64,000 nt of DNA from Haliotis asinina (taxonomy: Eukaryota > Mollusca > Gastropoda > Lepetellida > Haliotidae): NCBI RefSeq assembly GCF_037392515.1, contig NC_090280.1:23379118-23443117 (forward strand). The letters are read 5' to 3'. Shown here piece after piece: positions 1 to 64,000 of the stretch (within the stretch, counting starts at the first letter, position 1; each line of letters starts with the position of its first letter). The translations under genes were made by a program, and so were the position numbers. The notes under the pieces are model-generated. The model made no database searches. It was not told the origin of the DNA and saw nothing but the letters and a program-made list of their open reading frames with translations.

Positions 1-85
1 ATTATCAATATTTTAAATAGGTATCACTTGTAGCAATACCCCGAGTCAAACACAGTACTTTTCCGTACAAGCAGTAAAACTGATT

Positions 86-330
86 GGTGAATCAGTGGGT
101 GAATGGGTGTGTGAATAGGTGGGTTGGTGAGTGAGTGTTTGGGTGGGTAAATGTGGGTGTGTGAATGGGTGGGTAGGTGAATCAGTGAGTGGGTGATTTG
201 GTGAGTAATTGAATCGGTGGGTGAGTGAGTGGATGAATCCGTGAGTGGGTGAATGGTGCGTGAGTGGGTAAATCAGTGGGTGAGTGAGTGAGTGGTTGGA
301 TCTGTGCGTGAGTGGGTGATCACCAGAAAT
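86..330. repeat. Degenerate GTGA/GTGG simple repeat
   Basis: A run of GTGAGTG, GGTGGGT and GAATGGGT words with no fixed period. The minus-strand open frame through it reads Thr-His-Ser-Leu-rich low-complexity protein and is not a gene. Similar (GTGA)n tails border several mobile elements further along, so it may be an expanded element tail. Confidence 0.8.
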
Positions 331-533
331 GGGCTTCACACATTGTACCCATATGGGCGTTGATGGAGGACATATTCGCAAAAAACATATATTATTCCCA
401 GTGAAATATCGTCGCACAACGTACGGTTCACCGGGAAATGTTTATCAGGAAATATTGCTTAGTGAAACTACATTATGTGACGCATTATATCAGAGACTGT
501 ATCTGTCAGTTTCTGTTTACCACTGTAGTGACA

Positions 534-576
534 ATGTTTCTGGGTTCCATTGTGTCCGTAGCACTATGTGGGTTTG
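534..576 (+). CDS. Leader (signal peptide) exon, left receptor
   Basis: ATG at 534 opens a 43-nt exon encoding MFLGSIVSVALCGF plus one base, followed by the donor GTATGT. It is 137 nt upstream of the V exon and ends in phase 1, as the V exon requires. The leader at 42888-42930 has the same length, phase and MFL start, which supports the call. The peptide is short and hydrophobic with small residues near its end; the cleavage site is not certain. Confidence 0.7.
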
Positions 577-712
577 GTATGTATCTGTTTTCGAAAACTG
601 AAATATATATTGAATCTCTGATTAAGTTGCTTTTCACTTTAGTCTTACGCAATGTCTAACGTCTGTATCTAGTGTTGTTGAGTTCTGATTCTAATTACCT
701 TTTCGTATACAG

Positions 713-1066
713 CTCTAGTGTCCATGACAATTGGATACCCACACACTGTTACACGTGTTGGTGAAGATGTTACCATGGCCATGAACCCAGAAAATGTCAG
801 CTTCCAGTATTATTTAGCGGGGAATGGTTCTGTATCTGTGAGACTGTTACTGGTCCAGCCCAAGACACACCGTGTACGGGTATTCAACAACAGTCACACC
901 GGCTACAAGACCAGGATCAGATACACCGGGGAGGACTCACCATCACAGACCGGACAGCTGAGGTTTACCATCTACAATGTTACTGTACAGGACGCTGGTA
1001 CTTACTACTGTCAGGGAACCAATGGAGAGAAAGTTACTGGATGTAGACAGGTCCTCGTAGTAGTGC
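713..1066 (+). CDS. V-like Ig domain exon, left receptor
   Basis: 354-nt phase 1-1 exon between an acceptor (TTCGTATACAG) and a donor (GTAAGT). It encodes about 118 residues with the V-set landmark DAGTYYC near the end. The B-strand position where an Ig domain normally has Cys reads VTMAMNP, with no Cys. Instead, the F-strand Cys is followed ten residues later by another (YYC...GC), probably a local hairpin disulfide. The frame is open. Predicted extracellular, membrane-distal domain, with several N-x-S/T glycosylation sites (NVS, NGS, NNS, NVT). Confidence 0.85.
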
Positions 1067-1204
1067 GTAAGTACTGAGTGGAGTTAACAGAACGGTAGAT
1101 AAGTAAAAGAATGCGTCTAAACTAAAACGTAATTAAGGATATATGAAGACTCGTGTGTGTGCGTGCGTGTGCATGCATGTGCTTTTGTCGAGTTACACAT
1201 GGCA

Positions 1205-1450
1205 AGCCTACTCACAGTATACACGTGAAGATCCGGATTAGAATTGGTCTTCTTTACCCCTTGCTTGTCGTACGAGACGACTAACGGGATCGGGTAGACA
1301 GGCGCGCTGACTTGGTTGACACATGTCATCGTATCCCAGTTGCGTAGATGTATGCTCATGATGCTGGTCACGGGATTGTCCGGTCCAGACTTGATTATTT
1401 ACAGATCGCAGCCATATATATATGGAATGTTCTTACGTGTTAACAACAGT
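1205..1450 (-). mobile_element. 250-bp gastropod repeat (tagged GGACCAGACAATCC), minus
   Basis: The reverse strand carries the family words: ATATGG...CTGTAAATAATC, GGACCGGACAATCCCGTGA, GACATGTGTCAACCAAGTCAG and GATCCCGTTAGTCG. It sits in the intron between the V and Ig2 exons. The same place after the V exon at 19226-19574 holds a homologous copy, so it predates the duplication. Confidence 0.75.
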
Positions 1451-1820
1451 CCAACCAACTACTCACTCGCAGTATATCCGAATCCACCTGTCTTGTTGCT
1501 ATAATCCCGAGCGCCAGTCAGGGTAACAACAACAAGCATATCTAATGTCATTTTTACGACGCACCTTGGGAATAGTCCAGCCAACTGATTAAATGTTGTG
1601 TAGAACATTTAATCAACAAACTGATTAGGAGTATTAACGTGTTGCTGGCGCTTATTTGATTGACAATAAAGGTGAATACGTCATTAATAAAAGTGTCAGA
1701 GCATTTAGTTCATTATGTCTCAATGGATTCATATTTTAAAATGTTTTTAACACATTTAGTAAAACCATGTTTATTAGCACTGGTGTTAAGGTCTCGGCGC
1801 AGTTGTTATATTTTTCACAG

Positions 1821-2098
1821 AGAGGCCAACCACACCTACCATCACCGGACCTGCCTCACCTGTATCAGGTGAAAATGTCACCCTCACATGCTCCTCCTCC
1901 TCCCGGAGTCTGCCCCCGGACCACCCCCAACTGACCATGACCTACATCTGGAGGAGGGACAGGACCTTCCTACAGGTGGAGATGACCTGACAATAACCCA
2001 GGTCAATGGAGAGAACCAGGGAGACACCTACAGCTGCCAGGCTGTGGAGGAGGGGCTGGAGTCTGACTGGAGTCACGGACATGTACTGGATGTTCTCT
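1821..2098 (+). pseudogene. Ig2 (C2-like) exon, left receptor, 22-nt deletion
   Basis: Exon between TTTTTCACAG and GTGAGTAAG. It starts in frame (ENVTLTCSSSSRSL, then TYIWRRDRT), giving the B-strand Cys and C-strand Trp. It then jumps to TTCCTACAGG where the other copies have the ESGDES segment. The exon is 278 nt, against 300 nt at 36578-36877 and 43555-43854, so 22 nt are missing. The original frame reaches TGA soon after. The rest (GGDDLTIT...DTYSCQAVEEG) is readable only in another frame. Confidence 0.85.
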
Positions 2099-5048
2099 GT
2101 GAGTAAGAACGTACCTTTGTTTACGGTACAGGAACCTCGCATGTCTATACAACTTAGCATGCAACTTACACAGAACCTTTATGTCCTGAATCATTATTAT
2201 GATAGTACCTGTGTGGCTCGGTTGGGAATTAATGACAGCAACAACATAATAATTTGTCCATTGATATAGCGCCAAACTCCACACCAAGTATGCTCATAGC
2301 GCTAACAATAGGGCGTTATTGACGTCCGTTGATATAGAACTTTTGGGAGAGAACATAGCCAGAAACTGTGATGAAAGCTTTCAGCTTCAAAGGCAAGTCG
2401 GTGTCAGGTGTTATATCGAATATACACCAGTGACCAAAAAATATGTCATGTCATTGTTGCTCACCTGGACATGCGCTTTAAATATGAGCAAAACGGACCA
2501 CTCAGCTCAAACACAAACGATCAACACAAAACTAACAATACATACATGTACTGAATCACATGATACGGGTTACGAAAGCGTCAATTTATGTTCCTTAGGC
2601 TCGCATTTCTAGCGTCAAATATGCAGATTTCAGAGAATGCAAATGCACGGTGACTGGCAAAAATCAAAACAAGGTTATGTAAAACATCAGGAAAATACGG
2701 AACACAGGAGATTCAATACCAACCACGCGGGCCAAAAGTGGAGCGGTGGTCGTTTACTAAACCAATGTTGATCTTGTTTCAACGTGATGGCAGTATCAAG
2801 ATACGTAACTGTTAATGAAGGTCCTCTTGATATAGATTATGGACTATTCAGACTTGAATGTGATAGTCATGAAGGCCTGTGCCACACGTTGAATGAGTAG
2901 TTGGTATTTTACCTTGTACTGAGTCTTCATTCATTCATCAGTAATGGTTAACACTGTACTTGTACATTTCTCAGTGGAGATGGATAAAGGATAGGGATGG
3001 GACACAACTTTCTGGAAATTTCAAACCTCAACATGATAATAATTTCAAAACTGTTTTAAGAGGCATTCTTTTCCCAGATTTCAAATATACTCTTAAAAAC
3101 AGTAAGTGAACTGTACTTCCAATGTATGATTGTCGAAATTGGGAGATATATGCGATTGAATCAATGCTGATACAGTAACAATGGATGTTTTGAGAACCTA
3201 ACCAACTTCCACATGGATTTCATTCAAAGCATACCTGTTCGTTCAGTTATCCCCCTTGTTAGGTGACTGGAGTATGTCATGAACATTTCAGGTTTACAAT
3301 TTTCAGTGAGTAGTGTGTGATTTGACCTCTGAACTCTGACCATCCACGAATGTAAGAAAACTATCCGAAAAATACAGTCTACGGAAGAGCCTGAGAAACG
3401 TCAGGATTCATAATGACACCCTATGCACGCGTAGGAGGGTCCGACGTTGTGCACGTGCTTCCCATGCATTGTGTGTGCGTGTGGTGATAACGTGAAATGA
3501 TGCAGCATACACAAAAAGAATGTCATTGTAACGTTCCTGAATGGGTTTTCTTTCTACCAGATTTCAGGTTACCCTACTTGTTTTAAGAGTATACTTGCCT
3601 AAGAGAGTTCGTTTGTGGTTGCTGTCTGGTGGTAGTTCAGGATGGTGGACAAGAGATGGAAGAAAAACAAAAGTCAGTGATAGAGAAGAAGATAGCAGCA
3701 GCCATGTTCTATTATTGTTTGGTCGAATGATGGTCGCAAAGGTATATACAGTGGTAAACCTGTGACAGGACTGAGTGGCCAATGTTCCTGATTTGGAGAC
3801 CCGTTCTGTCACCTCACACATTCAGAAGTCGGAAGGCGTTTCTTCACCGTCGACGTAGTCGTATTTGGAGCGACGGCCTTGGCCGACAACCCGACTAACC
3901 GCACAATCCGTTCGCTTCTTGTTTTCCTGACTGGTCTCCTTGGTTGGTCTCCCTGGCTGGTCTCGCCAACTGATCATATCATTCAGATTTTTATACACAG
4001 GGCCATTACGCCACATTGTGCAAGGTCACTGGCCCATGCACATGTATATACGTAAGATTCGCCGACGTAGGGAAGTGTTAACTGCCATATATTGATAACG
4101 TTTGAGAATTAAGGGTCCTGCCCGGAGGGTTGGTGATGTTAAGAGGGGATACACCGAATGTTTGCTGAATACATGACATAGACAAAGGGGACAGAATTCC
4201 AGTGCACTTTGGACATATGTTGAAACAAATTGATCGTTTGAATAAATGAAGCTTCAAAGAAACTTATTGAAATAACTTAGTCTGTGACAACAGCCCTGAG
4301 TGTCATGGAGATTTTGGATCCCCGAAGGTCCGGGGTAGAATAGGCCTTCACCAACCCATGCTTGCCATAAAAGGCGACTATACTTGTTATAAAAGGCGAC
4401 TAACGGGATCGGGTGGTCAGGTTCACTGACTTGGTTGACACATGTCATCGGTTCCCAATTGAGCAGATCGATGCTCATGTTGTTGATAACTGGATTGTCT
4501 GGTCCAGTCTCGATTATTCACAGAGCTCGACTATTGCTGACTGCTGCGTAAAGCGCAATCCATTCCCTCACTCACTCACGGAGCTTCTCTCCTTAAAAGC
4601 GCTTCTTTTTAAAACAGTGACAATATTGGGTTTACAATTAAGAATACGGTAAAATGCATGAAACGTTGACAATATCTGGTACAGGCACTGATCATTAGAG
4701 ATATAATCGTAAGTTCATCCTGTCGGATATACCTGACTGATACGGGACACGTATGACTTATAGGAACAAAAACAGAATGTGCGTAATGTGTCGTCGTTTG
4801 CATTTGAATGTAATGTTTCGTGACAACAGTAAGATCTTTGAAACTGGGAATCTTATATTGATGAGCCTAGACTCGACAAGGCTAGAAGATGTAGCCTGGC
4901 ATGAGAAAAAACTAAACCTAACCAACTTCAAAAGTCTAAACCTAAAGTTGATGAAACATTAATTCAATTGAAATTGATATGCCGTGGTATTGGTATGATA
5001 GAAGAAAATATCAAATTATTATTTCTGATTATCTCACATGCATTGCAG
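2099..5048 (+). other. Intron / non-coding, left receptor Ig2 to Ig3
   Basis: No coding exon recognised. It contains one minus-strand 250-bp-family repeat near 4315-4545 and otherwise AT-rich unique-looking sequence. It does not align by eye with the matching intron of the minus-strand copy, which is filled by a 29-bp minisatellite. The last 60 bases before Ig3 do resemble the intron end before the 59418 exon. Confidence 0.6.
4315..4545 (-). mobile_element. 250-bp gastropod repeat, minus
   Basis: Read on the minus strand it has GGACCAGACAATCCAGT, ATGAGCATCGATCTGC, AACCGATGACATGTGTCAACC and the end CTATTCTACCCCGGACCTTCG. It has internal duplications around the CTTATAACAAGTATAGTCGCC segment. 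Confidence 0.75.
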
Positions 5049-5306
5049 ATGGACCTGTCCAGATACAGTTTGACGGCACATGGGAGGTAGAAGAGGGGAA
5101 ACCTGTGATAGTGAGATGTTCCGTTGACTGTAACCCTGCCTGCACTGTAACCTGGTGGGACACATCCAGACAGATGGTGATTACAGGACACGGGGAGGCT
5201 GTGTTTTCTATACCAGCTATAGATGTGTCTGTGTCTGGACAGTACGCGTGTCACGTCAACAACAGCCATGGGAGTGCATCACGCAACCTGACACTAGAGG
5301 TCTTCA
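5049..5306 (+). CDS. Ig3 (C2-like) exon, left receptor
   Basis: 258-nt phase 1-1 exon (acceptor CATTGCAG, donor GTAAGG). The order is EEGKPVIVRC, DCNPAC, VTWWDTSR, SGQYACHVNNSHG, LTLEV. This is a compact C2/I-type Ig domain with canonical B- and F-strand cysteines and C-strand Trp. An extra C-x3-C in the B-C region is conserved in all three copies in the window. The frame is intact. It is three residues shorter than the others, missing the DKL segment before EVEEG. Confidence 0.85.
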
Positions 5307-5507
5307 GTAAGGCCTCCACAGATTCCGGAAACATACTTCGTGACAGAATATGTAAAATTCAAGATTACATTTGAATGAGATATATAATGACTTTTAAGTT
5401 TTTACTCCCTTCAAATTTCTCAAAACACACAGACAGTCTGAACAGGTATTTATACAAACTAGCAATATGGCTCAGGAGGTCAATCTTGACTATTAATCTG
5501 ATGATAT

Positions 5508-5605
5508 GACTGAGTGAGTGACTGACTGACTGAGTGACTGACTGACTGACTGACTGACTGATTGACTGACTGACGGACTGACTGACTGACTGACTGGCTC
5601 ACTGG
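5508..5605. repeat. (ACTG)n microsatellite
   Basis: Tandem GACTGACTGACT with occasional GTGA interruptions in the intron after Ig3. The mirror-image copy has the complementary tract at 30970-31035, so the repeat was present before the inverted duplication. Confidence 0.9.
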
Positions 5606-6210
5606 CTGGTTGAGTGTAAAAACGATGAAGTTCTTAGAATGGTTCTGCTGTTTAATATAATATAAAACCTGTGAAGATAGCTTTGGCATCAGCAGTGAAA
5701 ATGGAACGATTGTCGGGAATTGTAGAGGCGACGGTCTTGGATGCAATGACAGTAGCACAATGACCATTATTATTGGATCCCTCTATGAAGATGGACCGAT
5801 GGGTGCTGTATCGAGAACGCAACTGGTTGTATTGCAGTTTGAAAGTGCTATTTCAGATGAACTTTGGAAGGGTCAACCCAGTTGACATGTCGTGAACCTA
5901 ATCAAAATCTTCTTAAGAGGTGTGATGTTACTGGGGTATAAGTGGCATAAAACTCCACTCATTTACTCACTCACTCATACCCACCAATTTACCCGCTCAC
6001 CCCCTCACCCACTCACCCACCCACTCCAATTCGCAGATACGGGGCAGCCCTGGTTACATTTGTAATCCAGGTATAAATTATATCTCTGGTATTTTGTAAT
6101 CACATCATGTACCTTAAATAAAGCAACATATCTTGGATGTTGTTTGTTTCTGAAAAGTAAACAGGATTATACAATGCTAAACTGAATGTTGTCCATATTA
6201 AATGTTTCAG

Positions 6211-6333
6211 CACGCGAGGTTAATGAATCTGGTGTCGTTTCCATCGTCCCAGTGACTGCTGTCTGCTCCATCCTGATCGTGGTCATCGCCGTTGTCGTCA
6301 TAGTTGTTGTTTGTAGAAAACAGAGACGTGGAG
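6211..6333 (+). CDS. TM1 transmembrane exon, left receptor
   Basis: 123-nt phase 1-1 exon (acceptor AATGTTTCAG, donor GTAATA). It encodes REVNESGVVSIVPVTAV, then a strongly hydrophobic stretch (about SILIVVIAVVVIVVV), then CRKQRRG. The basic stop-transfer follows the hydrophobic segment, giving type I topology with the Ig domains outside. The reading frame is open. The same exon of identical length occurs at 30391-30513 (minus) and 60318-60440. Confidence 0.85.
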
Positions 6334-6459
6334 GTAATACAGTGTGATGTGACAGTGAATGACTAGAACTCGAGAGGGACGTGAAGTGGCCTCTCTCACA
6401 AACACTTCTTCACCACTTTGGTTCAGTAATTACGTATACCGATCTCACTTAATAGCATG

Positions 6460-6512
6460 TTGAGCGTGTGCGTGTGCGTGTGCGTGTGCTTGTGCGTGTG
6501 CGTGTGTATGTT
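6460..6512. repeat. (GT)n/(GTGC)n microsatellite
   Basis: GTGTGCGTGTGCGTGTGC tract in the intron after TM1; the mirrored copy is at about 30220-30265. The rest of 6334-8264 shows no recognisable exon or element, although it is conserved in the opposite arm (28456-30390). Confidence 0.85.
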
Positions 6513-8264
6513 GAGTACATCGTCACTATAGCGTCGGAGAGGGTAGTGGGGAGCGGGGAAAAGGGCACGTCAGATATTTACCAGAGTAGTACTTTAAAAC
6601 GTTTTACCCCACACTCATATACATATATACTCCTATAGAAATGTTAAGCAGTACTAATAAGTATTGATTTGATGCCTCTTCTTTGTCTGCAAAACATGTA
6701 ACAATACTTTGGTATGTAGAGTCTGATGTCTATTTCCACCCATACTCAGTAGAAAGCTAGCTGATAATTATTTCACTTCATACTGACATGTGATACATTT
6801 TCAAGGAAATGATGATTTTGTCCTACCTATATCAACTGATTCTCTCCAGGTGTGATTTGTTACGTGTCTGTGGTGTATCTTGATTAAATGTAAAAGTGTC
6901 CTTGAAGGTGACAAATGGTATTCATCAAGGAAGAAGGCCAAGTCTCTTGTGGGGAGATGGAATTTGAGCCAGGCCTTTAAGGAAGAGTTTGAGAGAGAGG
7001 ATAGATTATAAGAGAAGGCGGTGAAAGTATACTGAACTACTTTAAAAACGCATCACTGGGATAAGACATTGAATATCCGTGATAAACGAAGAAAAGAACT
7101 TGTCCTTGTTGAAACCGAAGTCGTCAAACAAGATTGAAACACGAGTAAAATCAAAATTAGTCATTCTCAGTTTAGTGCAAACATGAATTAGCGATAACGT
7201 TGAAGGGGGTCAAATTTATTTCCAAACGCGCTCAAAAGTTTCACAGTCAGTGACAGTAACGGGTATGGCCATCATTTGCATAATCCTGCTGGAAAATGTG
7301 AAGTCGTTGATCTGCCTTCCTGTTGGGAAAAGGAACTCGACCACGACAGACGTGCACATGTGTCCTGCCATCACTACTAATCTCGCTACAAATCATTACG
7401 CCTCCATCATCCCTGCTGAACTCAACAATCAGCGTTACGCTGTCCACGTCGCCCTTGTATATGCATGACTGAGATGAGATCAGGACTCGGCAGTAAAGAG
7501 AATACTTATGCGCACGCAGTCCCAGCTGACGTAATCACAATCGTACCGTCTGGAGACTGACGATATCCCTTCTTCCGTGAATGGTAATGTCTCTTCTGGA
7601 GATTGACTTGAACCTGTTCCTTAAAAAAGAGTGAAGACAATGCGGTGATCTTGAGCTGGACACATGGTTGTCAAGGATGTGCTCGATCACGTGTGGTGCC
7701 AAAGTGAACAATTTGGTGCAGTTCAAACTTTCGGTGTGATTTTGGTGCACAGTTGACTGATCTGACAATGTGTTATGAAAACGTCACGTTTTATGCATTT
7801 TTACGCGATTTGCAGGTGAAAAGGTGATTTCCAGCAAATGGTGGGTCACTTGACCATACAGGAATGCACGTATTTCTTGGTGTGCATCAAGTTCATCTGT
7901 CAAAGTCAGATTACTTCAAGGACAGATTCTGTTCGTTTTGCCTCCTCCATAATGAATGATAATAATATGATACGCGCGTTTCTAAAGTACTTCAGTATGG
8001 AACCTTCAAGTTGATGCTTGAAGAGGATATAAATCAACAGTGTGCACAAATTTACATGTTTAATGGACTTCAGTTTCCAAGTGTTTGCTTCAAGACACTG
8101 GTGTTACTCAGGTTGCGTTTGTTCTACAAACATGTCGTTCTACAAATAGCAAGATGTTTATTTCCACTTGAAAGATGTATAATTATACCGGAAATTCGTT
8201 TATCTTCTATTTTGCATCTAACATTGTGGATATGTCATTATTTACACAAAAGTATTTGTTTCAG

Positions 8265-8738
8265 GTAGAGGATGCACATATTATTGGTGAGTAAGGCAAA
8301 ATGTGTAAACAGCTGACTTAAAATTTTGCAGTAGCTGCTACTTTTCAAGGGTATTGTGGAAACACTTCACCAGAAATACAGTGATTTGATTAGCTATATT
8401 TCACTTATTAGTAGCAGTATATGTGGAGCATAAGCCCAAGCAGAATTAATGGCACATCGCTAATGAGCTGTTGGTGTCAAAAAGATTTCGTTCTTTCAGG
8501 TAAATGTTAGAAGAGCGTGAAATACCGATAAGGCAGAACTTGCTTACCCGTTTTGTGAACACATTCATGCATATAACTGTAACAACTATTTTGTTCCTTG
8601 CAAGATTCTGTGTCTGAGGAAAGCTGATTGTTTTTTGTAAATATTCTTGATTCCAACCACTTTCTACATTTCCTTCCCCCAGCGTTGTCACATACACCCG
8701 TGACGCAGACACAGACGGAGGCTACGAGGAGATAGTAG
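8265..8738 (+). CDS. Tail cassette 1 (22-nt + 56-nt exons), left receptor
   Basis: Exons 8265-8286 (22 nt; TTTCAG / GTGAGT) and 8683-8738 (56 nt; CCCCCAG / GTTGGT). The micro-exon enters in phase 1 and leaves in phase 2, and the 56-nt exon restores phase 1, so the pair adds 26 residues. The product contains VVTYTRD and GGYEEIV. YEEI, if phosphorylated on Tyr, is the classic Src-family SH2 ligand. The cassette is homologous to cassette 2 and to those at 61202-63340. The 56-nt exon donor (GTTGGT) is weak. Confidence 0.7.
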
Positions 8739-9085
8739 GTTGGTGCTGGACGTCATTCTAGTACGCCATGTCAGTTAAATCAGATGACGTTAAACAGGTC
8801 ATACGAATTGTTAAAGGGGTAGCGTTATTTAGAATGTCTGAAAAACAGTCCTGGACTTGTTGCAAGCTGTCAACATTCAAAACTATAGGTCTTTAACATT
8901 TTAAAATCCGTGACAACTATTAGCACTGACTGACCTTCTACTGAAACTCATACCGTATGATGTACAGTTTCTCTTAAACTCTTAAACTTCTAAATGGAGA
9001 AAAAATGGTAACATCAGTGTGCAAGAAGTAAATATATACTTTCAGTTTCTATGCATAATTGTTCCCACACACTTTAAACTTTCAG

Positions 9086-9500
9086 AGAGAGGCTGTGCTC
9101 GTCATCGGTGAGTATGTTCATCAATCTTCAAGTAAGATGAATAAATATTTCATCACCACGTGGGTGTAATTACCCGTGGTAAAGTGGTTTTCATCAACCC
9201 ATGCTTGTCGTAAAAGGTGATGAACGGGATCGATGCTTGTGTTGTTGAACACTGGATTATCTGGCCCAGAACCATTTATTTACAGACCGTCGACATATAG
9301 GTGTCATATTGCTGAGTGCGGCGTTAAACAACAAACCAACCAGACAAAACTATACACGACTTGGAGCGCGATGTGAACTGAGAGCGTGTCCCAGCTTAAT
9401 AATTTCCTCTCATTATGCTCACGTTCAATGTTCACTTTTATCAGTGTGGTGTCGTATCACAGGGAAGACGAAAACGATGGGAGCTACCAGGAAATAGAAG
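9086..9500 (+). CDS. Tail cassette 2 (22-nt + 56-nt exons), left receptor
   Basis: Exons 9086-9107 (22 nt, TTTCAG / GTGAGT) and 9445-9500 (56 nt, TTATCAG / GTTGGT). Frame-preserving 26-residue unit with VVSYHRED and GSYQEIE, paralogous to cassette 1. Between the two exons lies a minus-strand 250-bp-family repeat (about 9190-9350). The exon sequences are the same in the opposite arm except for silent change. Confidence 0.7.
9190..9350 (-). mobile_element. 250-bp gastropod repeat fragment, minus
   Basis: Contains AACACTGGATTATCTGGCCCAGA, the 3-prime CTGAGTGCGGCGTTAAAC border and a shortened middle. Its mirror copy is at about 27380-27545. Confidence 0.65.
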
Positions 9501-9993
9501 GTTGGTGTCTGAAGGTAAACGTAGCTCGAACTGTCTAGTGTCTGAAGCCTGGAACGGGAGTCGTGTCTCAAACCAACCAAGGAGACCAAACCCCAGGTTA
9601 TTTAGTCTGAAATAGCTATAATAGAATAGCTATAACATTGTAAATAGAGTCGGATTTTCTAGATGTCCGAATACTTAGGACATTTCTCAGTATTCATAAA
9701 GGACGACCAGATATTGGTGATAGGCCGTGTTGGGGAAAAGGATCCACTAGTCTGGAGAGCTGTAATGGTCATCCCGGTGAATGATTCTTCCTTATTCATT
9801 ACTTGCTTACTTTATTGCGTTATAGTTCTTGCAGAGCAAAATACTATTTTGTCAGTTGACATTATTTATGTCATAAAGTAAATTAATGCTTTAACAGACA
9901 CTCGAACATACACCATGGTGAAATACGGCGCGTGTATTGTCACTTGGATTATCCTACTTAATACAGATATGTGTCATCTTTGTCTTATATCAG

Positions 9994-10109
9994 AAGGTGA
10001 TGCTAACGTAGACGACATCGTCCCCATCGTAGCTGTCTACTCCGTATGCTGACTGTTGTGGCAGTTGTGATGGCAACAGTCACTGTTCTTGTCTGCAAGG
10101 ACGTGAAAG
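9994..10109 (+). pseudogene. TM2 second transmembrane exon, left receptor, 1-nt deletion
   Basis: Acceptor TTATATCAG, donor GTACAAAG. It begins GDANVDDIVPIVAVYSV, then one base is missing compared with the intact 117-nt exon at 26549-26665 (CTCCGTATGC against CTCCGTTATGC). The frame ends at TGA. In the intact copy this exon encodes an acidic stalk, a hydrophobic segment and VCKDVK. Confidence 0.8.
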
Positions 10110-10524
10110 GTACAAAGAATGCATAAATAATTTTGCATGCAATGTAAGTTTCAACCCACCTCCAATCCCCAACACTGAACAACCAACAGAAACTTACCCC
10201 AACGTGCAGGGCCTGGTCAGAACCTGTCTTCAACAACCATGCTTGTTACAACAGGTGAGAAACGCTGGCTGATTATGCTCATGCATGTTTATCTCCCGTA
10301 TCCCAGTTGCGTAAATCGACGCTCTTTATATCAACCACTGGGTGTTCTCGGCAAGTCTGGCATATATCCGACAAGCGACAAGCGTAGTCTAGCTGGGATA
10401 TTGTTGAATGCAGCCTCGAACAGTATACGGGCATATCCGTGGTTCACCTTGACGTGCTGCAATATTTTCTTCTCATTTTAGTTTGTGAAGTGTGTTTTGA
10501 TTCGTTTATTCAGTAATGGAGCGG

Positions 10525-10640
10525 TCGGTAGGTCAGTGGATAAGGTGTTCACAGACGCAGGTTCGATTCCCCATATGAGTATAATGAAGCCATATTTATG
10601 GTGTTCTGGTTTTGGTGATGTTGATGGACTATTCTGAGTG
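10525..10640 (+). mobile_element. tRNA-headed SINE
   Basis: A-box-like GGTAGGTCAGTGG and B-box GGTTCGATTCC are spaced as in a tRNA-derived Pol III promoter. A diverged body follows (ATGAAGCC, GTGATGTTGATGGA). The inverted counterpart is at about 26040-26160. Confidence 0.7.
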
Positions 10641-10723
10641 CGACTAATTCTTTACTGTTACTCAGTGTTGGATGAATCGATCAGTTTAGAAATGTACAAG
10701 TTTGTCTTTTGTTTTACTTGCAG

Positions 10724-10739
10724 AGAACCAGGACAACAG
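10724..10739 (+). CDS. 16-nt micro-exon between TM2 and ITAM exon
   Basis: AGAACCAGGACAACAG between TTACTTGCAG and GTACACG. Phase 1 in, phase 2 out, adding E-N-Q-D-N and part of the next Arg. It is identical at 25932-25947 on the minus strand. It is needed to connect TM2 (ending phase 1) with the ITAM exon (starting phase 2), which is the main reason to accept so small an exon. Confidence 0.6.
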
Positions 10740-11083
10740 GTACACGTTTTCATGTTTTTATCTTAAGTGCTGGAGTCAGTCATCGTAATAACTAGTGAAC
10801 AAATCTTCATATGAACGGTTGCTGTCTTCTGTGTCAAACACCATTTACTCAACGTACCTTTAAAAATCATAGACTGTAAGCCGCCATCGATTACCTGTGG
10901 AAATGACAGAGAAAGTAGCAAATGTATCTATGTAACTGAAGCACAATTTGCTAAACAAGTGTTGGAAATCTATGATCATAGTTGAGGTGGTTTATAGGAG
11001 GTGATTTCCGCTGCACACTGCTTGAAAGAAAAATACATGCACCTCTGGGCAAGTGTAACATAAGTGTAATGTTGTGATTACAA

Positions 11084-11267
11084 ATTTGGTGAATATCTCA
11101 CTGTGATGGCAGAGAGATTATGCCATGACTTCAGTGATGTACCTCGTGCTTCCAACAACGATGTCTTACCCCTATACGATTACGAACGACTAATGCGGGA
11201 TCAGTTCCACATCTACACGTCTCTCCATCCTTCATCTTCCTCAACAGAGGAGCACAGTACCAGGTGA
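11084..11267 (+). pseudogene. ITAM tail exon, left receptor, acceptor lost
   Basis: 184 nt with a 60-codon frame ending in TGA at 11265-11267, aligned with the intact exon at 25405-25588. The ITAM is preserved as YERLMRDQFHIYTSL at 11181-11225. The splice acceptor that reads ATTACAG in the intact copy reads ATTACAA here, and the first Cys codon is Phe. Use of the exon is therefore doubtful. Confidence 0.65.
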
Positions 11268-11575
11268 AACCTAAACTGACGGTACAGTTCCACGTCTACA
11301 CGTCTTTCCATCCTTCATCTTCCTCAACAGAGGACCACAGTGTCAGGTGAAACCTAAACTGACGGTACAGTTCCACGAGTACACGTCTTTCTATCCTTCA
11401 TCTTCCTCAACAGAGGACCACAGTACTAGGTGAAACCTAAACTGACGGTGCAGTTTCACATCTACACGTCTTTCCATCCTTCATCTTCCTCAACAGAGGA
11501 CCACAGTACTAGGTGAAACCCAAACTGACGGTACAGTTCCACATCTGGACGTGTCTCCACTTTTCAACAGAGGCT
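11202..11575 (+). repeat. 83-bp tandem repeat overlapping the ITAM exon end
   Basis: Four units at 11202, 11285, 11368 and 11451, plus a partial one at 11534. Each contains CAGTTCCACATCTACACGTC, a C/T-rich stretch, CAACAGAGGACCACAG and AGGTGA. The first unit is the coding end of the ITAM exon. The others repeat the second ITAM tyrosine, the Ser/Thr tail and the stop in the putative 3-prime UTR. The opposite arm has about two and a half units. Confidence 0.85.
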
Positions 11576-11979
11576 ATACAGTTTAACATCTCAACAAGCT
11601 AACGTTTCAGCTGACAAAACAAAAGTACTTCATTTACTAATCACCCAACAACAGGCAATGTTTGCCAAGATGCCATTTTTAACAGAGGATTGTACTGGTA
11701 TTGGTCTCTGAGCTTAACTGATGTATATCAAAGTATATTAACAACACTGATTTAGCATCAACATTCTTATTCAAGTAATAAAGTTAAAACCTTTTATTTT
11801 CGTTTCATGAAACTTATGTTATATTCCATCAACAGCGATAATGTGAAAACACAATTTTTCAATCAATATAGCTTTAACCTGTTTTATCAGAAACATTTAA
11901 CTCTTATGCTTTCTCAACACACCGATCAACATTTTATTACTCATCCGTTGTAGATATCACTGTTAGGTAATTTTAGAAA

Positions 11980-12054
11980 GTTATTACACATTGTGTAATA
12001 ACATCACGTGATGGCGTACGTATGACGTCAAAGTGTTTTATTGTTATGACGTCA
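11980..12054. promoter_or_regulatory. Perfect 11-bp hairpin and two TGACGTCA sites
   Basis: 11980-12002 is an 11+1+11 perfect inverted repeat around GTTATTACACA. Two full CREB/ATF-type palindromes TGACGTCA follow at 12023-12030 and 12047-12054, 24 bp apart. In the opposite arm one palindrome survives near 24810 and the other is mutated (TTAACGTCA). A regulatory role is only possible; it could equally be part of a MITE. Confidence 0.35.
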
Positions 12055-12200
12055 AAATGCTCATACCTCGGTTACAATAGCATTAGACCTTGCTTGACTC
12101 TCGGAAAGCTTAGTGTCATCACACTCGTTGAATTCCTAGTAAAGAAGTGATTTGCTCGATATTATTTTGCTAATGCTGGGTGAGTAATAAATAAAATACG

Positions 12201-12329
12201 AAACTGTGTCCCGTGTAACACCATATTTATGAAACTCGTGAATGGTATCGGTATCTAACGAGCGAAAGCGATTTAGATACCAAACCATTCGCTCGTTTGA
12301 TAAATAAGGTATTACATGGGACATAGTTT
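12201..12329. mobile_element. Palindromic MITE, family 1 (left arm)
   Basis: The outer 30 bp at each end (AAACTGTGTCCCGTGTAACA... and its near reverse complement) match at about 25 of 30 positions. The inner part is also self-complementary around CGAGCGAAAGCG. There is no coding capacity. Mirror copy at 24512-24640. Confidence 0.75.
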
Positions 12330-12925
12330 AGTTTTCTCTGTATATCAAACACTACACACATAATAGGATTGCACATGGTAATTTGCACATGAGCTAAATG
12401 GATGGGCTTGTCGGCTAAGGCTCCACAATTTCTTAATTCCATAAGTCATCAGTAACAGATCGGTTTCCGATTGTGATCTTTTGATTGTCAGCACCTCAAA
12501 TAAATATAATACCCATTTTCAACATACATGGACACGCGTGCACGGACACACACGCACGCACGCACGCACGCACGGACTAACACTCTCACACACGATTCAA
12601 TAAGAATCGTTAAAAATCGTTAAATCGTTGTTTTTATGTCTTCTATAAATGCTTTGAAAGTTTTACTTTAGTTTTAAATGCTGCAAATTTGATCAACCAG
12701 ATTACTTAAAACAGATGTCGAACATTGTGCAGGAATGTGCAGAATTCACAGTACTGCTATCCTACTTCCGGATTGGTATCACTCTGCCTAGAATGTATTC
12801 CTCAGGAAGTATTTGTCATAGGAGTGACGTATCGTGAGCAGTAGCTTAACACCAGCTGACATTTGAACAACTGTTAACAACCCGTTTCATGCAGATATCA
12901 GTCAACCACTCGTGTAAAAAAATAG

Positions 12926-13071
12926 AGAATCTTACTCTGGTGTTTCCTGATATCAAATATATCAACACAAGTTGATAAAGTAACAAATATCCGAGGCTTG
13001 GCAAGGATAATTTTACCTTTACCAACGGGTATTGATATAACTGATATCAGGAAACACGAGAGTGAGATTCT
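12926..13071. mobile_element. Palindromic MITE, family 2 (left arm)
   Basis: Inverted ends AGAATCTTACTCTGG...TGATATCA and TGATATCAGGAAACACGAGA flank a 90-bp AT-rich core with TTGATA words. The mirror copy is at 23763-23908, and a diverged third copy at about 59151-59289 lies in a different receptor copy. Confidence 0.75.
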
Positions 13072-16000
13072 GTTTATCATCCAAAATCATTCTTGATTAG
13101 TTTTCAGTGAAAACTGTGCATGTCTGAAGACAGCACTGCCATCAAACTTCCAGTGCATCGATGTCATAACATTGTGACATTATCGAGTTCATGACGTCAT
13201 ATCATTGTCAGGGCTTTGTGGAAAATCTACCATCAAAACGATATCTCTTAGATGTCGTCTGATCTGACACAATCCATATATCCTGCAGTACACAGTTTTG
13301 GATGATAAATGCTGAAGTTACAAATGGAATGTAAAATAACACCCTTCGAAAATGATACAGCCGTGTATTTCTGTACTGTGGCACAGAAAATGATTTTAAC
13401 TGTACGTGGTTTCAGATCGGACAAAGGCACGAGACAGTTTTCAATGGAGCTGTGCGTAATAGATCGTTAATGACCAGGAAGGAAGACGTCATTACATACT
13501 GGTTCTTAAAATATGTATTCCAACTACTTCATGTTTCCACTTACCAGTCTGTCATTACACGTCCAGTCATCAAAGACATGCTCTTCTAGCAATACCATTG
13601 CTTTCTGTTTCTTGTCTTTAATTCCTGTTTGACACTTCTCTTCCTCGGGGGTTTTGCAATTGCTAGTTTCTTGAGGTATGCTGCCAAAAGTACCCTTTCA
13701 GAAAGTATAACTTCTAGGTTTAGAATTGCAGAAGCGATGGGAGTGAGAGTCCGGTTCAAGCGAACATTTTAATCTTGCCACATGTCCTGCACTAAATATG
13801 CTATGATTCATTGTGCATATATGATACTCTAACTTAAAATTTCATGGAACATTTATATGTAAGAATATACAAAGGATTTCTGCCACATATACCCAATACT
13901 GTGTAGGTTTGTGTCGATGCCTTCACTCCAAGAAAGCTTCTACATACAAAGTTGTGAATGGTTTGTATATTTGTTACGCTCTCTAACTCAGCAAACATCA
14001 GATTCATGAAGTAAAATAGGAATAATTTTAGTGTCAAATATCTTGAATAATTGAAACGGAATTGGTATAAATCTATGTAATATCTGTCATAGTACAGTGC
14101 GAGAGAGTTAGGGAATCAGTTCGCTTGGTAAGAGGTCTGACCATACCAAATCCATACACAACATATTAGTAAAGGGAAATAAGAATGTTCTAATTATCAC
14201 CATGAATTTATTGCATATTATGTTGAAACTGATGAGGCAATATGAGTAATCCTTACCTAGTTAATGGACCAGAAACTATTTGCTTCACTTTATTCATTCT
14301 TCTGGTATTTGAGTAACCACGTGTTTCCAGAAGACTGAATTATGCATCAACTTTTTGCAATTGAATGGTTGCACCTCCCGACAGAATTAAGAGGAAATGA
14401 AATCTGGAAATAGTCCATCTTATGATTCTGTTGTGAGATGTAAAAAGGAATTTTTCAACCGATTATATGTCCTTGACAGATGAGTCAAGATCTGGCCACC
14501 ATTTTGACGTTACCAGTGAGGTCATTGAAGAAACGGTGTGTTGGTTAAGCGTTAACAAAATCTTTTACAATTAATTATTACAACATGTTCACAGAGCAAT
14601 CAGCCATTAAAGGACCTACACATGACATGTAGATTTGTTACAGATACTAGAATGGTCAGGATAATTGTTCAATTAATACTCTACACGTCACCACTGTGGA
14701 CGTTCACAGAATCTACATTTTCACAAAACAACGTAGTGTTAAGAGTCTTATATAAACAAATTTAAACATTAATGCGCAGAATACATGAACCATACGATAA
14801 AGGCTGAACCGTTGCACATCAACCTGAAGTTAGTGTAAAGGGAAACAAACAGTAAAGATATGTTCATTTGATTAAAGTTAACATAGAATAGGAACACTAA
14901 AGACTTCTCGGACTAGAAGACAGTAACGATCTATACTTGACTGAATTTACTAGACTCCCTGATTTGTGACTGTAGTCCATATTCTATTCTATTCTAGCTA
15001 TCACAGATAATCGCGTTAACAGACAAAAAAAAAAAAACTTACGATGGCGTTGTTTTGTTGTGAAATTGAGATTATGTCATGTAGTTAGGACGAAGCATCG
15101 ATGGCCAGTCGCAAGTATTCCACGAAGGCATATGTGGTAGGGGATTTGGCCCTGGGCCATATACACTCAATACAGAAAAACGCACAACGCCTTGGTTCTG
15201 TTAGCTTTAGAGATACTGGTCCCGGATATTCGTTACCAGTGTGAACTTTGACATGGTTAAGACTGAGAAGCATGGTCAGTTAGTTTTAATATCTCCAGTT
15301 TTCAATAACACATCAAATATGCTTATTCCACGATGATATATTAGAAGCAACTAATAACCAGATACGTATACAATGGCACGCACTCGAGAGATTTTTTTAC
15401 CAATTATACCAACTGCCACTTCTCACGGGAATACCACCATGTTTTAAAACAGCCACTTCAGTTTTATCCCATTTAAAATGCGTATCCCTTTCGGCAAACC
15501 ATAATGAAAACGGTTCAATCATCTCCGGACGAAACTAGATATTAGGTTTACATGTGTATTCAGTTCACATGCTATTTAGAAAGAGAATAGATATATGGCT
15601 AAGGATATATAACCCTGTCGTCAAATCAAGGCTTAACACATGAAGGTTCTCGAGTGTATATAGCTTGTACGCCATTTAACATTTTTGAAGAAACTCCTAT
15701 CCTTCCCAAAATCATTCATGGTTGATCAAATCTACAATTAGAGCATAAACTTCCCACTTTTTTATACAAACCGTGAAATCACGGGAATAAATATGCATGT
15801 CAATGTACACTATCTCTCATCAAAATCCGGCCTTTAATTCCACGGGTTTGTCTTAGGCAATTGTCCAAAATGTACGACGTTTTTTCTAAATAGATACCTA
15901 TTTTTTTCTAAAGATGCTTGAAATTATGAGATCGGAAAGAGTCACGACACAAACTGAAAGTCTGTAGATTCGTGACCTTACTATGGACGGCAGCTATAAT

Positions 16001-16079
16001 ACTAGGACACGCCATCAGCACACGAACAGTCTTTCCACGACTTGGTATGGCTGGCACGTTCCTTCCGTGCAATGCCTTT

Positions 16080-16330
16080 TATCCCCCGTCTACACCGCTA
16101 ACGCCGACTGCAGCTGGAAGTGGGTGCCAGCGACGTGATTGGTAGAGAGTGCTGTCTTCTGATGAATGTTGGATCGGTCTGTTCAGAAACGGCGGCTGGG
16201 CTTTTCGATGTATCGTAGGGTCTTCAAGGAAAGAGACGTCTTGGTATAAGGCGGCATTTGAGGCGACAGAACAACTAAAACTGTACTTTTATCGTCGGAC
16301 CTGTAGACCTCTGTAGTCCCCCTCTGTCCT
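16080..16330 (+). pseudogene. Tc1-like transposase relic
   Basis: Broken frames read DECWIGLFRNGGW and QLKLYFY, which align with the better kept relic at 40.9-41.14 kb (FIDECLDQSVQRRRQYF, GRGVMVWGAF). Those words are typical of the catalytic-core region of Tc1-family transposases. Many stops and frameshifts are present; it is not functional. Confidence 0.5.
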
Positions 16331-16789
16331 CCTGTGGAATCCCTTTAATTTCTCATTTCAGTCAGTGAACTTCTTCCTTCTTCGGGTGAACCTTGCGAGT
16401 TAATGTCTTAACATGTGGCAGTTTTAGCACTTGGGACGTTATTGAGCCATTCCATGCCGGTTTGAGAAAATACAATAAAGGCAGGAAAGAAAAAGCAGAG
16501 TATACTGAAGTGCTCCTTGCCTAATTTCTGTGAGGTGATGAAAGTCTCACGGCTCTTACCAATAACAGAATTTTGGTCGGCCTAAAACTCAAACTGAAAA
16601 CCTCATGTTTCACATTTGTCAGAAGAAACAGCACATACGGCATGAATAGTTTTCACTGCTACAAAATGTTTATAATAGCCAACTAACTATTCCAGTCGAA
16701 TATTCCAAATAACCGCTTTATTCCCTCACAATATCTTCAAACTTGTAAACTGTATTTGTAAACTGTATTATAGGCAAACAGGCCGGCAT

Positions 16790-16960
16790 AATGAATAAAA
16801 CAATCTGTCTGACTAACGAAATCTGGTGACTCGCTGACCTAGTTGAGAAATACCATGGTATTCCGATTGAGCAGGTTGATGCTCATGCTATTGATCACTA
16901 GATTGTCTGGTCCAGGCTCGATTATATACAGAGCTCTGCGATATAGCTGCAATATTACCT
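16790..16960 (-). mobile_element. 250-bp gastropod repeat, minus
   Basis: The reverse strand has GAGCCTGGACCAGACAATCTAGTGATCAA, GAGCATCAACCTGC and GTCAGCGAGTCACCAG. It is mirrored at 20100-20255 and recurs at 38520-38680. Confidence 0.75.
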
Positions 16961-17494
16961 ACCAAAAGCAGTTTTGTGAATAATCTGTCATCAACGTTAC
17001 TTGTCTGTCCATATGAATGTAAACACCTAATTAAAGGTTAAGACCTCGTAGGCATGTGTTAAAATTCAACCGGAAGTTACCGTTTTTTCTAGGGGAATAT
17101 TATCCAGCGAAACTAAATATTTCATCTCTTGAAAACAATTGTTAAAGTGCGTGATGTGTCAGTATGAATTTACCACGCTTGTAGGTAGGTCTTTGGCTTG
17201 CATTCTGTTTTGGGGCTTACGTGCATGCGGCATGTACCTGTCAGCTGAAAAGAACATTAGTTGAATTACATGAGCTTTACATGACTTTTTATAAGTGACC
17301 AGTTTTCTCTAATAAAACATTATTCAGAGAAATTAGATAGTTTGACGCCTTAATTTCTGGTTTACATATCGTTTGCTTGCCTGTATAGGTGCCATGTATC
17401 TGTCAACTTGTAATATATTGAGAGGGCTTAAATAATGTGGTTTGAATATTTATGTCAGCCTTGTTTTCATGAGTAATATTTGTTTTGAGTGCAG

Positions 17495-17843
17495 CTCTAG
17501 TCTCCATGACAACTGGATACCCATACACTGTTACACGTGTTGGTGAAGATGTTACCATGGCCATGAACCCAAACAATGTCAGCTTCTTATATTATGCATG
17601 GGTGAATGGTTCGGTATCTAAGAGACTGTTACTGGTCCAGTCCAAGTCACACCGTGTAGATGTACTCAACAGTAGTCGGCTACAGGACCAGGATCAGATA
17701 CACCGAGGAGGACTCACCATCACAGACCTGACAACTGAGGTTTACCATCTACAATGTTATTGTACAGGACGATGGTACTTACTACTGTCAGGGAAACAAT
17801 GGACAGGAAGTTACTGGATGTAGACATGTCCTCGTTGTAGCGC
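17495..17843 (+). pseudogene. Orphan V-like Ig exon, central left, frameshifted
   Basis: Good acceptor (TTTTGAGTGCAG) and donor (GTGAGTGG). It is 349 nt because five bases are missing in the segment that reads ACAGTCACACCGGC at 713-1066. After NSS the frame shifts and F-strand DAGTYYC is lost from it. No leader or downstream Ig exon follows on this strand before the palindrome axis. Confidence 0.85.
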
Positions 17844-17945
17844 GTGAGTGGAGTTAACAGAACAGTATATAAGTAAATGAATGAGCCTAAACTAAAACGT
17901 AATTAACCATACGTGTGTGTATGCGTGCGTGTGTTCATGCGTGTG

Positions 17946-19127
17946 CATGCGTGTGTAACATGACCGTTACAGACAATAACATCGGTGATTTATGGATTAA
18001 GCACGAGCCAAAATGAGTCAATGTGTTGCAATATGGAAAGAACTAGATGTCATTGAAAACTCTGAATCTGAAAAAGTTAATACAGCGTCTACAAGTACAG
18101 TTAAGTTCTCTCTGAAGTGTTGCCAAAACCTTGGTGAAAAGACACTTTGAAATGAAAAGTCAAGGGCTGTTTGAGTATAGGTAGGTTCGATTCTCCTCCT
18201 ATGAAAACTTGCTGAAGTATGTTGCATTTTTGGCATTCATGCCATAAATGGTACATTATGTGACCAGTTTATATGCTTTGCTTATAATAGTCTCAGTGCT
18301 GTAGCCTTTGTAAGGTTCTTCCTCCCTTTTTCCCTTCATCATACAATTTAACTCATGTCACTTGCTCGTCTCATGCACAGTCAAGCTCCCCACATCGCTC
18401 TTTGAAACACATTCTAACAGCAATACACATGAGGATGAACCGGACAAATGGACAAAATACATGTGGCACGAGGGTGAAAATAGTGCATTCTTTACAAACG
18501 TTAGGGTACACTTTAACACTGGTAACTCTTTTTCCGAAAGCCGCTGATCACACAAATAAATACATGATGGTAGATTTGCTTTAACAAATGAGAACACAAC
18601 CGCTGTGGTGGGATTAGGAATTCACAATATAAAGCATGAGAAATATGCGGCACTCTGAGCTCAAGGAGATCACAATGAAGAAAGACAGTTACGAACACTC
18701 TTCAAATATACAGTCGAATCAAAAACAAATTAGCAAGCTCTAACAACGAATTATTTTGGGAAACATTTTCAACTAATATCACAATTGCTACGGTTGATAA
18801 ATTAAGAAGGTATAAGAAATATCCTTCGAAATATCAAAATATTACACAGACAAGTCTAAAATACTGCGAGTGAGTAGTTGGTTGCATGGCTGTTAACACT
18901 CATAAACATTCCATATATATGGCGGCGATCTGTAAATAATCTGGACCAGACAGTCCGGTGATCAGCACCATGAGCATACATATACGCAATTGGGATACGA
19001 TGACATGTGTCAACCAAGTCAGAGAGCCTGAGTACCCGATCCCCTTAGTCGTCTTTTACGACAAGCAATGGGTAATGAAGACCAATTCCCGCCCTGATCT
19101 TCACATGTATACTTCCATCTTTAACTC
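17946..19127. other. Unmatched spacer at the palindrome centre
   Basis: Symmetry between the arms stops about 100 bp beyond each V exon (near the ACGTGTGTGTATGC tract on the left, GCATACACACACG on the right). The spacer holds a plus-strand 250-bp-family repeat at its right end and otherwise AT-rich sequence with no gene-like reading frame. Confidence 0.65.
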
Positions 19128-19128
19128 C
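18890..19128 (+). mobile_element. 250-bp gastropod repeat, plus
   Basis: Has ATATATGGCGGCGATCTGTAAATAATC, GGACCAGACAGTCCGGTGATC, ACATGTGTCAACCAAGTCAG and CCGATCCCCTTAGTCG. It follows the minus-strand V exon as the 1205-1450 copy follows the 713 V exon. Confidence 0.75.
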
Positions 19129-19225
19129 AAAAAAGCTCATGCATGCATACACACACGTATGGTTAATTACGTTTTAGTTTAGGCTCATTCATTTACTTAT
19201 ATACTGTTCTGTTAACTCCACTCAC

Positions 19226-19574
19226 GTGCTACAACGAGGACATGTCTACATCCAGTAACTTCCTGTCCATTGTTTCCCTGACAGTAGTAAGTACCATCGT
19301 CCTGTACAGTAACATTGTAGATGGTAAACCTCAGTTGTCCGGTCTGTGATGGTGAGTCATCCTCGGTGTATCTGATCCTGGTCCTGTAGCCGACTACTGT
19401 TGAGTACCTCTACACGGTGTGACTTGGACTGGACCAGTAACAGTCTCTTAGATACCGAACCATTTACCCATACATAATATAAGAAGCTGACATTGTTTGG
19501 GTTCATGGCCATGGTAACATCTTCACCAACACGTGTAACAGTGTATGGGTATCCAGTTGTCATGGAGACTAGAG
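19226..19574 (-). pseudogene. Orphan V-like Ig exon, central right, frameshifted
   Basis: Mirror image of 17495-17843, also 349 nt, with the same 5-nt deletion after the NSS codons. Acceptor GAGTGCAG and donor GTGAGTGG are kept. Sharing the lesion means it arose before the inversion or was copied between arms. Confidence 0.85.
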
Positions 19575-20759
19575 CTGCACTCAAAACAAATATTACTCAT
19601 GAAAACAAGGCTGACATAAATATTCAAGCACATTATTTAAGTCCTCTCAATATATTACAAGTTGACAGATACATGGCACCTATACAGGCAAGCAAACGAT
19701 ATGTAAAACCAGAAATTAAGGCGTCAAACTATCTAGTTTCTCTGAATAATGTTTTATTAGAGAAAACTGGTCACTTATAAAAAGTCATGTAAAGCTCATG
19801 TAATTCAACTAATGTTCTTTTCAGCTGACAGGTACATGCTGCATGCACGTAAGCCCCAAAACAGAATGTAAGCCAAAGACCTACCTACAAGCGTGGTAAA
19901 TTCATACTGACACATCACGCACTTTAACAATTGTTTTCAAGAGATGAAATTTTTAGTTTCGCTGGATAATATTTCCCTAGAAAAAAACGGTAACTTCCGG
20001 TTGAATTTTAACACATGCCTACGAGGTCTTAACCTTTAATTAGGTGTTTACATTCATATGGACAGACAAGTAACGTTGATGACAGATTATTCACAAAACT
20101 GCTTTTGGTAGGTAATATTGCAGCTATATCGCAGAGCTCTGTATATAATCGAGCCTGGACCAGACAATCTAGTGATCAATAGCATGAGCATCAACCTGCT
20201 CAATCGGAATACCATGGTATTTCTCAACCAGGTCAGCGAGTCACCAGATTTCGTTAGTCAGACAGATTGTTTTATTCATTATGCCGGCCTGTTTGCCTAT
20301 AATACAGTTTACAAATACAGTTTACAAGTTTGAAGATATTGTGAGGGAATAAAGCGGTTATTTGGAATATTCGACTGGAATAGTTAGTTGGCTATTATAA
20401 ACATTTTGTAGCAGTGAAAACTATTCATGCCGTATGTGCTGTTTCTTCTGACAAATGTGAAACACGAGGTTTTCAGTTTGAGTTTCAGGCAGACCAAAAT
20501 TCTGTTATGGGTAATGATCCCCGAGAAAGAGCCGTGAGACCTTCATCACCTCTCAGAAATTAGGCAAGGAGCACTTCAGTATACTCTGCTTTTTCTTTCC
20601 TGCTTTTATTGTATTTTCTCAAACCGGCATGGAATTGCTCAATAAAGTCCCAAGTGCTAAAACTGCCACATGTTAAGACATTAACTCGCAAGGTTCACCG
20701 GAAGAAGGAAGAAGTCCACTGACTGAAATGAGAAATTAAAGGGATTCCACAGGAGGACA

Positions 20760-21010
20760 GAGGGGGACTACAGAGGTCTACAGGTCCGACGATAAAAGTA
20801 CAGTTTTAGTTGTTCTGTCGCCACAAATGCCGCCTTATACCAAGACGTCTCTTTCCGTGAAGACCCTCCGAGACATCGATAAACCCAGCCGCCGTTTCTG
20901 AACAGACTGATCCAACATTCATCAGTAGACAGCACTCTCTACCAATCACGTCGCTGCCACCCACTTCCAGTTGCAGTCGGCGTTAACGGTGTAGACGGGG
21001 GGTCAATGTC
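20760..21010 (-). pseudogene. Tc1-like transposase relic (mirror copy)
   Basis: Reverse complement of the relic at 16080-16330, with the same broken DECWI-like and QLKLYF-like words. Not functional. Confidence 0.5.
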
Positions 21011-23762
21011 ATTACACAGAAGGAGCGTGCCAGCCATACCAAGTCGTGGAAAGACTGTTCGTGTGCTGATGGCGTGTCCTAGTATTATAGCTGCCGTCCA
21101 CAGTAAGGTCACGAATCTGCAGACTTTCAGTTCGTGTCGTGACTCTTTCCTATCTCATAATTTCAAGCATCTTTAGAATAAAATCTGTATCTATTTAGAA
21201 AAAAACGTCGTACATTTTGGACAATTGCCTACGACATACCCGTGGAATTACAGGCCGGATTTTGATGAGAGATAGTCCACATTGACATGTATATTTATTC
21301 CCGTGATTTCACGGTTTTTACTGAAAAGAAAAGTGGGAAGTTTATGCTCTATTTGTTGATTTGATCAACCATGATTGATTTTGGGAAGGATTGGAGTTTC
21401 TTCAAAAATGTTAAATGGCGTACAAGCTATATACACTCGAGAACCTTCATGTGTTAAGCCTTGAGTCGACGACAGGGTTATATATCCTTAGCCATATATC
21501 TATTCTCTTTCTAAATAGTATGTGAACTGAATACACCTGTAAACCTAATATCTAGTTTCGTCCAGAGATGACTGAACTGTTTTCACTATGGTTTCCCGAA
21601 AGGGATACGCATTTTAAACGGGGTAAGACTGAAGTGGGTGTTTTAAAAAATGGTGGTATTCTCTCGAGAAGTGGCAGTTGGTATAATTGGTAGAAAATCT
21701 CTCGAGAGCGTGCCATTGTATACGTATTTGGGTATTAATTGCTTCTAACATATCATCGTGGAATAAGCATATTTGATGTGTTATTGTGAAATGGAGATAA
21801 AAACTAACTGACCATGCTTCTCAGTCTTAACCATGTCAAAGTTCACACTGGTAACGAGTATCCGGGCCCAGTATCTCTAAAGCTAACAGAACCAAGGCGC
21901 TGTACGTTTATCTGTATTGAGTGTATATAACCCAGGGTCAAATCCCCTACCACATATGCCTTCGTGGAATACTTGCGACTGGCCATCGATGTTTCGTCCC
22001 AGCTATATGACATAATCTCAATTTCACAACAAACAACGTCATCGTACGTTGTTTTTTGTCTGTAAACGCGATTATCTGTGATAGCTAGAATAGAATAGAA
22101 TATGGATTACAGTCACAATTCAGAGAGTCTAGTAAATTCAGTCAAGTATATAACCTTACTTTCTTCTAGTCCGAGAAGTCTTTACTATTGCTATCCTATG
22201 TTAACTTTAATCTAATGGACATCTCTTTACTATTTGTTTCCCTTTACACTAACTTCAGGTTGATGTGCAACGGTTCAATCATTATCGTATGGTTCATATA
22301 TTCTGCATTAATGTTAAAAATTGTTTATATAAGACTGTTAACACTAAGTTGTTTTGTGAAAATGTAGATTCTGTCAACGTTCACAGTGGTGACGTGTAGA
22401 GTATTAATTGAACAATTATCCTGACCATTCTAGTTTCTGTAACAAATCTACATGTGATGTTTAGGTCCTTTAATGTCTGATTGCTTTGTGAACATGTTGT
22501 AATAATTAGTTGTGAACCTTTCTGTTAATACCTAACCAACACACCGTTTCTTCAATGACCTCACTGTTAACGTCAAAATGGTGGTCTGATCTTGACTCAT
22601 CTGTCAAGGACATATAATCGGTTGGAAAATTCCTTTTTACATCTCACAACAGAATCATAAGATGGACTATTTCCAGATTTCATTTCCTCCTAATTCTGTC
22701 GGGAAGTGCAACCATTCAATTGCAAAAAGTTGATGCATGACTCAGTCTTCTCGAAACATGGGATTACTCAAATACCAGAAGAATGAATAAAGTGAAGCAG
22801 ATAGTTTCTGGTCCATTAACTAGGTAAGGATTACTCATATTGCCACATCAGTTTCAACATAATTTACAATAAAGTCATGGCGATAATTAGAACATTCTTA
22901 TTTCCCTTTACTAATATGTATTTGTGTGGTCAGACCTCTTACCAAGCGGACTGATTCCCTCTCTCGCACTGTACTATGACAGATATTACATAGATTTATA
23001 CCAATTCCGTTTGAATTATTCTTCATGATATTTGACACTAAAATTATTCCTATTTTACTGCATGAGTCTGATGTTTGCTGAGTTAAAGAGCGTAACAAAT
23101 ATACAAACCATTCACATCTTTGTATGTAGAAGCTTTCTTGGAGTGAAGACAAACTAACAATTGCAAAATCCCCTAGGAAGAGAAGTGTCAGACAGGAATT
23201 AAAGACAGGAAACAGGAAACAGTGATGGTACTAGAAGAGCATGTCTTTGATGACTGGACGTGTTAATGACAGACTGGTAAATAAGTGGAAACATGAAGCA
23301 CTAGTAGTTGGAAACCATATTTTAAGAACCGGTATGGAATGACGTCTTCCTTCCTGGTCATTAACGATCTATTACGCCCAGTTCCATTGAAAACTGTCTC
23401 GTGCCTTTGTCCGATCTGAAACCAAGTACAGTTAAAATCGTTTTCTGTGCCACAGTACAGAAATACACGGCTGTATCGTTTTCGAAGGGTGTTACTTCAC
23501 ATTCCATCTGTAACGTCAGCATTTATCATCCAAAACTGTGTTCCACAGGAGATATCGCTTGTGTCAGATCAGGCGACATCTCTGAGGAGATATCATTTTG
23601 ATGGTAGATTTTCCACAAAGTCCTGACAATGCTATGACGTCATGAACTCGATAACGTCACAATGTTATGACACCGATGCACCGGAAGTCTGATGGCAGTG
23701 CTCTCTTCAGACATGTACAGTTTTCACTGAAAACTAATCAAGAATGATTTTGGATGATAAAC

Positions 23763-23908
23763 AGAATCTCACTCTCGTGTTTACTGATATCAATTATATC
23801 AATACCCGTTGGTAAAGGTGAAAATATCCTTGCCAAGCCTCGGATATTTGTTACTTTATCAACTTGTGTTGATATATTTGATATCAGTAGACATTTCGAT
23901 GAGATTCT
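23763..23908. mobile_element. Palindromic MITE, family 2 (right arm)
   Basis: Inverted ends AGAATCTCACTCTCGTGTTT and its near complement ending GAGATTCT; counterpart of 12926-13071. Confidence 0.75.
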
Positions 23909-24511
23909 CTATTTTTTTACCAGAGTGGTTGACTGATATCTGCATGAAACGGATTGTTAACAGTTGTTCAAATGTCAGCTGGTGTTAAGCTACAGATCAC
24001 GATACGTCAGTCCTAAGACAAATACTTCCTCAGGTATACATTCTAGGCAGAGTGATACCAATACGGAAGTAGGATAGCAGTAATGTGAATTCCTGTACAA
24101 TGTGGGACATCTGTTTGAAGTAATCTGGTTGATCAAATTTGCAGCATTTTAAACTAAAGTAAAACTTTTAAAGCATTTATAGAAGACATAAAAACAACGA
24201 TTTAACGATTTTTAACGATTCTTATTGAATCGTGTGTGAGAGTGTTAGTCCGTGCGTGCGTGCGTGCGTGCGTGCGTGTGTGTCCACGTGCGTGTGTGCA
24301 TGTATGTTGAAAATGGGTATTATATTTATGTAGAGTTTTATTTGAGGTGCTGACAATCAAAAGATCACAATCGGAAACCGATCTGTTACTGATGACTTAT
24401 GGAATTAAGAAATTGTGGAGCCTTAGCCGACAAGCCCATCCATTTAGCTCATGTGCAAATTACCATGTGCGATCCTATTATGTGTGTAGTGTTTGATATA
24501 TAGAGAAAACT

Positions 24512-24640
24512 AAACTATGTCCCATGTAATACCTTATTTATCAACCGAGTGAATGGTTTGGTATCTAAATCGCTTTCGCTCGTTAGATACCGATACCATT
24601 CACCAATTTCATAAATATGGTGTTACACGGGACACAGTTT
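24512..24640. mobile_element. Palindromic MITE, family 1 (right arm)
   Basis: Counterpart of 12201-12329, with ends AAACTATGTCCCATGTAAT and its near reverse complement. Confidence 0.75.
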
Positions 24641-25277
24641 CGTATTTTATTTATTACTCACCCAGCATTAGCAAAATATTATCGAGCAAAGTACTTCTTT
24701 ACTAGGAGTTCAACGATTGTGATGACACTAAGCTTTCCGAGAGTCAAGCAAGGTCTAATGCTATTGTACCCGAGGTATTAGCATTTAACGTCATAACAAT
24801 AAAACACTTTGACGTCATACGTACGTCATCACGTGGTGTTATTACACAATGTGTAATAACTTTCTAAAATTACCTAACAGTGATATCTACAACGGATGAG
24901 TAATAAAATGTTGATCGGTGTGTTGAGAAAGCATGAGTTAAATGTTTCTGATAAAACAGGTTAAGGCCATATTGATTGAAAAATTGTGTTTTCACATTAT
25001 CGCTGTTGATGAAATATAACATAAGTTTCATGAAACGAAAATAAAAGGTTACAGCTTTATTAATTGAGTAAAATTGTTGATGCTAAAACAGTGTTGTTAA
25101 TATACTTTGATATACATCAGTTAAGCTCAGAGACCAATACCAGTACAATCCTCTGTTAAAAATAGCATCGTGGCAGACATTTCCTCTTGTTGGGTGATTA
25201 GTAAATGAAGTACTCTTGTTTTGGCAGCTGAAACGTTAGCTTGTTGAGATGTTAAAATGTATAGGCTCTGTTGAAAA

Positions 25278-25470
25278 GTGGAGACACGTGCATATGTGGA
25301 ACTGTACCGTCAGTTTGGGTTTCACCTGGTACTGTGGTCCTCTGTTGAGGAAGATGAAGGATGGAGACACGTGCATATGTGGAACTGCACCGTCAGTTTA
25401 GGTTTCACCTGGTACTGTGGTCCTCTGTTGAGGAAGATGAAGGATGGAGAGACGTGTAGATGTGGAACTG
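25278..25470 (-). repeat. 83-bp tandem repeat at ITAM exon end (right arm)
   Basis: About two and a half units of the repeat seen four to five times at 11202-11575, with CCTCTGTTGAGGAAGATGAAGG on the plus strand. The first unit on the minus strand is the coding end of the ITAM exon. Confidence 0.85.
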
Positions 25471-25588
25471 ATCCCGCAGGAGTCGTTCGTAATCGTATAG
25501 GGGTAAGACATCGATGTTGGAAGCACGAGGTTCATCACTGAAGTCATGGCATAATCTCTCTGCCATCACAGTGAGATATTCACCACAT
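25405..25588 (-). CDS. ITAM-bearing final exon
   Basis: 184 nt: one base completes the Arg codon left by the 16-nt exon, followed by 60 codons and TGA (25405-25407). It has a good acceptor (TGTGATTACAG). The peptide runs CGEYLTVMAERLCHDF, an acidic middle, then LPLYDY and the motif YERLLRDQFHIYTSL (25447-25491). This is YxxL-x7-YxxL, matching the ITAM consensus YxxL/I-x6-8-YxxL/I. A Ser/Thr-rich end HPSSSSTEDHSTR follows. In known receptors a doubly phosphorylated ITAM recruits Syk-family tandem SH2 kinases. Assignment to the receptor is by phase, order and conservation in both arms. Confidence 0.7.
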
Positions 25589-28500
25589 CTGTAATCACAA
25601 CATTACACTTATGTTGCACTTGCCCATAGGTGCATGTATTTTTCTTTCAAGCAGTGTGCAGCGGAAATCACCTCCTATAAACCACTTCAACGATGATCAT
25701 AGATTTCCAAAACATTTTTAGCAAATTGTGCTTCAGTTACATAGGTACAATTGCTACTTTCTCTGTCATTTCCACAGGTAATCGATGCCGGCGTTTATCT
25801 ATGATTTTTAAAGGTACGTTTAGTAAATGGTGTTTAACACAGAAGACAGCAACTGTTGATATGAAGATTTGTTCACTAGTTATTACGATGATTGACTCCA
25901 GCACTTAAGATAAAAACATGAAAACGTGTACCTGTTGTCCTGGTTCTCTGCAAGTAAAACAAAAGACAAACTTGCACATTTCTAAACTGATCGATTCATC
26001 CAACAATGAGTAACAGTAAAGAATTAGTCGTACTCAGAATAGTCCATCAACATCACCAAAACCAGAACACGATAAATATGGTTTCATTATACTCATATGG
26101 GGGAATCGAACCTGCGTCTGTGGCCTGAACACCTTATCCACTGACCTACCGACCGCTCCATTACTGAATAAAAGAATCAAAACACACTTCACAAACTAAA
26201 ATGAGAACAAAATATTGCAGCACGCGAAGGTGAACCACGGATATGCCCGTATACTGTTCGAGGCTGCATTCAACAATATCCCAGCTAGACTACGCTTGTC
26301 TGATACACGCCAGACTTGCCGAGAACACCCAGTGGTTGATATAAAGAGCGTCGATTGGGATACGAGAGATCATGCATGAGCATAATCAACCAGCGTTTCT
26401 CACCTGTTGTAACAAGCATGGTTGTTGAAGACAGGTTCTGACCAGGCCCTGCACGTTGGGGTAAGTTTCTGTTGGTTGTTCAGTGTTGGGGATTGGAGGT
26501 GGGTTGAAACTTACATTGCATGCAAAAATATTCATGCATTCTTTGTACCTTTCACGTCCTTGCAGACAAGAACAGTGAGAGCTGCTACCACAACTGCCAC
26601 AGCAGTCAGCATAACGGAGTAGACAACTACGATGGGGACGATGTCGTCCACGTTTGCATCACCTTCTGATATAAGACAAAGATGACACATATCTGCATTA
26701 AGTAGGATAATTCAAGTGACAATACAGCGCCGTATTTCACCATGGTGTATGTTCTAGTGTCTGTTAACGCATTAATTTACTTTATGACATAAATAATGTC
26801 AACTGACAAAATAGTATTTTGCTCTGCAAGAACTATAACGCAATAAAGTAAGCAAGCCATGAATAAGGAAGAATCATTCACCGGGATGACCATTACAGCT
26901 CTCCAGACTAGTGGATCCTTTTCCCCAACACGGCCTATCACCAATATCTGATCGTCCTTTATGAATACTGAGAAATGTCCTCAGTATTCGGACATCTAGA
27001 AAATCCGACTATTTACAATGTTATAGCTATTCTATTATGGCTATTTCAGACTAAATAATCGGGGGTTTGGTCTCCTTGGTTGGTTTGAGACACGACTCCC
27101 GTTCCAGGCTTCAGACACTAGACAGTTCGAGCTACGTTTACTCGACATATCAGTACCCTATACGGCAGTTCGAGTTTCACAGTCGTTGCACATCATGCTA
27201 GTTGTTAACCTTCAAACACCAACCTTCTATTTCCTGGTAGCTCCCATCATTTTCGTCTTCCCTGTGATACGACACCACACTGGTAAAAGTGAACATTGAA
27301 CGTGAGCATAATGAGAGGAAATTATTAAGCTGGGACACGCTCTCAGTTCACATCGCGCTCCTAGTCGTGTATAGTTTTGTCTGGTTGGTTTGTTGTTTAA
27401 CGCCGCACTCAGCAATATGACACCTATATGTCGACGGTCTGTAAATAAATGGTTCTGCACCAGATAATCCAGTGTTCAACAACACAAGCATCGATCCCGT
27501 TCATCACCTTTTACAAGCATGGGTTGATGAAAACCACTTTACCACGGGTAATTACACCAATGTGGTGATGAAACATTTATTCATCTTACTTGAAGATTGA
27601 TGAACATACTCACCGATGACGAGCACAGCCTCTCTCTGAAAGTTTAAAGTGTGTGGGAACAATTATGCATAGAAACTGAAAGTATATATTTACTTCTTGC
27701 ACACTGATGTTACCATTTTTTCTACATTTAGAAGTTTAAGAGTTTAAGAGAAACTGTACATCATACGGTATGAGTTTCAGTAGAAGGTCAGTCAGTGCTA
27801 ATAGTTGTCACGGATTTTAAAATGTTAAAGACCTATAGTTTTGAATGTTGACAGCTTGCAACAAGTCCAGGACTTTTTTTCAGACATTCTACATAATGCT
27901 ACCCCTTTAACAATTCGTATGACCTGTTTAACGTCATCTGATTTAACTGACGTGGAGTACAACAATGACGTCCAGCACCAACCTGCTATCTCCTCGTAGC
28001 CTCCGTCTGTGTCTGCGTCACGGGTGTATGTGACAACGCTGGGGGAAGGAAATGTAGAAAGTGGTTGGAATCAAGAATATTTACAAAAAACAATCAGCTT
28101 TCCTCAGACACAGAATCTTGCAAGGAACAAAATAGTTGTTACAGTTATATGCATAATGTGTTCACAAAAAGGGTAAGCAAGTTCTGCCTTATCGGTATTT
28201 GACGCTCTTCTAACATTTACCTGAAAGAACGAAATCTTTTTGACACCAACAGCTCATTAACGATGTGCCATTAATTCTGCTTGGGCTTATGCTCCACATA
28301 TACTGCTACTAATAAGTAAAGTATAGCTAATCAAGTCACTGTATTTCTGATTAAGTGTTTCCACAATACCCTTGAAAAATAGCAGCTACTACAAAATTTT
28401 AAGTAAGCTGTTTACACATTTTGCCTTACTCACCGATAATATGTGCATCCTCTACCTGAAACAAATAACTTTGTGTAAATAATGACATATGCACAATGTT

Positions 28501-31500
28501 AGATGAAAAATAGAAGATAAACGAATTTCCTGTATAATTATACATCTTTGAAGTGGAAATAAATATCTCGCTATTTGTAGAACGACATGTTTGTAGAACA
28601 AATGTCAGCTGAGTAACACCAGTGTCTTGAAGCAAACACTTGGAAACTGAAGTCCTTTAAACATGTAAATTTGTGCACACTGTTTATTTATATCCTCTTC
28701 AAGCATCAACTTGAAGGTTCCATACTGAACTACTTTAGAAACGCGCGTATCATATTATTATCATTCATTATGGAGGAGGCAAAACGAACAGAATCTGTCC
28801 TTGAAGTAATCTGACTTTCACAGATGAACTTGATGCACACCAAGAAATACGTGCATTCCTGTATGGTCAAGTGACCCACCATTTGCTGGAAATCACCTTT
28901 TCACCTGCAAATCGCGTAAAAATGCATAAAACGTGACGTTTTCACAACACATTGTTAGATCAGTCAACTGTGCACCAAAATCACACCGAAATTTTGAACT
29001 GCACCAAATTGTTGACTTTGGCACAACACGTGATCGAGCACATCCTTGACAACCATGTGTCCAGCTCGAGATCACCGCATTGTCTTCACTCTTTTTTAAG
29101 GAACAGGTTCAAGTCAATCTCCAGAAGAGACATTACCATTCACGGAAGAAGGGATATCGTCAGTCACCAGACGGTACGATTGTGATTACGTCAGCTGGGA
29201 CTGTGTGCGCATAAGTATTCTCTTTGCTGACGAGTCCTGATCTCATCTCAGTCATGCATATACAAGGGCGACGTGGACAGCGTAACGGTGATTGTTGAGT
29301 TCAGCAGGGATGGTGGAGGCGTAATGATTTGTAGCGAGATTAGTAGTGATACAGGACAGGACACACGTGCACGTCTGTCGTGGTCGAGTTACAGCTCAAA
29401 TGAATACGTACTGAGAACAAGAGTCGTTCCTTTTCCCAACAGGAAGGCAGATCAACGACTTCACATTTTCCAGCAGGATTATGCAAATGATGGCCATACC
29501 CGTTACTGTCACTGACTGTGAAACTTTTGAGCGCGTTTGGAAATAAATTTGACCCCCTTCAACGTTATCGCTAATTCATGTTTGCACTAAACTGAGAATG
29601 ACTAATTTTGATTTTACTCGTGTTTCAATCTTGTTTGACGACTTCGGTTTCAACAAGGACAAGTTCTTTTCTTCGTTTATCACGGATATTCAATGTCCTA
29701 TCCCAGTGATGCGTTTTTAAAGTAGTTCAGTATACTTTCACCGCCTTCTCTTATAATCTATCCTCTCTCTCAAACTCTTCCTTAAAGGCCTGGCTCAAAT
29801 TCCATCTCCCCACAAGAGACTTGGCCTTCTTCCTTGATGAATACCAATTGTCACCATCAAGGACACTTTTACATTTAATCAAGATACACCACAGACACGT
29901 AACAAATCACACCTGGAGAGAATCAGTTGATATAGGTAGGACAAAATCATCATTTCCTTGAAAATGTATCACATGTCAGTAGGAAGTGAAATAATTATCA
30001 GCTAGCTTTCTACTGAGTATGGGTGGAAATAGACATCAGACTCTACATACCAAAGTATTGTTACATGTTTTGCAGACAAAGAAGAGGCATCAAATCAATA
30101 CTTATTAGTACTGCTTAACATTTCTATAGGAGTATATATGTATATGAGTTGTGGGGTAAAACTGTTTAAAGTACTCTGGTAACTATCTGACGTCCCCTAC
30201 CCTCTCCCCCACTCTAGTGACAATCACACACACACGCACGCACGCACACAAACCACACACGCAACACGCTATTAAGTGAGATGAGGATCTGTAATTTCTG
30301 AACCAAAGTGCTGAGGAAGTGTTTGTGAGAGAGGCCACTTCACGTCACTCTCGAGTTCTAGTTATTCACTGTCACGTCACACCGTATTACCTCCACGTCT
30401 GTGTTTTCTACAAACAACAACTATGACGACAACGACGATGACCACGATCAGGACGGAGCAGACAGCAGTCACGGGGACGATGGAAACGACACCGGATTCA
30501 CTAACCTCACGGACTGAAACATTTAATATGGACAGTATTCAGTTCAGTATAGTATAATCATGTTTGCTTTTTCCAAAAAAAACATCCAAGATATGTTGCT
30601 TTATTTAAGGTACATGATGTGATTACAAAATACCAGAGATATAATTTATACCTGGATTACAAATATAACCAGGGCTGCACCGTATCTGCGAATTTGAGTA
30701 GGTGAGTTGATGAGTGAGCAGGTGAGTGGGTAAGTGGGTGGGTGGGTATGGGTGAGTGAGTAAATGAATGAAGTTTTATGTCACTTATACCCCAGTCACA
30801 TCATGCCTCGTCAGAAGATTTTAATTAGATTCATGACATGTCAAGTGGGTTGACCCTTCCAATGTTCATCTGAAACAACACTTTCAAACTGCAATACAAC
30901 ATGTTGCGTTCTCGATACAACACCCATCCATCCATTTTCACACACGGATCCAATAATAATGGTCAAGTTGCCAGTCAGTCCGTGAGCCAGTCAGTCAGTC
31001 AGTCAGAGCCAGTCAGTCAGTCAGTCAGTCAGTTATGCGACTTTAGGAACAATACCCCAGTAACATCACTTCACTTCAGGAGACTTTAATAGTCATATTA
31101 AATGGGTTGCCCCTGCCATGTTCATCTGAAATAATCTTTCAGTGGTGCACTGCACATTCACAACAACAACATCACTGTCTACGTCAGCTCAACAAGAGAC
31201 CATGCAACGTCGGAAACATCAGCGTTCTCATTTGTGCAGGCGAAGTTGTAAAGAAACGGAAACATGCGAAAAGTGTCGATACATCACATATCAAGAGACA
31301 ACTAGGATTCCGAGTCATCTTGATTTCTTTTTAAATTTTCGAATTAACAGAAACATTTGGAGAAACACGTTTTGGAGAATCTGAACTTACAAAACATTGT
31401 CGTGATATTGACATTAGATTGACCCTCTTATCAACGTTAGGGGCTCCAAGTACAAATAGTCTTGGATTTCATTTCATATCTGCTCATAATGAAGCTAAAT

Positions 31501-34500
31501 AAAGTTCGCAATAATAACAAAGTAAAGCTAGTAGAGATTGAAATTACCAGTCTTCGATAAATAGTCCATTAAACATTAACATCATGTATTGTGTCATAAA
31601 ATGGAAAATTAGTCATGAACCCCTGATTACGGGTTGTTATGGTTATCTGTTAGTGGTTGAATCTTTGGGTGTCATTACTGTTGGTGTTCCAGCGGGTGCT
31701 CCATAAGGTTAAGGTGAACAGAAAGGCAGGCGTCATCCATGTTTTGTTGCAGATTTCATTATTGAAGTGTTGACTTACAGAAGACCTCCAGTGTCAGGTT
31801 CCGTGATGAACTTCCATGGCTGTTGTTGACGTGACACGTGTACTGTCCAGACACAGACACATCTACAGCTGGTATGTACAACACAGCCTCCCTGTGTCCT
31901 GTCACCACCACCTGTCTGGATGTGTCCCACCAGGTTACAGTGCAGGCAGGGTTACAGTCAGCAGAACATCTCACTGTTACAGGTTTCCCTTCTTCTACCT
32001 CCAGCTTATCCCTTGCGCCTTCAAAGTGTACCTGGTCAGGTCCATCTGTAATGCATGTGAGATGGTCAGTTAACATCGGAAATCTATTTCTGAGATATAA
32101 GTTTGCGTCTATGACGTAAATGTAAACAATAAAGACAAGCTGCTTGGTTTGGTCTGTGGAATTCACACTAATGACAAACCTCCATGTCTCGTATCAAGTT
32201 GTGTTTTCCTCCCACAATAAGTACAGGCTACAGCTGGGACACCGTTGTAACTCACTCACCCACTGGGTTGCTATGTGTAACTCTTGACAACATATCCGAG
32301 TGATCTTACAGTGACGTCATACCACGACCCCGTTCCTCAAAGCGATCTTAGAGCTAAGACGATTGTTACTCCCATACTTTACCATAGACGATTGTTACTC
32401 CCACACTTTATCATAGACGATTGTTACTCCCATACTTTACCATAGACGATTGTTACTCCCATGCTTTACCATAGACGATTGTTACTCCCATGCTTTACCA
32501 TAGACGATTGTTACTCCCATGCTTTACCATAGACGATTGTTACTCCCATACTTTACCATAGACGATTGTTACTCCCATACTTTACCATAGACGATTGTAA
32601 CTCCCATGCTTTACCATAGACGATTCTTACTCCCATGCTTTACCATAGACGATTGTTACTCCCATACTTTACCATAGACGATTGTTAATCCCATACTTTA
32701 CCATAGACGATTGTTACTCCCATGCTTTACCATAGACGATTGTTACTCCCATGCTTTACCATAGACGATTGTTACTCCCATACTTTACCATAGATCATTG
32801 TTACTCCCATACTTTACCATAGACGATTGTTACTCCCATACTTTACCATAGACGATTGTTACTCCCATGCTTTACCATAGACGATTCTTACTCCCATACT
32901 TTACCATAGACGATTGTTACTCCCATACTTTACCATAGACGATTGTTACTCCCATGCTTTACCATAGACGATTGTTACTCCCATGCTTTACCATAGACGA
33001 TTGTTACTCCCATACTTTGCCATAGACGATTGTAACTCCCATGCTTTACCATAGACGATTGCTACTCCCATACTTTACCATAGACAATTGTTACTCCCAT
33101 ACTTTACCATAGACGATTGTTACCCCCATACATTACCATAGACGATTGTTACTCCCATACTTTACCATAGACGATTGTAACTTTCATACTTTACCATAGA
33201 CGATTGTTACTTACATACTTTACCATAGACGATTGTTACTCCCATACTTTCACATAGACGATTGTTACTCCCATACTTTACCATAGACGATTGTTACTCC
33301 CATACTTTACCACCGACGATTGTTACTCCCATACTTTCACATAGACGATTGTTACTCCCATGCTTTACCATACACGATTGTTCCTCCCATACTTTACCAT
33401 AGACGATTGTTACTCCCATGCTTTAACATAGACGATTGTTACTCCCATACTTTACCATAGACGATTGTTACTCCCATACTTTCACATAGACAATTGTTAC
33501 TCCCATACTTTCACATAGACGATTGTTACTCCCATACTTTAACATAGACGATTGTTACTCCCATGCTTTCACATAGACGATTGTTACTCCCACACTTTAC
33601 CATAGACGATTATTACTCACATACTTTACCATAGACGATTGCTACCCCCATACTTTACCATAGACGATTGTAACTCCCATACTTTACCATAGACGATTGT
33701 TACTCCCATACTTTACCATAGAGGATTGTTACTCCCATACTTTACCATAGCTTATTGAAACTCTCCTAGTTTACCATAGACGATTGTTACTCCCATACTC
33801 TAACATAGACGATTGTTACTCCCATACTTTACCATAGACGATTGTTACTTACATACTTTACCATAGACGATTGTTACCCCCATACATTACCATAGACGAT
33901 TGTTACTCCCATACTTTACCATAGACGATTGTTACTCCCATACATTACCATAGACGATTGTAACTCCCATACTTTACCATAGACGATTGTAACTCCCATA
34001 CTTTACCATAGACGATTGTAACTCCCATACTTTACCATAGACGATTGTTACTCCCATACTTTACCATAGACGATTGTTACTCCCATACTCTACCATAGAC
34101 GATTGTAACTCCCATACTTTACCACAGACGATTGTTACTCCCATACTTTATCATAGACGATTGTAACTCCCATACTTTACCATAGACGATTGTAACTCCC
34201 ATACTTTACCATAGACGATTGTAACTCCCATACTTTACCATAGACGATTGTAACTCATACTTTACCACAGACGATTGTTACTCCCATACTTTGTCATAGA
34301 CGATTGTAACTCCCATGCTTTACCATAGACGATTGTTAGTCCCATACTTTACCATAGACGATTGTAACTCCCATACTTTACCATAGACGATTGTAACTCA
34401 TACTTTACCACAGACGATTGTTACTCCCATACTTTACCATAGACGATTGTAACTCCCATACTTTACCATAGACGATTGTTACCCCCATACTTTACCATAG

Positions 34501-37500
34501 ACGATTGTTACTCCCATACTTTACCACAGACGATTGTTACTCATACTTTATCATAGACGATTGTAACTCATACTTTACCACAGACGATTGTTACTCCCAT
34601 ACTTTACCATAGACGATTGTAACTCCCATACTCTACCATAGACGATTGTTACCCCCATACTTTACCATAGACGATTGTAACTCCCATACTTTACCATAGA
34701 CGATTGTAACTCCCATACTTTACCATAGACGATTGTTACCCCCATACTTTACCATAGACGATTGTAACTCCCATACTTTACCATAGACGATTGTTACCCC
34801 CATACTTTACCATAGACGATTGTAACTCCCATACTTTACCATAGACGATTGTTACCCCCATACTTTATCATAGACGATTGTAACTCCCATACTTTACCAT
34901 AGACGATTGTAACTCCCATACTTTACCATAGACGATTGTAACTCCCATACTTTACCATAGACGATTGTAACTCTCATACTTTACCATAGACGATTGTTAC
35001 CCCCATACTTTATCATAGACGATTGTAACTCCCATACTTTATCATAGACGATTGTAACTCATACTTTACCACAGACGATTGTTACTCCCATACTTTACCA
35101 TAGACGATTGTAACTCCCATACTTTACCATAGACGATTGTTACCCCCATACTTTACCATAGACGATTGTAACTCCCATACTTTACCATAGACGATTGTAA
35201 CTCCCATACTTTACCATAGACGATTGTTACCCCCATACTTTACCATAGACGATTGTAACTCTCATACTTTACCATAGACGATTGTTACCCCCATACTTTA
35301 CCACAGACGATTGTTACTCCCATACTTTATCATAGACGATTGTAACTCCCATACTTTACCATAGACGATTGTTACCCCCATACTTTACCATAGACGATTC
35401 TTACTCCCATACTTTACCATAGACGATTGTAACTCCCATACTTTACCATAGACGATTGTTACCCCCATACTTTACCATAGACGATTGTAACACCGATACT
35501 TTACCACAGACGATTGTTACTCCCATACTTTATCATAGACGATTGTAACTCCCATACTTTACCATAGACGATTGTTACTCCCATACTTTACCATAGACGA
35601 TTGTAACTCCCATTCTTTACCATAGACGATTGTTACCCCCATACTTTATCATAGACGATTGTTACTCCCATACTTTATCATAGACGATTGTAACTCCCAT
35701 ACTTTACCATAGACAATTGTTACTCCCATACTTTACCACAGACGATTGTTACTCCCATACTTTACCATAGACGACTGTTACTCCCATACTTTACCATAGA
35801 CGATTGTTACCCCCATACTTTACCATAGACGACTGTTACTCCCATACTTTACCATAGACGATTGTAACTCCCATACTTTACCACAGACGATTGTTACTCC
35901 CATACTTTACCATAGACGATTGTTACTCCCATACTTTATCATAGACGATTGTTACTCCCATGCTTTCACATAGACGATTGTTCCTCCCATAGTTTAACAT
36001 AGACGATTGTTACTCACATACTTTACCACAGACGATTGTTACTCCCATACTTTACCATAGACGACTGTTACTCCCATACTTTACCATAGACGATTGTTAC
36101 CCCCATACTTTACCATAGACGACTGTTACTCCCATACTTTACCATAGACGATTGTAACTCCCATACTTTACCACAGACGATTGTTACTCCCATACTTTAC
36201 CATAGACGATTGTTACTCCCATACTTTATCATAGACGATTGTTACTCCCATGCTTTCACATAGACGATTGTTCCTCCCATAGTTTAACATAGACGATTGT
36301 TACTCACATACTTTACCACAGACGATTGTTACTCCCATACATTACCATAGACGTACGACAGTTCGCTTTGAGGAACGAGACCCAGCTGCAGTTTTCTGAA
36401 ACTTTCAACGGATCATTGAAGCAAACTTGCCACTAATTCCTATCCGAACGTACACAATATTAATTTCTGTTCTGTTTACACAACAAAGACAAGTTGTCAC
36501 AAAACTGTCACTTAAAAACAGAGTTTCAAGGAGAAGTAATGCTTCTGTTACCTAAAACAAGGTAGGTTCTTACTCACAGAGGACATCCAGTACATGTTCG
36601 TGACTCCAGTCAGACTCCAGACCCTCCTCCACAGCCTGGCACCTGTAGGTGTCTCCCTGGTTCTCTCTGCTGACGTGGGTTATTGTCAGGTCATCTCCAC
36701 CTGTAGGGGACTCATCACCAGATTCTAGCAGGGTCCTGTCCCTCCTCCAGATGTAGGCCATGACCAGTGAGTTGTCGTCCGGGGGTAGACTCCGGGAGGA
36801 GGAGAAACATGTGAGGGTGACATTCTCACCTGATACAGGTGAGGCAGGTCTGGTGATGGTAGGTGTGACTGGCTTCTCTGTGTAAAATGTAACAGCTGTG
36901 CTGTAACCTTACCACGGGTCTCATTGTACAAGATTTCCCTAACTCCTTTATACTTGTATTTATATGCTATTCATCATTATTATCCATCAATTGTTAAACA
37001 GTTAAAGTGTTCACTCGTCACGCCAAAGATCCTCCTTCTCCCTCCCTCCCTCCCACACTCACTCACTCACTCACTGACTCACTCAGTGTTCCACAGTTAC
37101 AGCAGGGAATACGTGTTGGCTGGATCGTAAAACTCCAATTGTTGATTAAATGTGATAATTACCACACAACTACTGGCTGAATCGAGTTAAACGTACTTTC
37201 GAGAGAGAGGCATTAAAAGATTGTGAGACTGATAGACTCGGATACACTTATCCATGTTAACCTGCGATAAAGCTTCATTGTCGGTAAGTATAGAAGAACC
37301 AGCATTTCTTTGGAATAGTTGACATACACACCATACACACAATACACACAGTCACACACGCACATTAACACGCAATACACATAAGCACACACAAAATACA
37401 CACATGCAGTCACACAATACACACACGCACAAACAGTACACAAAAGCACACACACAATACACACATGCACACACGCGCGCACGGGCACTCGCACACTAAC

Positions 37501-37974
37501 ACACACACATCTGGATCTATGTCGCCATGTACCAGGCCAGTGTCCAATAATGTCCAATGTCCAGCTATTCATTCATGTTGGCGATGCATTACAACAGTCA
37601 ACCTTTATTCTTCATATACTACTCACGTGCTACAACGAGGACCTGTCTACACCCAGTGACTTCCTGTCCATTGCTTCCCTGACAGCAGTAAGTACCAGCG
37701 TCCTGTACAGTAACATTGTAGATGGTAAACCTCATCTGTCCGGTCTGTGATGGTGAGTCCTCTCCGGTGTATGTGATCCTGTTCTTGTAGCCGGTGTGAC
37801 TACTGTTGAGTACCACTACATGGGGTGACATTTGCTTGACCAGTAACAGTTTCTCAGCAACCGAACCATTCACCCATACAAAATATATAAAGCTGACATT
37901 CGCTGGGTTCAAGGTTATATTAACTTCCTCGCCAACACGTGTAACAGTGTATGGGTATTCCGTTGTCATGGACG
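25405..37974 (-). CDS. IgSF receptor with ITAM tail, right copy, intact exons
   Basis: Minus-strand gene model, coding order: V 37974-37627, Ig2 36877-36578, Ig3 32045-31779, TM1 30513-30391, cassette exons 28455-28434, 28038-27983, 27635-27614 and 27279-27224, TM2 26665-26549, 16-nt exon 25947-25932, ITAM exon 25588-25405. Every exon has an open frame, AG/GT borders and compatible phase. Predicted role: cell-surface recognition receptor signalling through tyrosine phosphorylation. TM1 with its cassettes and TM2 with the ITAM are best read as alternative membrane/tail modules, because splicing both would put the ITAM on the outer face. No leader exon was found upstream of V within about 4.9 kb, so the model is 5-prime incomplete. 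Ligand and orthology are unknown. Confidence 0.7.
25932..25947 (-). CDS. 16-nt micro-exon
   Basis: Same 16 bases as 10724-10739, with acceptor TTACTTGCAG and donor GTACACG. It converts phase 1 to phase 2 so that TM2 can join the ITAM exon in frame. Confidence 0.6.
26040..26160 (-). mobile_element. tRNA-headed SINE (mirror copy)
   Basis: The plus strand shows GGAATCGAACCTGCGTCTG, the complement of a B box, and CCACTGACCTACCGACCGC, the complement of the A box. Counterpart of 10525-10640. Confidence 0.7.
26549..26665 (-). CDS. TM2 transmembrane exon, intact
   Basis: 117-nt phase 1-1 exon. It encodes GDANVDDIVPIVVVYSV, MLTAVAVVVAALTVLVC and KDVK: an acidic stalk, one membrane-spanning segment without charged residues, and a basic end. 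Because the segment has no charged residue, no charge-pair adaptor like vertebrate DAP12 or FcR-gamma is implied. The tail that follows carries its own ITAM. Not homologous by eye to TM1 beyond VPIV and GVV-like words. Confidence 0.75.
27224..27635 (-). CDS. Tail cassette 2, right receptor
   Basis: Exons 27635-27614 (22 nt) and 27279-27224 (56 nt). Product ERGCARHRVVSYHRED, then ENDGSYQEIE. Tyr in YQEI aligns with YEEI of cassette 1. Splice borders TTTCAG/GTGAGT and ACCAG/GTTGGT. Read-through of the weak second donor gives GWCLKVNN and a stop. Confidence 0.7.
27380..27545 (+). mobile_element. 250-bp gastropod repeat fragment, plus
   Basis: Begins TTTAACGCCGCACTCAGCAATATG and carries CTGTAAATAAATGG, CCAGATAATCCAGTGTTCAAC and GATCCCGTTCATCACC; mirror of 9190-9350. 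Confidence 0.65.
27983..28455 (-). CDS. Tail cassette 1, right receptor
   Basis: Exons 28455-28434 (22 nt, GTTTCAG/GTGAGT) and 28038-27983 (56 nt, CCCCAG/GTTGGT). Product GRGCTYYRVVTYTRD, then GGYEEIAG. The pYEEI-type motif and the VTY tyrosine are conserved with the left copy and with the 61-63 kb cassette (GGYQEIE). Confidence 0.7.
30391..30513 (-). CDS. TM1 transmembrane exon, right receptor
   Basis: 123 nt, phase 1-1, acceptor ATGTTTCAG, donor GTAATACGG. Like 6211-6333: short stalk with EVSESGVVSIV, a long aliphatic helix and CRKHRRG-type basic end. It supports type I membrane topology for the receptor. Confidence 0.85.
31779..32045 (-). CDS. Ig3 (C2-like) exon, right receptor
   Basis: 267-nt phase 1-1 exon, acceptor CATTACAG, donor GTAAGTC. 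Landmarks in order: EEGKPVTVRC, ADCNPAC, VTWWDTSR, SGQYTCHVNNSHG, RNLTLEVF. Canonical Ig cysteines plus the extra C-x3-C. Intact. Confidence 0.85.
32331..36377. repeat. 29-bp minisatellite inside a terminal-inverted-repeat element
   Basis: About 138 copies of a 29-bp unit (GACGATTGTTACTCCC, then ATACTTTACCATA, with CAT/CTT and GTT/GTA variants) fill the intron between Ig2 and Ig3. The array is bounded by perfect 15-bp inverted ends, CGTTCCTCAAAGCGA at 32331-32345 and its complement at 36363-36377. The direct repeat GACCC beside both ends may be a target duplication. A higher-order period of 290 bp (ten units) is visible at 35731-36310. No such array exists in the left receptor. Confidence 0.9.
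36578..36877 (-). CDS. Ig2 (C2-like) exon, right receptor
   Basis: 300-nt phase 1-1 exon, acceptor TTTTACACAG, donor GTGAGTAAG. Landmarks: ENVTLTCFSSSRSL, AYIWRRDRTLLESGDES, GGDDLTITHVSREN, GDTYRCQAVEEG, SDWSHEHVLDVL. Both canonical cysteines and the C-strand Trp are present. Intact, and the reference for the deletion in 1821-2098. Confidence 0.88.
37045..37505. repeat. (CTCA)n and CA-rich microsatellites in intron
   Basis: ACTCACTCACTCACTGACTC at about 37050-37085 and a long interrupted (CA)n tract at 37310-37505, in the intron between V and Ig2 of the right receptor. The long reverse open frame here is Cys/Val low complexity, not a gene. Confidence 0.85.
37627..37974 (-). CDS. V-like Ig exon, right receptor
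   Basis: 348-nt phase 1-1 exon with acceptor TTGAGTGCAG and donor GTGAGTAG. It starts SMTTEYPYTVTRVGEEV and ends with QDAGTYCCQGSNGQEVTGC. The B-strand Cys is absent (VNITLNP); the C-x10-C hairpin pair is kept, with a further Cys just before it. Open frame, with several N-glycosylation motifs. Confidence 0.85.
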
Positions 37975-38519
37975 CTGCACTCAAAACAAATATTACTCAT
38001 TAAAACAAGGCTAACAGTTGACATATGCATTCAAACACAGTATTTAAGCTCGCTCAATATAACACAAGTTCACAGATACATGCCACATATACAGGCACGA
38101 AAATGAAATGTAAACCAGAAATTAACGCGTCAAAATATCTAGTTTCTCTCAAAACTATTTTCTTAGACAACACTGGTTATTTATAAAAAGTCATGTAAAG
38201 CTCAGTTAATGTTTTTTTTTCAGCTGACAGGTACATACCACACACATGTAAGCCCAAAAACAGAATGTGAGCCACAGACATGGCTACTAGCGTGGTAAAT
38301 TCATACTGACACATCACGCACTTTCACAATTGCTTTCAAGCGTTGAAATATTTAGTTTCGCTGGATAATATTTCCCTAGAAAAAGTGAGTAACTTCCCGT
38401 TGAATTTTGACATATGTTTACGTGCGTTTAACCTTTAATAGTTACTAATTAGTAGTTTACATTCACATCGACAGACAAAACGTTGATGACTGATGACTCA
38501 CAAATCTGGTTTTAGTGGA

Positions 38520-38680
38520 TAATATTACAGTTATATGGCAGAGGTCTGTATGTAATAGAGTCTGGACCAGACAATCCAGTGATCAATATCGTGAGCATCA
38601 GTCTGCTCAATCGGGATACCATATATTTATCAACTAAATCAGCGAGTCACCTACTCCCGTTATTCAGACAGATAGTAACA
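38520..38680 (+). mobile_element. 250-bp gastropod repeat, plus
   Basis: TCTGGACCAGACAATCCAGTG, GTGAGCATCAGTCTGC and AAATCAGCGAGTCACC; positional match of 20100-20255. Confidence 0.75.
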
Positions 38681-39025
38681 CAGTTTACAAATCATCTAAC
38701 ACTGGTCAAAATATCAATATACGAAAACTGATCTCAGTTTGAAAATATTGTGAAGGAATAATGCTGTTTTATGTTATTTTCTGACAAATGTGCAAAATAG
38801 AGTTTTCAAAATCAGTTTGTCGACCATCACAGTGTGGATGGTGCAATTCTGTTATTGGTGTATCATCGTTATTCCTGTATATGTTGACTTTGAAATGGTT
38901 CTAGGATACCAGATATTTACAAAGTGCCTGGATCAAATGATGCCTGAACGTAATAATGTTCATTCATTAACAACAACTTGAAACAGAACCTAATCACTTT
39001 GATTTGGGTACGTACATACATGGGA

Positions 39026-39583
39026 TACATAAGAATGTAGATTTTTATGGATATCAACCAATATCGACCAAGGAGTGTACCTACCAAGTGCCTGGGACTT
39101 ATTGATAAATTAATCTCATCTATCTGTGTACATTCTATCTATGTAATTCATGTATAGTCAATCTACCCGAGTACATCCTTACCTACTTGTGTTTGTACAT
39201 CATCAACCCTCATGTAAACATGCTCACCCCCTATCGTGTGTTATGTACATCATCCTATCATGCGTAATGTATCACCATTGGCTTCCATCCTTATCCCCAA
39301 TCATGTACATCGTACTTACCCCGTATCTGTGTTATGTAAACATATCCAATCACCATTGGCTTCCATCATTGTTATCTTAACTATCGGCTTCCTATCAGTG
39401 CTTGTTTATAGTAGCTTTCGTTAACTCATTCCACTTGTTACTTTGTTATTGTTTTACCTGTACATATAAATACACCTCTGTATCCCTTTCTCAATCACCT
39501 GATGAAGGAGTAAGCATTAACTCCGAAACGTTGTGTTCTCTCATAAAGAAGTTGATATCCATAAAAATCTTCATTCTTATGTA
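39026..39583. mobile_element. Inverted-repeat element with hammerhead-like core
   Basis: The ends 39026-39058 and 39551-39583 are inverted repeats of 33 bp with a single mismatch (core GATTTTTATGGATATCAAC). Near the right end, 39499-39530 reads CTGATGA, then a 5-bp stem GGAGT/ACTCC, then GAAACG. This is the layout of a hammerhead ribozyme catalytic core, found in Penelope-like elements and other retrotransposons. No open frame. Confidence 0.55.
39499..39530 (+). ncRNA. Hammerhead-ribozyme-like core
   Basis: CTGATGA (39499-39505), stem II GGAGT...ACTCC (507-511 with 520-524), GAAA (525-528). Both invariant boxes and the stem between them are in the right order. I could not build a convincing stem III or cleavage site from the following CGTTGTGTTCTC, so activity is not shown. 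Confidence 0.4.
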
Positions 39584-39849
39584 TTTTCACTTCTAAATGA
39601 CATTCAAAGACTTGATGGGATACATAGTTCACCGAGGGAGGCTTTGCTTGATTCATATCTCCCAATTTTTAGAAATCTTTTAAAAAACTTCTTATAGATA
39701 ATATCTATTTCTTTTGAATAAGTCTCCAAATTCCGGCTCCATAATGTAATATAGGTGTTATTTGTTTTTCGAATATGATCCAGGCGATTGTAGAAGAGAA
39801 TGCCTTGTTCTTGTTGAAAAGTCTAAATACAACCAAGCAGGCTCAAAAC

Positions 39850-40690
39850 GCCTTTGTGCAAACCAGTCTCGATGAAAATACTACACTATGGTGTTTTTAG
39901 TATGTCTTTTCCGTTAGCAGTTGAATGAAGAAAACCCGTCTCTCACAATGATGACGCCGCTATGGAACACAACAATATTTGATTTGTTGAGATTCGGTTC
40001 CAGATCCGATTTGAAGCAAAGCGATTCCAGAAAGTTCTACTCTCTTGACGCAGCTACAGAATAGAACAATATCGTCTGCATACATTAGCAATAGTAGATC
40101 TTGGATGTCTTTTGTAACGAACATTCCAGTATTACACAATTTATTAAGCTCATATGCATGCTCATTAATGAAGAGCATAGGACTGAGGATGCATCCTTGT
40201 CTCACTTACAGGGAAATGTCGGAAGTCTTTTTGCGTTAATTGTTTACTTTAACACTTGCCTTTATAGATGCGTACATGTGTTTTGTAATGATTAACTTGC
40301 CATGGTATCCATATTTAATCACTATGTAAAGCAATTTGTTCCTGGCAACAATTTGAACAATTGTTTGCAATCTGTGAATCCACAGTAAAATCGACCCTTT
40401 GTCTTTCACGGGTACTTGGAACATAAGGCCTGTAGCGTGAGTATGTGGCCTGCTTGACTTTCATTCATATCAAGCCTTTTTCTCACATGTATATCCAAAA
40501 GAGGAATGAAGATTTTACCCACAATGTTAAACAGAGAGATTCCGCGGTAGTTGCCAGGGTCCAGCTTGTCATATGTTTTATATCGGGAAGAATTAATATA
40601 ATAATATTCCACTGACTCGGGGTCTTTCTCGTTGGTTGTTTTTTACTACAAGTAATGCCGTTAGGGACTTTGGTAATTTCACGCATTCCA
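39850..40690 (-). mobile_element. Non-LTR retrotransposon (LINE) reverse transcriptase fragment
   Basis: On the minus strand: PGNYRGISLFNIVGKIF (around 40.5 kb), then RQGCILSPMLF (40.19 kb), then LLLMYADDIVLF (40.08 kb). These are consecutive RT blocks, including the catalytic YADD. Frames are broken between blocks and no endonuclease or 5-prime end is seen. Confidence 0.75.
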
Positions 40691-40718
40691 TTTCTTCTTG
40701 TTGAAGAAAGTTGAAGCG

Positions 40719-41190
40719 TCAGTATAAGAACCTCTGTTGCGTCAGCAACTTATGGCTACAGCCCGATCCCGTCTCAGTCGAGGCATTGGGCGTACTAACG
40801 TAGGCCTTCCCGCTTGAGACGAGTAACTGTTCATCGAAACTCACAGGCGGTAGGCTAGCAAATGATATTATCCTTGTCAAATCCAGATAGCTCAGAAATC
40901 CACTCCATCGTAGCACTATACTCTGCGTTTTCTCTACAGCCTGTATTTTATTTTCCCAAACCTTCCTGGATCTAGAGGTGAATCTAGAGGTCAGATGATG
41001 AAAGTACAGTTTTAGTTCTGTGGTCACAAATGCACCCCATACCATGACGCCTCTTCCCTTAAACGGATGAACCTCCGCTACGTCGAAATACTGCCGTCGT
41101 CTCTGAACAGACTGATCCAAACATTCATCTATAAAGAGCACCCAATCACGTCCCTACCACCGACGTACAGTTGCAGACAGCCATAAAAGG
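40719..41190 (-). pseudogene. Tc1-like transposase relic
   Basis: A 140-codon open frame at 40719-41141 includes FIDECLDQSVQRRRQYF, GRGVMVWGAF and ELKLYF, the central catalytic region of a Tc1-type transposase. The HTH and C-terminal parts are missing. It sits in the third flank copy where the other two have the same relic. Confidence 0.6.
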
Positions 41191-42887
41191 AGCGCTAAGG
41201 TAATTTACCAACCATACCAAGTCGTCGAAAGACTGTTCGCTCATGGCGTGTCCTAATGTTCTCGTCCCCGTCGATATCACTATCATGAATCTTTTCTGAG
41301 GGTGGATCTTCAGTCAATGTTGTGAATCTTGGTCTTTCCGATCTTATAATTTCAAGCATCTTTAGTAAAATATATGTATCTATTTTGAAAAGACGTCTTA
41401 CGTTTTGGACTAACACCTACGATAAACCCGTGGAATTACAGGCCGGATGACCGTGAGAGATGCTCCACAAAATAAATTTATTTCCGTGATATAACGCTAT
41501 TTTTCAGAGAAAATAGTGCAAGTTTTTTTATGGTATTTGTAGAATTTTTTACAACGTTAAAAGGACGGTTTTGAAAAGGAGAGGGGCTTCTCCAAAAATG
41601 TTTAATGGAGTACAAGCTGGAGAACATTCATGTGTTAAACCGTGAGTGGACGACAGGGTTGTGTCCTTAGCCCATATCTATTCCGTACCTTTATCATTGA
41701 ATTAGCACATGAATTGAATCCACATGTAAACCTACTATCCAGTTTCATCCAGGGATGATTGAGCTGTGTAAATTATGGTCTGCATTACTGTTTATCTAAA
41801 ATTGATTAACACGTCGCTGTTTCGTGAGAATGTAGATTGTGGAAACGCCCATGTGGTGATGTGTAGAGTATTAACTGAACAACTGCATTACCTGTATACT
41901 TTTGAATGTTATGGTAACCGATGTGGTGTATGACAAATCTACATGTGATGTTTATGTTCTTTGCTAGCTTATTGCTTTGTGAAGATATTGTAATAATCGT
42001 AAACCATTCAATTATTGCCTGATTGTGTATCATATCATTCAGCTGCTGTGTATTATAAACTGGTCGTTTATGTAGTGTTGTGTGTGGGTTGGTATAGTCA
42101 GTCCTCTTGCGAGCAGATTCCCTAACTCTCGTGTTTTAATATTAAGGATATTACACAGATTTATGCCAATTCTTCAAGATACTTGACCACTAAAATTATT
42201 CATATTCAATGCATGGGTCTGAGGTTTGCTGTGTTAGATAGCGTAACAAATATACAAACCATTCACATCTTTGTATGTATATGCTTTCTTGGAGACGTCG
42301 ACACCAACCTGCATAGTATTGGGTAAATGTGGCAGAAATCCATTATATATTTTTACGTTTAAATGTGCCATGAAATATTGAATTAGATTATTATGTATGT
42401 CTAATGTAAGATAACCAAAGGAATGTTTTAGAATGCTTTTACAAGCAGGTAATAATGGCAAAAAAACTATTGGATGTAAAGGCCGAATTTGTTGTTTCGT
42501 CTTGGATTCGACTATTATGGGATTCACAAACCGTGAGTAAAGAATCCTTCATGGCGGGACACATGGCATGATTAAAATGTTCGGATGAACAGGACTGACA
42601 CTTCTCTCTCTTCAACAGTTCTAAAACTAGAAATTATGCCTCCTATAAGGTGCCTTTGGAATTATGCCTCAAACGATTAACAACTGCAAAAATCCGCGTG
42701 GCCATGGCATAGTTTCGTTGCAGTTCCAATGGTCTCAAAATAGCAACAGGAAGATACAAATAAGAGTAAATGCATTATTTCGGACAACAAGGATATGACT
42801 CATTTGACTGGGAATATTGTCAACTGAAAGGATAGAGCGACGCAGGAATCGCAAAGCAGTCAGCATCAGTCCATCAAGCCTGTGACC

Positions 42888-42930
42888 ATGTTTCTGTTAT
42901 ACGTTGTTACCGGAGGGCTATATGTGGGTG
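42888..42930 (+). CDS. Leader (signal peptide) exon
   Basis: ATG at 42888 preceded by TGTGACC. 43 nt encode MFLLYVVTGGLYVG plus one base, donor GTAAGT. Length and phase match the leader at 534-576. A short hydrophobic leader, 112 nt upstream of its V exon. Confidence 0.75.
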
Positions 42931-45900
42931 GTAAGTATCTTGTAGTTGGCATTTTACGTTATGTCCTTTCAATTCGTAACATTCTATCAATTGTAAACCG
43001 CACATGACGTTTTGATGATGAGCATATTGCTTTGCATACAGGTTTTGTCTACATGACAGCTGGATACGAACACACTGTTGCGCGCGTAGGCGACGATGTC
43101 GGCGTAACCATGAGCCCAACGAATGTCAGCTTCCCATATTACGCATGGGTGAATGGTTCGGTTGCTGTGAGACTGTTACAAGTCGTGCCCAGAATGCATC
43201 GTTTATTAGTACTCATTAGTAGTCACTCCGGCTACAGGATCAGGTACGGAGTGACGGACTCACTGTCACGGCTGAGGTTTACCATCAGCAATGTTACTGT
43301 GCAAGACGCTGGTACCTACTACTGTCAAGGAACCGACGGACACAGTGCTGCAGGATGTACACAGCTCCTCGTCGTAGCGCGTATGTAGTAACGTGGAATT
43401 AACAGAATAATATTTTAAGGGGTTCAACGCTTTAACCGTTTAACATTTGATGGATAATAGTGATAAATAGTATATACATTTACAAAAGTATAAAGGATTT
43501 ATTAAAATCTTGACACTCGTGTTAAGGTCTCGGTGAATTTCACATTTTACACAGAGAAGCCAACCACACCTACCACCACCGGACCTGCCTCGCCTGTATC
43601 AGATGAGAATGTCACCCTCACATGCTCCTCCTCCTCTCGGAGTCTACCCCAGGACCATCACCCACTGACCATGACCTACATCTGGAGGAGGGACAGGACC
43701 ATGCTAGAATCTGGTGATGAGTCTCCTACAGGTGGAGATGACCTGACAATAACCCACGTCAGCAGAGAGAACCAAGGAGACATCTACAGGTGCCAGGCTG
43801 TGGAGGAGGGGCTGGAGTCTGACTGGAGTCACGGACATGTACTGGATGTCCTCTGTGAGTAAGAACCTACCTTCTTTCGATATAGTTGAGTTGAGCTGCA
43901 CTTTACGCTACATCGGCGTTATTGCAGCCATATAGGAACCTCCTGGATGTAATATGTGCAACTGTGCGACAGTTTTGTAAGAACTGTTTCTGGTTTTGTT
44001 TGAAAAACAACATTTCTCTCCTAAAAATCAAAGCCTTTTTGCTGGAATAAATCTATAATCTTAATAGTCTTGTCAAAGTTTCAACTACATAGAACTTTTA
44101 GTTTTAGAAGCCAAGTCTGAATGCATGCATGATCACTAGTCACTAAAAACAGTTCCATGTCGCTGTAGCTCACGTGGACATGTTTTACAAATTTTAAAGG
44201 GGGTGAGTGAGCGAGTTACGGGAGCTTTTAGCGGTGTTCCATATCAGTTGCCCATATAATATTTCTTAGCAATAAATACGAAGGATCATTCACTCACACT
44301 AATGATGACGGTATATGACGTCATAATAACAAGTACTTCCCTAGATTTATATTCCTCGGGTGAAGGTGGTGTACCCTGGTGGATAAAGCGTTCGCTCTTG
44401 GCGCCAAAGATCTGGGTTCCGTTTTCCACACGGCCTCATCGTGTGAAGGCCATTTCTGGTGCTCCCCGTCGTGATTCTGATGGAATATTGCTAAGTGTTG
44501 TAAGGTCTTCAGGCCCACATAACACAACACAGATACGAGGGGCTGTCAATAAGTTTTGAGCCTTGAGCATTTTTCATACCTAGGTGTCACAACCTATGGT
44601 ACGACATTGAACCTTGGGGTGTAGCTGATGTGATATATAAGTTTTGGTATCCTACTCTCAGAAGTTATTGAACAGCTCTCATTGACAGAAAGAGACCCCC
44701 CTCACGGCAGTGAAAATGATTAAAATTGAGTATAGAGCAGTAATTATGATTTTAGTTCTTGAAGGAAACTCGGCGAAGAACAGTGAAAAAAGGCTTTCAG
44801 CAGTTTATGGGAAGTCTTCTCCTTCATCTGCTACCATCAAACGATGGGTCAATGAATTTAAGCATGGTATAGAGAGTCTTGAAGATGACTCCCGTCCAGA
44901 TCGCCCAACAACAAGCAGTAGTCAGGAAAACATTGTCAGAGTGCATAGACTTGTGCTGGAAAATCGTCGAATCACACTCCACGAGTTAGAGGAGACCACA
45001 GGCATTTCACACGGATCCATCGAGACAATTCTTCATGAACATCTCGTCATGTCTAAGGTGTGCGCAAGATGGGTGCCAAGAATGCTTATAGATGAAATGA
45101 AGCAAACAAGGGTCACCATGAGCAACTCCATGCTAACCAGATACAACAAGAATCCAGAAGATTTTCACTTTAGGCTAGTAACCTGTGATGAAACCTGGAT
45201 CCACCACTATGATCCTGAGAGCAAACAAGAATCCATGGAATGGAAACATGTCACTTATCCCAGGAGCAAACAGTTCAAAGATCAGTGCAGAAGGTAATGG
45301 CGACAGTCTTCTGGGATAGCAAAGGCGTCACCCACATAGATTACTTACCAAAAGGAAGAACAATGAATGGGGAATATTACGCTAACTTGTTGAGGCAAGT
45401 GCAACAGTCAATCAAGGAGAAGCGCCGGGGCAAGATCAGACGTGGTATTCTTCTACATCAAGACAATGCGCCAGTACACACCTCTCGCGTTGCAACTGCT
45501 GCTGTCCAGGAATGCGGGTACGAAATCTTGCTGCATCCCCGCTACTCTCCAGACCTGGCACCAAGTGATTACCATCTGTTCCCAGATCTCAAGAAACACT
45601 TGCGTGGTCATAGATTTCAGGATGATAATGAGCTTATTGCTGCTACTGAGGCTTGGTTTGAGGACCAAAATGGCGCCTTCTACAGAGATGGCATCAGCGC
45701 CTGGCAGAAAAGATGGAACAAGTGTCTTGGCTCACAAGGGGACTATGCTGAAAAATAAATGTGGTTCATACCAATATTTTGTGTTTTTCTATGCAAGGCT
45801 GAAAACTTATTGACACAAGACGTTTACTGGACGAAGACAAAGACAAGACTGACAACAATCGAAAAACGATCTCGCATCACAGTTTATGAGTCCACGTGCA

Positions 45901-48900
45901 GGTGCACGCTGCTGTTGATCAATGTTGCGTTTGGGCGATGCTGTCCAATTACCGGGAACAACCTCACATCCCTCCCCTCTCAAGAAAGGTCTGGCACAAC
46001 CTGATCAACACTTACGACGACTGTTTTTCTCGATGAACGATTAGATGACTTGACTTGGATATAACAAATCCTGACTTGTTTCTTGAACTTGTGTCCTCCT
46101 AAGATTTTGACTGCAACACGATCACCAACAACGAACTTCCTTGACACTGTTTTCGTTGTCTGCTCTCGACGATGTAATTTAGCTGACGTATGGGATTCGA
46201 CACACATATTCCACACATCTACACGGCTGTCCATCTCCTCCCCCACAGAGGAAACATCGTATGACACCAACTGATGAATCAAACTATTACGACCAAACAT
46301 AACAAAATAGAGAGCAAAACCCGTTGGGCGATTTAACACCGAATTATGTGCTAACACAATATCAGGTAAAACTCTGTCCCACGTTTTGTCACACTCTGAT
46401 CTTTTTACTAAAGACGTTTTTAATGTTCTGTGAGCTCTTTCTACTGGATTAGCTTGTGGTCTAGTAACTGGAGTGTAACTGCACCTGATTCCCCACCTAT
46501 AAGTAAATACAGAAAACTCTTCTGATGTAAAAACAGAACCATTATCCATATGTAAAACACAGGGCGGACCAAATATGGAAAACAGACGTTCAAGCACTGT
46601 TGTTGCACTAGATGTCGTCGCCATACGAACCGAAAAGGCGAAAAACATCCTACTCAAATCATCTAAATATGTAAACATACACAAATAACCACAAGACGAA
46701 CGTGGAAGTGGACCAACAAAATCACAATGAAGAACCTCCCAAGGACGCAAAGCAGTAACAGTAACACCTAACGGAGACCTTGGTATACCATGTGGACCCT
46801 CTATACACACAGTACATTTCTCCACAATTTCAGCTACCTCAGGTTGAGTAATTGAAAAATCAACTTTTTGTGCTAATTGCCATGTTCTTTTTACACCAAA
46901 GTGACCCAGTTTATGAGCCTTCAAAATAATATCCCGTCGTCTTCCCTGACCTCTAGTCACAGCTAATACTGGCAATTGATTGATGTCTTCAACAGACATA
47001 CGACTGAAAACATCACTTGGAATGTTTTCATTCCCTGGAATGTGATCAGTGTCAAATGAGTACTCAGAAAGTTCTAAATTCCATCTGACTAATTTCTCTG
47101 ATTTTGATGTCAAAATGTATGTCAGAGGTTTGTGATCTGTTCTCAAACGAAAAGTCTTCCCAAATACATAAGGTCGAAATTTTCTGTACAGGAATGAGTG
47201 AGTGAGTGAGTGAGTTTAGTTTTACGCCGCTCTCAGCAATATTCCAGCTATATGGCGGTGGTCTGTAAATAATCGAGTCTGGACCAGACAATCCAGTGAT
47301 CAACAAAATGAGCATCGGTCTGCGCAATTGGGAACCGATGACATGTGTCAACCAAGTCAGCGAGCCTGACCACCCGATCCCGTTAGTCGCCTCTTACGAC
47401 AAGCTGGTTGCTGAGGGCCTATTCTACCCCGGGACCTTCACGGATTGTACAGGAATGAACTAACACATCATCCAAATGCACCAAAACGTGATCACGAGTT
47501 AAACCACCTAGTACTACATGCATCATACGTTGAAAAGGCTAATGGCGCAGCCTTTAACCCGAAACACATTCGTGTGAACTGGTAAACACCCGAGCTTGTC
47601 TGAAATGCAGTGAAAGGACGAGATTGCTCAGCAAGATTTATCTGATTGTAAGCAGCATTCATGTCAAGTGAGCTAAAGTATTTGGAATTCTGAAGTCTCA
47701 CAAGGGCTTCATTTGGAGACATTAATGGAAAATGTTCATCTTTTGTCTGCTTGTTTATAGCACGTAGATCAAGACAAAATCTCAGTGATGAATCAGATTT
47801 GCGTACCAGAACTATTGGTGATAACACAGCAGAGGTACTTGGTTCAACGATGTCCTGTTCAATCATAGGGTGTGTCTGTTTGTCGACAATGTCATCGATA
47901 TGAGGACTGAAATGACGTCGACCATGTCGCACTTGACTGAGATCAGCATCATCCTTAAGATTCAGTTCATAGGTAAAGTCTTTCACAAAACCTAATCCAC
48001 GAAAGATGCTTTTCTCATATTGCTTCAACAAACTGTATAATTGTCACTTGTGTTCACTGTCAATGGGACCTATATTCCAATTTGTGGAACCAGATTCCAA
48101 AGACACACAGATTCATTCACAGATTGATTTCCGACAATGTTAGACGCCTGTCCTACTGTCGGACACCTATAAACCCGTTTGCTGACAACATCGGGATTCA
48201 TGACAGTCACATAAGCACCATTAGTTCCCGAAACAGATCTACCAACTATCAACCTAGTCCTAGATTCAAACTCAGAATGTTTTTCTAGCATCACATTTTC
48301 GGCCACACTATGAGACTGACCAATAGCTACTCTCAAGATTATTTGACTTCTTGTTGGAATAGTAGTACTTTCAGCAATATGAACTGTGTGTACACTGCCA
48401 TCAGTAACTAAATTTCTAAATTCCGCCGACTTTTCCTTTGGCTTTATGACTACTTCCTCGAACCTACACATAAAGTCCCATCCTAGCAACAAATGGTCAT
48501 CACGAACATCCAACACATGGAATCTACAATCACGGACTTCACCACTGATGTTTGTAGTTGTATCGAACACACCGATAACACACAAAGAACCCGACAGATC
48601 AGTTAATTTAGATTTTGTCTCTTCAAGACAAACACCATTTGGAAAAGCTCTCTTAAGCAAAGACACACTTATACACGAGACGCTAGCTCCACTATGACTG
48701 CAGTGAAAGACTCGCTACCAAGACGGATTTGTGTGGTTGGTGAGTTTTGAGAAATTGGAGGAAAGTTACTGTTGGTGTCTGACGAAACACAACGCACATG
48801 GGATTTATCTGGACATTTGGATGCAATATGCCGATATTTCCGACAGTTCCTGAACTTTGACATATCACTTGACTCTGCATCACGACCATCAGCAGCTGAC

Positions 48901-51900
48901 TTTGAAGAACAAAACTTGCCACGAATATTTGATGAACCTATATCTCGTTTCTTCTTGTAACACTGTCTCTTTATGACCTTGCAATAATTACACTTGATAA
49001 GAAACACAGACTTATCACTGTCCTCACACAGAACCAACAAAACGTCTTGCCATCTCTACAAGAGCATCACATTTTGGAGATTTAGATTGTTGACAAATGG
49101 CAATGTTCAGTTGTTCTCTTAATTTCTTACTTGACAAACCATCAAAACATTTTTTAGCACAAAGTTCATTTTTGTTAGCTTTTGCGAATGAGGGATATGT
49201 TTCATCAACCTTGACCTGAAGACGGTGTGCGAAATTATCGATCGATTCATAGGGTTTTTGACACATGTCTCTGAAGTCCCTAGCAGCAATTTGAGTACGC
49301 TCTTGGGTTCTATCAAGTTCTTTAATCAAAGCGGCTTTCAGAGTTGCATAGTCAGTCATCAGAAATAGCGTTGAATACTCGTGAGCAAAACCCTGCAGGA
49401 AGTACTAAAGCTAACCCTCGTAACTTCTTATCAGAGTTCCAGTTTAGGCCCCACGCTTTCACTTCATACACATTTTCAATAAAGTTCGCAAAAGTTGACC
49501 GTTTGGGGGTCAAACATAGGTATTTTGAAATGCTTGATATCGCCAGAATGTTCTTGACTTGTACCACCTTCAGCCATGATGAAATGAAACATATTCTTGC
49601 TTAAATGTTCAATGTCAATCACACAGAAGAAACAGTTCAACCACAAGGTCAAAATGGCAAAATGGAACAAACTCACGTTACAGTTCGACGAAGAGCACAT
49701 TCCTTGTAATTCTCCATAAAGTTGCAATTCGTAAGTTCTTCTCGGCCACCGTTGCCACCATTGTAAGGTCTTCAGGCCCACATAACACAACACAGATATA
49801 ACATAAGATGTTTACTGGAAGAAGACAAAGACAAGACGGACAACAATCGAAAAACGATCTCGCATCACAGTTTATGAGTCCACGTGTAGGCGCCCGTTAC
49901 TGTTGATCATTGTTGCGTTTGGGCGATGCTGTCCAGTTACCGGGAACAACCTCACATCGTGGCGTAAAACCCAGCTAACTCACTCATATTCCCCAGACTG
50001 GGTATTTTGGAGATTACCATTAAGCAGAATTACCATTTTGTACATCTGGGTATTCGCGTGTATACGTCACAGACACAAACAGCACATATATATCTCGATA
50101 CTCATACATATACGTCACTGATATGATCTGTACATACACCTCGGTATTCACACATATACATCTCTAAACAATCTGTACATACACCTCGGTATTCACAGTC
50201 AGTATTCACGGGATCTTTATATCAAACGTTAGACGCCACGACTTATCAAAAACAGCTACTTGCACAATTTCACGCCAAAATCATGGATCACCCGAGACAG
50301 CGAAACGTAAATTCGTTAATTAATTTCAGTCAAGGCCATCTATGGCCGACAAGTCGGTACGATTTTGGAAATGATATATATGATGTTGCAAAAGGTTTTT
50401 AGACCCGTGGAATGCTGCTGGCGATCGATTCTAACCCTACACAGGTGCTGTCAACGTGGCTTGTATTAATAAACGACTTTGAAAGGTGAATTTTGGCTGT
50501 CTTGGGAGATCCAAGACCACTATACAATAATTGCTCATATTGTGACCAGTCATCTACCTCCAGTTGCTGGAGATCTATAACCCATTCCTATGTTCTAATG
50601 TCCTACTTGGTATACAATTTTCAGCTACATGATAGTTTTTAATGCCTTACCATGATATACTAGTTGTGTTCTTGCCGTTTGGTGACAGTTTTTAATGAAA
50701 TAAATTTATATAGCATTAACTGTTTTAGTCACGAGATGGTTGAAATATTGCCAAAGTGGCTTTAAAACTTTAACTCACTCTATCACTATAATCACTCTAT
50801 CACTTTCTTCTGACTTCCAGCACATTCTGACTACAGGTACTTTTGACCTGAGATAACAGTCACTTCTGTCATCACAACGTTTACTTTTACCAACGCGTTT
50901 AGTAGACGGGTGCTTCGGACATAACATAACTGATACACAAATGTATTGATCTTCACCTGCAGCATGATGTACATTTTAAAAACATGCCCAATGTGGACCA
51001 TAAAGACGGCAGTGGGTTCAACATTTTGCAAACCGATTAATGAAGTCCACACTCAGTTTTAGGTTCTTGTATGTCTACAGTCCATGTGTCTGTAATAGTG
51101 TCTCCCGTCCTTCTGTGCTGTGGCAACATTCATCCTAATCCTGGGCAGAATTATTCAGAACCTTTGAAATAATACATATTGGAAGACAAACTTTATTTCC
51201 CTGTCACAGAATTTTGACTTCTGACTTTAAATGTCTTACAGAAGCAAGGCTGCACGCAGACATCCGCAGTGTTGATGTAGCAATACCTGGACACCACCTA
51301 CCATTCGGGAAATATAAGCAAACTCGCGGTGGTGATTTGGCGATCTAATAGTATGTCAGCAGGGTTTACTCCTTCTGTGACCACCTTTTTTATATACGCT
51401 GTGGCAGTGTTATAACAACATATCAACATATCTGGAAACACCAGTTCATGAGAGACGCAATCAAGGTATTGCGGAACAGAATTTCTTCCATGGTGGAGAA
51501 AATCCTTCAGAGTTAGGAAATTTACTGTTTACGTCTCAATACCTCTTCCTTGATGGACACAGCTTGCCGTAGTTCTGCAGATGAAGGATGGTTCTTATTT
51601 AAGTCATTCATCCATAGTCGCTCGGCAGTCTTTGACACAGCATCTCCAGTAGTCTACTATTCTTTCTGTTCTTAATCCTAAACTTACAGCTGTCATATAT
51701 CAGATTGTGTCCACCACGTGCGTAGCTACAATAATATAGAAGCTCACTGATATGCTGTATTTTTTAAATGTGCCAAAAGAGGTGAGACTCTAACAAATAA
51801 TTGTCTGTCCAGAATAAAAATCCCCGGGCTTACAATTGATTGTTACTAAAAAGGCTGTACAAGCCTTCAATACTATCTAAAAATGAAGTTTTGTAACCTA

Positions 51901-54900
51901 TCGGGCTAACACCAAAAAGAAATGGCTTACAACACGTCTGTCCACCTTGTGGATTTATGACGTACTGGACGCCTAGTTGGGCATTAGCCATGATGGTGAA
52001 TGATGAACTGGGGGATCGTTTTATCATTCATATTCATGGCTGTGACATTTGTTAGTGTTCACAGAGAGAAAAGAGAGAAAATTTGTATTTATGTGTCACG
52101 TGTTTTGAATACATAAAATATACATACATAATTTAAAACACTGACAAAATATAACATCCGGCCATATGGCCTACGAGACACAAGACACTACAGAACGTAT
52201 AGTGCTTGAAGTGAATAATCTATCACAGTATATAAGCACCATTAATGAAAGAAAACGTTATAGTGAATAATGTATCGCCAGTCCCATGTTCACCATTAAA
52301 GTGTTATATGTGTAGGTACAGGACTACAATATGCGTTTACGTCTATTAAACATTTCCGTAACCATTGCAGCTAGAGGTTTAATTATCTTAGCATTACTAA
52401 GTATGAATGCGGCGTGGTCGGTAGGTGACAGGAGAGGGAAAAAGGATTAGTGTTTAGTACATATTCCTATAAGTCATATCGTAAGTCCGAATATAACGGA
52501 CATTTGTTCTGAAATGTGCTCACCAATTTAGTGAGACTTGTGGTCACGGTGTCTCCAGACATACCTTGAAACAGACTATGTAACTAATCCCCCTGTTGTT
52601 CTACGGGTGACTGCATTTTGTTGTTTTAAGAAAATTGGGCATAGTGGGGATACACCGTCAAAAGTATCGGTGTCAGGCATATGCCAGATCATATCTACCT
52701 GATGCAATACAACTGTGGAATTCCCTAAGTTCTGAAATTCAATTACTAGCATTTATACTTTATCCCGATTAAAATGCTCGATATTAAAACCAAATAACTC
52801 CCCATGTTTGACCTAAACTGGGGAGTAAGAAGCTTCCATTGTAGTGATTTGAATGCTGATTGGTTTGATAGACACATCGTCGACAGTACCTCGTGCTCAT
52901 GTTGTCATCCAGTCAAAATGTTGTGCATTATTTCTTCACATGCAATAAATACACGGAGATAAGACGAAAATCGTATTATTAATTAAAGACGTTTAATTAA
53001 AGACTTGGCACTATGGAGATGTGCATCCCTCACAAGCACCAATGTACATGTGTATGCCATGTGTATGAACCAAGAGAATCAAAATACTTGCCAACTCATT
53101 AAGATATTACACTGTTGTATGGTTTCTTCATGTACTGTATCGTTATAACCATGCGTTGTAAACTCAACCATCTGTATACAATGCTTTGTATACATGTGTA
53201 AATGTATGTACATTTTGTATATGTATGTTATACGGGCCTGTGGCCTATAGACGATAAAAAAACTTGACTTGAAACTAAAATATTTAATTTTTAATTACCT
53301 TAATTGTTTGATCTTTGTTAGACATATCAAAGAGCCCGACCTATTCAGTTACTGTATTCATAAGAAACAACTCCTGTTAACTTAGGCCTAAACTCAGCTT
53401 ACTGTTTATGTCATCACGACGCTAACGCTACACTAGACGCTGTCTTTAACGTCTGTACCGGTTGCGACCTTCGCTCGCTTGGAGCACTGTTTGGCATCTC
53501 CTGGACATAGAATAACTGTTAAGATCCCAGCCCTGGGTATTCTAGGTCATTCATTATGCAATGCTTGTCGTAGTTGTTGAAGCGTCTCGGCTCGTGGAAG
53601 ACGTTGTCGGAGCCGTCGATCGAGATAATCCCAAAGGTGATCGATTGAGTTTTAATGTGTGGCCTTAAAAGGCCATGGAAGCACTGGTTTCTGGTTGGCG
53701 AAGAAGTTCATTGTTTTCTGAACTGATTTAGTCGACAGTAATAAATGAATTTCTCTTGACATAGCAAGGCGTAGTCGGTTAGAACATACATGATGGCGAT
53801 TCAACATTGGTGCTAACTTTAACCACACCAATTATTTGACCGGCATTCGAAACGCTGAGGAATCAATAACGAACCAAGTTAGATTGTACCCTTGGTTTGA
53901 ACGAAGCCTATGCAGGTGGTCCCAGAGTTCCTTTGTCAGAAGTCGACCCAGACATCACCTAGGTGAGTGGTACAATGGGCCCGGGTCTATCAACCGGCTG
54001 GTCATACAAGGTTCTGTGCTATTACGATATGTTACACAAAAGTGATAACGAATGACAACAGGCATTTTTCAGCATTGACCAAATGATTTGTATCTAGGAA
54101 TGTCAAAAGCATAATGTCAGTTTTAATATTTGCCAAGACAGCATGGCTCATGGGCAATCGTGATAAAAAAATAATCTTTCAGTTTTTCTGCTGGAGTATA
54201 TCATCTGAGTACCTTTCCAATTGGTACCTTTCAGTTTCTAGCATCTTCTTTGTGATACTCTGTGGTAGGCGGGCAGCTCGGATGATGAAACGTATACACT
54301 GAAACTGGCTTTAAAACTAAAACCTAAAGAAGACACACCATTCACATGACAATGATCCTGATGATAATAAACATGGTTGCCTGGATGTTCAACGTCACAC
54401 TCAGCAATAGTGCAGCTATATGGCGGTGGTGTATAAATAATCGAGTCTGGACCAGATAAACCAGTGAGCAACAGCATGACCATCGATCTACACAATTAGG
54501 ATTCGATGACGTGTCAGCCAAATCAGCGAGCCTGCCCACCCGATTCCATTAGTAGCCTTGATTGCCAGTATATACAAGGACACACAAGGGCGTGCAACAA
54601 CGAGAACGTATGAGTAATGCAACAGATCCTCCTGTGTTTCTCACTGGTTACAACACGGTGTCTGTATGCAGTTTTCGCTCCCCATTTCCTCCACATATTA
54701 AAACGTTTTAATAGCGCAACGATGACCCTTAATAACACGGAAATACTTCATCACAGTCCTGGCTAACAAATAGTTATATGAATCATCTGAAGTGTTCTGT
54801 GGTAGTCAACGCACTGGAAGAAAACACACCTATTATGTTTTTTTCATTTTTTTTGTCTGAAAACTGTGATCTTCTTTGGATGCACACTGGAATTTGCTGG

Positions 54901-57900
54901 TAAGCGTTTATCTTTACTTTTTATCATTCCAGTTAGGTATAAGGTGTGTTCTAAGTTTGTCATATTTTGGCAGAAACGTTTGAACTTATTTGGTGTTTTG
55001 TTTTTCGAAACATTCGACAGAACTCTAACTGAAGTAATCATCAACGATTAATACGATGTGCAAGGTCGGTGTTGCTGGGCAACAAGCCATTGTCTGTCCA
55101 CTCCATATTACTCGCCTCCTTCCACAATATGAGGTAAAATGTGTTATATCTTACACGAGGTCAGAAAGAAGGCCCAGGAAGCTTGGTCAGAATGCGATCC
55201 TTTTGTGAACATAACTGTTATCATAACTATTTTTTTAGTAATTCATTCACACATGCTCTTGGCCGAAATCTGAAACCGGGACACCAAGCTCCCAACTGAG
55301 AACCATACTTTTATATCATGGTCAGTGTTGATTGAGTTTGGTTTTACGCCCCTCTAATTGGCAATATTCCAGCAATATCACAGCAAGGGAGACGGAAAAT
55401 GAACTTCACACAATGAACCCATGTAGAAAATCGAACCCGAGTGTTCGGTGGGGCCAGTGAAAGTTTTAGCCACTAGGCTGCCCCGCCGCCATTTCTGTAT
55501 GATAAAGAAGTCTTGTGAGGACATGTAACTAGATAAAGACATATCAGATCACAAAATCTTCAAAACGTCCTAAAGGACATGATAGCGGTTGGTTTTATGA
55601 TGTACATTCGTCTAGAATGGAAGATAATGAGATCGTATTTTTTTTTAAGACGCGGTTTATACTGTACGAATGGAATATTTTCATCAAAATACGATAGTCA
55701 GACGTTCGTAAATCCAAACGAATGTTTTAAACGTTCGTGGCATGTTTACGGTACTTCAGAAAACTGCCATTAAAATTAGAAGCGGCTTGTGGCAATCATG
55801 TGCTGCTACAAATATCAGTGATAACGAAAGTCAACGTCTGTTGTACATTTGTTGACTTCATGAAATTGGTGAAAAGACGAAATAGATGCCAATCGCAACA
55901 TCCCATCACGAAGTCTCGAAGCTGGAACGTACCAGACCGGATTTGCAAATCACATCAACGTACACAAGAACACCATATCTCGTTAAATTAACCACCTCAA
56001 AGCAATCATGAATGTGGGGTAGCCTTGTGGGTAAGGCCTTCCATGTGGGTTCGATTCCCAACATGGGTACAATGTGTGAAGCCAATTTCAAATGTTCTCA
56101 GCTATTGCTGGAATATTGCGAAAAGAGGCGCAAAACTAAACTACTTACTCACTCACTCACTCACTCACTCACTCGTCTCTAGTATTGTGATCAACCTTCA
56201 GCTGTCGGTGTATAGCCCATCTATAGCCCATTCTTCCGTCTCTAGTGATAGTCTGTAGTATTGTGATCAACCTTCAGCTGTCGGTGTATAGCCCATCTAT
56301 AGCCCATTCTTCTGTCTCTAGTGATAGTCTGTATGATAGCGTACTAGTTTCAAATTAAGAGACGTGATAATCTAATATTTTTACTGTCCAGTGATGACAG
56401 CTTTACGTTAAAATTATATTGATTTTAATATTGATATAAATGAAATAGTTCTCGTCACGATATTGCTGCGATATAACTTGCAAAACATCGCAACAATCGT
56501 GTCTTTTATCAACCTCACCGCCATATACCACTAACGATACTGCTGGACAAGTGTATTCTATGTGCTGTTGATCGACCAAACAACATGAAATTAGACACCA
56601 AAGTATTTGTTCCTTTGTTGAGTAGGGAGTGAGTAAGGTGAGTGAGTTAAGTTTTACGCCGCACTTTACAATATTCCAGCTCTATGGTGGCGGTCTGTAA
56701 ATAATCGAGTCTGGACCAGACAATCCAGTGACCAACACCATGAGCATCGGTCTATGCAACTGGGAACCGATGACATGTGTCAACCAAGTCAGCGAGCCTG
56801 ACCACCCGATCCCGCCTTTGTTGAGAAGTCTGCACCGACGACGCCGACGTGCAGCATGGAGCAACACCTTGCATGTGTGGAGAAAATGGCCTTATGTCAG
56901 GAGCAATGATGATTCGTGAATTCTCCCTCAATGCTGAAATTGTTGGTAGCCTGTCGTCTGACGTCAAATGAAGGTATTGAGCACTTTACGACAGGTCGAC
57001 AGGTTTGGTGTCGAAAGTGTGATAGCGTGGGGAATCATATCCTTGGGAAGATCTACAGGGTGGCGGTTCAGGGAACTGGTGCAGGGACCATATTTTTCAA
57101 ACGGCAGACATCGTAGGATCTTAATCCGATACAGCATCTTAGTGTTTGCATTGAGGTCAACATAAGACTGAAACACGTTTACAATGCATTGTGGGAAGAA
57201 TGGCAGAGAAATCCACATAACATAGTACAGAGAAGTGATGATCGACAGCTCACTGAGCGGGCATCTTACGACAGGGCAATTAGCATTATGTGATTATCAC
57301 CATAATGTCATCTTTGTATCAATCAAAATGGAATCAAATATGCAATTACGCGTATTTATTTTTCAAAGTTGGCCTTTATGTTTCTGTTCTGTATCGTGTA
57401 CTAATTATGCTGACATGTTTCAGCTTCTTATACCAAAACTGTGGCCCGTGTCGGACAAAATGTCAACGTGACCTGGAGTGTCAGTCAGTCAGCTGAGAAT
57501 TTTAAGATAACATCTATCACATACAAACAACAGAAACTCAACAGAAATGATTCCACTGTCCTGTTCATTGTGGATGAAAATAAGCTTCTGTCTACAATTG
57601 TCAACACACACACAGAGAACGGGACGAGGATTCAGCTGAATGTCAGTACATCTATGGAGGGGAGGAAGCTAGTCAGTCTCACATTCCACAGTGTTGACGT
57701 ACAGGACGCCGGAGTCTACAACTTAACCACCCCTAACAGTCGCATGTCTCTTAGGACTCGACTTCTTATTGTACTGCGTAAGTGTGAAGACAATCTGAGT
57801 ACCAAATATAAACATAAATTCCGCATCAAAAGCGTGTGTTTTTGAGACAGATTGATAGAAATTTGACGGTCACAGGCAGATAATCTGCGAAATAATAATC

Positions 57901-60900
57901 CATACTTACACAGGAAGTTTTATCATTATAGCATTATAGTTTAATGTCGTTTACACAGACGTCATTGCAAGAACTAATTACGTTAGCGATGAAGCTATAA
58001 AGCTTCATCCTGTAAAAGAATCCAGATGAAATAAATATATCTTATTATTGTTGAAGGGTAAACTAGCACACTGGCCAATCTTCTTCCATGGCACTTTCAT
58101 GAAGGTGTTGCTTGTGTTTTATGACACCTGACCTTCCTTTCTCCTTACAGATGTTTTGTAACACCTGACTTTCCCCTCTCACTACAGACGCTTTATAACA
58201 CCTGACCTTCTCTCCGTGCAGACGCTTTATAACACCTGACCTTCCTCTCTCCCTACAGACGTTTTATGGACAGTACCACGGATGTGGTCAGCGATTCTGC
58301 CTCACTACATTCATTATCCGTCTGTTATTGCTTCCTTGGGAATGGATAGAAGTTATGTCGGGAATGACGTTCACTAAGATCAATTCATATATACTCTCCG
58401 CTCAAACGACATTCTGGCATATGATGACTTAATGTCACTGAATCTATCGTACAAATTCATATATCATTCATAATTGATAAGAATAAGGACAAGATTACAA
58501 CCATTTCCATTCATCTTTTCACAGAGAAACCATCAAAACCAAACATCATCACGACTGTCGCTGACCCTGTATCCGGTGATCCTGTCAACCTGACCTGCTC
58601 CACAACCTTCCGGAGTCTTCCTACAGACCAGTCTCTGTACCCGTATACTCTGAACACGTCCTACACCTGGAGGAGAAACAACAGGAGTGTAGACAGCAGG
58701 GTAGACAACAGAGTGCACGTGGACGGACAATTCCTGACCATAGACTACGTCACCAAGGAGGACAAGGGAGAGTACTCTTGTCAATCTGGAGAAGAAGGAC
58801 TACTGTCAGACTGGAGTCGGGGATACACACTCAGTGTTTTATGTGAGTTCAGTTTGAGTAATGTTGAAACAATAACTAGAAGCTAGATGTTTCTTCATAT
58901 ATAATCCTCAAAAAATCTTATTCTACTTCATGTGCTGTCACTATCAACGTTTGATGCCTAACTTCAAGTGAACATGAAGCTTGCCCATTCGATTATACAC
59001 AGAAACTACAAACTTCCTGAAACGGATTATTTATGGAAAGACCCGAGCTATTGTGTCTCGAGATATCGCCAGAGAAATTCCGATCCGATTCATCATCACA
59101 CCTTATCATATTGCAATTGCTCAGCCATTCTGCACATATACGCATAAATAGAGATTATCACCTTCGCCTCTACTGATATCAATTATATAAACAGAGTCTA
59201 TATATTGATAGAGTTACAAAGGCGTTCCCAGGATATCTTTAGTTTTATCAACGTGTGTGATATCAGTAGACTCGAGGTTGGGATTCTAGTTATAATCAAA
59301 TATCATTCTTCAATCTTGAATCCCTTTGGAAGACAGCCACACTAGATATATGGTGGCATGGTTATGACACAAGAAAATTTCAAATTATTATTTCTGACCA
59401 TCTCACATGCATTCCAGATGGACCTGACCAGATACAGTTTGACGGCACAAGGGACAAGCTGCAGATAGAGGAAGGGAAACCTGTAACAGTGAGATGTTCT
59501 GCTGACTGTTACCCTGCCTGTTCTGTAACCTGGATGGAGATATCCAGACAGGTGGTGATTACAGGACACAGGGAGGCTGTGTTGTCTATAGCAGCTGTAG
59601 ATGTGTTTGTGTCTGGACAGTACACGTGTCATGTCAACAACACCCATGGGAGTACATCACGCAACCTTACACTGGAGGTCATCAGTAAGAGCTGCACACA
59701 TTCTTTAGTAACAGAATATGCAACATTTAAAGCTGTATTTGGACAAAACCTGACACTATTCACAATTAGTGATCATTTCAACCCGTAGTACTCATTAAGA
59801 ATTCAATTTTGACCATTATGCAATAGAAACATTACGCCAAGGTTCTCAGTTATCAGCTACAATCCCAGGAGCGTTGACTCGTCACGCCGATAACCTAGGT
59901 TCGAATCTCCACATGGGTACAATATATGAGGCCCATGTCTGGTGGACCCCGCTGTGATGTTGCCGGAATATTGCTGAAAGCGGCGTAAAACCAAAAGAAG
60001 TCAGACAGTCAGTCCTACAATCTCAAATGTTTTTTCTGTTTGTCCTATAAACTGAAAATATACTATGAAAGAAACCATGATGTGCAACGTGACAAAAAGA
60101 AATATTATTATAGATGTCGTTTGGAAGTGCCACCGTATACCCTTTGTAATATTACGTATTGTGGAATACTGAGAGACATCCAAAGAAAGAAAGTGCCATG
60201 CACACGTACAGAAAGTGGATACGGTATTGCCGATATAGTAGATAAGGCATTGCATATTTGCATTCAAAACAGGATTAAACACATACTAAAGTGCATGGTA
60301 CATATTAAATGTTTCAGCACGTGAGCTTAATGAATTTGGTGTCGTTTCCATGGTCCCCGTGGCTGCTGTCTGTTTGGTCCTGATCGTGGTCATCGCCGTT
60401 GTCGTCATAGTTGTTGTTTGTAGAAAACACAGACTCGGGGGTAATACGGTGTGATGTGAGAGTGAATGAAAAAGTGTTCCACCACGGTATTTTAGAATCC
60501 TGCGTTCATGTTTGTCTGTACGTGGTATTATTAAATTTATGCTATGCCATGATCCAGCTTGATCTTATAACCATGGAATGTATACGTTCAGAAGCACTTC
60601 TTTCGCACTTCCAAGTGCAAGTAGGGGCGGTGGGGTAGCCTAGTGGTTACAGCATTTGCCCATCACGCCAAACACCCGGGTTCGATTTCCGACATAACGA
60701 CATAGGAAAAATATTTGAAACCCATTACTGTTGTCCTGTCCTATTGCCGAAATGTTGCTAAAACTAAACTCACTCACTCAGTTGCAAAATTTAGTACTTT
60801 AAGGTGTGTTGCGATTATTCCCTGCATGTGTTATTCTCTGCAATCTTAATAGCACGGTATTCAGGCACTGATGTTAACAAGAAAGGAAGAAAGTCGCCTC

Positions 60901-63900
60901 TTTGTGGCGAAAAGGAACCTGAGTAAAGCCTTTAATGCAGTGTTTATACCCTTTAAGAGACACGATTATTGAGTGACATAAACTCATCCGAGAAGTCATG
61001 TGAAATAACCGCCACCTGTGTTGTATCTACTTGATATTTTGCTCCGTTTCCTGACCTAACAATTGTGTAAAGAGTCTAGAATTGTTCTGCAAAATTAAAT
61101 TTGGTATTTATGATTCCTCTGTGTGCAACTACACCAATAATTCGTTGATCGTATATTTGTCGTGTAACATTTTGCACGTGTAATTGTCTACTCCCTTTCA
61201 GGGAGGGGATACATTCTTAATCGGTGAGTATAATGGCTTTGACATTTTCTGACACAGTCTTAATTGATAGTATACCACAGATCAGGCTGCTGGTGGCTGG
61301 GAATAAATACGTACTGAGTTTTCATCTCTATTGACGTTTATGTATGCACAAGTATATTAATCCAGTACAACCACTTTTTTACTTGATAAGTACGAAGCAC
61401 GACCAGTCTTGTCTACACACACAAACGTGAACGTCAACATCGACTGGAAGTATGGTTCCTATCAGTGCGTCACCGACTGGGTTGTGACGCATTTCTCAAA
61501 TCATGGTTGTGGTTACTACTGCTAGACACATATTAGATGATCCTGCACACTAAACGCATTTGTGACAAGAGAGGTGGTACAACGAATTGGGCGAGTACAC
61601 TTGGCTGCTGCAGGTAGCTTGACGATTATGCACGTGCAATACATGCTAACCGTGACATGAAATCAACACCGCTGCTGATTAACACCTGTCTCGCTACTGT
61701 TTTACACCTGTCTCAATACTGTTAAACAGATATAAACATATCAAAAAGTTAAATGAAACACAGTTAACTATATGTAGTTATTATCTATTTAATATTTAGC
61801 AGACGAAAAGTCAACTTTACCCATTAAAACAACACCGCATATTCCTTCGAATGATAAGACTGCAATTTCAGGCATAAGATACTGATATTCCACGCTAACC
61901 TTTACTTAAGACGAAGACATATAGATGATTGGGGCATTGACAAGCATTTTAGATATTCAACAATTTTGTTTAAAAAAAAACCCAGGAAAATGTCATTTGC
62001 TTCGTTAATGGATCGGTGGTCCTAAACATATTTGCTCAGTATATTTTGTTGATTCAATTCGTTGGGATTGTACCTGTTCCCAAATCGAGTGTGCTATAAC
62101 AATTCATGCGTGAAACGCACGGGGAAAATGAACTTCTCGATATTTACCAGACAACCTGTCTCCCTCTTGTTTCAAGTGGATCGTTCTGTGGGGCGTTCCC
62201 AAGTATGCAAATTGGGGTCATTTGTCAGGTCGTGTATCATCTTATATGTGTTTAGCAGTAGACGAATCACCACTAGCGACCACAGGTGACTTGAAACGCT
62301 TCACAGTACATTATGTCTAGATATAATGTACTGTGAAGAGTTTCAAGTCGTGGGTCATCTCAAAATGTTCATATTTAAAACAATCTTTAATCCTCGCAAT
62401 GACACAAGTGCCTGTGCTAGAGACCACATTAGTACCTAGATGCCTGTCTCATGGCTAACATCCCTCAGTCTCCTAATAAATGGGAATCAAGTCTCGAATC
62501 ATCTACCATTCATTTTATAGAACTAATCGAAAGACTTTCGATTTGATTGATATCGTCAAATTATGGCTTACAAAATGTGGCACGACAGCGGTATACTTCC
62601 TGTTGATAACGTCGATCGGTGACTGTTCTTCAGAACCGCAGCTACAGTCTCATTCTAATGGTACTGGATAGAAACCCGTGAAATCCGGGTGAGTCAACCT
62701 ATGTCTGTTAGAGGCGACTAACGGGATAGGGTGGACAGGCTCGTTTATTTGGTTAACACATGCCATTGTATCTCAGTTGCAAAGATCGATACTCATGCTG
62801 TTCATCACTTGATTGTCTGGTCCATAATATAGATGAAATAGTGTCGTGTGCAACATTAAGAAAAACAAGTAAGCAAACAAAACTAGTGGAGAGTCGGACT
62901 CGCCAGTCTTTATTACTGACAGAGTTCTTCTGTCTGTGTCATGGTATTACATGTTTCCAGACGAATCAGGACTCGATCATCAAGGTCATTGGTCTTTCTT
63001 GGTCTTTACTTCCCCAGTGGTCACTTACGTCCTCACTAGTGGACTAAAACAATTTTGATGAATGTACATGTTAGCACCGAATCAACATGTTTTTCATGTT
63101 TTCTGAAAGTCTGTCTTGCCGGTGTAAAAACATTTCCCGTTATATCACTGTCGTTAGGAAACTACAGTTATGAAATTCCCAGCACGTGTACATGTATGTA
63201 ATAGATTTTGTGAAGCAATTACATTCCAGTGTGTTTGACTGTCTGTTTGGACAAACTTTAACCTTTGTAAAATTCTGTCCTCAGCATTGTCACATACACC
63301 CGGGACTCAGGAGAAGACGGGGGCTACCAGGAGATAGAAGGTTGGTGTCATAAGTCATTTCTAACATATTAAATGAAATATGTAATACATCAGAAGACGT
63401 TTCTTCAAAGGTTAAAAGGGTACCCATGAATCATTAAATACTTAATGTATCACTTATGAGTAACAGTTCCTGGTTTTCTTTATTCATTTAAGAAAACTGT
63501 CTGAACATTCTGAACATCTGAACATTCACGACAAATGGTGGTTACTTATTTCAGCGCAATTTCTTGTACACTTGTAATTTCTGAAACGTGTTTAAAGAGT
63601 ACCAAAGTCGCATATCGGCGTGCAGTAATAAAATCATTAAGGGTGGACAATGAACCATCTCTTTGAGTTCATCATTAACCACAGAATATTGTAACTTTCA
63701 GAGACAGGATACGCTGATTATCGGTGAGTTTCAAATGAAATGAATAAACAGTTCCTCGCCTCGAATAGCTGCCAAATTATTGCGACATGTAGCAATACTC
63801 ACTCATTTATTCTCCACAAAACGGTGTGACCTTGAATGACTTCAGAGTGAAACGACACAAAATCCACATCATAATGTAATATTTTGTGTCAGTGACTTTG

Positions 63901-64000
63901 TGTGGACCTAATTATCATCACGTTTAATATTCATTTCCTCACATTTTCCTCGTGTTCAATAATCACTTTCATCAGTCTGGTATCGTATCACAGGGAAGGT
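42888..64000 (+). CDS. IgSF receptor, plus strand, possibly five Ig domains; runs off window
   Basis: Exons in order: leader 42888-42930, V 43042-43380, Ig2 43555-43854, [13.5 kb of transposons], V 57424-57777, Ig2 58525-58842, Ig3 59418-59684, TM1 60318-60440, tail exons 61202-61223, 63285-63340, 63702-63723 and 63976 onward. All are phase 1-1 or frame-compatible and all frames are open. They could form one five-Ig receptor, or a truncated leader-V-Ig2 gene followed by a second gene whose leader I did not find. By analogy with the other copies, TM2 and an ITAM exon should follow soon after 64000. Predicted type I membrane receptor with tyrosine-rich tail. Confidence 0.6.
43042..43380 (+). 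CDS. V-like Ig exon
   Basis: 339 nt, phase 1-1, acceptor TTTGCATACAG, donor GTATGTAG. Landmarks: GYEHTVARVGDDVGVTM, NVSFPYYAWVNGSV, RLRFTISNVTVQDAGTYYC, then GTDGHSAAGC. No B-strand Cys; C-x10-C hairpin kept. Open frame. Confidence 0.85.
43555..43854 (+). CDS. Ig2 (C2-like) exon
   Basis: 300 nt, acceptor TTTTACACAG, donor GTGAGTAAG. ENVTLTCSSSSRSL, TYIWRRDRTMLESGDES, GGDDLTITHV, GDIYRCQAVEEG. Intact C2-like domain with canonical Cys pair and Trp, very close to 36578-36877. Confidence 0.88.
44370..44498 (+). mobile_element. tRNA-headed SINE, split by the LTR element (left part)
   Basis: GTGTACCCTGGTGGATAAAGCG (A-box-like) and GGGTTCCGTTTTCC (B-box-like), then GTGAAGGCCATTTCTGG and GGAATATTGCTAAGTG. 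The missing end of the SINE, GGCGTAAAACCCAGCTAACTCACTC, resumes at 49961 on the other side of the LTR retrotransposon. Confidence 0.75.
44536..45816 (+). mobile_element. mariner transposon inserted in the LTR
   Basis: Imperfect inverted ends contain TGTCAATAAGTTTTGAGCCT at the left and the complement of TGTCAATAAGTTTTCAGCCT at the right. It lies beside a TA dinucleotide inside the LTR word ACACAGATA, which is uninterrupted at 49795-49801. The transposase frame is broken once. Confidence 0.85.
44716..45758 (+). pseudogene. mariner transposase, one frameshift
   Basis: ATG at 44716. The N-terminal helix-turn-helix region (ATIKRWVNEF, GISHGSIETIL) is followed by the catalytic DD34D residues: Asp in CDETW, Asp in HQDNAPVH and Asp in APSDYHLF, the last two separated by 34 residues. 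The frame changes near 45280-45297, between SKQFKDQ and VQKVMATVFWD, so no full protein is made. The other 340 or so residues are close to full mariner length. Typical cut-and-paste transposase acting at the terminal inverted repeats. Confidence 0.88.
45980..47146 (-). pseudogene. Retrotransposon RNase H end and integrase
   Basis: 388-codon frame. It begins in RNase H (RTDHKPLTYIL, HIPGNENIPSDVFSR). An HHCC zinc-binding region follows (AHKLGHFG, KCTVC), then the integrase core with Asp in HCDFVGPLP, Asp in HMDNGSVFTS and Glu in NPVERAHRTLK. A chromodomain is not seen. The frame is intact, but RT upstream of it is disrupted. Confidence 0.88.
47198..47445 (+). mobile_element. Complete 250-bp gastropod repeat with 13-bp target duplication
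   Basis: Bounded by the identical 13-mers TGTACAGGAATGA at 47185-47197 and 47446-47458. The element starts GTGAGTGAGTGAGTTTAG, carries all family words (GGCGGTGGTCTGTAAATAATC, GGACCAGACAATCCAGTGATC, GATCCCGTTAGTCGCC) and ends CTATTCTACCCCGGGACC...CGGAT. It interrupts the retrotransposon pol region, so it is younger than that insertion. Confidence 0.88.
47459..48031 (-). pseudogene. Retrotransposon reverse transcriptase, frameshifted and truncated
   Basis: LSPIVLVRKSDSSLRFCLD and YFSSLDMNAAYNQI give the first catalytic Asp. After APLAF the frame shifts, and a second frame carries VHLDDVLVHS, the YxDD-box equivalent. The connection region that should link RT to RNase H is largely missing: RT meets FRPYVFGKTFRLRTDHK directly, apart from the 250-bp insertion. 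Confidence 0.85.
48070..48666 (-). pseudogene. Retrotransposon protease region
   Basis: Aspartic-protease-like sequence with the C-terminal hallmark HLLLGWDFM. At the N-terminal side, where a catalytic Asp-Thr/Ser-Gly is expected, only GASVSCIS-like residues remain, across a frame break near 48680-48690. The active-site Asp is therefore not encoded. Confidence 0.65.
48669..49040 (-). pseudogene. Retrotransposon gag zinc-knuckle region
   Basis: Contains NCRKYRHIASKCP, a CCHC knuckle shortened by internal loss and with the second Cys replaced. The frame joins imperfectly to the capsid-like frame upstream. Confidence 0.65.
49024..49577 (-). pseudogene. Retrotransposon gag capsid-like region, broken
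   Basis: A start at 49577 (MAEGGTSQEHSGDIKHFK) is followed by frame changes near 49490 and 49360, then an open frame to 49024 with YESIDNFAHRLQVKVDETYP and KKCFDGLSSKKLREQL. These are the helical gag features that precede the zinc knuckle in Ty3/gypsy elements. Confidence 0.65.
49957..49996 (+). mobile_element. Right part of the split tRNA-headed SINE
   Basis: GGCGTAAAACCCAGCTAACTCACTC, the typical end of the SINE family, continuing 44370-44498 across the LTR retrotransposon. Confidence 0.7.
49997..54390 (+). other. Long intron/intergenic stretch, no recognised gene
   Basis: AT-rich sequence. Two short copies of CTGTACATACACCTCGGTATTCAC lie at about 50129-50200. A minus-strand fragment near 51320-51400 reads VTEGVNPADILL, faintly like a retroelement pol word, but with no supporting frame. 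I see no IgSF exon, RNA gene or complete transposon here. Confidence 0.5.
54393..54562 (+). mobile_element. 250-bp gastropod repeat, plus
   Basis: CACACTCAGCAATAGTGCAGC, GAGTCTGGACCAGATAAACC and AATCAGCGAGCCTGCCCACC; diverged copy. Confidence 0.75.
55335..55495 (-). mobile_element. tRNA-headed SINE, minus
   Basis: The plus strand reads GTTTTACGCCCCTCTAATTGG, CAATATTCCAGCAATATCAC, then GAAAATCGAACCCGAGTG and TTTTAGCCACTAGGCTGCCCC, the complements of the B and A boxes. Confidence 0.8.
56010..56155 (+). mobile_element. tRNA-headed SINE, plus
   Basis: GGGGTAGCCTTGTGGGTAAG (A box) and GGGTTCGATTCCCAACATGG (B box), then GTGTGAAGCCAATTTC, GCTGGAATATTGCG, GGCGCAAAACTAAAC and a CTCA tail. Confidence 0.85.
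56180..56331. repeat. 76-bp tandem duplication
   Basis: Two nearly identical units at 56180-56255 and 56256-56331, starting TAGTATTGTGATCAACCTTC and containing GTATAGCCCATCTATAGCCC. They differ at one base (CCG/CTG). Confidence 0.9.
56633..56815 (+). mobile_element. 250-bp gastropod repeat, plus
   Basis: GTGAGTTAAGTTTTACGCCGC start, GGCGGTCTGTAAATAATCGAG, GGACCAGACAATCCAGTGACC, CCCGATCCCG. It stops abruptly at 56815. Confidence 0.85.
56940..57245 (+). pseudogene. Tc1-like transposase C-terminal relic
   Basis: Frame pieces read VESVIAWGIISLGR and, further on, LNPIQHLSVCIEVNIRLK, then ALWEEWQRNP. They match the LNPIEHLWD and LQEEW landmarks at the end of Tc1-family transposases. It lies about 180 bp upstream of a V exon. 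Not functional. Confidence 0.6.
57424..57777 (+). CDS. V-like Ig exon without any cysteine
   Basis: 354 nt, phase 1-1, acceptor ATGTTTCAG, donor GTAAGTG. Homology is shown by TKTVARVGQNVNVTW at the start and VDVQDAGVYNLTTP at the end. The usual DAGxYxC has Asn-Leu in place of Cys, and no Cys occurs anywhere in the exon. The frame is open. It is strongly diverged from the other V exons, so this is an older paralogue. Confidence 0.8.
58117..58265 (+). repeat. Tandem array of acceptor-like modules
   Basis: Four units of 34-37 bp, each CACCTGACCTTCC, a pyrimidine run, then CAG (AGs at 58150, 58187, 58221, 58258) and a TTTTAT-like word. Each resembles a branch point, polypyrimidine tract and 3-prime splice site. 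The array lies in the intron just before Ig2 (58525). Confidence 0.75.
58525..58842 (+). CDS. Ig2 (C2-like) exon
   Basis: 318 nt, phase 1-1, acceptor TCTTTTCACAG, donor GTGAGTTC. DPVSGDPVNLTCSTTFRSL, TSYTWRRNNR, GQFLTIDYV, KGEYSCQSGEEG, SDWSRGYTLSVL. Canonical cysteines and Trp are present. It has a longer C-C-prime region than the other Ig2 exons. Intact. Confidence 0.88.
59151..59289. mobile_element. Palindromic MITE, family 2, diverged
   Basis: Ends ATTATCACCTTCGCCTCTAC...TGATATCA and TGATATCAGTAGACTCGAGG...ATTCTAG form an imperfect inverted repeat, related to 12926-13071 and 23763-23908. Confidence 0.65.
59418..59684 (+). CDS. Ig3 (C2-like) exon
   Basis: 267 nt, phase 1-1, acceptor CATTCCAG, donor GTAAGAG. 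EEGKPVTVRC, ADCYPAC, VTWMEISRQ, SGQYTCHVNNTHG, RNLTLEVI. Cys pair and extra C-x3-C conserved; the usual WW is WM here. Confidence 0.88.
59866..59997 (+). mobile_element. tRNA-headed SINE, 5-prime shortened
   Basis: GACTCGTCACGCCGATAACC, TAGGTTCGAATCTCCACATGG (B box), GGTGGACCCCGCTGTGATG and GGAATATTGCTGAAAGCGGC. The A box is weak. Confidence 0.75.
60318..60440 (+). CDS. TM1 transmembrane exon
   Basis: 123 nt, acceptor ATGTTTCAG, donor GTAATACG. RELNEFGVVSMVPVAAV, hydrophobic LVLIVVIAVVVIVVV, then CRKHRLG. Same length and phase as the two other TM1 exons. Confidence 0.87.
60627..60782 (+). mobile_element. tRNA-headed SINE, plus
   Basis: GGCGGTGGGGTAGCCTAGTGG (A box), CCCGGGTTCGATTTCC (B box), TATTGCCGAAATGTTGC and a CTCACTCA tail. 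The body is shortened. Confidence 0.85.
61202..63340 (+). CDS. Tail cassette 1 (22-nt + 56-nt exons)
   Basis: Exons 61202-61223 (CTTTCAG / GTGAGT) and 63285-63340 (TCCTCAG / GTTGGT), split by a 2.06-kb intron. The product is RGYILNRIVTYTRD, then GGYQEIE, homologous to the YEEI cassettes of the palindrome receptors. The intron contains the 62289-62348 hairpin and a minus-strand 250-bp-family repeat at about 62690-62830. Confidence 0.7.
62289..62348. repeat. 26-bp near-perfect hairpin in intron
   Basis: 62289-62314 and 62323-62348 are reverse complements with one mismatch (ACTTGAAACGCTTCACAG arm), separated by an 8-nt loop GTCTAGAT. Transcribed, it would fold into a single long stem. It could be a small MITE or a hairpin RNA precursor; the sequence alone does not decide. 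Confidence 0.7.
62690..62830 (-). mobile_element. 250-bp gastropod repeat fragment, minus
   Basis: The reverse strand carries GGACCAGACAATCAAGTGATG and GAGTATCGATC, and the plus strand GCGACTAACGGGATAGGG. Partial copy. Confidence 0.7.
63702..63723 (+). CDS. Tail cassette 2 micro-exon (22 nt)
   Basis: AGACAGGATACGCTGATTATCG between AACTTTCAG and GTGAGTTT, reading TGYADY plus part of the next Arg. Same size and phase as the other 22-nt exons. Confidence 0.65.
63976..64000 (+). CDS. Tail cassette 2 second exon, cut by window end
   Basis: After TTTCATCAG, the 25 visible bases read LVSYHREG, matching VVSYHRED of 9445-9500. The YxEI end should lie about 30 bases beyond the window. Confidence 0.65.

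Follow-up and report, generated by a model that had tools for sequence, protein, structure and literature searches.

We find that the minus strand of the window (the whole 64,000-nucleotide stretch of Haliotis asinina DNA analysed here) carries a member of a tandemly amplified IgSF receptor family, found so far only in Haliotis, in which a signal peptide (in complete models), a V-type Ig domain, two further Ig domains, a first transmembrane segment (TM1), two short cassettes and a second transmembrane segment (TM2) precede a tail with an ITAM. The explanation that we favour, with moderate confidence, is that splicing leaves each receptor with one TM segment, which would place the ITAM tail in the cytosol as a docking site for Syk and make these activating receptors. 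An activating immune-type receptor with a built-in ITAM had been proposed at this locus by a first-pass annotation of the sequence; its observation is confirmed by our analysis, and its interpretation is partly supported. What the finding is worth will be decided by which TM exon is used, because the side of the membrane on which the ITAM lies depends on that choice.

Structure of the window gene

The gene consists of 11 recognised exons (Table 1), with GT-AG borders throughout and one uninterrupted reading frame of 502 codons ahead of the stop, in the order V-Ig2-Ig3-TM1-cassette A-cassette B-TM2-16-nt exon-tail. The features of an IgSF receptor are present, namely Pfam Ig matches on three exons, TM segments and, in complete models such as P0002 and P0003, a hydrophobic leader at the start (judged by eye); no leader exon was located within the recognised 11-exon structure of the window gene. 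Preceded by an AG acceptor and joined in phase 2 to the 16-nt exon, the tail exon translates as CGEYLTVMAERLCHDFSDEPRASNIDVLPLYDYERLLRDQFHIYTSLHPSSSSTEDHSTR followed by a stop, the wording being CGEYLTV...PLYDYERLLRDQFHIYTSLHPSSSSTEDHSTR-stop, and its ITAM core is spelled YERL-LRDQFHI-YTSL, that is, YxxL-x7-YxxL.

The first-pass annotation had given this exon the same coordinates, motif and frame, and it had linked the exon in phase, through the 16-nt exon, to a TM exon, our TM2; phases 2 and 1 and the splice borders agree with it on this point. It had also placed that TM exon at the end of an Ig-Ig-Ig exon series. The series and the TM exon are in frame with each other but do not adjoin, since the TM1 exon and four small exons lie between them, and the annotation had overlooked both this first TM exon and the two cassettes, whose peptides end in YEEI (A) and YQEI (B). 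The TM1 exon (123 nt), each cassette (22 + 56 nt) and the TM2 exon (117 nt) can each be skipped without loss of frame. When the donor of the TM1 exon of the window gene is read through, the protein ends in GGNTV-stop.

Two repeats lie within the gene. A short tandem repeat of ~4 kb (ACAATCGTCTATGGTAAAGTATGGGAGTA type) fills the Ig2-Ig3 intron (window about 32360-36400). A second tandem repeat, of 83 bp, begins within the tail exon, and its units repeat QFHIYTSLHPSSSSTEDHSTR and the stop region; as the units begin inside the exon, the ITAM's second half forms the opening unit of a minisatellite. This repeat occupies about 11200-11560 and about 25290-25470 of the window, it is also found on the 3' side of the tail exon at eight genomic loci, and model P0002 reads on into it.

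Table 1. Positions of the features discussed in the text (window coordinates unless a contig is given).
Feature	Position	Strand	Evidence
V-type Ig exon, phase 1 in and out	37974-37627	-	Pfam ig 1.2e-05 (over cut-off), V-set 1.5e-04 (below cut-off)
Second Ig exon (Ig2)	36877-36578	-	Pfam ig 3.1e-08
Third Ig exon (Ig3, I-set)	32045-31779	-	Pfam I-set 1.2e-09
TM1 exon, 123 nt: Val-rich TM segment, then CRKHRRGG	30513-30391	-	exon frame mapping
Cassette A, 22-nt small exon	28455-28434	-	exon frame mapping
Cassette A, 56-nt exon, ...VVTYTRDADTDGGYEEI...	28038-27983	-	exon frame mapping
Cassette B, 22-nt small exon	27635-27614	-	exon frame mapping
Cassette B, 56-nt exon, ...VVSYHREDENDGSYQEI...	27279-27224	-	exon frame mapping
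TM2 exon (TM exon of the first-pass annotation), 117 nt, phase 1-1	26665-26549	-	exon frame mapping
16-nt exon, phase 1 to 2, ENQDNR; entered in phase 1 from the TM2 exon	25947-25932	-	exon frame mapping
Last coding exon (tail): YLTV and ITAM YERLLRDQFHIYTSL, then stop	25588-25405	-	frame, AG acceptor
ITAM core YERL-x7-YTSL	25491-25447	-	motif search
Left-arm copy of the tail exon (YERLMRDQFHIYTSL)	11084..11267	+	acceptor AA instead of AG
Syk-type exons: SH2-N, start of SH2-C, two kinase exons	C7:18025671-18131950	-	pattern, SH2 search, PDB matches

A tandem array of receptor genes

A genome search with the tail identified at least 57 full-length copies of the tail exon, all on contig C1; the number is a lower bound, as 150 of 332 candidates were scored. 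Fifty-five of the copies lie, on both strands, in a 1.22-Mb array (C1 22.348-23.573 Mb) and two more near 28.06-28.09 Mb, and one of the 57 has a stop within the aligned stretch. The best H. asinina gene models are 85-86% rather than 100% identical to the window's protein, and thus are paralogues of the window gene. Mapping from the V exon to the tail was possible for 11 gene copies, drawn from 200 kb (C1 22.48-22.68 Mb) and the window, and all 11 have the order V-Ig2-Ig3-TM1-A-B-TM2-tail. Under the exon structure of the window gene, 9 of the 11 are free of internal stops (A9 counts among the nine with four of its exons masked). At the aligned position A3 and A8 lack an AG acceptor for the V exon, and the stop lies away from the reference place in A8 and A9. 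The other two copies are A6, in which the V exon aligned poorly, one exon was unplaced and the frame was lost, and the broken left copy of the window. The V exon has a dN/dS of 0.66 (10 copies), and a crude sliding count over 12 copies gave peak nonsynonymous/synonymous ratios of ~1.1-1.3 around and after the second conserved cysteine, values that would fit, weakly, a diversifying binding edge.

Within the window, the right gene and a broken left partner are convergent, tail to tail, in an inverted duplication (5761-17931 versus 30965-19138, pieces 92-97% identical). The left arm had been described as keeping the motif with a single L-to-M change. That change is present, but it falls outside both YxxL cores (YERL-M...), and the copy is broken: besides its altered acceptor, the aligned positions show 22 nt missing from the Ig2 exon and 1 nt from the TM2 exon. 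With these frame-shifting deletions the left-arm gene is probably a pseudogene, and we rejected it as independent support because it is the broken half of an inverted duplication.

The window holds further pieces of the family. V-like fragments with stop codons lie near the centre of the duplication (window 17648-17848, plus strand, and 19221-19421, minus strand), and a V and an Ig2 exon stand without the remaining gene at 43053-43382 and 43554-43859 (plus strand); model P0010 joins such V/Ig2 exons to a further gene. A third, more diverged family gene occupies 57417-63342 (plus strand) and beyond; its V exon is only about 24% identical, and the copy at C1:23444943-23445119, a little beyond the window, is probably its tail exon. 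Frames inside the array at window 44686-45758 (plus strand) and 48043-45980 (minus strand) are what we take, by their appearance, to be transposase-like and retroelement pol-like.

Two TM exons and the side of the membrane

We collected 31 predicted tail-bearing gene models from four Haliotis species (13 asinina, 6 rubra, 3 rufescens and 9 cracherodii), leaving out P0013, P0023 and P0050, in which TM2 is present and no tail was recognised. Both TM1 and TM2 are found in 30 of the 31, including P0002 and P0016, which have both segments without the cassettes; P0019 is the only tail-bearing model that runs TM1 straight into the tail. If these models are taken literally, Ig domains outside the cell and two membrane crossings put the ITAM outside as well. 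The first-pass proposal is supported as to a Haliotis IgSF gene with an ITAM-type tail in frame, joined models in four species and a Syk-type kinase gene, but the two TM exons, present in all 11 mapped copies, make the cytoplasmic side of the tail less than certain, and the activating or immune role is a putative one.

One explanation for this arrangement is a two-pass protein, with the Ig domains outside, TM1, a cytosolic loop carrying SH2-binding YEEI/YQEI motifs, TM2 and an extracellular tail whose ITAM-like sequence would play no part in signalling. The constant presence and order of both TM exons agree with such a protein, as do the conservation of TM2 (dN/dS 0.48, bootstrap 0.19-0.92, 10 copies) and the retention of two Y[EQ]EI-type loop motifs in 27 of the 31 models. 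However, the charges flanking TM2 are opposite to those of an N-in/C-out segment. For TM1 the mean flank charges are -1.4 on the N side and +4.0 on the C side, which is the more positive side in 30 of the 31 models; for TM2 the N flank is acidic (-6.0) and the C flank neutral (0.0), with the C side more positive in 28 of 30, a pattern that argues for TM2 being a second N-out/C-in segment. The tail also has few N-glycosylation sequons. The ectodomains contain 246 over 9385 residues, the loops 0 over 1881, and the stretches from the tail start to the model end 8 over 2424 (read-on in chimaeric models included). The first 60 tail residues hold 4 in 1822 (300 shuffles: mean 10.9, lowest 4) and the loops of 18 of the 31 proteins 0 in 1010 (shuffles: mean 4.3, lowest 0), figures that are suggestive only because the sequences are related.

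A third point against a two-pass protein comes from three sister models, two of H. cracherodii (P0057, P0058) and one of H. rubra (P0067). Their Ig domains are related; their tails have diverged in other respects and yet retain YETL-x8-YMAL, YETL-x8-YTAL and YVSL-x8-YTAL. In P0067 a single Val-rich TM segment stands directly before the related tail (C flank +8, N flank +3); this model has 2 sequons after the TM segment, so that scarcity of sequons is not a rule of such tails. A module search detected no TM segment in P0057 and P0058 as modelled. Since a two-pass protein would, in addition, leave invariant tyrosines at ITAM spacing unexplained, we regard it as unlikely.

The flank charges, the few sequons and the single-TM sister model argue instead for a cytosolic ITAM tail, and from them we infer alternative use of the TM exons: because TM1, the cassettes and TM2 are frame-neutral blocks, splicing could supply one TM exon per receptor. 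TM1 resembles TM2 more than most shuffles do (9, 18 and 0 of 2000 shuffles score as high in three hand-picked genes), a likeness that exon duplication would produce. If translation continues past the TM1 donor, the protein soon stops, with the ending xGxTV-stop, in 11 of 11 copies; P0032 and P0039 are models with this ending.

Other models share the ectodomain and not the tail. P0031 and P0064 (H. asinina) and P0035 (H. rubra) have a related ectodomain with another tail that contains YATV, TYADL/P and YEEI/YEQI, and are candidates for inhibitory or paired partners. We did not take the NCBI model names (CEACAM, Siglec, nectin, CD22-like) as orthology, since they are source labels only, and a fold search was rejected as a classifier, its matches being generic three-Ig proteins (Necl-4, nectin-1) obtained with a weak model (mean pLDDT 60.2).

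A Syk-type kinase gene in the same genome

A degenerate pattern for the Syk/ZAP-70 activation segment had one match in the genome (C7:18025839), and the reversed control had none. The best single-domain PDB matches of this exon were ZAP-70 (80.5 bits) and SYK; the top row was an EGFR entry, ranked there by the sum of two copies at 47 bits each. The same entry came first by sum for a second kinase exon (frame C7:18040303-18040671), for which SYK was closest by single domain. Regular expressions recovered no SH2 exon in some 17 kb beyond the catalytic-loop exon, the SH2 exons being further off: an SH2 search gave matches on the same strand at C7:18131651 (39 bits), 18112186 (23.4 bits) and 18125709 (17.8 bits, below cut-off). 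By their sequence, an N-terminal SH2 domain seems to be split between 18131651 and 18125709, and 18112186 resembles the start of a second one. The closest PDB entry was SYK for the first half of SH2-N (5.6e-15) and ZAP-70 (4e-11), followed by SYK, for the start of SH2-C; the remainder of SH2-C and the other parts of the kinase were not recovered at the C7 locus. We conclude that the genome contains a Syk-type SH2-SH2-kinase gene, predicted from exons spread over about 106 kb of C7.

Conservation of the ITAM tail

A well-spelled ITAM is common by chance. A search of all six reading frames of the window gave 14 strict matches, where 20 random first-order Markov sequences had 7.55 on average (range 3-12), and we rejected a motif match alone as evidence. 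It is recurrence and conservation, not the pattern itself, that lift the motif above chance. The 57 genomic copies of the tail encode 43 distinct proteins, and both ITAM tyrosines are kept in every copy and belong to the invariant positions, 8 of 60. Strict YxxL/I-YxxL/I is kept in 42 of the 57. The first half of the motif is relaxed in this full census, position 36 being variable (L 42, I 1, V 9, P 4, F 1), and position 47 is L in 56 copies and L or F in all 57.

Across 48 distinct sequences, the tail as a whole had a dN/dS of 0.47; within it the ITAM stretch had 0.30, compared with 0.44 for the part preceding the stretch and 0.76 for the part following it. Random sets of 16 codons were as constrained as the ITAM stretch in 2032 of 10000 draws, so that the constraint on the stretch does not significantly exceed that on the remainder of the tail. 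A sharper contrast at the ITAM among 10 copies (0.19; 298 of 10000) was dropped because it weakened in the 57-copy census, and an early count of 23 of 23 intact genomic tails was set aside as biased, most of them having been chosen by the motif itself.

The predicted proteins extend this conservation to the four species, with both tyrosines in 31 of 31 tails, L36 in 30 and L47 in 29. The frame is therefore conserved in related species, as the first-pass annotation requires, and predicted models join the ITAM exon to Ig exons. Similar tails in other proteomes were confined to the genus: protein matches to the TM2-tail part came from Haliotis in 34 of 34 cases in a word-based search. When the sister tail of P0058 was the query, this search matched P0058 itself and P0057 only and missed P0067, so that the lack of matches beyond Haliotis has to be read within the limits of a word-based search.

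The two Yxx-hydrophobic motifs might also be read as endocytic sorting signals (adaptor-binding YxxPhi) or single-SH2 sites and not as an ITAM pair. Sorting signals have the consensus YxxPhi, which the residues at position 36 (L/I/V/F in 53 of 57) and position 47 fit better than they fit strict YxxL/I. Sorting signals are not known to need a fixed pair, however, and a spacing in the ITAM range is kept, at 7 in the tail family and 8 in the sister models; this spacing and the Syk-type exons in the genome make such a reading quite improbable. That the motif arose by chance in a decaying or non-coding exon, as the ease with which the strict pattern arises at random, the strict consensus broken in 15 of the 57 copies and the broken left copy could suggest, is already contradicted by its conservation in models of four species, and invariant tyrosines in 57 copies encoding so many distinct proteins, with the dN/dS over the tail, leave it barely credible.

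A model for the receptor family

The tail is thus best read as an ITAM, and in the model that we favour the variable V-type domain would bind ligand and a Src-family kinase would phosphorylate both ITAM tyrosines; the abalone Syk would then dock on the phosphorylated ITAM through its tandem SH2 domains and start activating signalling in haemocytes. Splicing would pick one TM exon per receptor. A cytosolic ITAM could arise either as Ig-TM1-cassettes-tail, with TM2 skipped, or as Ig-TM2-tail, with the TM1 block skipped, and the TM1 read-through form may serve as a tail-less decoy. A bolder version, which we put forward tentatively and consider doubtful, makes the choice of TM exon a topology switch, by which one splice form would show YEEI/YQEI and/or the ITAM to Syk in the cytosol, a tail-less form would be made, and a two-TM form would silence the ITAM outside the cell; the array would then hold more than 50 diversified, splicing-gated ITAM-type receptors.

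The significance of the locus lies in the occurrence, in one molluscan genome, of an ITAM-Syk pair and a large, much-copied Ig receptor family, in animals that lack antibodies. A cytosolic tail would mean that antigen-receptor signalling, in its combination of diverse Ig ectodomain, ITAM and tandem SH2 kinase, has an extensive protostome counterpart.

Comparison with known systems

FCGR2A is a vertebrate receptor with a built-in ITAM, and the CEACAM and Siglec-like proteins are paired receptors. The abalone genes are like these in having an Ig ectodomain and an ITAM in one polypeptide and in forming tandem families, with tails that differ; the comparison with CEACAM and Siglec goes no further than that, since the abalone model names are labels and the fold search gives generic proteins. 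Draper, in Drosophila, is an EGF-type engulfment receptor from a single gene, in contrast to the abalone Ig array, and the abalone kinase exons match Syk/ZAP-70. Draper-I is reported as an ITAM receptor that works with Src42A and Shark, and the splice form Draper-II has an ITIM instead (PMC4503800). Draper-I and Shark are thus alike to the abalone system as an invertebrate ITAM receptor with a Syk-related kinase, and the two Draper forms are a precedent for splicing deciding the use of an ITAM (PMC4503800). Invertebrates have a single Syk-like gene plus SHARK, according to a review (PMC10253181).

The rarity of such receptors outside chordates, which the first-pass annotation had mentioned, is a fair description but not an exclusive one, since Draper (PMC4503800) and, as reported, the Hydractinia Alr genes (PMC12065747) have ITAMs. 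The latter source attributes ITAM and ITIM motifs to the Alr genes and ITIM and hemITAM motifs to the receptors of Botryllus, a chordate (PMC12065747). The Alr genes, whose description as a gene complex comes from a reference title only, are by their description alike in being IgSF-type candidate allorecognition genes with ITAM/ITIM outside vertebrates; the abalone genes differ in having two TM exons and one conserved ITAM exon across an array.

A further known system is the oyster receptor CgIgIT2, which a review describes as having five Ig domains, a TM segment and a tyrosine motif and as expressed mainly in haemolymph (PMC11999971). By this description it is likewise a molluscan Ig receptor with a TM segment and a tyrosine motif. 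The review calls its motif a classic ITAM, whereas the title of the primary paper that it cites says immune inhibitory receptor, so that the motif may be an ITIM (PMC11999971). Among the matches listed from open-licence papers there was no abalone ITAM receptor and no primary paper on a molluscan ITAM receptor. We conclude that, while invertebrate ITAM receptors were already known, the array, the genus-wide conservation and the two-TM layout of the Haliotis family are new.
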